From positions 1 through 32,788 of the forward strand of contig NZ_FONL01000020.1 in NCBI RefSeq assembly GCF_900112895.1: DNA of 32,788 nucleotides, in the 5' to 3' direction. Position 1 is the first letter of the stretch. Every line of letters starts with the position of its first letter. Shown here piece after piece: positions 1 through 32,788 of the stretch. A program made the translations under genes and the position numbers. The notes below the pieces were generated by a model. It was not told the origin of the DNA. It ran no database searches and saw only the letters and a list, made by a program, of their open reading frames with translations. The stretch is from Succiniclasticum ruminis DSM 9236. GTDB taxonomy: Bacteria > Bacillota > Negativicutes > Acidaminococcales > Acidaminococcaceae.

Positions 1-126
1 GGCGAACCGGATTTCATCCACGAAGAAGATTTTATTTATTATGCCGAAGGGATGCAGGGCATCGGGTTAAAGATTGAAATTAAATATGGCAAAGTAACGG
101 AAATAAAATGCGGCGTTCTTAATTAA
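1..126 (+). CDS. C-terminal end of an unrecognised protein (5' end outside window)
   Basis: An open frame runs from the first base to a TAA at 124-126 and gives 41 residues, ending in KCGVLN. There is no start codon context, because the gene begins left of the window. The short tail is alternately acidic and basic (IHEEDF, KIEIKYGKV) and shows no motif I recognise. It is followed by a hairpin-plus-T-run terminator at 192-230, consistent with a real 3' gene end. It lies on the same strand as the RiPP precursor genes and could belong to the same accessory element. A maturation or transport protein for those peptides would be a natural guess, but nothing in the 41 residues shows it. Confidence 0.55.
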   Translation, partial: GEPDFIHEEDFIYYAEGMQGIGLKIEIKYGKVTEIKCGVLN

Positions 127-191
127 CGGATATTATACGGTACGGCGAAAACGGAGTATTGTATAACTATTAAGGTTTTTTTATGATCTCG

Positions 192-230
192 AACTCCCGT
201 CCTTCCTGTTTTCAGGCGGGAGTTTTGTTT
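192..230 (+). terminator. Rho-independent terminator upstream of the first Nif11 precursor
   Basis: The arms AACTCCCG (192-199) and CGGGAGTT (217-224) pair perfectly around a 17-base loop and are followed by TTGTTT. It ends the unknown gene at 1-126. It also lies only about 7 bases before the ribosome binding site of the next gene, so it could instead act as an attenuator in that gene's leader. Confidence 0.7.
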
Positions 231-250
231 GAGACGGGGAGGGTTTTATC

Positions 251-517
251 ATGCCGGTTAACAAAGACGAACTCACAAAAGACATGATTGAAAAAGCTAT
301 GGAGTGCAAGGATGCCGATGAACTGATCGCGCTGGCAAAGGCGGAAGGCTTTGCTATTACCAAAGACGAAGCGGAGGCTTACATGTCGGAGATGGCTGAT
401 GTCGAACTGAACGAGGAAACCCTGAAAAAGGTCGCTGGTGGCATTTGCTGGGATAATGTTCAAAATCCACATGAATGTGGCATAGATTGTATTTATAGTA
501 ATAATAATCAGGGTTGA
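251..517 (+). CDS. Nif11-type leader RiPP precursor peptide 1
   Basis: An 88-residue peptide with a 64-residue acidic, helical leader (MPVNKDELTK start) ending in VAGG, the double-glycine site expected for cleavage by a C39-type peptidase. The remaining 24 residues form the core, which begins ICWDNVQ and holds three cysteines and one serine but no threonine. This matches the nif11-like leader family, whose members feed lanthipeptide, azole or other post-translational modification enzymes. The start is chosen from GGGAGG at 237-242, 8 bases before ATG. The leader is about two-thirds identical to that of the next gene (43 of 64 positions by eye), while the cores are unrelated, which is typical of one maturase serving several products. 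No maturase, peptidase or exporter is visible in the window. The modification type is therefore unknown. Confidence 0.85.
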   Translation: MPVNKDELTKDMIEKAMECKDADELIALAKAEGFAITKDEAEAYMSEMADVELNEETLKKVAGGICWDNVQNPHECGIDCIYSNNNQG

Positions 518-574
518 AGGATACTAATCAGAAAAATTAGTTAAAAAATCCTGATTTTGCACAGTAAATGATTC

Positions 575-614
575 AACAGCCGTGGAACTTCAACATCCGC
601 GCTGTTTTGTTTTA
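575..614 (+). terminator. Terminator after RiPP precursor 1
   Basis: AACAGC (575-580) pairs with GCTGTT (601-606), extended by GTGGA against TCCGC with one bulged C. It is followed by TTGTTTT. Precursor 1 is therefore probably its own transcript. Confidence 0.65.
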
Positions 615-632
615 GTATGACAAATTGCAGTT

Positions 633-660
633 TTTATCAGTAAAGATAATATGATATAAT
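633..660 (+). promoter_or_regulatory. Candidate extended -10 promoter for RiPP precursor 2
   Basis: TGATATAAT at 652-660 is an extended -10 box. A weak -35 (TTTATC, 633-638) lies 16 bases upstream. It sits about 95 bases before the precursor 2 start. The same nine bases recur in front of the recombinase gene. Confidence 0.4.
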
Positions 661-755
661 TAAAAAAAATCCTATCAGCGTCAATTTTAGGAAGCCTGTC
701 TTGTATATATTAGTAAGAGGCATTTAAGCAAAGCAAATTTAAGGAGGAAGTTATT

Positions 756-992
756 ATGCCGATTAACAAAAACGAACTTACAAAAGAAATGATTGAAAAA
801 GCTATGCAGTGCAAAACTGCGGAAGAACTGATGACATTAGCGAAGGCTGAAGGTGTTGAGCTGACCAAAGAAGAGGCGGAAGCATATTTGGCTGAACTGG
901 AAGATTTAGAATTGGATGAAGGTATGCTCAAAAACGTGGCGGGCGGTCAGGACTACTCACATTGCAATGGCCGTTGTACGTCAAAATTATAG
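756..992 (+). CDS. Nif11-type leader RiPP precursor peptide 2
   Basis: A 78-residue peptide with a 64-residue leader (MPINKNELTK start) ending in VAGG, followed by a 14-residue core, QDYSHCNGRCTSKL. The core has two cysteines, two serines and one threonine, so a thioether ring, an azole or a simple disulfide are all chemically possible. The start is fixed by a strong AAGGAGGAAG ribosome binding site about 7 bases upstream. The leader is near-identical in length and pattern to precursor 1 (EMIEKAM, LAKAEG, AEAY and VAGG all conserved), so the genes are paralogues from a duplication in which only the core diverged. It has its own candidate promoter and its own terminator. No partner enzyme is present to the right, where the next gene is a recombinase. 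Confidence 0.85.
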   Translation: MPINKNELTKEMIEKAMQCKTAEELMTLAKAEGVELTKEEAEAYLAELEDLELDEGMLKNVAGGQDYSHCNGRCTSKL

Positions 993-1035
993 AAGTCGCA
1001 ATTTAGTATAGTAAATGAATTCTCGAAACCCATAA

Positions 1036-1077
1036 AACGCGTTCTGGCAATCAGCTTTGTCAGAACGTTATTTTTGT
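1036..1077 (+). terminator. Terminator after RiPP precursor 2
   Basis: CGTTCTG (1040-1046) pairs with CAGAACG (1061-1067), followed by TTATTTTTG. It separates the peptide gene from the recombinase transcription unit. Confidence 0.7.
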
Positions 1078-1125
1078 CTCGTTTTTGACAGGCCGTGATA
1101 TAATGAAGTGTAGTCAAAAACGAGA
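1077..1125 (+). promoter_or_regulatory. Dyad-flanked extended -10 promoter of the recombinase gene
   Basis: A perfect 13-base inverted repeat, TCTCGTTTTTGAC (1077-1089) and GTCAAAAACGAGA (1113-1125), encloses 23 bases that contain the extended -10 TGATATAAT (1096-1104). The dyad centre falls on the -10 box, so a protein bound to both arms would block transcription. The 49-base span is also about the size of a serine-integrase attachment site. Autoregulation or an att/crossover site are both possible, and the repeat itself is certain. Confidence 0.65.
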
Positions 1126-1135
1126 GGGTGATAAG

Positions 1136-2104
1136 ATGGACTCGCCGAAGGTAAAAAGGATTGCTAAGATTCCGGAATGGTTGAAAGAGCTGAAACTCCA
1201 GAAAGCGGGTATCGGGATATACTGCAGGGTAAGCACGTCGGAACAGCGGCAGCTGCGCAGCCTTTCCAACCAGATAACAAGCCTAATCAAGACTGTGCAG
1301 GGATGGGACTGTCTGCCGTATCTGAAAGACGTGTATGTCGATATTTACACCGGCACATCGGAGAACAAGCGCCCGGAATTCAACCGGATGCTGGACGACG
1401 TGAAAGCGGGGAGGATAAAGATCGTGGTGGTGAAAAGCATCCAGCGTTTCGGCAGGAACACTGTGACCGTAATGAGCGCCATAAATGACATCCGCCATGC
1501 CGGTGGTTATGTCTACTTTGAGGTGGAGAACCTGGATACGAAGACGGCCGCTAACGATAACATTATCACCATCATTGGGGGCACGTCCCAGGAGGAGAGT
1601 TACTTCAAATCCAAGAGCATCAAGTTCGGGATTCGGGAGAGCCTAAAGAACCCGAATTCACGTTTATACAACAGGTGTTGCTACGGGTATTGGAGTTATG
1701 ATGGGAAGATGATTCCGAAGGTGTTAGAGTCGGAATATGTGAAAGACATATTTAATTATTACAAATATGGATGCAGCCTATACGGGATAGCAAGGAAGCT
1801 GGAGGAGAGGGGGATTCCATCTCCGTCCGGGAAGAAAGTATGGAGAACTAAAACCATAGAAAATATTTTGAAAAACGAGAAATATACGGGAAATGTGATT
1901 GTCAAGTCAGTCATTAAGAATCCACAGACGGGTGAGGAAAGATATTTTAAAGCCTTACATCACCACGAAGGGATAATCAGTCAGGAACTGTTTGATGAGG
2001 TACAAAAAATATTTGTTAAACGGAGCAATATGGAACTGGGCCCTGATGGAAAAATGAGGAGGAAAAATACACATTACAGTTCCAAAAAGCGACAATTCGA
2101 GTAG
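1136..2104 (+). CDS. Serine recombinase, C-terminally truncated (resolvase plus recombinase domains)
   Basis: A 322-residue site-specific DNA recombinase of the large serine family. The N-terminal resolvase domain (about residues 25-165) has YCRVST with catalytic Ser33 and the SIQRFGRNT arginine motif. A recombinase domain follows (about 175-280, including LEERGIPSPSGKKVW and ILKNEKYTGN). The ATG at 1136 is chosen because AGAGGG lies 7 bases upstream; in-frame TTG 1085 and ATG 1103 fall inside the promoter dyad. The protein stops shortly after HYSSKK, the place where family members normally continue into a cysteine zinc ribbon and coiled coil, so it is shorter than the usual 450-550 residues. 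It lies about 190 bases from the broken pilus ATPase gene, the position expected for an integrase at an element end. It may be a decayed integrase or a naturally short variant. Confidence 0.8.
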   Translation: MDSPKVKRIAKIPEWLKELKLQKAGIGIYCRVSTSEQRQLRSLSNQITSLIKTVQGWDCLPYLKDVYVDIYTGTSENKRPEFNRMLDDVKAGRIKIVVVKSIQRFGRNTVTVMSAINDIRHAGGYVYFEVENLDTKTAANDNIITIIGGTSQEESYFKSKSIKFGIRESLKNPNSRLYNRCCYGYWSYDGKMIPKVLESEYVKDIFNYYKYGCSLYGIARKLEERGIPSPSGKKVWRTKTIENILKNEKYTGNVIVKSVIKNPQTGEERYFKALHHHEGIISQELFDEVQKIFVKRSNMELGPDGKMRRKNTHYSSKKRQFE

Positions 2105-2297
2105 TCAAAAAAGCCGAAAATAAATAGATAAGTAGCTAAAATCGAAAAAATTAGATTAAAAAAATATTGAAGATATTAATATTCTGAAAACTTACGAACA
2201 TAAAAGAATCCGCATTATATGCGGGGTTGAGTGGCATAGACTGACATAACAATTAAGAAAAATTAAAATAAAAAAGACCGTTCGTATACGAATCGTA
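2105..2297. other. AT-rich non-coding stretch between recombinase and pilB remnant
   Basis: I see no coding frame here. The stretch is A-rich and contains a small palindrome, CCGCAT-N3-ATGCGG (2210-2224), and the left part of the nested palindrome at 2278-2307. It probably holds the end of the inserted element and the junction with the pilus gene. Confidence 0.5.
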
Positions 2298-2307
2298 CTA
2301 CGAACGG
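2278..2307. repeat. Nested palindrome at the element/pilB junction
   Basis: CCGTTCGTA (2278-2286) and TACGAACGG (2299-2307) are perfect inverted repeats 12 bases apart. The inner sequence is itself palindromic: TTCGTATACGAA (2281-2292) and TACGA-A-TCGTA (2287-2297). The right arm lies inside codons that still encode conserved pilB residues (LRTDPD). It could be an attachment site, a protein-binding site or a cruciform. Confidence 0.6.
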
Positions 2308-2891
2308 ACCCCGATATTATCATGATAGGGGAGATACGTGACCGGGAAACGGCGGAGATAGCCATTCAGGCAGCGCTGACCGGGCATTTGGTGTTCAGCA
2401 CCCTGCATACCAATACAGCGGCCGGCGCCGTTACACGGCTGCTGGACATGGGCATCGAACCTTATCTGGCAGCATCAGCCCTGCGGGGGGTTGTGGCTCA
2501 GCGCCTGGTACGAAAACTTTGTCCTGCCTGCAAAGAAAAATATATGGCGGATAAAGGCATGTGGGGATGGAAGCGCTTTCGAAATCCTGTCTGTGACGAA
2601 AATATGGGGGATGCATTGAAACCGCCTGATGGTTTGATCTTATACCGGCAATCCGGTTGTGACGCATGCCGACGGTCCGGATACCGGGGACGTATGGCTG
2701 TTCATGAAGTGCTGCCGGTCAATGCGGTTTTAAAAGATAAAATTAGCCGCGGCGCTTCGGAACAGGAACTGTGGAACGCGGCAAAAACAGTATTTCCTGA
2801 CATTTCTTCCCTGGAAGAGGACGGCATGCAAAAGGTAAAACAGGGCATTACGTCGGTACAGGAATTACTGCGGGTGCTGGGGACGGTGTGA
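2298..2891 (+). pseudogene. pilB: C-terminal remnant of a PilB/GspE-type secretion ATPase
   Basis: The frame encodes the C-terminal third of a type IV pilus extension / type II secretion ATPase. It has the Walker B region ([15 protein letters not shown], with codons from 2298), the [12 protein letters not shown] motif, and the four-cysteine metal site (CPAC at about 2523, CDAC at about 2661), followed by [10 protein letters not shown]. The N-terminal domains and the Walker A loop (GPTGSGKTT-like) are absent. Immediately upstream is AT-rich recombinase DNA. A methionine at 2322 could start a 189-residue product, but it has no good ribosome binding site and could not bind ATP. It ends one base before pilT, as in an intact pilB-pilT operon. 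The 5' half may survive on the far side of the element, outside the window. The exact family (PilB, GspE or ComGA) is uncertain; pilT next door favours PilB. Confidence 0.75.
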
Positions 2892-2892
2892 G

Positions 2893-3879
2893 ATGAACTG
2901 CAGGATAGATGAGATTCTGCTGAAGGCAGCGGAAATGAACGCATCCGATCTGCATATCAGTGAAGGGGGATCCGTTATTGTCCGTATTGCCGGGACGCTG
3001 ACAAAACCGGGCAGCGTACTGTCTGACGTTTTTTCCCTGTTTGAACCGGTTCTGCCGGGTAAACAGCGTGTTGCACTGAAGCAGTACGGTGAGTGCGATT
3101 TTGCTTATGCGCTTCCATCCGGGCAACGTTTTCGTATCAACTTATACCGCAGCATGGAAGGGCTGGATGCTGCCGTCCGGATTATTCCCAACAGCATTCC
3201 TACATGCAGTGGATTGGGATTGCCGGAAGCACTGCGGAAACTTTCAGAATTAAAAAGCGGCCTCGTGTTGCTTACCGGTGTTACGGGTTCCGGTAAAAGC
3301 ACGACACTGGCCGCGATCGTTAATGAAATTAACAGGCACAGGGCTGTACACATTTTGACGCTGGAAGATCCTGTAGAATACAGATTCGCTTCAGACAGAA
3401 GCCTGATCCATCAGCGGGAGATTGGCAGCGATACAGTGGATTTTGCATCCGGGCTCAGGGCGGCGCTGCGGGAAGATCCGGATGTGATCGTTGTCGGGGA
3501 ACTGCGTGATCTGGAGACGATTTCTATTGTTGTCACAGCAGCGGAAACCGGCCATCTGGTTTTGTCTACGCTCCATACCCGCAGCGCGGTAGAGACCGTT
3601 GATCGTATTATTGACGTGTTCCCTGAACAGCAGCAACGGCAGATCCGTGTCCAACTGGCCGGCTGCCTGCAGGCCGTGGTTTCACAACAGCTTCTGCCGG
3701 ATAAGCGGGGCGGCAGGACGGCGGCTTTTGAAATTATGATAGTTACACCCGCTTTGCGCAATCTGATCCGCGAAGGGAAGACACAGCAGATGGGCTCTTA
3801 TCTTCAAACCGGCGGTCAGTATGGCATGCAGACAATGGAGGCTGCCCTTGAGGAATTAAAGCGAAGAGGACGGGTTTAA
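2893..3879 (+). CDS. pilT: Type IV pilus retraction ATPase PilT
   Basis: A 328-residue hexameric ATPase that drives pilus retraction at the cytoplasmic side of the inner membrane. The N-terminal PAS-like part begins with the family signature MNASDLHISEG. Walker A is GVTGSGKSTTL (about residues 132-142). The Asp box is LTLEDPVEYRF, Walker B is LREDPDVIVVGELRD, and the His box is ETGHLVLSTLHT. Length is normal for PilT, slightly short at the C-terminus (usually about 345-350). The start lies one base after the stop of the upstream pilB remnant, so the two were cotranscribed. If pilB is broken here, pilT may depend on a promoter within the remnant or inside the inserted element. Its 3' end overlaps the 3' end of the minus-strand CpXC gene by 24 bases. 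Confidence 0.9.
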   Translation: MNCRIDEILLKAAEMNASDLHISEGGSVIVRIAGTLTKPGSVLSDVFSLFEPVLPGKQRVALKQYGECDFAYALPSGQRFRINLYRSMEGLDAAVRIIPNSIPTCSGLGLPEALRKLSELKSGLVLLTGVTGSGKSTTLAAIVNEINRHRAVHILTLEDPVEYRFASDRSLIHQREIGSDTVDFASGLRAALREDPDVIVVGELRDLETISIVVTAAETGHLVLSTLHTRSAVETVDRIIDVFPEQQQRQIRVQLAGCLQAVVSQQLLPDKRGGRTAAFEIMIVTPALRNLIREGKTQQMGSYLQTGGQYGMQTMEAALEELKRRGRV

Positions 3880-4623
3880 CGGACCTTGCGTGGTTTTTTC
3901 GCTTTTCAAAATGTCTATTGCCCAGTTCCGGTCAATGATTGAATCCTTTTTACGGGGACCTTCCAATACATCGCTGTACCGGTCGATTATCTGATTATAA
4001 ACATTTGCAACATACTGATCAAAAGAGACACTGGCAGTCTGTCCGCTGTTCTTGTCCTGGAAGACAAGTTTTCTTTCCCTTGTCTCTTTATTAACTATAA
4101 AAAAAGCATTTTTAATACGAAAGCCAGATTCGGATAACTGGCGTTCAGCCTCGGAACCTACTATGACTTTGGCAAGTTCTACTATCCTGTCGTCCAGGCC
4201 GGAATCGAAAATGGCCAGCTTTTCCAAAAATTCTTCGTGGGTACGTACGATGCGGTATCTGTAACGTGCCAGAGCATTTTCCAGCAATCTGTCATCGGCT
4301 TCCGTGTCTGAGCCGGAATCTGATTTGTCATCCTGAGATGTTCCGGCGGATACGTTTTCCAACAGTTTCCGTGTATTATTCACTTCTTCATCTTCCGGGA
4401 TGTAATAAATCATCAGTCCGTTTTCCATCTGATGATATAAAAAAGAATAATTGATTGTTGAGGTCTGCCCGCAGTAAGGGCAGCAGAACCTGAATAATGA
4501 AAGGTTGCGAACCTGCCCGTATGTTTCGGGATGGGTTTTGGTGTTAATGCTGTTCCAGATATTAAAGTAGGCAGTGCGATGACAATGTGGACAGAGAATC
4601 ATTTGTTTTGCAACGTCAGACAT
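3856..4623 (-). CDS. CpXC-domain zinc-finger protein
   Basis: A 255-residue protein of unknown function, probably cytosolic. The N-terminus has paired zinc-binding motifs, CPHC (residues 11-14) and CCPYC (about 47-51), with the spacing of the CpXC domain family (PF14353). An acidic linker rich in Ser and Asp follows (about 90-112), then a mixed alpha/beta C-terminal part. There is no signal peptide or membrane segment. The ATG at 4621-4623 follows a GGAGT-like site on the minus strand. It is transcribed convergently with pilT and their coding ends overlap by 24 bases. It is divergent from the DUF937 gene across a 245-base promoter region. The family name comes from the cysteine pattern and size; no reaction can be assigned. 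Confidence 0.7.
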   Translation of the reverse strand: MSDVAKQMILCPHCHRTAYFNIWNSINTKTHPETYGQVRNLSLFRFCCPYCGQTSTINYSFLYHQMENGLMIYYIPEDEEVNNTRKLLENVSAGTSQDDKSDSGSDTEADDRLLENALARYRYRIVRTHEEFLEKLAIFDSGLDDRIVELAKVIVGSEAERQLSESGFRIKNAFFIVNKETRERKLVFQDKNSGQTASVSFDQYVANVYNQIIDRYSDVLEGPRKKDSIIDRNWAIDILKSEKTTQGPLNPSSSL

Positions 4624-4770
4624 GCTTATTACTCCTTGCTGTAATCAGGCGGCGGCACAGGGCAGTAACGGGGGAATGCTTTCATTACTGTTTAGCAGAT
4701 CCTGAGCAGTAGTGCGACCAAGTATATTTTATTATATCATGTATTGTGAAGGAATTTAAATCACATTTTT

Positions 4771-4814
4771 GACGCAAATTATATTTGCGTCACAGCCACT
4801 GTTCAAGGTATAAT
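4771..4814 (+). promoter_or_regulatory. Promoter with palindromic operator-like site before the DUF937 gene
   Basis: GACGCAAAT-TAT-ATTTGCGTC (4771-4791) is a perfect 9-base-arm palindrome. A -35-like TTGCGT (4785-4790) lies inside its right arm, and TATAAT (4809-4814) follows 18 bases later. A dimeric repressor on the palindrome would cover the -35 box. On the opposite strand a weak TTTAAA / TATAAT pair (about 4731-4760) could serve the divergent CpXC gene. Confidence 0.6.
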
Positions 4815-4868
4815 AATACCAACAGTATTGTGCTAATTATTATTTTTCAATGAAAAGGAGATGCTATC

Positions 4869-5453
4869 ATGAGTTTACTGGAAACGTTGTTAAAATCGAT
4901 GACCTCTTCTTCTTCTCTGGATACAATGTCCAGAAGGACCGGCGGAAATAACGACCAGATGGCTGCGCTGATCACTGCTGCGCTGCCGATTCTGCTGCGG
5001 GCTCTGACGGCTAATGCTTCTACCAAGTCCGGCGCTGAGTCCCTTCAGCAGGCCCTGACCGAGCATACGGAGACCGGTTCCGTAGCGGAACAGTTTGAAA
5101 CAGCGGATATTGATGACGGCGCGAGGATTCTGCAGCACATCCTGGGCAGTAATTCTTCTTCCGTTATGAACGGTCTGTCCCGTCAGAGCGGTCTGAGCAA
5201 CGACCAGGTGGGGTCTGCTTTGGGAGCGCTGGCTCCGGTATTGCTTAACAGTCTGTCCGCTGCGTCCAACCGGGCGCCGGCCCAGCCTCAGAAACCGCCC
5301 ATCGATCTTAGTGATGGGATTGATGCATCGGACATCATGGGATTTATGCAGATGATGTCCCAGGCTCAGGGAGGCGCTCCTCAGAGGCGTCCCCAGAACC
5401 AGGCTTCTTTTGACGGGAGCGATTTGCTGGGACTTCTCTCCATGTTAAAATAA
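4869..5453 (+). CDS. DUF937 domain protein
   Basis: A 194-residue protein of the DUF937 family (PF06078), whose function is unknown. It carries two copies of the family's internal repeat: GGNNDQMAALITAALPILLRAL (about residues 25-46) and SGLSNDQVGSALGALAPVLLNSL (about 112-134). A Pro/Gln-rich linker follows, then a C-terminal SDLLGLLSMLK. It has no signal peptide or membrane helix and is probably cytosolic. The start is supported by AAAGGAG about 6 bases upstream. The gene stands alone, with a promoter/operator region before it and a strong terminator at 5507-5548, so it is probably individually regulated. Confidence 0.75.
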   Translation: MSLLETLLKSMTSSSSLDTMSRRTGGNNDQMAALITAALPILLRALTANASTKSGAESLQQALTEHTETGSVAEQFETADIDDGARILQHILGSNSSSVMNGLSRQSGLSNDQVGSALGALAPVLLNSLSAASNRAPAQPQKPPIDLSDGIDASDIMGFMQMMSQAQGGAPQRRPQNQASFDGSDLLGLLSMLK

Positions 5454-5506
5454 AGGAACCGATGATTAATCAGCAGTTCCAATACGTTGGGAATCAAAAG
5501 GTGTTC

Positions 5507-5548
5507 GGTGGCTACAGCATAATTGTATACTGTAGCCGCCTCTTTTTT
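5507..5548 (+). terminator. Terminator after the DUF937 gene
   Basis: GGTGGCTACAG (5507-5517) pairs with CTGTAGCCGCC (5530-5540), allowing one G-U pair, and is followed directly by TCTTTTTT. It also lies just upstream of the nuclease gene. Confidence 0.85.
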
Positions 5549-5565
5549 GACGGGAGGCAAGACAG

Positions 5566-6432
5566 ATGACGGCGCGTAAAGGCACCCGTCCGGCAGAAAA
5601 GTTAAGATGGGTACTGCTGCGCGTGGTACTGTTGCTGTTTTTGGCGCTTTTTGGGCTGGAGTACGCAGGCTATCCGCGATACGGGGCCAGTCAGTTTTTT
5701 GACTGGGGCCGCCGTATCGTTCAGTCGGACAGTTTATCGGAAGCGGTTGATGTTCTGAAAAACGGGATGAGAAGGCATGATGTCCCGTTGTTCCCCGGGG
5801 CTCCTGCAGATCTCAGTGCCTTAGCCCAAAGCGCGCCGTTTGTGACACTGGATAATTTGCCGGAAAGCGAAGGACGGACCTTTATTGTACTGTACGGAAA
5901 CGAACCGCAGTTTTCCGCGGAATTCAAGGCAAAGAATAATCCATACTATTCTTTTTCGCCTTTGGACGAACTGGGGCGCTGCGGCTCCGCTTACGGCAAG
6001 CTGGGACCGGAATTCCTGCCCACCCGGCCCAGGGGGCCTCTCGGTATGGTCAAGCCTACCGGATGGCGTTACAGCAAGTATGAGGAGATAGATAAGAAAT
6101 ACCTGTACAACCGGTGCCATCTGCTGGCGTTCCAGCTTACAGGGGAAAATGCCAATAAGCGGAATCTTATCACGGGCACCAGACATTTTAACGTGACGGG
6201 GATGCTTCCCTTTGAAAACCGGGTGGCGGATTATATACGCCGTACCCGTAAGCATGTGTATTACAGGGTGACCCCTGTCTTTAAGGGCCGCGAACTTGTG
6301 GCCCGGGGCGTGGCGATGGAAGCGCTTTCTGCGGATGACGGAGGCAGAGCGGTCCGGTTCCATGTTTTCGTGTACAATATGCAGCCGGGGATAAGGATCA
6401 ATTACGCTGACGGTTCGAATCATCGGGAATGA
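5566..6432 (+). CDS. Membrane-anchored DNA/RNA non-specific endonuclease (NucA/EndA-like)
   Basis: A 288-residue protein with one N-terminal hydrophobic segment (about residues 15-35, WVLLRVVLLLFLALF), so the catalytic domain probably lies outside the membrane. The domain matches the beta-beta-alpha metal nuclease family (PF13930). YNRCHLLAFQLTGENANKRN (about 182-201) supplies the catalytic His, in RCH where other members have RGH, and the metal-binding Asn. NLITGTRHFN and GMLPFENRVADYI follow. Family members such as streptococcal EndA and Bacillus NucA degrade DNA during uptake or cleave extracellular DNA. The start is set by GGGAGG, 8 bases before the ATG. It lies between a terminator and priA. 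Proximity to pilT makes a part in DNA uptake plausible, but it is not operon-linked to it. Confidence 0.85.
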   Translation: MTARKGTRPAEKLRWVLLRVVLLLFLALFGLEYAGYPRYGASQFFDWGRRIVQSDSLSEAVDVLKNGMRRHDVPLFPGAPADLSALAQSAPFVTLDNLPESEGRTFIVLYGNEPQFSAEFKAKNNPYYSFSPLDELGRCGSAYGKLGPEFLPTRPRGPLGMVKPTGWRYSKYEEIDKKYLYNRCHLLAFQLTGENANKRNLITGTRHFNVTGMLPFENRVADYIRRTRKHVYYRVTPVFKGRELVARGVAMEALSADDGGRAVRFHVFVYNMQPGIRINYADGSNHRE

Positions 6433-6504
6433 TTTTTTTGAAAGCGTATGCTTTCACGACCGTTTATACTCCCGGATAAAGACGGCGGAATGGAATTTAA
6501 TTAT

Positions 6505-8805
6505 ATGAAATATGTACTCGTAGCAATCAATTTGCCTGTAAAAAATCTGTTCAGACAGTTTATATACCGGCTTCCGGAGAACCTGTTGCAGGTGGGAGAG
6601 GGTTGGCGCGTTATAGTGCCTTTCGGATCGCAAAAGGTGGAGGGCTTTGTGGTGCAGGCCTTTTCCCGTGAGGAAGCTGCCGAAGTGTTACAAAAGGATA
6701 ATCCGGATTTCTCCTTTGCCGGTGTGAAAGAAGTGTCGGCAGCTCTGGGGACCCGTCCCTGGTTTAATGACGAGATGCTGCAGACGGCGAAATGGCTGGC
6801 AAAGTATTACCTGTGTTCTCTGGCGGAAGCCATGCGTCTGTTTATTCCCGGCAAGACCAGTATCAGGCGTAAACCGGTGTATCAGGGCGGAAAACTTATA
6901 GCCTATGATGTTGAAGAACGCCTGAAAGCAAGGACGGTCCTGGCTTACAACATTACGGAGGCAGGCAGGGCTGCCTTGCAGGCAGGGAACCCGAGAGCCA
7001 AAGTGCAGATGAGGGCCCTGGAACTATTGCAGCAGGCTGCAGAACCAGTGGATGGGAAAGAGGCGGAGGCACAGCATATCAGCGCTGCTGTGCTGCGGGC
7101 ACTGGCGGAAAAAGGTTGGGCGCTCCGTACAGAAAAGCGTCTGCTGCGCAACAGTTATGACCGGCAGGCTGAATGGAAAGAGACCCTGCAGCTTACTTCT
7201 GAACAGGAACAGGCTGTACTGAAAATCAGGGCTTCGCTGGATCATTTTGCCTCTTCATGCCCTCAGGAATTCCTGCTACAGGGTATTACCGGCAGCGGAA
7301 AGACGGAAGTCTACCTTCGAGCCGCTGATTATGCGTTGCGGCAGGGAAGACAGGTTTTGGTACTGGTGCCGGAAATCGCCCTTACGACACAGATCGTGCA
7401 GCGCTTTCAGGCCTGGTTCCATAATGAAGTGGCGGTGGTCCACAGCAAGCTGTCACAGAATGAACGGGGCGACGTGTGGTATAAGATGCGGACCGGTGAG
7501 GCCAACGTTTTGATTGGTGTGCGCAGCGCTGTCTTTGCACCTTTTAAAAACCTGGGCCTGGTAATCATTGACGAGGAACAGGAGAATAGTTACAAACAGG
7601 AAGAACGGCCCGCGTATCATGCCAGGGAAGTTGCCCGCTGCCGTTGTAATAATAACAGCGCAGTACTGCTGCTGGGAAGTGCTACGCCTTCTCTGGAGAC
7701 GTATTACCGGGCAGTTTCCGGAAGCATTGGACATCTGCAGCTTACGTTCCGGCCGGGCAACTCCGTTTTGCCGGCAGTGGATGTAGTGGATATGAGGGAG
7801 GAACTGGCACAGAAGAACTTTTCTGTCATTTCCCGGAAGCTGCGTCGGGAAATCGTCGCGGCAGTTCATGCAGGACAGCAGGCAGTAGTGTTGCTGAACC
7901 GCCGGGGTTATTCAACTTTTGTCATGTGCAGGGACTGCGGGGAAACCCTGACCTGCCCCCATTGCGCCGTAAGCCTGGTGTATCATGCGGACGAACAGGT
8001 GATGCGCTGTCATTATTGCGGTAACACGTATCCGATTCCCCGGACATGTCCTGACTGCGGCAGCCGGCGCATTAAATTTTTCGGCAGCGGTACCCAGAAA
8101 GCGGAACAGGAAATCAGCCAGATGCCCGGCGTGCGGGTATTGCGCATGGATCAGGACAGCACGGCCACGAAGCTGGCGCATGAGGAAATTATCGGTCGTT
8201 TTGTAAAAAAGGAAGCTAACGTACTATTGGGGACCCAGATGGTCGCCAAGGGTCACGATATACCTGACGTTACCCTGGTAGGTATATTAGCGGCTGACAG
8301 CGCGCTGAACCTTCCGGACTTCCGTGCTTCCGAGCGGGGTTTCTCCCTGCTGATCCAGGCAGCAGGCCGGGCCGGACGGGGTGACAAGCCGGGACGGGTG
8401 GTGCTACAGACCTATGATCCGGAAAATGAAGTTATCAACTTTGCGAAAAAACAGGATTACGAGACTTTTGCAAAGCGGGAACTGGCCCAGCGTAAAGTGT
8501 TGCTCTATCCTCCTTACGGTCAAATAATCAAACTGACAGTAATTGATAAAAACGAAAAGAAGGCATGGGAACTGGGCGATGAGGTTGCCCTGTTTTTACG
8601 GAACCGGTGCGAAATGGAAAAATGGGGACGTACAGAAATAATGGGGCCATTTCCATCCGGTGTAGCTAAGGTAAGGGATCTGTACCGCATTAATATCGTA
8701 GTGAAATCCATGGACATGGAGAAGGTGAAAAACTGTCTGTCAGGCAGCAGGTTCAGGACAGTAAAGAATATTTATTTTGATGTGGACCCCATAACTGCAA
8801 TATAA
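6505..8805 (+). CDS. priA: Primosomal protein N', replication restart helicase PriA
   Basis: A 766-residue 3'-to-5' DNA helicase that reloads the replisome at collapsed forks. The ATG at 6505 is chosen because MKYVLVAINLPVKN aligns with the usual PriA beginning; upstream in-frame ATGs at 6448 and 6490 would add 19 or 5 residues. It has a 3'-DNA-binding domain, Walker A GITGSGKTEVYLR (about nt 7282-7320), motif II DEEQENSYKQ, motif III LLGSATPSLE, a zinc-binding insert with eight cysteines (CRDCGETLTCPHC, CHYC, CPDC at 7927-8060), and motif VI QAAGRAGRGDKPG. The motif II box reads DEEQ where DEEH is the norm. It heads the run priA-def-fmt, which is common in Firmicutes and beyond, although def has its own likely promoter. 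Confidence 0.95.
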   Translation: MKYVLVAINLPVKNLFRQFIYRLPENLLQVGEGWRVIVPFGSQKVEGFVVQAFSREEAAEVLQKDNPDFSFAGVKEVSAALGTRPWFNDEMLQTAKWLAKYYLCSLAEAMRLFIPGKTSIRRKPVYQGGKLIAYDVEERLKARTVLAYNITEAGRAALQAGNPRAKVQMRALELLQQAAEPVDGKEAEAQHISAAVLRALAEKGWALRTEKRLLRNSYDRQAEWKETLQLTSEQEQAVLKIRASLDHFASSCPQEFLLQGITGSGKTEVYLRAADYALRQGRQVLVLVPEIALTTQIVQRFQAWFHNEVAVVHSKLSQNERGDVWYKMRTGEANVLIGVRSAVFAPFKNLGLVIIDEEQENSYKQEERPAYHAREVARCRCNNNSAVLLLGSATPSLETYYRAVSGSIGHLQLTFRPGNSVLPAVDVVDMREELAQKNFSVISRKLRREIVAAVHAGQQAVVLLNRRGYSTFVMCRDCGETLTCPHCAVSLVYHADEQVMRCHYCGNTYPIPRTCPDCGSRRIKFFGSGTQKAEQEISQMPGVRVLRMDQDSTATKLAHEEIIGRFVKKEANVLLGTQMVAKGHDIPDVTLVGILAADSALNLPDFRASERGFSLLIQAAGRAGRGDKPGRVVLQTYDPENEVINFAKKQDYETFAKRELAQRKVLLYPPYGQIIKLTVIDKNEKKAWELGDEVALFLRNRCEMEKWGRTEIMGPFPSGVAKVRDLYRINIVVKSMDMEKVKNCLSGSRFRTVKNIYFDVDPITAI

Positions 8806-8826
8806 TTTTTAAAATCATATAAAATG

Positions 8827-8835
8827 TGATATAAT
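8827..8835 (+). promoter_or_regulatory. Extended -10 promoter for the def operon
   Basis: TGATATAAT (8827-8835) lies about 40 bases before def in an AT-rich gap. A poor -35 (TTTTTA, 8806-8811) lies 18 bases upstream. A second TATAAT overlaps at 8835-8840. Confidence 0.5.
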
Positions 8836-8876
8836 ATAATGTATTTTATTGAATTCGATCATTTTTTGGAGGAAAC

Positions 8877-9350
8877 ATGGCAGTTCTGGAGATTAAACGC
8901 GCCGGCGATCCGGTTCTTAAAAAAGTTTGCGAACCGGTGAAGCGTATAGATAAAAAAGTTAAACGGATTTTGAAGGATATGGCAGACACACTGTATAAAT
9001 CCGGCAACGGTATCGGTCTGGCTGCGCCTCAGGTAGGCATCCTTCAGCGCATTGTGGTCATTGACCTGCAGGACGGAAACGGTTTGCTGGAACTGATTAA
9101 TCCTGTCATAACTAAAAAGGAAGGTTCCAGGATTGTGGGGGAAGGCTGCCTCTCCGTGCCCAATTTTGAAGGGGAAGTGGAACGGGCGGAATATGTGGAG
9201 TGTGAGTTCACAGATCCCCGTGGCAAAAAACAGTTTATTGCCGCCGACGGACTGCTGGCCATTTGTCTTCAGCATGAGACCGACCATCTCGATGGCATCC
9301 TGTTTACGGATAAGGCCATAACCATCACTCTGAAGACTCCGGAGGAATGA
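8877..9350 (+). CDS. def: Peptide deformylase
   Basis: A 157-residue metalloenzyme that removes the formyl group from the N-terminal Met of nascent proteins at the ribosome. All three family motifs are present: GIGLAAPQ (motif 1, about residues 45-52), EGCLS with the metal-binding Cys (motif 2, about 88-92), and HETDH with the other metal ligands and catalytic Glu (motif 3, about 130-134). The length is typical of a type 1 enzyme. TTGGAGGAAAC gives a strong ribosome binding site. It precedes fmt by 3 bases, coupling deformylase and formyltransferase as in most bacteria. Confidence 0.97.
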   Translation: MAVLEIKRAGDPVLKKVCEPVKRIDKKVKRILKDMADTLYKSGNGIGLAAPQVGILQRIVVIDLQDGNGLLELINPVITKKEGSRIVGEGCLSVPNFEGEVERAEYVECEFTDPRGKKQFIAADGLLAICLQHETDHLDGILFTDKAITITLKTPEE

Positions 9351-9353
9351 ACC

Positions 9354-10298
9354 ATGTGGAACGTGATATTTATGGGTACGCCGGATTTTGCGGTGGGATC
9401 CCTGCAGGCCCTGCTGGAAGCAGGGCAGTATCATATCCAGGCAGTGGTGACCCAGCCGGACCGCCCCAAAGGCAGGGGGCAGAAGGTTGTGGAAACTCCG
9501 GTGAAGACCTTTGCCCTGCAGCATGGCCTGCCGGTGTTCCAGCCTCTCAAGGTGAAAGAGCCGGAGTTTGTACAGAAACTGAAAGAATGGAAGCCTGATT
9601 TTATCGTGGTGGCAGCTTTTGGACAGTTCCTGACGCAGGAAATTCTGAATATTCCAATGTATGGCTGTATCAATGTGCATGGGTCCCTGTTGCCCAAATA
9701 CCGGGGCGCCGCACCGATCCAATATGCCATCATGAACGGCGAAAAAGAGACCGGCGTAACCATTATGCGGATGGAAAAGGGCATGGACACCGGGGCAATG
9801 TACAGCAAAGTGACAGTGCCCATCGGTGAGGAAATGAATTTTGCCCGCCTGCATGACGAACTGAAGGAAAAAGGCGCGAAGCTTCTGACGGATACACTGC
9901 CTGAGATAGCAGGCGGTCTGCAACCGGAGAAGCAGGACGACAGGGAAGCCACATATGCCACACTCATCACCAAAGAGATGGCAAAGATAGACTGGACCCG
10001 CCCTGCCCGGGAAGTGCATGACAGAGTGCGGGGCTTCGATCCCGCGCCGGGTGCTTTTACGTATTTGCCTGATGGTAAATTATTGAAGGTCTGGGAGACC
10101 CGGGTTGCCGGAAACAGCACAGGGGCACCGGTCGGGACAGTAGTTTCTGTCAGTAAAAAAGAGTTTTCCGTAGCCTGCGGTGAAGGGGTGCTTCGTGTTC
10201 TGGCAGTACAGCCCGAATCGAAGAAGCGTATGCCGGCTGCCGTATTTTTAAACGGCCACGGTGTTAAAGCGGGAGATGTTTTGGGAAGCAAGGAGTAA
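9354..10298 (+). CDS. fmt: Methionyl-tRNA formyltransferase
   Basis: A 314-residue enzyme that transfers a formyl group from 10-formyltetrahydrofolate to initiator Met-tRNA. The N-terminal Rossmann domain begins VIFMGTPDFAVGSL. VTQPDRPKGRGQK and the active-site signature INVHGSLLPKYRGAAPIQ (about residues 104-121) carry the catalytic Asn and His. A C-terminal OB-like tRNA-binding domain occupies about 205-314. The length is standard. The start follows the def stop by 3 bases and uses a GGAGGA site within the end of def. It is cotranscribed with def and the DUF116 gene. Confidence 0.97.
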   Translation: MWNVIFMGTPDFAVGSLQALLEAGQYHIQAVVTQPDRPKGRGQKVVETPVKTFALQHGLPVFQPLKVKEPEFVQKLKEWKPDFIVVAAFGQFLTQEILNIPMYGCINVHGSLLPKYRGAAPIQYAIMNGEKETGVTIMRMEKGMDTGAMYSKVTVPIGEEMNFARLHDELKEKGAKLLTDTLPEIAGGLQPEKQDDREATYATLITKEMAKIDWTRPAREVHDRVRGFDPAPGAFTYLPDGKLLKVWETRVAGNSTGAPVGTVVSVSKKEFSVACGEGVLRVLAVQPESKKRMPAAVFLNGHGVKAGDVLGSKE

Positions 10299-10306
10299 GA
10301 AGTTTT

Positions 10307-11101
10307 ATGGTTTCAGCGGTGGAAATGGCAGTGAATCCCAAGAAACGGGTTTTTCTGGCGTTGGTGTTATTCAGCGCCATTGTGACAGCCATCCTCTTGT
10401 TTTTTGTCTGGAAAGTGACATATCTGGGTTTTGAAGCCATCAGCCAGTTTTTGCCCACGGCATTCGGGCTTCTGGTATTTGGCGCCATATTCTTCCTGTT
10501 TGCGGGAGAATTAGCTATCGTGCTGGCAATCATGGGTATGCCCCTGCCGAAAATTTTATACTTTTGGTCATGGAAAGCTATCAACTTTTTGTTCCCGTTT
10601 GCCGTAGGGTTGGGACGTATCCTCAACATTCCGCGGGAGAAAGTGGAACAGAGTTTTGTGGCGGTGAATAATGCCCTGGTAAAGCAGCACCATGTGAAGG
10701 TACCTTCTGACCGGCTGCTGATCCTGACACCTCATTGCCTGCAGCTGGATACCTGTCCCCGGAAGATTACCCGTAATATTGAAAACTGCCGGCAGTGCGG
10801 CGGTTGCTGCGTGGGCGGTCTGCTGGGGCTTTGTCACAAATATCATATGCATTTTGTGGTGGCTACCGGCGGGACGCTGGCCCGGCAGATGGTGGCCAAG
10901 GCAAGGCCCAAGGCTATCATTGCCGTGGCCTGTGAGCGGGATCTGACCAGCGGGATACAGGATGTCTTTCCGATACCTGTCATAGCTATTTTTAACGAAC
11001 GGCCCTTTGGTCCCTGTTTTAATACACGGGTCAATTTAGATAAAGTAGAAGAGGCAATCAGATTGTTAAGTGAAGACCTGCCGGAGGAAGCCAGTGCGTA
11101 A
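10307..11101 (+). CDS. DUF116 membrane protein with cysteine-rich motif
   Basis: A 264-residue protein of the DUF116 family (PF01976), function unknown. Two hydrophobic segments near the N-terminus (about residues 16-36 and 48-75) predict membrane anchoring. The cytosolic part has a cysteine cluster, CPRKITRNIENCRQCGGCC (about 155-173), characteristic of the family and suggestive of a metal or Fe-S site. A conserved ACERDLTSGI and FNERPFGPC follow. It sits between fmt and rsmB in one operon; its 3' end overlaps the rsmB start. This position between translation genes is widely conserved in Firmicutes, but no biochemical role is established that I can name. An in-frame ATG at 10325 could be the true start. 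Confidence 0.85.
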   Translation: MVSAVEMAVNPKKRVFLALVLFSAIVTAILLFFVWKVTYLGFEAISQFLPTAFGLLVFGAIFFLFAGELAIVLAIMGMPLPKILYFWSWKAINFLFPFAVGLGRILNIPREKVEQSFVAVNNALVKQHHVKVPSDRLLILTPHCLQLDTCPRKITRNIENCRQCGGCCVGGLLGLCHKYHMHFVVATGGTLARQMVAKARPKAIIAVACERDLTSGIQDVFPIPVIAIFNERPFGPCFNTRVNLDKVEEAIRLLSEDLPEEASA

Positions 11102-12458
11102 AGAAAGGTTTTCAGAATCGGCGGAAGGAACTGCCAGAAAAATTGTTCCGGTGAACGGAAGGGAAGCTGCCCTGCTGATATTGCTGCAAATCTGGGAAGA
11201 AAGGGCCTATACGGCCATCGCTCTGAACCGTGTGCTGCGGCAGACAAAGCTGGAAGAACAGGACCGGCGTTTTGCCACGGAACTGGTCAACGGTTCTGTA
11301 AAAGCCAGGGGTACTCTGGATTTTATCCTTGGCCAGATGGTGAATCGTCCGCTTCAGAAACTGGAGCCTGTAGTTCGCTATATTCTCCATCTGGGCTTGT
11401 ACCAGATTTTTTATCTGGACCGTATCCCGGATTCCGCTGCCTGTAATGAGAGCGTGAACCTGGCAAAAAAGTTCAGCCATAAGGGTACGGATAAATTTGT
11501 GAACGGAGTATTGCGGAGCAGTGTCCGGCAGAAAATGGCCCTGTGGGAGAAAACCCTTGAGGATGTTTCACTGCGGCTCAGTCATCCCCGATGGCTGGTA
11601 CAGCGCTGGCGGAAACAGTTCGGTGAAGATGAAACCGAAGCCCTGTGCTGCTGGGATAACGAACCGGCCAGTCTGTGCTTGAGGGTCAACACCCTGATGA
11701 CAGCGCGGGATGTTTTTTTGCAGGATTTACGGGAAATGGGCTGCGAAGCGGAGGTATCCCTCTGGTGCCCCGATGGTATCGTGATGACAAGATCGCCGGG
11801 TCTTCCGGCCCTGTTGCAAACCTTTCCCCACAGTTTTTATGTGCAGGATGAAAGCTCCATGCTGCCGGCCCAACTGTTGCAGCCGAAAGCTGGCGAGCAG
11901 ATATTGGACATGTGCGCCGCGCCGGGAGGCAAGACCACCCATATTGCCGCGTTGATGGAAAACAGAGGCAGAGTGACGGCCTGTGACATATATCCTCATA
12001 AACTGAAGCTGATCGAAGAAAACGCGAAACGCCTGAAGTTGGACAATATTAAAACAGAACTGCAGGACGGAACGGTTTTGCGGGAAGAGTGGATTGAAAA
12101 GTTTGACAGGGTTCTGGTAGATGCTCCCTGTTCCGGCCTGGGCGTGTTGCGGCGCCGGGCGGAAGCGCGCTGGACAAAAAAAGAAAAAGATTTACGGGAT
12201 TTTCCGGCGTTGCAGCAGCGTATCCTGGAAAACGCCAGCCGGTATGTCAAGTATGGCGGTGTCCTGGTGTACAGCACCTGTACTCTGGAAGATAGAGAAA
12301 ACGGGAAACAAATAGAATTGTTTTTGCAGAATCACAGAGAATGGAAACAGTCCGGTTTTATCCATCCCCGGTCCAAAGAAGTGGTGAAAGAGTTGCAACT
12401 GTATCCCCAACGGGATGGCGTGGACGGGTTTTACCTTACGCTGTTGCAAAAAGAATAA
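11094..12458 (+). CDS. rsmB: 16S rRNA (cytosine-967-C5)-methyltransferase RsmB
   Basis: A 454-residue SAM-dependent enzyme that methylates C967 of 16S rRNA. The N-terminal NusB-like RNA-binding domain (about residues 15-145) precedes a Rossmann methyltransferase: SAM loop LDMCAAPGGKTTH (about 281-293), DAPCSGLGVLRR with one catalytic Cys, and YSTCTLEDREN with the second. I choose GTG 11094 because GGAGG lies 6 bases before it and the start overlaps the DUF116 stop by 8 bases, giving translational coupling. An upstream GTG at 11070 would add 8 residues and has a worse site. Its length fits the family (about 430-450). Confidence 0.93.
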   Translation: MRKERFSESAEGTARKIVPVNGREAALLILLQIWEERAYTAIALNRVLRQTKLEEQDRRFATELVNGSVKARGTLDFILGQMVNRPLQKLEPVVRYILHLGLYQIFYLDRIPDSAACNESVNLAKKFSHKGTDKFVNGVLRSSVRQKMALWEKTLEDVSLRLSHPRWLVQRWRKQFGEDETEALCCWDNEPASLCLRVNTLMTARDVFLQDLREMGCEAEVSLWCPDGIVMTRSPGLPALLQTFPHSFYVQDESSMLPAQLLQPKAGEQILDMCAAPGGKTTHIAALMENRGRVTACDIYPHKLKLIEENAKRLKLDNIKTELQDGTVLREEWIEKFDRVLVDAPCSGLGVLRRRAEARWTKKEKDLRDFPALQQRILENASRYVKYGGVLVYSTCTLEDRENGKQIELFLQNHREWKQSGFIHPRSKEVVKELQLYPQRDGVDGFYLTLLQKE

Positions 12459-12535
12459 TAAGTTTCCGGAAATGTTTGCGATATTTTATTTGTTAAACGA
12501 CAGATAATAACAGACAGTGTTTTGATAAACGTTAT

Positions 12536-13600
12536 ATGAAGACTGAAATATTCGGCATGCCTTTGCATCGGTTACAAACGGCACTGGCAGAGTTGGGATT
12601 GAAGAAATTCCGTGCAAAACAGATATTTGACTGGTTGTACCAGAAATGCGTGTTTGACTTTGCGCAGATGAGTAATCTTGGCAAAGCGGAGCGCCAGTTG
12701 CTGCAGGACTGTTTTTCGGTGCTGCCGGCAGAAATACAAATCGTCCGCAAGATGGACTCCTCCGACGGACTGACCCGGAAGGCTTTATTGGAACTGCCTG
12801 ACGGGAATGCCATCGAAACCGTACTGATGCATCATGATTACGGATACAGCGTCTGCGTTTCCAGTCAGGTTGGCTGCGATATGCACTGTGCGTTTTGCGC
12901 CAGCGGATTGAACGGAGCGGTCCGGAATCTGACGGTTGCGGAAATTCTGGCACAGCTGTATGTGTTCCAGGCGCAACTGCACCTGCAAAATGAAAGAGTC
13001 AGCCGCGTGGTGGTCATGGGCAGCGGAGAGCCTATGCTGAATTTTGATGCGGTTTTCGGAGCCCTGCAGTTTTTGCATCAGCCGGATGTCGGCAATATCG
13101 GCTACCGCAATATGACAGTCTCAACCTGCGGTATCATTCCGGGAATCAAAAAGATGCAGGGGTTGGGCCTGCCGGTTAATCTGGCGATCTCTCTCCATGC
13201 CGTCAGAAATGAACTGCGTTCGGAACTGATGCCGGTCAATAAGGGTTATCCTTTCCCGGATGTGATTGCGGCTGCGGAAGAGTATGCGGCCAGCAGCGGC
13301 AGACAGGTCACCTATGAATATATTTTGCTGGCAGATAAGAATGACAGTGACAGGGATGCGGAATTGCTGGCGGAGTATCTGCGCTATAAACAGGCCGGTG
13401 TAAATCTGATCCCGGTGAATCCGGTCCCGGAGAAAGGTTTTTTCCGGCCGGCAGAGAAACGTATTGAAAGATTTTTATCTATATTACAACGGCACCGCCT
13501 GCATGCCACGGTGCGCAGGGAAATGGGAAAAGATATCAATGCGGCCTGCGGACAGCTGCGGGCGGCGTTTGCCAAAGATAATGAATCAAAGAAACAATGA
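12536..13600 (+). CDS. rlmN: Dual-specificity 23S rRNA/tRNA adenine-C2 methyltransferase RlmN
   Basis: A 354-residue radical-SAM enzyme that methylates C2 of A2503 in 23S rRNA and A37 in some tRNAs. The 4Fe-4S site is CDMHCAFC (CX3CX2C, about residues 117-124). GSGEPMLNFD is the SAM-binding GEP motif. The two catalytic cysteines are expected near residue 118 and in NAACGQL close to the C-terminus (about residue 341), and both are visible. MKTEIFGMPLHRLQ is a normal N-terminus. No Shine-Dalgarno sequence is evident in the 20 bases before the ATG, so translation may be weak or coupled in another way. It follows rsmB by 77 bases and precedes stp by 34. Confidence 0.96.
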   Translation: MKTEIFGMPLHRLQTALAELGLKKFRAKQIFDWLYQKCVFDFAQMSNLGKAERQLLQDCFSVLPAEIQIVRKMDSSDGLTRKALLELPDGNAIETVLMHHDYGYSVCVSSQVGCDMHCAFCASGLNGAVRNLTVAEILAQLYVFQAQLHLQNERVSRVVVMGSGEPMLNFDAVFGALQFLHQPDVGNIGYRNMTVSTCGIIPGIKKMQGLGLPVNLAISLHAVRNELRSELMPVNKGYPFPDVIAAAEEYAASSGRQVTYEYILLADKNDSDRDAELLAEYLRYKQAGVNLIPVNPVPEKGFFRPAEKRIERFLSILQRHRLHATVRREMGKDINAACGQLRAAFAKDNESKKQ

Positions 13601-13634
13601 TTGATTCGCATGCACGCTGACTGGAGGGATTGTT

Positions 13635-14378
13635 GTGTCAGTAGCGACCCGGACTCATAAAGGAAGAGTCAGGAAGAATAATGAAGACAGCCTGTTGCTG
13701 GAACGGCCGTATTTATTTGCCATAGCAGACGGTATGGGCGGCTATAACGCCGGAGAGGTCGCCAGCAAGCTGGCTTTGGAGAAACTAAAAGCGGAAAAAG
13801 AGGATCTGTACGGAAAAACCGGTTTTTCCCTGGTTTCCAAACTGTATCAGATCATGCGCGATATTAACGGGGAAGTTTACGATAAAGCCCGGTCCGACTC
13901 TGCATTGGAAGGGATGGGGACGACTCTTTCCGGTATCTATTTTAACGGTGAGGGAAAAGGATATGTTTTCAACGTGGGGGACAGCAGGGTCTACCTGTTA
14001 CGGCAGAACCATCTGAAACAGATTACCAGAGATCATTCCCTGGTGGCAGAAATGGTAGAGAATGGCGAACTGACGCAGGAAGAAGCCTTCAACCATCCCC
14101 AAAAAAATATGCTGACCAGGGGGATCGGCGTCAACAAAAACGTGAATGGCGACGTGTTTGTCATAGACATTTATACAGACGATATCATCCTGCTTTGCAG
14201 CGACGGACTGACGGATATGCTGCACGACAATGAGATTACAGGATATCTGCAGATGGAAGATACGGAGGCCTCCGCCGATGCGCTGTTAAGCGCTTCGCTG
14301 GAAAAAGGAGGCAAAGACAATATTTCGTTCATTATACTGAAATTAGATCGGAAGGAGGTGGAACACGATGGTCGGTGA
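13635..14378 (+). CDS. stp: PP2C-type Ser/Thr protein phosphatase (Stp/PrpC)
   Basis: A 247-residue metal-dependent phosphatase that reverses phosphorylation by the neighbouring kinase. The PP2C metal-binding motifs are present: RKNNEDS (about residues 14-20), ADGMGGYNAGE (about 32-42), GMGTTLSG, NVGDSRVYLL, LLCSDGLTDML (about 186-196) and GGKDNISFI. The start is GTG, with GGAGGG 7 bases upstream. Its stop overlaps the prkC start by 11 bases, so the phosphatase and kinase are translationally coupled, which is the usual Firmicute arrangement. The length is standard. Confidence 0.96.
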   Translation: MSVATRTHKGRVRKNNEDSLLLERPYLFAIADGMGGYNAGEVASKLALEKLKAEKEDLYGKTGFSLVSKLYQIMRDINGEVYDKARSDSALEGMGTTLSGIYFNGEGKGYVFNVGDSRVYLLRQNHLKQITRDHSLVAEMVENGELTQEEAFNHPQKNMLTRGIGVNKNVNGDVFVIDIYTDDIILLCSDGLTDMLHDNEITGYLQMEDTEASADALLSASLEKGGKDNISFIILKLDRKEVEHDGR

Positions 14379-16815
14379 GATTTTAAACGGACGCTATGAG
14401 ATCTTAAAATCCGTCGGATTTGGTGGCATGGCTGAAGTGTATCTGGCCAAAGATGTTCTGCTGGACAGGAAGATCGCAGTAAAAGTACTGCGGAAAAAAT
14501 TTTTGGACAACAAGAACCAGTTAGAGCAGTTTAAGCGGGAAGCGCGTTCCGCAGCCCGGCTGATTCATCCGTCCATTGTGACCATCTACGATGTCTGTGA
14601 TGAAGGGGATATCAGCTATATTTTGATGGAATATGTGGAAGGCGTCAGCCTGAAGGCGTTTGAGGAGCAGAACGGACGTATGGACCCGGGTCTTGCCGTA
14701 GCCCTGACAGCGCAGCTGGCTTCAGCATTGGATCATGCCCACAAGCATAACATAATCCACTGCGACATCAAGCCGCAGAATATCGTGCTGACGGAAGCCA
14801 TGGTACCGAAAATCGTTGATTTTGGTATTTCACGGATCGTTTCCAATGAGACCATGGCCTTTACTGCTTCTGTAGTGGGCTCCGTCCATTATTTTTCACC
14901 GGAACAGGCGCAGGGGCTGGCGGTAACGGCGCAGTCGGACATCTATTCCCTGGGTATTGTGTTCTATGAAATGCTGACAGGGAAGGTTCCTTTTGACGGC
15001 AATAATGCTGTCTCCGTGGCCCGCAAACAGGTAGAGGAGCAGGCGCAGCCTTTAAAAGCTTATTGGCCGGAAGCGCCGGATGCGCTGCAGGAGATTATCG
15101 ATAAAGCATTGGCTAAAAATCTTCAGGACCGTTACGCGACAGCCGAGGATATGAAGAACGATCTGATGCGTGTTAAAAACCTGATTTATCCCAGTAAAAA
15201 CAACGAAACGTTCCTGGATCAGACCATACCGTTGCTGGCAATCGCGGCAAATTCCCCGGTAAAGGCTGCAACAGCGGCTGCAGCGGGACCGTCAAAGGCA
15301 CGGTCGCATCCGGAAGAGGAAAAATATCAGACCCTGATTATGAGTTTGCCGAGTTTTCTTACCCGGGAAGTTGATGACGATACCAGTGAATACGGACAAT
15401 TTGAAGAGCCGGAGAGCACAAGAAAAGTTGTGGCGGTAAACGCAGAGCAAAATGTGGCTGATGCCGGCGCGGAAACATCTGAGGCTGCAGCTTTTGGGAC
15501 AGCGGAGGTAGTTGCGGCAATGGGCGCGTCGGAAGCGGAGCAGCAATCCCTGTTTGCAGAAGACACAGATACAGTTCCTGTAACAAAGAAGGCGGAACCG
15601 GGAGACAGACCGGCTGTCAGAGGTGAAGAAACGGATGGCAAACCGGTGGTAATTCCGGTTGGGGATATGAACGGCGCTTCCAAACCGGAAATGCCTTCCC
15701 AGGGGGGAAAACCCGCCGGCTCCGGTTTGTCCGCCACCGGCACGCCTGCAGTTGCTGTGGCGGCTCAGAAGGAAAGTCAGGGTGCGTTGAACACAGAACT
15801 GGAAAGAAATAATGATAAGCCGAAGAAAAAGGCAGGTTTTTTAAAGAAATTATTAGCAGCTATAATTTTGTTGTTTGTGTTGCTTGCGGGAGGGCTTTTC
15901 TATTTCTTTAGTTCTTCCAAGCCTGAAATTGCTGTAGCAGACGTTAACGGTAAACCGGTTGCGGAGGCACAACAAGTATTAGAGGCCCAGGGCTTCAAAG
16001 TCGAGGTTGAGAACAAAGTGGATACCAGCGTCAAACCGGGCACGGTCCTGCGCATGGATCCGGTAGCCGGTATCAGGCGGAAAGAGGGAGCGACCATCAC
16101 CCTGGTTGTTTCCGGCACAGAAAAGACGACGATGGTTCCGAAAGTCGTGGGACTGAAACAGGATCAGGCGGAAAAACTGCTGTCGGAGAAGAACCTGCGT
16201 ATTGAAAAGATTGAGTACAAGTGGGAACAGGACAAGCCGGAAGGCATCATCTTAAGCCAGTCGCCGGAAGAAAAAAGCCAGCTGGGTGAAAACGGCGCGG
16301 TAAACATTGTTATCAACAAAAAAGAAGAAAAGAATGTTGCAGTGCCTGACCTGAAAGGGATGACCCTGGCGGAAGCCAGAAAGAAACTGGAAGATCTGAA
16401 GCTGAAAGTAGAAGTGAGAGAGGAAGACAGCGAAAAGAATAAAGACACGGTAATCGGGATGTCGCCGGAAGTGAACGATACCATTACGGAAGGATCTACG
16501 GTAGTTCTGCTGGTTTCCAATGCGAAAAAGCAGGCCGGTTTCCCGGCTACGCCTGACAAAATCAACAGCAACAGCGGCAAGAGCAATGGCAGCGTGACTG
16601 TGAACAGGACCACCGGGGCCCGGTATGCCGAATTTGTGGTGCCCGGAACCGGAACCCATACGGTGCAGATTGTTTCCAACAACGGCCGGTCGCAAAAAGT
16701 GGAAGTGTCCGGATCCTATAACGGCGGTGTGCGGCTGCGTACAAAGGTTGACAGTGATGTACAGCGTGTCGGCTTCTATGTTGACCACAGGCTGGTAGAG
16801 GAGAAGAGTTGGTAA
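14368..16815 (+). CDS. prkC: PASTA-domain Ser/Thr protein kinase PrkC
   Basis: An 815-residue transmembrane kinase that senses muropeptides or lipid II outside and phosphorylates targets inside. The kinase domain (about 1-270) has the Gly loop GFGGMAEV (17-24), Lys39, catalytic loop HCDIKPQN (131-138) and DFG (151-153). The usual HRD Arg is Cys132. A long Ala/Glu/Pro-rich linker (about 290-485) leads to a single membrane helix (about 493-514). Three PASTA repeats follow (about 519-582, 586-650, 653-718), then an extra C-terminal domain of about 95 residues with beta-strand character (TVQIVSNNGRSQKVEVSG). Most PrkC/Stk1 proteins are about 650 residues, so the linker and tail make this one long. 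The start uses GGAAGGAGGTGG. The stop overlaps the rsgA start by 7 bases. Confidence 0.96.
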   Translation: MVGEILNGRYEILKSVGFGGMAEVYLAKDVLLDRKIAVKVLRKKFLDNKNQLEQFKREARSAARLIHPSIVTIYDVCDEGDISYILMEYVEGVSLKAFEEQNGRMDPGLAVALTAQLASALDHAHKHNIIHCDIKPQNIVLTEAMVPKIVDFGISRIVSNETMAFTASVVGSVHYFSPEQAQGLAVTAQSDIYSLGIVFYEMLTGKVPFDGNNAVSVARKQVEEQAQPLKAYWPEAPDALQEIIDKALAKNLQDRYATAEDMKNDLMRVKNLIYPSKNNETFLDQTIPLLAIAANSPVKAATAAAAGPSKARSHPEEEKYQTLIMSLPSFLTREVDDDTSEYGQFEEPESTRKVVAVNAEQNVADAGAETSEAAAFGTAEVVAAMGASEAEQQSLFAEDTDTVPVTKKAEPGDRPAVRGEETDGKPVVIPVGDMNGASKPEMPSQGGKPAGSGLSATGTPAVAVAAQKESQGALNTELERNNDKPKKKAGFLKKLLAAIILLFVLLAGGLFYFFSSSKPEIAVADVNGKPVAEAQQVLEAQGFKVEVENKVDTSVKPGTVLRMDPVAGIRRKEGATITLVVSGTEKTTMVPKVVGLKQDQAEKLLSEKNLRIEKIEYKWEQDKPEGIILSQSPEEKSQLGENGAVNIVINKKEEKNVAVPDLKGMTLAEARKKLEDLKLKVEVREEDSEKNKDTVIGMSPEVNDTITEGSTVVLLVSNAKKQAGFPATPDKINSNSGKSNGSVTVNRTTGARYAEFVVPGTGTHTVQIVSNNGRSQKVEVSGSYNGGVRLRTKVDSDVQRVGFYVDHRLVEEKSW

Positions 16816-17696
16816 CATCAGGATTGGTAGTTCGGTCTTACAGCGGATACTATTACGTGGATTGTGCCGGCGTTATGATAACCTGTAAGGTCAAAGGGCA
16901 CATGAAACAAAAACGGTTTTCCCTGTGTACCGGCGACCGGGTGCAGCTGGAAGTCAATCCGGATAAGGCGGACGAAGGGATGATCACAGCCATTCTGCCC
17001 CGCCGTAATTATCTGGAAAGGCCTACGGTGGCAAACCTTGACCTGCTGGTGATTACCCTGGCGCTGGTACAGCCGGATTTCAGTTTTCTGATCGCGGATA
17101 AATTGCTGATCCTGGCGGAAGCGGCAACGGTTCCGGTACTGCTGGTACTGACCAAGGCTGATCTGACTGCGGAAGAGCAGAGGGAACGTATTGCTGCGGT
17201 GTATCGGAAGATCGGGTATGAAACCTTTGTGATTTCTTCCAAAACCGGAGAGGGCATTGACGCCCTGCGCAAGCGTCTGGAGGGAAAAGTCACCGCGTTT
17301 GGCGGTCCCAGCGGGGTGGGCAAATCCTCCGCGCTGAATGCGATTCAGCCCGGTGTCCTGCGGACCACAGGGGAGATCAGCACAAAAATCAGCCGGGGGA
17401 AGCATACCACGCGGTATACAGAACTCATACCCTTTAACGGAGGTTACCTGGCCGATACGCCCGGTTTTGGCAATGTACTGATGGAAAATCTTGAACCGGA
17501 AGCGTTGCCGGCCTGTTTTCCCGAGTTCAGACAGTTTGAAGCGGCCTGTAAATTTTCGCCTTGCAGCCATACCCATGAACCGGTTTGCGGCGTCAAGGAT
17601 GCGGTGCGGGAAAACAGGGTTGCTCCTTCCCGTTACGCGTCTTATTTGTCAATCCTGGAAGAGTTAAAAGAAAACAAAGCGAGGAACCGAAGATGA
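16809..17696 (+). CDS. rsgA: Ribosome small-subunit-dependent GTPase RsgA
   Basis: A 295-residue circularly permuted GTPase that checks late 30S subunit maturation. An N-terminal OB fold (about residues 1-68) is followed by the permuted motifs in order: G4 LTKADL (about 114-119), G1 GPSGVGKSSALN (about 165-176), G3 DTPGFGN (about 217-223). A C-terminal zinc motif comes next (CKFSPCSHTHEPVC, about 245-258). The start is TTG at 16809, overlapping the prkC stop (TTGGTAA), with GAGGAGAAG just upstream inside prkC. The stop overlaps the rpe ATG. stp-prkC-rsgA-rpe is a classic Firmicute gene order. Confidence 0.95.
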   Translation: MVTSGLVVRSYSGYYYVDCAGVMITCKVKGHMKQKRFSLCTGDRVQLEVNPDKADEGMITAILPRRNYLERPTVANLDLLVITLALVQPDFSFLIADKLLILAEAATVPVLLVLTKADLTAEEQRERIAAVYRKIGYETFVISSKTGEGIDALRKRLEGKVTAFGGPSGVGKSSALNAIQPGVLRTTGEISTKISRGKHTTRYTELIPFNGGYLADTPGFGNVLMENLEPEALPACFPEFRQFEAACKFSPCSHTHEPVCGVKDAVRENRVAPSRYASYLSILEELKENKARNRR

Positions 17697-18337
17697 TCAA
17701 AATAGCTCCGTCCATATTATCGGCGGATTTTTCCTGCCTGGGAGACGAGATCCGGAAGATAGAAAAGGCCGGCGCCGACTGGGTGCATATTGATGTGATG
17801 GACGGCAATTTTGTGCCGAACCTGACCTTTGGCGCGCCGGTGGTGAAAAAAATCCGGAACGTGACCAGGATGTTTTTCGACTGCCATCTGATGGTAGATC
17901 ATCCGGAAACCTATATTGAGGATTTTGCCGCAGCGGGTGCAGACCAGATCGTGGTGCATGCGGAAGCCACAAAGCATTTGCACCGCTGTATACAGGCCAT
18001 CCATGCCAAAGGGATCAAAGCCGGCGTGGCCTTGAATCCGGCCAGTTCCTTAACTTTGATTGAAGAAATCCTGCCTGATGTGGATATGGTGTTGCTGATG
18101 ACGGTGAACCCGGGGTTCGGCGGCCAGCAGTTTATCTCTACCGTACTGCCGAAGATCAGCCGGCTGCGCCGGATGCTGGACATGGCCGGTTTGCGTACCG
18201 ACATTCAGGTGGACGGCGGCATCAATGCGGAAACGGCCCGGCAGGTTGTGGGGGCCGGGGCGACCGTACTTGTTGCGGGTTCGTACGTGTACGGGGCGAA
18301 GGACGTGAACGCCGCGATAAAGAGTTTACGCGGGTAA
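17693..18337 (+). CDS. rpe: Ribulose-phosphate 3-epimerase
   Basis: A 214-residue TIM-barrel metalloenzyme that interconverts ribulose 5-phosphate and xylulose 5-phosphate in the pentose phosphate pathway. IKIAPSILSADF at the N-terminus, HIDVMDGNFVPNLTFG (metal His and catalytic Asp), FDCHLMV, MTVNPGFGGQ and QVDGGI (second catalytic Asp, then the phosphate site) are all present. I take ATG 17693, which forms an ATGA overlap with the rsgA stop and has GAGGAA about 8 bases upstream; the frame stays open further upstream, but that portion overlaps rsgA. Its product pool also supplies ribulose 5-phosphate for RibB in the riboflavin genes downstream, although those have their own promoter. Confidence 0.96.
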   Translation: MIKIAPSILSADFSCLGDEIRKIEKAGADWVHIDVMDGNFVPNLTFGAPVVKKIRNVTRMFFDCHLMVDHPETYIEDFAAAGADQIVVHAEATKHLHRCIQAIHAKGIKAGVALNPASSLTLIEEILPDVDMVLLMTVNPGFGGQQFISTVLPKISRLRRMLDMAGLRTDIQVDGGINAETARQVVGAGATVLVAGSYVYGAKDVNAAIKSLRG

Positions 18338-18408
18338 GGCTTTGTAAAAAATCTTTTGAAATTATACTGTCAAGGGGCAACGCTTTTGCATGAAAGCAGG
18401 CGGTACGA

Positions 18409-18437
18409 TTGACAGACGCGTGATTTCATATTAAACT
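18409..18437 (+). promoter_or_regulatory. Sigma-A promoter of the riboflavin operon
   Basis: TTGACA (18409-18414), a 17-base spacer and TAAACT (18432-18437). Transcription would begin around 18444, just before the riboswitch at 18451. Confidence 0.75.
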
Positions 18438-18450
18438 ATATAACGAAAAC

Positions 18451-18599
18451 AGTCTTTGGGGCAGGGTGAATGTGTCCGGCGGATCCGGCGCATAATTCCC
18501 AACCGGCGGTACAGTCCGCGAGCCGACAGCGCCTGGTGCGCCGACGCACGATCCGGTGTGATTCCGGAACCGACAGTATAGTCTGGATGAGAAAAGACT
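18451..18599 (+). promoter_or_regulatory. FMN riboswitch (RFN element)
   Basis: This is the conserved RFN aptamer. P1 is AGTCTTT (18451-18457) pairing with AAAGACT (18593-18599). GGGGCAGGGTGAA follows P1, then the highly conserved stretch from ATTCCCAACCGGCGGT (18495 on) through AGTCCGCGAGCC, then GATTCCGGAACCGACAGTATAGTC and GGATGAGA. The element binds FMN and, with the terminator 20 bases downstream, should switch off rib transcription when FMN is plentiful. Confidence 0.95.
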
Positions 18600-18619
18600 T
18601 GTATGGGAGAACTGTCTTG

Positions 18620-18661
18620 CCATAGGAAATGCCTCTGGACGTTTCCTATGGTTTTTTGTTT
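18620..18661 (+). terminator. Expression-platform terminator of the FMN riboswitch
   Basis: CCATAGGAAA (18620-18629) pairs perfectly with TTTCCTATGG (18642-18651), followed by TTTTTTGTTTT. Placed between the aptamer and ribD, it is the likely premature terminator formed when FMN is bound. Confidence 0.9.
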
Positions 18662-18674
18662 TGGGGAGTTTGCC

Positions 18675-19772
18675 ATGTCTGACTATGAGTATTATATGCG
18701 CAGGGCTTTGGAACTTGCCGGAAGGGCGGAAGGCTGTACCAGTCCCAATCCCATGGTGGGCTGTGTGATTGCCGACGCAGATGGAAAGATAGCCGGCGAA
18801 GGCTGGCACCATAAGGCGGGGACGCCTCATGCGGAAGTGAACGCCATCGCGGACATGAAGGCGAAGCAACGGCAGGGCCACACCGCGTTTGTTACGCTGG
18901 AACCCTGCTCCCACTGGGGACGGACCGGCCCCTGCTGTGAAGCGCTGATCAAAGCAGGCATCAAACGGGTGGTGGCGGCCATGGAAGACCCGAATCCCAA
19001 AGTGGCGGGCAACGGGTTTCGCCGTTTGCGGGAAGCTGGCGTAGAGGTTATTACGGGCGTCTGCGAAAAAGAAGCAAGGCGTCTGAATGAACACTTTTTA
19101 CTGTGGATTACCCAAAACCGTCCCTTTGTCAGTCTGAAATTTGCGGAGACGCTGGACGGCAAACTGGCCACCTCTGCCAGGGATTCCCATTTCGTGACGG
19201 GGCAGGAGGCGCATACGTACAGTCATTACCTGCGTAAAATCCACGACGCGATCCTGGTTGGCATCGGTACGGTACTGGATGATGATCCGGAACTGACCAC
19301 AAGGCTGGTGGAGGGAAAAAATCCTGTCCGCATCGTGTTGGACAGCAGGGCTGGGATACCCCTGACTGCAAAGGTGCTGCAGGGAGATGCGAAGACGGTA
19401 GTGGTTACCGGCCCGAAAGCGGATGCAGATACATGCGATAAGTTGCAGCGCCTGAAAAATGTGGAAGTAGTAACTCTTCCCTGTGAGAATGGCAAAATTT
19501 CGCTTTCTGCTTTGCTGCAGTCCTTATATGAGCATGAGATTACGTCTGTTTTGGTGGAAGGCGGCAGCGAAGTGCTGGGTTCGTTTTTGGACAGTCAGAT
19601 TGCTGACCGGGTCTACGCCTTTATTGCGCCGAAACTGGTGGGAGGGAAAAATGCACTGCCTTCCGTTGGAGGCAGGGGCATTGAGCGGATGTCCCAATGC
19701 GCAACGGTTGTGGAACCGGAACTGCTGCCCCTGGGGAAAGACTGGCTGATCACCGGCAGGGTAATGTTTTAA
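18675..19772 (+). CDS. ribD: Bifunctional riboflavin deaminase/reductase RibD
   Basis: A 365-residue enzyme for the second and third steps of riboflavin synthesis: deamination of the pyrimidine from GTP cyclohydrolase II, then reduction of the ribosyl side chain. The N-terminal cytidine-deaminase-like domain has the zinc motifs HAEVNAI (about residues 52-58) and PCSHWGRTGPCC (about 78-89). The C-terminal dihydrofolate-reductase-like domain starts near SLKFAETLDGK (about 152). The start is the ATG at 18675, preceded by GGGGAG; the open frame upstream of it runs into the terminator hairpin. It is the first gene after the FMN riboswitch. Confidence 0.97.
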   Translation: MSDYEYYMRRALELAGRAEGCTSPNPMVGCVIADADGKIAGEGWHHKAGTPHAEVNAIADMKAKQRQGHTAFVTLEPCSHWGRTGPCCEALIKAGIKRVVAAMEDPNPKVAGNGFRRLREAGVEVITGVCEKEARRLNEHFLLWITQNRPFVSLKFAETLDGKLATSARDSHFVTGQEAHTYSHYLRKIHDAILVGIGTVLDDDPELTTRLVEGKNPVRIVLDSRAGIPLTAKVLQGDAKTVVVTGPKADADTCDKLQRLKNVEVVTLPCENGKISLSALLQSLYEHEITSVLVEGGSEVLGSFLDSQIADRVYAFIAPKLVGGKNALPSVGGRGIERMSQCATVVEPELLPLGKDWLITGRVMF

Positions 19773-19817
19773 ATGAATCATAAATAATCATTATAGATTG
19801 TAAAGAGAGGATGTATC

Positions 19818-20510
19818 ATGTTTACGGGTTTAATTGCCGCCCTTGGCACGGTGGAACGCCTGGCGGAAGGAAGTACAAACTGCCGGCTGACGGTTCGCGC
19901 TCCCCAATTGCTGTCCGGTGTGAAAATCGGGGACAGTATTGCAGTGAACGGTGTCTGTTTAACGGTAGTGCATCTCCGGGGCGATACCTTTACAGCGGAC
20001 GTGATGCCGGAAACTGTGCGCAGGACCACGCTGCACCTGCTGCAGCCGGGGGACCGGGTGAATCTGGAAAAAGCGCTTCGTCCCACGGATGGTCTGGACG
20101 GGCATATCGTGCAGGGACATGTGGAAGGCGTGGGAACGATTCAGCAGATCATTCCGGAAGGCAATGCCCGGGTGTACCGGATCCAGGCGCCCGGGGAACT
20201 GCTTCGCTACATCGTGGAGAAAGGTTCCATCGCCGTGGACGGCATCAGCCTGACGGTGACGGAAGCCGATGATTCGGGCTTCGGTGTTTCCCTGATTCCC
20301 CATACGGCGAAGATGACCACGCTGGGTTATAAAAGCGCTGGCGATGCCGTCAATCTGGAAACAGATATCCTGGCCCGGTACGTGGAGAAAATGCTGGGGA
20401 TGGATAAAAAGGGGAACGGTTTTTCGGGCCGGCATAAGCCGGGTGCTGCTGAGAACGAAAATTCAGAACCGGAATTAACGGAAGAGTTTTTGCTGAAACA
20501 CGGATTTTAG
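19818..20510 (+). CDS. ribE: Riboflavin synthase alpha chain
   Basis: A 230-residue trimeric enzyme that converts two molecules of 6,7-dimethyl-8-ribityllumazine into riboflavin. It is two tandem lumazine-binding barrels. The first starts [12 protein letters not shown] and includes [13 protein letters not shown]; the second includes [13 protein letters not shown] and [14 protein letters not shown] basic, Glu-rich tail (about residues 195-230) extends slightly beyond the usual 200-215. GAGAGGATG precedes the ATG. It lies second in the operon, 45 bases after ribD and 13 before ribBA. It is also named ribC in some species. Confidence 0.96.
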
Positions 20511-20523
20511 GGAGCTGTTTTCC

Positions 20524-21798
20524 ATGAAAGGCGGAATGGAGAAAGAAATGAAAGACTTTACATTCAACACGATTGAAGAAGCCATCGCTGCCATCAAGGC
20601 AGGGAAGATGGTGCTGGTAACCGATGATGAGGACCGGGAAAACGAAGGCGACCTGATCATGGCGGCCCAGTTCTGTACAGGGGAGTCCATCAATTTTATG
20701 GCAAAGGAAGCCCGGGGCCTCATCTGTATGCCGGCCGATGCCGAAATCATGGACAAGCTGCAGTTCGGCGCTATGGTTTCCCACAATACGGACAATCATG
20801 AAACGGCTTTTTCCGTTTCCATCGATCACGTGGATACTACGACGGGCATTTCGGCTTACGAGCGGGCTTATACCATGAAAAAAGTAACGGAACCCGGTGC
20901 CCAGGCCATGGATTTCCGGCGGCCGGGCCATGTGTTCCCGCTGCGCAGCCGTAAAGGCGGGGTGCTGGTGCGGACCGGGCACACGGAAACCACCACGGAC
21001 TTGTGCAGGCTGGCGGGCCTGACACCGGTAGGCATCTGTTGCGAAATTATGGATGAAGACGGCCATATGATGCGCACACCCCAGCTGATTGAATTCGCGA
21101 AGAAACACAATCTGGTGTTCGTAACGGTGGCCTCGCTGGTGGCGTACCGCAAGCAGCATGAAAAGATGGTGCACCGGGTGGCGGAGGCAAAGCTGCCTTC
21201 CAAATTCGGCACCTTTAAAATTATCGCCTATGAAAACGATTTGGACGACTTATGCCACATCGCCCTGGTCAAGGGAGAGGTTGCAGGGAAAAAAGACGTG
21301 ATGGTGCGGGTTCATTCGGAATGCCTCACCGGTGACGCATTCGGCAGCCTGCGCTGCGACTGCGGCGACCAGCTGGCTTCCGCCCTGCGCATGATTGAAA
21401 AAGAAGGCTGCGGCGTTGTGGTCTATATGCGACAGGAAGGCCGGGGCATCGGGCTGGCCAATAAGATTCGGGCTTATGCGCTGCAGGAGCAGGGACTGGA
21501 TACCGTGGAAGCCAATGTGCGGCTGGGATTTGCCCCGGACCTGCGGGACTACGGCATGGGCGCCCAGATTTTATCGGACCTGGGTCTCACCAGTGTGCGG
21601 CTTATTACCAACAATCCGGCAAAACGGGCCGGTTTATCCGGTTACGGCATCACGGTCACCGGACGTGTACCCATTGAAATTGCACCCAATCAGTACAATG
21701 AGTTTTACCTGGAAACGAAAGAAAATAAAATGGGGCATGAATTGTCGGACCTGCATCTGGGGTGCGGCTGCGGGAAAGGAAAACCGTCATCTGAATGA
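20524..21798 (+). CDS. ribBA: Bifunctional DHBP synthase / GTP cyclohydrolase II RibBA
   Basis: A 424-residue fusion catalysing the two entry reactions of riboflavin synthesis. The N-terminal 3,4-dihydroxy-2-butanone-4-phosphate synthase domain (to about residue 210) has the acidic loop [12 protein letters not shown] and the RPGHVFPL signature. The C-terminal GTP cyclohydrolase II domain has zinc-site cysteines in [17 protein letters not shown] (about 267-283) and [12 protein letters not shown]. The tail GCGCGKG is cysteine-rich. The start at 20524 follows GGGAGC; in-frame ATGs at 20539 and 20551 are alternatives. RibA and RibB being fused is usual in Firmicutes. Confidence 0.97.
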
Positions 21799-21876
21799 TA
21801 ACAGGGAGCGTCATCAGGTAACTTTGCAATAGTTAAAATTTTTATAAATAAACACTGAATAACAGGAGGTTGACAA

Positions 21877-22338
21877 ATGAAAACACTGGAAGGTATGTTA
21901 TCGGCAAAAGGATTGAAGCTGGCGATTGTAGTTTCCCGGTTTAACGAATTTATCACCAGCAAATTGTTGGGCGGCGCGGAAGACGCCATCCGCCGCACAG
22001 GGGGCAACACTGAAGAGGTGGTTCTGGTCTGGGTGCCCGGGGCATATGAGATTCCCCTGGCTGCGCAGAAACTGGCGGAAAGCGGAAAGTTTGACGCAGT
22101 GATTGCGCTGGGAGCGGTCATCCGCGGTTCCACTCCGCATTTTGATTATGTCTGCGCGGAAGCGGCCAAGGGTGTGGCCCAGGCGTCCATGAAGACCGGC
22201 GTGCCGGTGGCGTTCGGAATTCTGACTACGGAAAATATCCAGCAGGCCGTGGAGCGTGCCGGAACCAAAGCAGGGAATAAGGGCTATGACGCAGCCATGA
22301 GCGCGATCGAAATGGTCAACCTGTTCAAGAAATTATAA
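21877..22338 (+). CDS. ribH: 6,7-dimethyl-8-ribityllumazine synthase
   Basis: A 153-residue enzyme that joins the pyrimidine from RibD with DHBP from RibB to form the lumazine, often as a 60-subunit shell. Signatures are [15 protein letters not shown] (substrate-binding Phe), [28 protein letters not shown] with the catalytic His, and [12 protein letters not shown]. The ribosome binding site ACAGGAGG is strong. It completes the pathway ribD-ribE-ribBA-ribH under one FMN riboswitch. Confidence 0.97.
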
Positions 22339-22363
22339 AACAGAGTTACGATAAGGGATTACC

Positions 22364-23296
22364 ATGGAAGAAATCAAAACGAATACAGTTGATAAAACCG
22401 AAGATAAAACTGCCAAAGCAAAATTTGCCGGCGAAGCGGATATCCTGACCCGCGCTACTGTGGGGGATGCGCGCATCTACGTTGCTCGGACCACCCGTCT
22501 GGTACGCAAGCTGTCCCTGCGCCATAAGGCGTCCCATCTGGCCACCGCAGCCCTGGGACGTACCGTGACCGGTGCACTGTTGCTGGCGGCCACCATGAAA
22601 AATGAAGAAGGGGTAGGCATAAAAGTTTCCGGCGACGGACCGATCCAGGGCATCACGGGAGAAGCACAGGGAGGCATTGCCCGGGGTTATGTGGGCAACC
22701 CGGATGTGTATCTGCCGCCGAAAAACGGACATCTTGATGTTGGCGGCGCAGTTGGCAACGGCACTATTTCCGTGACCCGATACACAGCCGGCGCGAAACC
22801 TTTTACGGGAACAGCGGAACTGGTGGACGGCGAGATTGCCGACGATCTGACAAGATATCTTTACACCTCCGAACAGACGCCGTCTTCTGTAGGTCTGGGC
22901 GTACTGGTGGACGAAACAGGCGATGTGCAGGCGGCAGGGGGCTGGTTCATCCAGGCGCTGCCCAACTGCAGTGAAGAAACGTTGGAACAGCTGGACAAAA
23001 ATGTGCGGCATACGCCTTATGTTTCCAGTCTCATCGATATGGGCTTTACCCCGGAGCGGATCATTCAGATGCTGGGAAAAGATATGAAAGTGGAGATACT
23101 GGACAGCTATCCGCTGCATTTCGGCTGCCGCTGCAGCCGGGAGCGGGTAGAAGGCGTCCTGCAGACCCTGCCGAAAAAAGAGCTGAACCAGCTGGCGGAG
23201 GATGAGAAAACCGAAATTACCTGTCCGTACTGCAATGCAAGATATGAGTTCTCCCGGGAAGAGATAAAAAAACTTGCGCAAAAGGCAAAAAAATAG
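22364..23296 (+). CDS. hslO: Redox-regulated chaperone Hsp33
   Basis: A 310-residue cytosolic holdase that is activated when its zinc centre is oxidised. The C-terminal redox switch is complete: CRCS (CXC, about residues 256-259) and CPYC (CXXC, about 287-290). The N-terminal domain carries TRLVRKLSLRHKASHLATAA and GDGPIQGITGEAQG, typical of Hsp33. The first about 25 residues are a charged Lys/Thr-rich extension before the family start; an in-frame alternative methionine is not evident. It follows ribH by 25 bases with no visible terminator, so it probably shares the FMN-controlled transcript. Confidence 0.93.
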   Translation: MEEIKTNTVDKTEDKTAKAKFAGEADILTRATVGDARIYVARTTRLVRKLSLRHKASHLATAALGRTVTGALLLAATMKNEEGVGIKVSGDGPIQGITGEAQGGIARGYVGNPDVYLPPKNGHLDVGGAVGNGTISVTRYTAGAKPFTGTAELVDGEIADDLTRYLYTSEQTPSSVGLGVLVDETGDVQAAGGWFIQALPNCSEETLEQLDKNVRHTPYVSSLIDMGFTPERIIQMLGKDMKVEILDSYPLHFGCRCSRERVEGVLQTLPKKELNQLAEDEKTEITCPYCNARYEFSREEIKKLAQKAKK

Positions 23297-23311
23297 AAAG
23301 AGGGGAATACC

Positions 23312-23725
23312 ATGCTGAATCAGATTTCATTGTTTGCAGCCAACACGAAAGGCGCGTTAAGTAAAATAACAGGCGTGCTGGCTCAGTCAGATGTTAATAT
23401 TTATACGATGCTGGCGACGGACAGTGCGGAGTTCGGCATTGTCCGGCTGATCGTTGACAAATCCGAAGAGGCAAAGTCCGCTTTGGAAAAAGCCGGCTAC
23501 CAGTGCCGGCTGGACAAAGTCCTTGCCATTGACATGGCTTCGGACAAGCCGGGCACCCTGAACCGGATCCTTTCCGATCTGCAGAATGCCAATGTGATGA
23601 TCCGCTATCTGTACATTTCCTTTGACCGCAGCGACAGCACGCCGATTGCGGTGTTCTGTACCGATGAACCGGAAACGGAAACGTTCCTACGGGGCAAAGG
23701 CTACCGGCTGCTGGACCGTTTTTGA
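23312..23725 (+). CDS. Tandem ACT-domain protein
   Basis: A 137-residue protein made of two ACT domains (about residues 1-65 and 70-137), the small ligand-binding fold used for amino-acid sensing. Both copies start with a Gly-containing loop (ANTKGALSKITGVL, SDKPGTLNRILSDL) where the ligand usually binds. It has no catalytic domain. Family members are annotated only as ACT-domain or amino-acid-binding proteins. It follows hslO by 15 bases with AGAGGGG before the ATG. It is convergent with the DAHP synthase gene across a shared terminator. That makes a role in sensing aromatic amino acids tempting, but position is the only support for it. Confidence 0.85.
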   Translation: MLNQISLFAANTKGALSKITGVLAQSDVNIYTMLATDSAEFGIVRLIVDKSEEAKSALEKAGYQCRLDKVLAIDMASDKPGTLNRILSDLQNANVMIRYLYISFDRSDSTPIAVFCTDEPETETFLRGKGYRLLDRF

Positions 23726-23793
23726 TAGTTCCGGATATGAAAGTGGCTGAAGAAGCGAAGGCCGGCAGGGCTTGTTTCCTTAAGCCTTTATAA

Positions 23794-23878
23794 AAAACCG
23801 AAGCATATGCCTCAAAGGGGCCCCTTCGACGAGCGAAGCGGGGAGGGGGAAAAGAGGCATATGCTTCGGTTAATTTTT
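23794..23878. terminator. Large bidirectional terminator between convergent genes
   Basis: AACCGAAGCATATGCCTC (23796-23813) is exactly complementary to 23854-23871, with A-runs to the left and TTAATTTTTT to the right, so it can work on both strands. The 40-base loop holds a second, shorter hairpin (CCCCTTCG against CGAAG-C-GGGG, about 23821-23842). Confidence 0.85.
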
Positions 23879-23893
23879 TAAAAAGAGAATGAA

Positions 23894-24928
23894 TTACACC
23901 ATCTCTGCCAGTTCCAGTATCAGGCGCTCGCTCTTGGCCCAGCCCAGGCAGGGATCGGTAATGGAGCGGCCGTACACGCCGCCGCCGATTTTCTGGTTGC
24001 CGTCTTCCAGGTAGCTTTCAATCATGATGCCTTTGACCAGCTGCCGGATATCGGGGGAGACCTGACGGCTGTGCATCACGTCTTTGGAAATGCGGATCTG
24101 TTCCAGATATTTTTTCCCGGAATTGGAGTGGTTGGCGTCCACAATGACGGCCGGGTTGACGACGTCCCGTTCGTGGTAGGCGTCCAGCAGTCCCTGCAGG
24201 TCTTCATAATGGTAGTTGGGCATGTTGTTGCCGAATTTGTCCACATAACCCCGCAAAATAGCGTGGGCCAGAGGATTTCCTTTCGTGCGCACTTCCCACC
24301 CGTGGAACAGGAAACTCTGTTCGTGCTGGGCCGCTTCAATCGAATTCATCATGACGCCGATGTCGCCGCCGGTGGGGTTCTTCATGCCTACGGGAATGCC
24401 CACGCCGCTGGCGATCATCCGGTGCAGCTGGTCTTCCACGGAACGGGCGCCGATGGCTGCATAGGATAAAATGTCGGAAAGGTAGCGGTGGTTTTCCGGG
24501 TACAGGATTTCTTCCGCACTGGTGAGACCGGTTTCCTGCACCACCCGCACGTGCATCTTGCGGATAGCGGTAATGCCCGCCAGCATGTCTTCCTTTCCTT
24601 CCGGATTGGCCTGATGCAGCATGCCTTTATAACCGACGCCGATGGTCCGGGGTTTGTTCGTATAAACCCGGGGGATCAGCATCAGTTTGTCTTTAACTTT
24701 TTCCTGCACGCCGGCCAGACGGTGTATATAATCCAGCACAGCGTCTTCATTGTCGGCGGAGCAGGGGCCGATTACCAGGATGAAACGGTCATCTTTGCCG
24801 GAAATAATATCTCTGATTTCTTTATCTCTTGCTGTTTTGGCGGCTGACGCTTCGGCGCCGAGAGGATAATCCTGCATCAGTTCCTGGGGCGACGGCAGCT
24901 TCCGTATGAACTCCATCTGCATTTCCAT
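23894..24928 (-). CDS. aroF: 3-deoxy-7-phosphoheptulonate (DAHP) synthase, type I
   Basis: A 344-residue enzyme that condenses phosphoenolpyruvate and erythrose 4-phosphate, the committed step of the shikimate pathway. It is of the AroF/G/H (class I alpha) kind: VIGPCSADNEDAVLDY (about residues 52-67), YTNKPRTIGVGYKG (phosphate-binding), GMKNPTGGDI, and DANHSNSGKKYLEQI with a metal-binding His. An N-terminal extension of about 20 residues, the part that carries feedback sensitivity in this class, is present (MEMQMEFIRKLPSPQEL). The ATG at 24926-24928 follows GGAAATGAGGAAAC on the minus strand. aroF, aroG and aroH cannot be told apart from the sequence alone. Confidence 0.93.
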   Translation of the reverse strand: MEMQMEFIRKLPSPQELMQDYPLGAEASAAKTARDKEIRDIISGKDDRFILVIGPCSADNEDAVLDYIHRLAGVQEKVKDKLMLIPRVYTNKPRTIGVGYKGMLHQANPEGKEDMLAGITAIRKMHVRVVQETGLTSAEEILYPENHRYLSDILSYAAIGARSVEDQLHRMIASGVGIPVGMKNPTGGDIGVMMNSIEAAQHEQSFLFHGWEVRTKGNPLAHAILRGYVDKFGNNMPNYHYEDLQGLLDAYHERDVVNPAVIVDANHSNSGKKYLEQIRISKDVMHSRQVSPDIRQLVKGIMIESYLEDGNQKIGGGVYGRSITDPCLGWAKSERLILELAEMV

Positions 24929-25023
24929 TTATGTTTCCTCATTTCCTTTCGAATTGTATATATAATACCATACTTTCACAAAGAGCGTTGAAAAATTACT
25001 GCTAAAAAGGTTACAGCTCTGTA

Positions 25024-25052
25024 TTGACAAATCGAACTTCTGTTTGTATAAT
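25024..25052 (+). promoter_or_regulatory. Consensus sigma-A promoter of recA
   Basis: TTGACA (25024-25029), a 17-base spacer and TATAAT (25047-25052): a perfect vegetative promoter, 41 bases before the recA start. Confidence 0.92.
25033..25046 (+). promoter_or_regulatory. LexA (SOS) operator in the recA promoter
   Basis: CGAAC-TTCT-GTTTG matches the Gram-positive LexA box (CGAAC-N4-GTTCG) with one change and lies exactly between -35 and -10, where LexA would block RNA polymerase. lexA itself is not in the window. Confidence 0.85.
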
Positions 25053-25092
25053 GATTGCAGGAAAGTTTTCGACGAACGCAGGAGGTTTAGTT

Positions 25093-26166
25093 ATGGCAGG
25101 TATTTCAAATGATAAATTAAGGGCGCTTGACAGCGCCATGCGGCAGATTGAAAAAGATTTCGGCAAAGGTTCCATCATGCGTCTGGGCGAAGCCAGCGCC
25201 AAGATGAATGTGGAAACCATTCCTACAGGAGCTTTGTCCCTGGATATTGCATTAGGTGTCGGCGGCATCCCCCGGGGGCGTGTTGTGGAAATCTACGGGC
25301 CGGAATCTTCCGGCAAAACGACAGTAGCGCTGCATATGATCGCGGAAGCCCAGAAGATGGGAGGCTATGCGGCTTTTATCGACGCGGAGCATGCCCTGGA
25401 TCCGGATTATGCCCGCCGTCTGGGCGTGGATGTTGATAACCTGCTGATTTCCCAGCCGGATAACGGGGAACAGGCTCTGGAGATCTGTGACGCGCTGGTT
25501 CGCAGCGGCGCCATTGATATCATCGTCATCGACTCTGTAGCGGCCCTGGTACCCCGGGCGGAAATCGAAGGGGAGATGGGGGACAGCCATGTAGGCCTGC
25601 AGGCCCGGCTTATGAGCCAGGCGCTGCGTAAACTGACCGGTATCATTTCAAAATCAAAATGCGCCACGATCTTTATCAATCAGATTCGTGAAAAAGTGGG
25701 CATTATGTTCGGCAACCCGGAAACCACCACCGGCGGCCGTGCGCTGAAATTCTATTCTACCATCCGCATGGAAGTACGGAAGGTGGAAGCCATCAAGAAC
25801 GGCAATGATGTCATCGGTTCCCGCACCCGTATCAAGGTAGTCAAAAACAAAGTGGCTCCGCCTTTTAAGCAGGCAGAGTTCGACATTATGTACGGACAGG
25901 GAATTTCCCGTACCGGCTGCCTGGTGGACCTGGGCGTGGATCTGGATATCCTGCAAAAGAGCGGCGCCTGGTTCTCATACGGAGACGTGCGTATCGGTCA
26001 GGGCAGGGAAAAAGCCAAGGAATTTTTACGGGACAACCCGGAAGTGGCGGCGGAAGTGGAAGCAAAGATCCGCGAACTCACTGTTAATAAACTGATGGCT
26101 CCGAAGGAGTTGGAAGGAGTAGCGGCAGATGTTCCGGAACGCCAGCAAATCCCTGACAACCAGTAA
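25093..26166 (+). CDS. recA: Recombinase RecA
   Basis: A 357-residue ATPase that forms filaments on single-stranded DNA, pairs homologous strands and triggers LexA self-cleavage. Walker A is GPESSGKTT (about residues 67-75), DAEHALDP follows, Walker B is VIDSVAAL (about 142-149), loop L1 is [20 protein letters not shown], and loop L2 is [16 protein letters not shown]. The start at 25093 follows AGGAGGTTTAG; the open frame further upstream overlaps the promoter. Expression should be SOS-induced through the LexA box. recX overlaps its 3' end by 38 bases. Confidence 0.98.
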
Positions 26167-26644
26167 TGAAGTTTACGAATATGCGTTAAGCCTGCTGGAC
26201 CGCCGGGAACACGGTGAAAAGGAGCTGGTGCAGAAGCTGCGGCGGCGCTGTTCTTCTTCTGAACTGATCCGGGAGACTGTGGCAAAGCTGAAAGAATACG
26301 ACTTGCTTAATGAAGAGCGCTATGCCAGACGCGTCTTTGAATCCTGGCGGAGCAGAAAGGTCTATGGAAGGCTGCATCTGCAGGCGGAGCTTTTGAAAAA
26401 ACAGGTGGGCGAGGCATATATTCCTGCCATCCTGGCCATGCTGAGCGAAGAAGAAGAAATGCAGCGTGTGCGGGCAGCGTACCGGCAGATAGCGGGTCGG
26501 CACGATAAAAAATACGACTGCGCGACGGAAAAAGGCGTGGCTGCGCTGGCGCGGTATTTCTCTGCCAGAGGATTCGGGCCATCCATGATTCGAGTGGGCC
26601 TGGCCCTGGCGAAGGAAGAAGCCATGTCAAAGGTTCAGGAATAG
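26129..26644 (+). CDS. recX: RecA regulator RecX
   Basis: A 171-residue, helix-rich protein that binds RecA filaments and limits their activity. It shows the RecX repeat pattern: [23 protein letters not shown] (about residues 17-39), [27 protein letters not shown] (about 52-78), and a third repeat with [18 protein letters not shown] near the C-terminus. The ATG at 26129 lies inside the end of recA with GGAAGGAG about 10 bases before it; the 38-base overlap implies translational coupling and joint SOS control. A terminator follows. Confidence 0.9.
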
Positions 26645-26697
26645 TACGTGTGTGATTCGTAGGCTGATGAGTCAGTTGTAATCTGAAAAATGGAATA

Positions 26698-26766
26698 TCC
26701 CCAAAAAGACAGGGCCGGCACAGAAACGCATTTCAGCATTGCCGCCTTGACTTTTTGGGGATTTTT
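26698..26766 (+). terminator. Terminator after recA-recX
   Basis: TCCCCAAAAAG (26698-26708) pairs exactly with CTTTTTGGGGA (26751-26761) and is followed by TTTTT. The inner part (GGCCGGCA against TGCCGCC) can extend the stem. Confidence 0.85.
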
Positions 26767-26916
26767 CATTACAATTATAGTTGCCAGTCGTGTAAGTAAA
26801 ATTAATCAGTATTTCCAAAAATTAAAGATTTTTCGTATTTCACGAGGCGAACCACCGTATCGGTTGCCTTATTTTTATGTCGTAAAAGAAGGAGGTGAAA
26901 GAAAATTTTCGAAACA

Positions 26917-28440
26917 GTGATTGCTGCAGTTGTAGCTTTGGCCGTTGGCGGCGGCGCAGGTTATGTGTTACGCAAGAATGTGGCGGAAGGCAAGCTGGCC
27001 ACAGCGGAAGAAAAAGCGAACCGCATGATCAAAGAAGCCGAAGAAACAATTGAAGCAAAGAAAAAAGAATCCTTAATGGAAGCTAAGGATGAGATTCATC
27101 GTTTACGTTCCGATATGGAACGTGAAAATAAAGAACGGCGTAACGATCTGCAAAGACAGGAACGCCGTCTGGTACAGAAAGAGGAAAATCTGGACCGCAA
27201 GATTGACGCTTTCGAAAAGAAAGAAGAAAATCTTACAGTAAAAGAATCCAAACTGAATGCTGCACAGGAAAAGGTCGACGCCCTTTACCAGAGACAGTTG
27301 CAGGAACTGGAACGGTTATCCGGTTTAAGCAGCGAAGACGCGAAGCAGGAACTGCTGGCTGCAGTCCGCGACGATGTACAGCATGACACTGCCGTTATGA
27401 TCAAGGAAATGGAACAGCGCGCGAAAGAAGAGGCCGATAAAAAGGCCCGGGACATCATTGCGCTGGCCATCCAGCGCTGTGCTGCCGATCAGGTGGCGGA
27501 GACTACGGTTTCCGTAGTCGGCCTGCCCAATGATGAAATGAAAGGCCGGATTATCGGCCGTGAAGGCAGGAATATCCGTACGCTGGAAACCCTGACAGGC
27601 ATTGATCTGATTATCGATGATACTCCGGAAGCAGTTATTATTTCCGGTTTTGACCCCGTACGCCGGGAAGTTGCCCGCATCGCCCTTGAAAAGCTCATCA
27701 ATGATGGACGGATTCATCCGGCCCGTATTGAAGAAATGGTTGAAAAAGCCCAGAAAGAGGTTGAGCAGAACATCAGGGAAGCCGGTGAACAGGCAACCTT
27801 CACCGTTGGTGTCAACGGTCTGAGGCCAGAGCTTATCAAATTGCTGGGACGTCTGAAATACCGTACCAGCTACGGGCAGAATGTGCTGAATCATTCCATT
27901 GAAGTGGCACAGCTGGCCGGCATCATGGCCTCTGAATTGGGCGTGGATGTTACATTGGCAAAACGTGCAGGCCTCCTGCATGATATTGGCAAGGCGATTG
28001 ACCACGAAATGGAAGGTTCCCATGTGGAACTGGGCGTGGAAGTTGCCAAGAAGTTCCGTGAGTCCGGATTTGTAATCAATGCAATCGGTTCCCATCACGG
28101 GGACATTGAACCCAATTGCGTGGAATCTGTACTGATTGCCGCTGCTGACGCGGTATCTGCTGCCCGTCCGGGCGCCCGCAGAGAGACTCTGGAAAGTTAC
28201 CTGAAACGATTGACACGATTGGAAGAGATTTCCGAATCCTTTGACGGTGTGGAGAAGTGCTATGCTGTTCAGGCTGGCCGCGAGATCCGCATCATGGTTA
28301 AACCCGAAGTCATTGACGACACGAAAGCCGTTTTGCTGGCCCGCGATATCTCCAAGAAGATTGAGGAAGAAATGGAATATCCCGGACAGATTAAGGTGGT
28401 CATCATTCGTGAGACCCGGGCTGTTGACTATGCGAAGTAA
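26917..28440 (+). CDS. rny: Ribonuclease Y
   Basis: A 507-residue membrane-anchored endoribonuclease that starts mRNA decay in Firmicutes. An N-terminal membrane helix (about residues 1-18) is followed by a long charged coiled coil (about 25-160). A KH RNA-binding domain comes next, with [15 protein letters not shown] (about 212-226). The HD domain has [10 protein letters not shown] and the catalytic [10 protein letters not shown] (about 352-361), and a C-terminal domain ends the protein. The GTG at 26917 is the first conventional start. However, the strong AGGAGGTG (26890-26897) lies 19 bases before it and only 7 bases before an in-frame ATT at 26905, which would give an N-terminus FETVIAAVV after the initiator Met. 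The true start is therefore open. A terminator follows at 28445. Confidence 0.95.
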
Positions 28441-28444
28441 ATAT

Positions 28445-28480
28445 ATGGCTGCGTTCCGCAAGGCTCGCAGCCATTTTTTA
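28445..28480 (+). terminator. Terminator after rny
   Basis: ATGGCTGCG (28445-28453) pairs with CGCAGCCAT (28466-28474), followed by a T-run. The next ribosome binding site starts within 5 bases of it, so it may also attenuate the downstream gene. Confidence 0.8.
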
Positions 28481-28495
28481 AGAAGGTGATAATAT

Positions 28496-28969
28496 ATGCG
28501 TATACCGGGAGCCGGAGGAGTGCAGGATATCCGTATTTATGAGGTTGCGTTCCAGGATGCCTGGGAGCTGATTTTTGACTGTCTGAACGATATCGGCATC
28601 GATGTGGATGAACGGGATGATGAACATCACGTGATTCACGGACACAAAAGAAAGAAGTTCTTTGACGTTACCCTGCAGGACATGGGTGACGGCGCGGTAC
28701 AACTGTTCTTTGACCAGCATAAAAAATATATCGAAGTGTACACATGGAAGCCGGATTACAGTGATGTGGACGCGTTTTACAAGCTGTATGAACAGCGCCT
28801 CATTGAGATGAAGGCGTTCATCCGCTGCACCAGTTGCGGGCATAAGGTGAGGGCCAATACAAAATTCTGCCCGGAATGTGGAACCCGGCTCAATTTCAAT
28901 GAAGATGTCATTGACAATTCGGATGAGAAGAAGAGTATTTTTGATACAATTTTCCGGAGCGACGATTAA
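28496..28969 (+). CDS. Zinc-ribbon domain protein of unknown function
   Basis: A 157-residue, probably cytosolic protein. Residues 1-105 form an acidic, mixed alpha/beta domain I do not recognise (FQDAWELIFDCLNDIGIDVDE, VTLQDMGDGAVQLFFDQ). Residues about 110-132 are a double-CXXC zinc ribbon (CTSCGHKV and FCPECGTRL) of the kind often found at the ends of bacterial regulatory or scaffold proteins. The tail is acidic. AGAAGGTGATAAT precedes the ATG. It lies between the rny terminator and a foldback repeat and has no obvious operon partner. Read-through from rny is the only transcription source I can suggest, since no promoter fits in the 55-base gap. Confidence 0.75.
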   Translation: MRIPGAGGVQDIRIYEVAFQDAWELIFDCLNDIGIDVDERDDEHHVIHGHKRKKFFDVTLQDMGDGAVQLFFDQHKKYIEVYTWKPDYSDVDAFYKLYEQRLIEMKAFIRCTSCGHKVRANTKFCPECGTRLNFNEDVIDNSDEKKSIFDTIFRSDD

Positions 28970-28980
28970 CTAATGTACAC

Positions 28981-29169
28981 AAACCGTTGCAGCCGGTAAG
29001 ACATAAGCAAAACAGCGTGCGCGTTTGCGTCATTCCATAAGATGAAATGAGCCGGCCGTGGCGAGACTGTCTGAGGGGCGAAGCCCCGGGTTTCGACGCC
29101 ACAGGCGAATGAATCCATGGAATAGCAAATGGGAACGGTTTTGCGATGCCTTACCGGCTGCAATGGTTT
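28981..29169. repeat. 189-base foldback (MITE-like) element
   Basis: The ends are imperfect terminal inverted repeats of about 33 bases: AAACCGTTGCAGCCGGTAAG (28981-29000, continuing to 29013) against 29138-29169. The rest also folds: TTCCAT (29033-29038) with ATGGAA (29117-29122), GTGGCG (29058-29063) with CGCCAC (29097-29102), and a central GGGGC-GAA-GCCCC hairpin (29075-29087). I see no gene in it. It could be a non-autonomous transposable element or a structured RNA. Confidence 0.65.
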
Positions 29170-29189
29170 TTACGTTTTGTTATCTGCAA

Positions 29190-29222
29190 AACAAAAAAGC
29201 TGCTCTCCGAAGAGAACAGCTT
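29190..29222 (-). terminator. Terminator of rpmB
   Basis: Read on the minus strand, AAGCTGTTCTC, a TTCG tetraloop and GAGAGCAGCTT form a near-perfect stem followed by TTTT. It lies 17 bases after the rpmB stop. Confidence 0.9.
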
Positions 29223-29238
29223 ATTGTATCATTTCTGA

Positions 29239-29427
29239 TTATGCGCGGGTAACTTTGCCGGAACGCAGGCAACGGGTGCAGACATTCACGCGTTTCACTT
29301 CGCCGTCTACGACAGCCCGTACAGTCTGTACATTGGGCTTCCAGGCAGCTTTGGTGTGACGGTTGGAATGGCTTACGTTGTTGCCGGACATGATGCCCTT
29401 GCCGCATACTTCACAAATATGTGCCAT
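29239..29427 (-). CDS. rpmB: 50S ribosomal protein L28
   Basis: A 62-residue ribosomal protein. It begins MAHICEVCGKG and has the conserved SHSNRHTKAAWKPN block. Two CXXC pairs (CEVC at 5-8 and CTRC at about 50-53) identify the zinc-binding form of L28. GAAGGAGGTC gives a strong ribosome binding site on the minus strand. It is a single-gene unit, divergent from recG across about 150 AT-rich bases. Confidence 0.97.
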   Translation of the reverse strand: MAHICEVCGKGIMSGNNVSHSNRHTKAAWKPNVQTVRAVVDGEVKRVNVCTRCLRSGKVTRA

Positions 29428-29553
29428 CGTGGTTCGACCTCCTTCACAGAATCAAGCATATAGCTACTCATTAAATTAACATGAGTATATTACCACATGT
29501 GTAACTGAAAAGCAAGCATTTTTCAAAAATGTCAAAGAAAAAAGTGAAAATAA

Positions 29554-29562
29554 TGCTATAAT
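29554..29562 (+). promoter_or_regulatory. Extended -10 promoter for recG
   Basis: TGCTATAAT (29554-29562) is an extended -10 box 35 bases before the recG start. No good -35 is visible at the right distance. Confidence 0.45.
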
Positions 29563-29596
29563 CTATATATATTTAATGCAGAAAGGACGGGAAGGC

Positions 29597-31672
29597 ATGG
29601 AGAACTGGTGGCAGAAACCGATTACGGCCTTAAAGGGAATCGGTTCCAAACGGGCAGAAGCCTTTGCCCGTCTGGAGATTGTAACAATTGGGGACTTGCT
29701 GAATTATTATCCCCGGCTGGACAGTTATATCGATTATTCCCATCTGTCAACTATACGGGAATTAAAAACGGACGGCAGCCGCCAGATTTTCGAAGCGGAA
29801 GCCCTGCGTGCGGTGGAGAGGGTGTCCGGCGGTGGACGTCGCTATGCGGTCATCACCGTGAAAGATGAAACCGGGTATGCGGAAATATTCCTGTTCGGGG
29901 CCCAGCGTTTTCAGGCCCGCCGTTTTAAACCGGGCAGCCGTCTTCTGATTACGGGGAGGGCGAAGCCGGGGCGTACAGCCAAAGCCGTGAGCGAAGTGCT
30001 GCTTCAGCCCTGTGATGAAGATAATCTTGACAGATCGGTAGGCATTCTGCCTGTTTATAATCTGACGGAGTCGCTGACCCAGCAGAATTTGCGCGGGGCA
30101 GTGCGGCAGGCGTTGCAGCTGGCGAAAGAATACGGGCTGCCGGAAACGGTTCCGGACAGCATTCGCAGACAGTATGGTTTCCCCTCCCGTCTCGAAGCGG
30201 TCAGCAATATTCATTTCCCCGAAAGCACAGAGCGGTTCCGGTCAGCAAAGAGGCGTCTGGTGTATGAAGAACTGTTTTTGCTCCAGTGCGGGCTGATGCT
30301 GAACCGGGAGCACAACCACGACGGCCGGCCGGGCGTTAAACTTGCCCGGGACGGGAAGACGGTGCAAAAGGTTTTGCAGAATCTTCCTTTTACTCTGACC
30401 GGGGCACAGCAAAAAGCCTGGGCAGATATTTCCGGCGACATGGAAGATGTAAAGCCGATGCACCGTCTGCTGCAGGGCGACGTGGGCAGCGGCAAGACTG
30501 TCATCGCGGCCCTTGCTCTGGCGAAAGCCGCGGAAAACGGGTTCCAGGGCTGCATCATGGCGCCTACGGGAATTCTGGCCCAGCAGCATCTGGAAACGCT
30601 GACAGAATTTTTTAAAGATACGGGCATATCGATCGAGATTTTAACAAGCAATACCAAAGCAGCGGAGCGCCGTGAAATTTTACAGGAACTGGCGGAAGGC
30701 ACGCTGAACGTGTTAGTGGGCACGCATGCGTTGCTGCAGGAAGACGTGGTATTCGCCCATCTGGCGTTAGTGGTGACAGACGAGCAGCACCGCTTCGGCG
30801 TGAACCAGCGGGCGGCGCTGGTGAACAAATCGGATTACGCGCCGGACGTGCTGATCATGACGGCCACGCCCATTCCCCGTACACTGGCTTTGACTGTATA
30901 TGGTGATGTGGAAACTTCCGTGATGCGGGGCATGCCCCCGGGCCGGAAAGCAGTGGAAACCTTGTGTTACACCGGCGACATGCGGCAGAAAGTCTATGCC
31001 GGCATGGTGCGGCAGATTGAAGCCGGGCGGCAGGTGTATGTAGTTTGTGCTTCCATTGAGGAATCGGAAGCCATGGAAGGCATCCGCAGCGTGAATGATG
31101 TGTATGCCGAACTGAAAAAGACCTGGCTGAAGAACATTCCCTGCGGTCTGCTCCACGGCAAACTGAAACCGGCGGAAAAAGACGAGATCATGGAAGCCTT
31201 CGCGGCAGGGGAACTGAAATGCCTTGTAACGACGACGGTCATTGAAGTAGGGGTTAATGTGCCCAATGCCACCCTGATGATTGTGGAGAACGCAGACCGG
31301 TTCGGGCTGGCCCAGCTGCATCAGCTGCGGGGACGGGTTGGCCGGGGCGATAAACAGTCCTATTGCGTGCTGCTGACGGACAATCAGGAGCAGGACAATC
31401 TGGCCCGCTTAACAGTACTGCATAATTCCAACGACGGCTTTGAACTGGCCCAGCGGGACCTGGAACTGCGGGGAGCGGGGCAGCTGTTTGGCCTGCGTCA
31501 GCACGGCTTGCCGGATTTGCGCCTGGCTGATATACTGAGAGACACGGACGTGCTGCTGGCGGCCCGTAAAGACGCAACCCGGGTCCTGGCGCAACCGGAA
31601 CTGCGTAAAGAAATGCTGAAAGGCGCGGCCAATTTGTTCGACAGCCGTTTTGCAGGAATTTTTAACTCATAA
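29597..31672 (+). CDS. recG: ATP-dependent DNA helicase RecG
   Basis: A 691-residue branch-migration helicase that rewinds stalled forks, R-loops and D-loops. An N-terminal wedge/OB domain starts with TALKGIGSKRAEAFARL, and QIFEAEALRAVERV is followed by VKDETGYAEIFLFGA. Walker A is LLQGDVGSGKTVIAAL (about nt 30466-30513), motif II is DEQHRFGVNQR, motif III is MTATPIPRTLAL, and motif VI is QLRGRVGRGDKQSYC. A C-terminal hook follows (AQRDLELRGAGQLFGLRQHGLPDLRLAD). ATG 29597 is preferred: the 7 residues gained from ATG 29576 are its own ribosome binding region (AAAGGACGGGAAGG). The length fits the family. Confidence 0.96.
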   Translation: MENWWQKPITALKGIGSKRAEAFARLEIVTIGDLLNYYPRLDSYIDYSHLSTIRELKTDGSRQIFEAEALRAVERVSGGGRRYAVITVKDETGYAEIFLFGAQRFQARRFKPGSRLLITGRAKPGRTAKAVSEVLLQPCDEDNLDRSVGILPVYNLTESLTQQNLRGAVRQALQLAKEYGLPETVPDSIRRQYGFPSRLEAVSNIHFPESTERFRSAKRRLVYEELFLLQCGLMLNREHNHDGRPGVKLARDGKTVQKVLQNLPFTLTGAQQKAWADISGDMEDVKPMHRLLQGDVGSGKTVIAALALAKAAENGFQGCIMAPTGILAQQHLETLTEFFKDTGISIEILTSNTKAAERREILQELAEGTLNVLVGTHALLQEDVVFAHLALVVTDEQHRFGVNQRAALVNKSDYAPDVLIMTATPIPRTLALTVYGDVETSVMRGMPPGRKAVETLCYTGDMRQKVYAGMVRQIEAGRQVYVVCASIEESEAMEGIRSVNDVYAELKKTWLKNIPCGLLHGKLKPAEKDEIMEAFAAGELKCLVTTTVIEVGVNVPNATLMIVENADRFGLAQLHQLRGRVGRGDKQSYCVLLTDNQEQDNLARLTVLHNSNDGFELAQRDLELRGAGQLFGLRQHGLPDLRLADILRDTDVLLAARKDATRVLAQPELRKEMLKGAANLFDSRFAGIFNS

Positions 31673-31697
31673 AAAAGAATCAGAAAGAAGATTTTAC

Positions 31698-32399
31698 ATG
31701 TCAGAAGATAAAAAGAAATGGTATCAGGACCCGGACGGGGTAACCAAAGTTGTGGCCCTTGTGCTGTTACTGTTACTGTTGCTGTGTATGCACCTGTTTG
31801 CCGGCGACGTAGTGCACAAGGCGGGCAGGCTGGCGGTCAGCGGCAACGTGAAAGCGCTGGCGGAATACCTGCGTTCCTTTGGCCCCTGGGCCATCTTCAT
31901 CAGCTTTTTTATTGATGTGCTGATTAACGCGGGCAGTATCTTTCCGTCCATCTTTTTGTCAACCGCCAACGGCCTCATCTTCGGTCTGCCCCTGGGCATC
32001 GCCGTGTCCTGGCTGGCGGAGACCACCGGCGTGGTGCTGAGTTTTCTTCTGATGCGTTTCTTCTTCCGCAACACGGCGGAAAAACTGATCCGGAAAGCCG
32101 ACCGCCTGCAGGACATCGACAAGGCCAGCGAAAAGAACGGCATTATCTGGATGACTTTTGCCCGGGCGCTGCCATATTTTCCTTCCGGCATCCTTACCGC
32201 TGTCGGCGCCCTGAGCCGTATGAGTACCAGGGACTATATCATAGCTAACCTGATTGGCAAATTTCCTTCCACGGCGCTGGAGGTGGTCATTGGTCACGAC
32301 GTGGTCCATTTCCGCGAAAGCATGGTCCGTCTGACGGTCCTTATAATTGTGGTGGCGGTGGTGTTTTATATCGGAAAGAAGAAGCTGTTTAAAAATTAG
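31698..32399 (+). CDS. VTT-domain (TVP38/TMEM64, DedA-like) membrane protein
   Basis: A 233-residue integral membrane protein. Predicted helices are near residues 17-37 (VVALVLLLLLLLCMHLF), 63-85, 95-120 and at the C-terminus (LTVLIIVVAVVFYIG). Between them lies the VTT-family core: GSIFPSIFLSTANGLIFGLPLGIAVSWL and the FARALPYFPSGILTAVGALSRM motif with conserved Arg and Pro. Family members are linked to phospholipid scrambling or flippase activity; the substrate here is unknown. ATG 31698 follows AGAAAGAAG; the open frame upstream overlaps recG. It is cotranscribed with recG (25-base gap) and ends in a strong terminator. Confidence 0.88.
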   Translation: MSEDKKKWYQDPDGVTKVVALVLLLLLLLCMHLFAGDVVHKAGRLAVSGNVKALAEYLRSFGPWAIFISFFIDVLINAGSIFPSIFLSTANGLIFGLPLGIAVSWLAETTGVVLSFLLMRFFFRNTAEKLIRKADRLQDIDKASEKNGIIWMTFARALPYFPSGILTAVGALSRMSTRDYIIANLIGKFPSTALEVVIGHDVVHFRESMVRLTVLIIVVAVVFYIGKKKLFKN

Positions 32400-32428
32400 G
32401 GTACGGACCGGTACATGCTGATACAGAA

Positions 32429-32462
32429 AAGAGGAACGGGTTATTCCCGTTCCTCTTTTTTT
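32429..32462 (+). terminator. Terminator after recG and the VTT gene
   Basis: AAGAGGAACGGG (32429-32440) pairs exactly with CCCGTTCCTCTT (32446-32457), followed by TTTTT. Confidence 0.92.
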
Positions 32463-32481
32463 GATTATGGCTTTAGCTTGG

Positions 32482-32534
32482 GAGCCGAATCCCTCAAGGG
32501 GATTTGGCTCAAAAACCACCTGCTACGCAGGTGG
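32482..32534 (+). repeat. IS200/IS605 left-end hairpins
   Basis: Hairpin 1 is GAGCCGAATCCC (32482-32493) folding to 32498-32510 around TCAA. Hairpin 2 is CCACCTGC-TAC-GCAGGTGG (32516-32534). TnpA of this family recognises such subterminal hairpins on single-stranded DNA. Confidence 0.7.
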
Positions 32535-32552
32535 GATTAATGCTTAAGCAAA

Positions 32553-32620
32553 AGGGCAACATCCTTCTTGTATAATGATAGTGTTCAAGCCGTCACTAAA
32601 ACAAGAAAGGATGTTGCCCT
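32553..32620 (+). promoter_or_regulatory. Self-complementary 5' leader of tnpA
   Basis: AGGGCAACATCCTTCTTGT (32553-32571) is complementary to ACAAGAAAGGATGTTGCCCT (32601-32620) apart from one extra base. The right arm contains the tnpA ribosome binding site (AAGAAAGG), so RNA that starts outside the IS and reads in would hide it. TATAAT (32571-32576) lies between the arms, so the element's own transcript would lack the left arm and be translatable. Confidence 0.75.
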
Positions 32621-32788
32621 ATGGCAAATAGTTTAGCACATACCAAGTGGGTATGCAAATATCACATTGTATTTACACCAAAATACAGAAGAAAAATCAT
32701 TTATAACCAATTGCGTTTGGATATCAGAACGATTCTTAAAGATTTGTGCAAATGGAAAGGTGTAGAAATCATCGAAGGAAATTGTATG
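32621..32788 (+). CDS. tnpA: IS200/IS605 family transposase TnpA, 5' part
   Basis: The first 56 codons of a Y1 (HUH) single-strand transposase, cut by the window end; the full protein is usually about 130-155 residues. MANSLAHTKWVCKYHIVFTP followed by KYRRKIIY is the characteristic N-terminus of IS200-type TnpA. The catalytic HUH motif and Tyr lie beyond the window. AAGAAAGG is the ribosome binding site, placed within the leader stem. No tnpB is visible. Confidence 0.92.
   Translation, partial: MANSLAHTKWVCKYHIVFTPKYRRKIIYNQLRLDIRTILKDLCKWKGVEIIEGNCM

What the first reader, a model, noticed from the sequence alone, without database searches (positions are those of the whole stretch)
251..992. 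Pair of Nif11-leader RiPP precursors with unrelated cores
Two adjacent genes encode 64-residue leaders about two-thirds identical, both ending VAGG, followed by quite different cores: 24 residues with three Cys, and 14 residues with two Cys, two Ser and one Thr. Conserved leaders with divergent cores are the hallmark of combinatorial RiPP systems in which one maturase processes many substrates (known for Nif11/prochlorosin-type families). No maturase, protease or exporter is in the window, so the product class is open and could be new. The short QDYSHCNGRCTSKL core is unusually small.
Basis: partly seen in the sequence, partly recalled or inferred. Interest (0 to 1): 0.7.

Follow-up and report, generated by a model that had tools for sequence, protein, structure and literature searches.

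The report
Phage-borne orphan peptide precursor genes
Two small genes for modified peptides appear to be cargo of a virus integrated in a gut bacterium's genome; they come without processing enzymes and most likely use the bacterium's own peptide-modifying machinery, which seems to serve about twenty similar genes scattered over the genome.

Summary
In detail: two adjacent Nif11-leader genes (251-517, 756-992), leaders 43/64 identical, cores no more alike than shuffled sequence. They belong to a dispersed family: 22 such genes on 10 contigs of this genome, 124 in the loci read from 10 of 14 genomes of the genus. Cores differ within a genome, yet orthologous cores are conserved between species (pooled dN/dS 0.12). 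The machinery lies on another contig: a radical-SAM/SPASM protein, a cobalamin radical-SAM C-methyltransferase and an NHLM exporter with the genome's only C39 hit. No LanC-like or YcaO match was found, so prochlorosin-type chemistry is unlikely. The unexpected part is location. The window's pilB is split at base 2306; its other half lies on contig C26 beside some 74 kb with phage genes; a serine integrase (1136-2104) sits at the junction; a relative has the uninterrupted site. The pair is therefore most likely cargo at the integrase end of a temperate phage: substrates without enzymes, matured in trans by the host (inferred). Precursor 1 is a mosaic with a breakpoint inside the leader, and 240/240 bases left of it equal another species' DNA. 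Weak points: the C26-C24 gap is unclosed and no product has been seen.

The parts
1..126 (+). 3' end of a 152-aa gene that also follows precursors on C6 (10786-11244); contig break lies in this repeat
   Evidence: 94% identical to C6:11119-11286 over 168 bases; 100% to G009:C48 over bases 1-240
251..442 (+). Nif11 leader of precursor 1 (mosaic, breakpoint about 300-360)
   Evidence: TIGR03798 38.2 bits; mosaic profile
443..514 (+). core 1, 24 residues, 3 Cys (stop 515-517)
   Evidence: 91-92% identical cores in G002 and G009
575..613 (+). hairpin plus T-run, terminator-like, recurring after many genes
   Evidence: direct reading and pattern
756..947 (+). Nif11 leader of precursor 2
   Evidence: 43/64 identical to leader 1
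948..989 (+). core 2, 14 residues, 2 Cys (stop 990-992); no relative found in loci held
1136..2104 (+). serine recombinase / phage-type integrase (322 aa from the ATG at 1136)
   Evidence: Resolvase and Recombinase domains (longer frame 1085-2104); phrog_95 integrase 236 bits
2278..2307 (.). imperfect inverted repeat next to the junction, candidate half of the attachment site
   Evidence: direct reading; not tested
2306..2309 (.). GGAC shared by both junctions, candidate crossover core (right junction, attR)
2306..2891 (+). C-terminal part of the split pilB/T2SSE ATPase gene
   Evidence: PF00437 from profile position 216; other half at own C26:74387-75049 (-)

Best explanation
The pair are two members of a dispersed Nif11-leader RiPP precursor family of a gut Acidaminococcaceae bacterium (probably Succiniclasticum), carried as cargo beside the integrase of a temperate phage integrated into pilB. 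Shown by sequence: the two precursors, the family, the split pilB, the phage genes on C26, the integrase at the junction, the enzyme and exporter cluster on C18. Inferred: the precursors are expressed in the lysogen; their leaders are recognised by the host's radical-SAM/SPASM maturase and cobalamin radical-SAM C-methyltransferase, which modify the mostly Cys-bearing cores; the C39 domain of the NHLM exporter cuts after GG and exports the product. The phage brings substrates only and borrows the enzymes. Similar leaders act as homology arms through which cores are exchanged between loci, and the phage can carry them between species.
For: Family and cores. Enzymes and exporter. Maturase found in 8 of 59 genomes of the family, all among the 11 with leader matches. 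Split pilB, junctions and uninterrupted site in G002. Phage genes; IMG/VR holds a 72,931-bp viral record whose first 10,261 bases equal C26:50-10310. Integrase 0.2 kb from the junction. Mosaic leader and identical DNA in another species. Second phage-like contig with a precursor.
Against: C26 and C24 are not joined in the assembly; both end in repeats. Homologues of precursor 1 in G002 and G009 lie beside chromosomal genes (DNA methylase, Vsr, helicase, sensor kinase; DnaB), so phage carriage is not the rule. Leaders without a strong maturase match occur in G001 (75% complete), G011 and, weakly, G054. The maturase reaches no named family's cut-off. No expression or product data.
Confidence: 0.62

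Rival explanations
1. The pair is an ordinary chromosomal array of the dispersed family; a rearrangement or nested insertion hidden in the unassembled gap makes it look like prophage cargo.
For: The gap is unclosed. The left end resembles arrays found beside chromosomal genes in own C6 and G009:C48. Most family members lie outside phages.
Against: Two halves of one pilB flank the element, with shared GGAC; integrase at one end, repressor at the other; G002 has the uninterrupted site. The pair lies on the integrase's inner side.
Confidence: 0.15
2. The precursors are exported double-glycine peptides that the radical-SAM enzymes do not modify (for example disulfide peptides), or decayed passengers without a product.
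For: No biochemical data; core 2 has no homologue in the loci held; other phage cargo can be inert.
Against: Core 1 is 91-92% identical in two other species and orthologous cores have dN/dS 0.12; leaders and maturase co-occur.
Confidence: 0.18
3. Prochlorosin-type lanthipeptides made by a promiscuous LanM.
For: Nif11 leader, scattered precursors and divergent cores are prochlorosin features (PMC10783134, passages).
Against: No LANC_like match in the genome, one of 14 control genomes ringing; no YcaO, five controls ringing. DUF4135 also none, but its controls were silent, so that search says little.
Confidence: 0.02

Closest known systems
Prochlorosins / synechococsins (Nif11 leader; PMC10783134, passages read)
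   Same: Nif11-type leader ending GG, many divergent cores, precursors scattered over the genome, one enzyme system
   Different: Here radical-SAM enzymes instead of LanM; a firmicute-lineage gut bacterium; two precursors (and one more on C26) lie in a prophage; orthologous cores conserved between species
Sublancin of prophage SPbeta (PMC6391423, passages; SPbeta in spsM, start of abstract of PMC4191935)
   Same: A RiPP precursor inside a prophage that is inserted in a host gene
   Different: SPbeta carries the whole sun operon with enzymes, exporter and immunity; here no enzyme or exporter was seen beside the precursors
NHLM / TIGR03975 RiPP clusters (NCBIfam)
   Same: TIGR03975, TIGR03794 and TIGR03797 pass their cut-offs in the C18 cluster
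   Different: The SPASM maturase reaches no equivalog cut-off (best 124.8 bits of 600), so its chemistry is unassigned; TIGR03796 scored 805.3 of 853.3 bits on the 647-aa piece given

Membership tests
Nif11-leader RiPP precursors (TIGR03798 / PF07862) | precursor 1 over the curated cut-offs | tested here: met
   38.2 of 32.3 and 24.4 of 23.8 bits
Nif11-leader RiPP precursors (TIGR03798 / PF07862) | precursor 2 over the curated cut-offs | tested here: not met
   26.5 of 32.3 and 19.7 of 23.8 bits; kept as a paralog of precursor 1 by 67% leader identity
Nif11-leader RiPP precursors (TIGR03798 / PF07862) | GG-type leader end followed by a variable core | tested here: met
Prochlorosins (class II lanthipeptides) | LanM with LanC-like domain | tested here: not met
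   PF05147 no match in the genome, one control genome ringing
Prochlorosins (class II lanthipeptides) | lanthionine rings in the product | not testable with these tools
   no product
Radical-SAM-modified RiPPs with NHLM export | radical-SAM/SPASM maturase and NHLM C39 exporter in the genome, with a precursor beside them | tested here: met
   C18:21769-36010
Radical-SAM-modified RiPPs with NHLM export | these enzymes modify the window's precursors | not testable with these tools
   inferred from the shared leader
Cargo of a temperate phage | located between the phage attachment junctions | tested here: inconclusive
   junctions and empty site shown, contig gap between C26 and C24 open
Cargo of a temperate phage | packaged in virions and expressed in the lysogen | not testable with these tools
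   needs induction and sequencing

The most novel reading that the evidence does not exclude
Temperate phages of gut Negativicutes carry RiPP substrates without enzymes as lysogenic-conversion cargo. The lysogen gains new modified peptides made by its own dispersed-precursor system, and through leader-to-leader recombination the phage becomes a vehicle that swaps cores between species. A second phage-like contig with a precursor plus two accessory proteins suggests it is not a single accident.
Probability: 0.45. Interest if true: 0.75.

Novelty: new variant of a known kind. Interest (0 to 1): 0.6.

Why it matters
Why some bacteria keep dozens of RiPP substrates for one enzyme set is an open question, known best from prochlorosins. 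This genus offers a case with different enzymes, with cores that look selected, and with a concrete route of spread (a phage, and recombination inside leaders). It also warns that mining which looks for enzymes next to precursors would miss most of these genes, and it gives a clear test of maturation in trans.

Tried and rejected
LanM/YcaO chemistry: rejected after (one search is weak, its controls were silent). 'Unusually small core': rejected, 29 of 110 cores have 14 residues or fewer. 'Stand-alone Nif11 domain with a fixed tail': rejected by the core comparison. Known structured RNA in the first 2400 bases: none in Rfam at E 0.1. A mobile cassette with shared promoter and terminator: upstream homology exists between precursor 2 and three other own precursors (C33:8701, 23940, 26563) and a similar hairpin recurs downstream, but the hairpin looks like a generic terminator, so I make no cassette claim. 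tblastn of precursor 1 against 50,697 phage records: no match. L139 joins parts of a C26 recombinase and the window's integrase; I could not tell a real arrangement from an assembly chimera and draw nothing from it.

Rows dropped before counts: of 25 own matches, three fragments lacking the leader's end (C37:39627, C33:23626, C16:994) are not among the 22; one of the 22 (C33:8384) lacks the leader's start. Of 61 planned stretches around relatives' precursors 60 were fetched; G013:C71 was left out for the limit of 20 per call, so its precursor is not among the 124. Of the 124, 110 were used as full-length. In one search three loci (L057-L059, maturase 29-31% identical, no leader found) are not among the ten close ones. 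In one search all 14 genomes match the maturase at E 0.001, but six only at E about 1e-5, as expected of generic SPASM proteins; I count matches at E 1e-30 or better.

Full report
WHAT IS THERE. The window is contig C24 (1-32788) of a 2.54-Mb genome in 39 contigs, 98.24% complete. ORFs 251-517 and 756-992 are as described: 64-residue leaders, 43/64 identical, ending VAGG, and cores of 24 and 14 residues no more alike than shuffled sequence (21% against 24%). Leader 1 passes the Nif11 leader models; leader 2 falls short of the cut-offs but aligns with the same set.

THE FAMILY. TIGR03798 and a model of the genome's own leaders find such genes on contigs C6, C12, C13, C16, C18, C24, C26, C33, C35 and C37. 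I read 22 with a complete leader end, 21 of them full-length. Over the 210 pairs of the 21, leaders average 68% identity and cores 25%, where shuffled cores give 21%. In the genus 10 of 14 genomes have leaders. The loci read (60 of 61 planned stretches, plus the own genome's) held 124 precursors, 110 full-length, in 61 core families at 60% identity: 40 singletons, 20 families in two or more genomes. Cys is in 104 of 110 cores, two or more in 85.

CORES ARE KEPT. In 64 ortholog pairs between genomes pooled dN/dS is 0.150 for leaders and 0.120 for cores. The pairs were chosen for similar leaders and cores, which lowers both values, and are not independent. For precursor 1 the core is 91-92% identical to those of G002 and G009, the leader 75-78%. 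So the cores look like a set of distinct conserved peptides rather than a neutral library. Core 2 had no relative among the loci held.

THE MACHINERY. The only C39 match in the genome is on C18. Its cluster holds a DUF7005 protein (21769-22659), a radical-SAM/SPASM protein with CNFRCPYC (22767-24377), a Nif11 precursor (24484-24738), a cobalamin-type radical-SAM C-methyltransferase of TIGR03975 (480.8 bits, cut-off 281.85) with CWWAARHPCRFC (24806-26743), an RND-type adaptor (27037-28206), an NHLM HlyD protein (28203-29159), an NHLM C39-ABC protein (29164-31383; TIGR03796 gave 805.3 bits of 853.3 needed, on the 647-aa piece I submitted), an NHLM ABC2 protein (31423-34143) and a 620-aa protein whose only Pfam match is SPASM (34148-36010). 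A second SPASM maturase, 55% identical, is on C37 beside one precursor and a leader fragment. The SPASM enzyme reaches no named family's cut-off; its best matches are CefB, TIGR04463, Clo7bot and PapB. Cys-linked thioethers are therefore a guess, not a result. LanC-like and YcaO proteins were not found.

HOW WIDE. The hub maturase has relatives of 69-96% identity in ten named loci of Acidaminococcaceae, Succiniclasticum and Selenomonadaceae/Selenomonadales MAGs, one labelled Lachnospiraceae; nine of the ten have a Nif11 leader in the flank held. In five of the ten the core after the maturase is the same type (CYMVDGC[AS]FKCGTLKDC), so the hub's own substrate is conserved. In 59 genomes of the family leaders match in 11 and the maturase in 8, all among those 11. 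Exceptions: G001 (75% complete), G011 (two partial leader matches) and G054 (weak leader matches) have leaders without it; in G012 and G013 it matches in pieces.

THE ORGANISM. No name is given. The closest named record is an Acidaminococcaceae MAG from goat duodenum (RGIG2291, 96%), whose contig has the length of G002:C28 (96,461); a Succiniclasticum MAG contig has the length of G012:C27 (17,032). The genus is therefore probably Succiniclasticum (inference).

THE PROPHAGE. Homology to an intact pilB/T2SSE ATPase begins at base 2306. Eleven relatives have a match; ten have frames of 402-483 aa, one is cut by a contig start; G008 and G010 had none at E 1e-20. The missing part is at own C26:74387-75049, minus strand, 90% identical to G002's, and ends in the same GGAC that stands at 2306-2309. 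G002:C17 runs unbroken from the window's side to the C26 side, the two matches overlapping by three bases: an uninterrupted site. From 74386 down to 1, own C26 carries genes that PHROGs calls repressor, DNA polymerase, terminase, portal, head protease, major head, tape measure, central tail fibre and two integrases (order), then a 1668-aa protein without family, a Sel1 protein and another Nif11 precursor (C26:50-310). IMG/VR holds a 72,931-bp viral record whose first 10,261 bases equal C26:50-10310. The window's recombinase (phrog_95, 236 bits) ends 0.2 kb from the junction, where an integrase is expected, and both precursors lie on its inner side. The element would be at least 76.7 kb. The C26-C24 join is not assembled: the left ends of both contigs lie in repeats, so further DNA may lie between.

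MOSAICISM. Window 1-240 equals G009:C48 at 240 of 240 bases and 241-300 at 57 of 60; that G009 stretch ends in a truncated leader. From about 361 the window is closest to the complete ICWDN precursors of G009 and G002. Bases 301-360 are equally unlike both (43-45 of 60), so a third parent is possible. The change falls inside the leader. The two species differ elsewhere (81% in the hub maturase, 72% in the pilB part) and the own C6 copy of the left part is only 94% identical, so recent exchange between species is likely. Contamination in the G009 assembly (2%) was not excluded.

CONTEXT OF THE HOMOLOGUES. In G002 the ICWDN precursor stands between a DNA methylase/Vsr/helicase group and a hybrid sensor kinase; in G009 near DnaB. 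Four genes of the G002 stretch and one of the G009 stretch were scanned; I did not test the rest for phage genes.

A SECOND PHAGE-LIKE CONTIG. IMG/VR contig L138 (14.4 kb, 10.2 kb held) begins with a Nif11 precursor, then a 601-aa relative (51%) of the 620-aa hub protein and a DUF7005 protein (51% to the hub's), then Gp157-like, Sak4-like and primase genes of phages.

HOW IT LIKELY WORKS. Precursors expressed from the prophage would be recognised through the shared leader by the host's C18 (or C37) enzymes, modified on the core, cut after GG by the C39 domain and exported. Only the parts list is shown; expression, recognition, modification, export and benefit are inferred.

WHAT IS KNOWN. Scattered Nif11 precursors served by one enzyme are known from prochlorosins (PMC10783134, passages). 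A prophage-borne RiPP with its full operon is known: sublancin of SPbeta (PMC6391423, passages). Searches: 'Nif11' with 'Negativicutes' 0 papers; 'Succiniclasticum' with 'RiPP' 2, livestock-feeding studies by their titles (listing only); 'precursor peptide', 'temperate phage', 'radical SAM' 1, on quorum sensing by its title (listing only); 'prophage', 'RiPP', 'precursor peptide', 'orphan' 5 (listing only); some searches gave longer lists, of which I looked into four papers by term search. The rumen culture survey PMC13289728 has no occurrence of Succiniclasticum or Nif11 in its main text. None of what I saw reports this system; most subscription papers are not held.

Noticed in passing
L237 (G012:C107:5012-5737), L049 from 8587, L052 from 8546, L055 from 5601: Nif11-leader precursors whose core is followed by a Hint-like (intein/hedgehog-type) domain of about 130 residues: Hint 29.2 bits in G012 (cut-off 29.7) and 31.8-33.5 in the other three. 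A possible self-cleaving precursor design.
   Followed up: partly
L138 (IMG/VR 3300021400_005598) 1-3504: A phage-like contig carrying a Nif11 precursor together with relatives of two hub proteins (620-aa SPASM-type and DUF7005).
   Followed up: partly
own contig C37:39597-39776 (-): A leader without GG or core, directly upstream of the second SPASM maturase; decayed gene or stand-alone leader domain.
   Followed up: no
own C26:6915-9889 and window 1136-2104: Three phrog_95-type recombinases in one presumed prophage, two adjacent on C26 and one in the window; their division of labour is unknown.
   Followed up: no
own C26:1412-6418 (+): A 1668-aa protein between the phage recombinases and a Nif11 precursor with no Pfam or PHROGs match; maybe further cargo.
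   Followed up: partly
window 31959-32519 (-) and own C35:30122-33307 (-): Antisense frames sharing the start MVFEPNPLEGFGSQAKAIIK, pointing to an interspersed repeat in the genome.
   Followed up: no
own contigs C13, C26, C33, C37 (ends): The same short frame (ERHANLKYKFGNRKFWATGYYVSTVGLNAQTIQKYIREQDKMDQ...), resembling an IS200-type transposase end (recalled), sits at several contig ends and probably broke the assembly.
   Followed up: no
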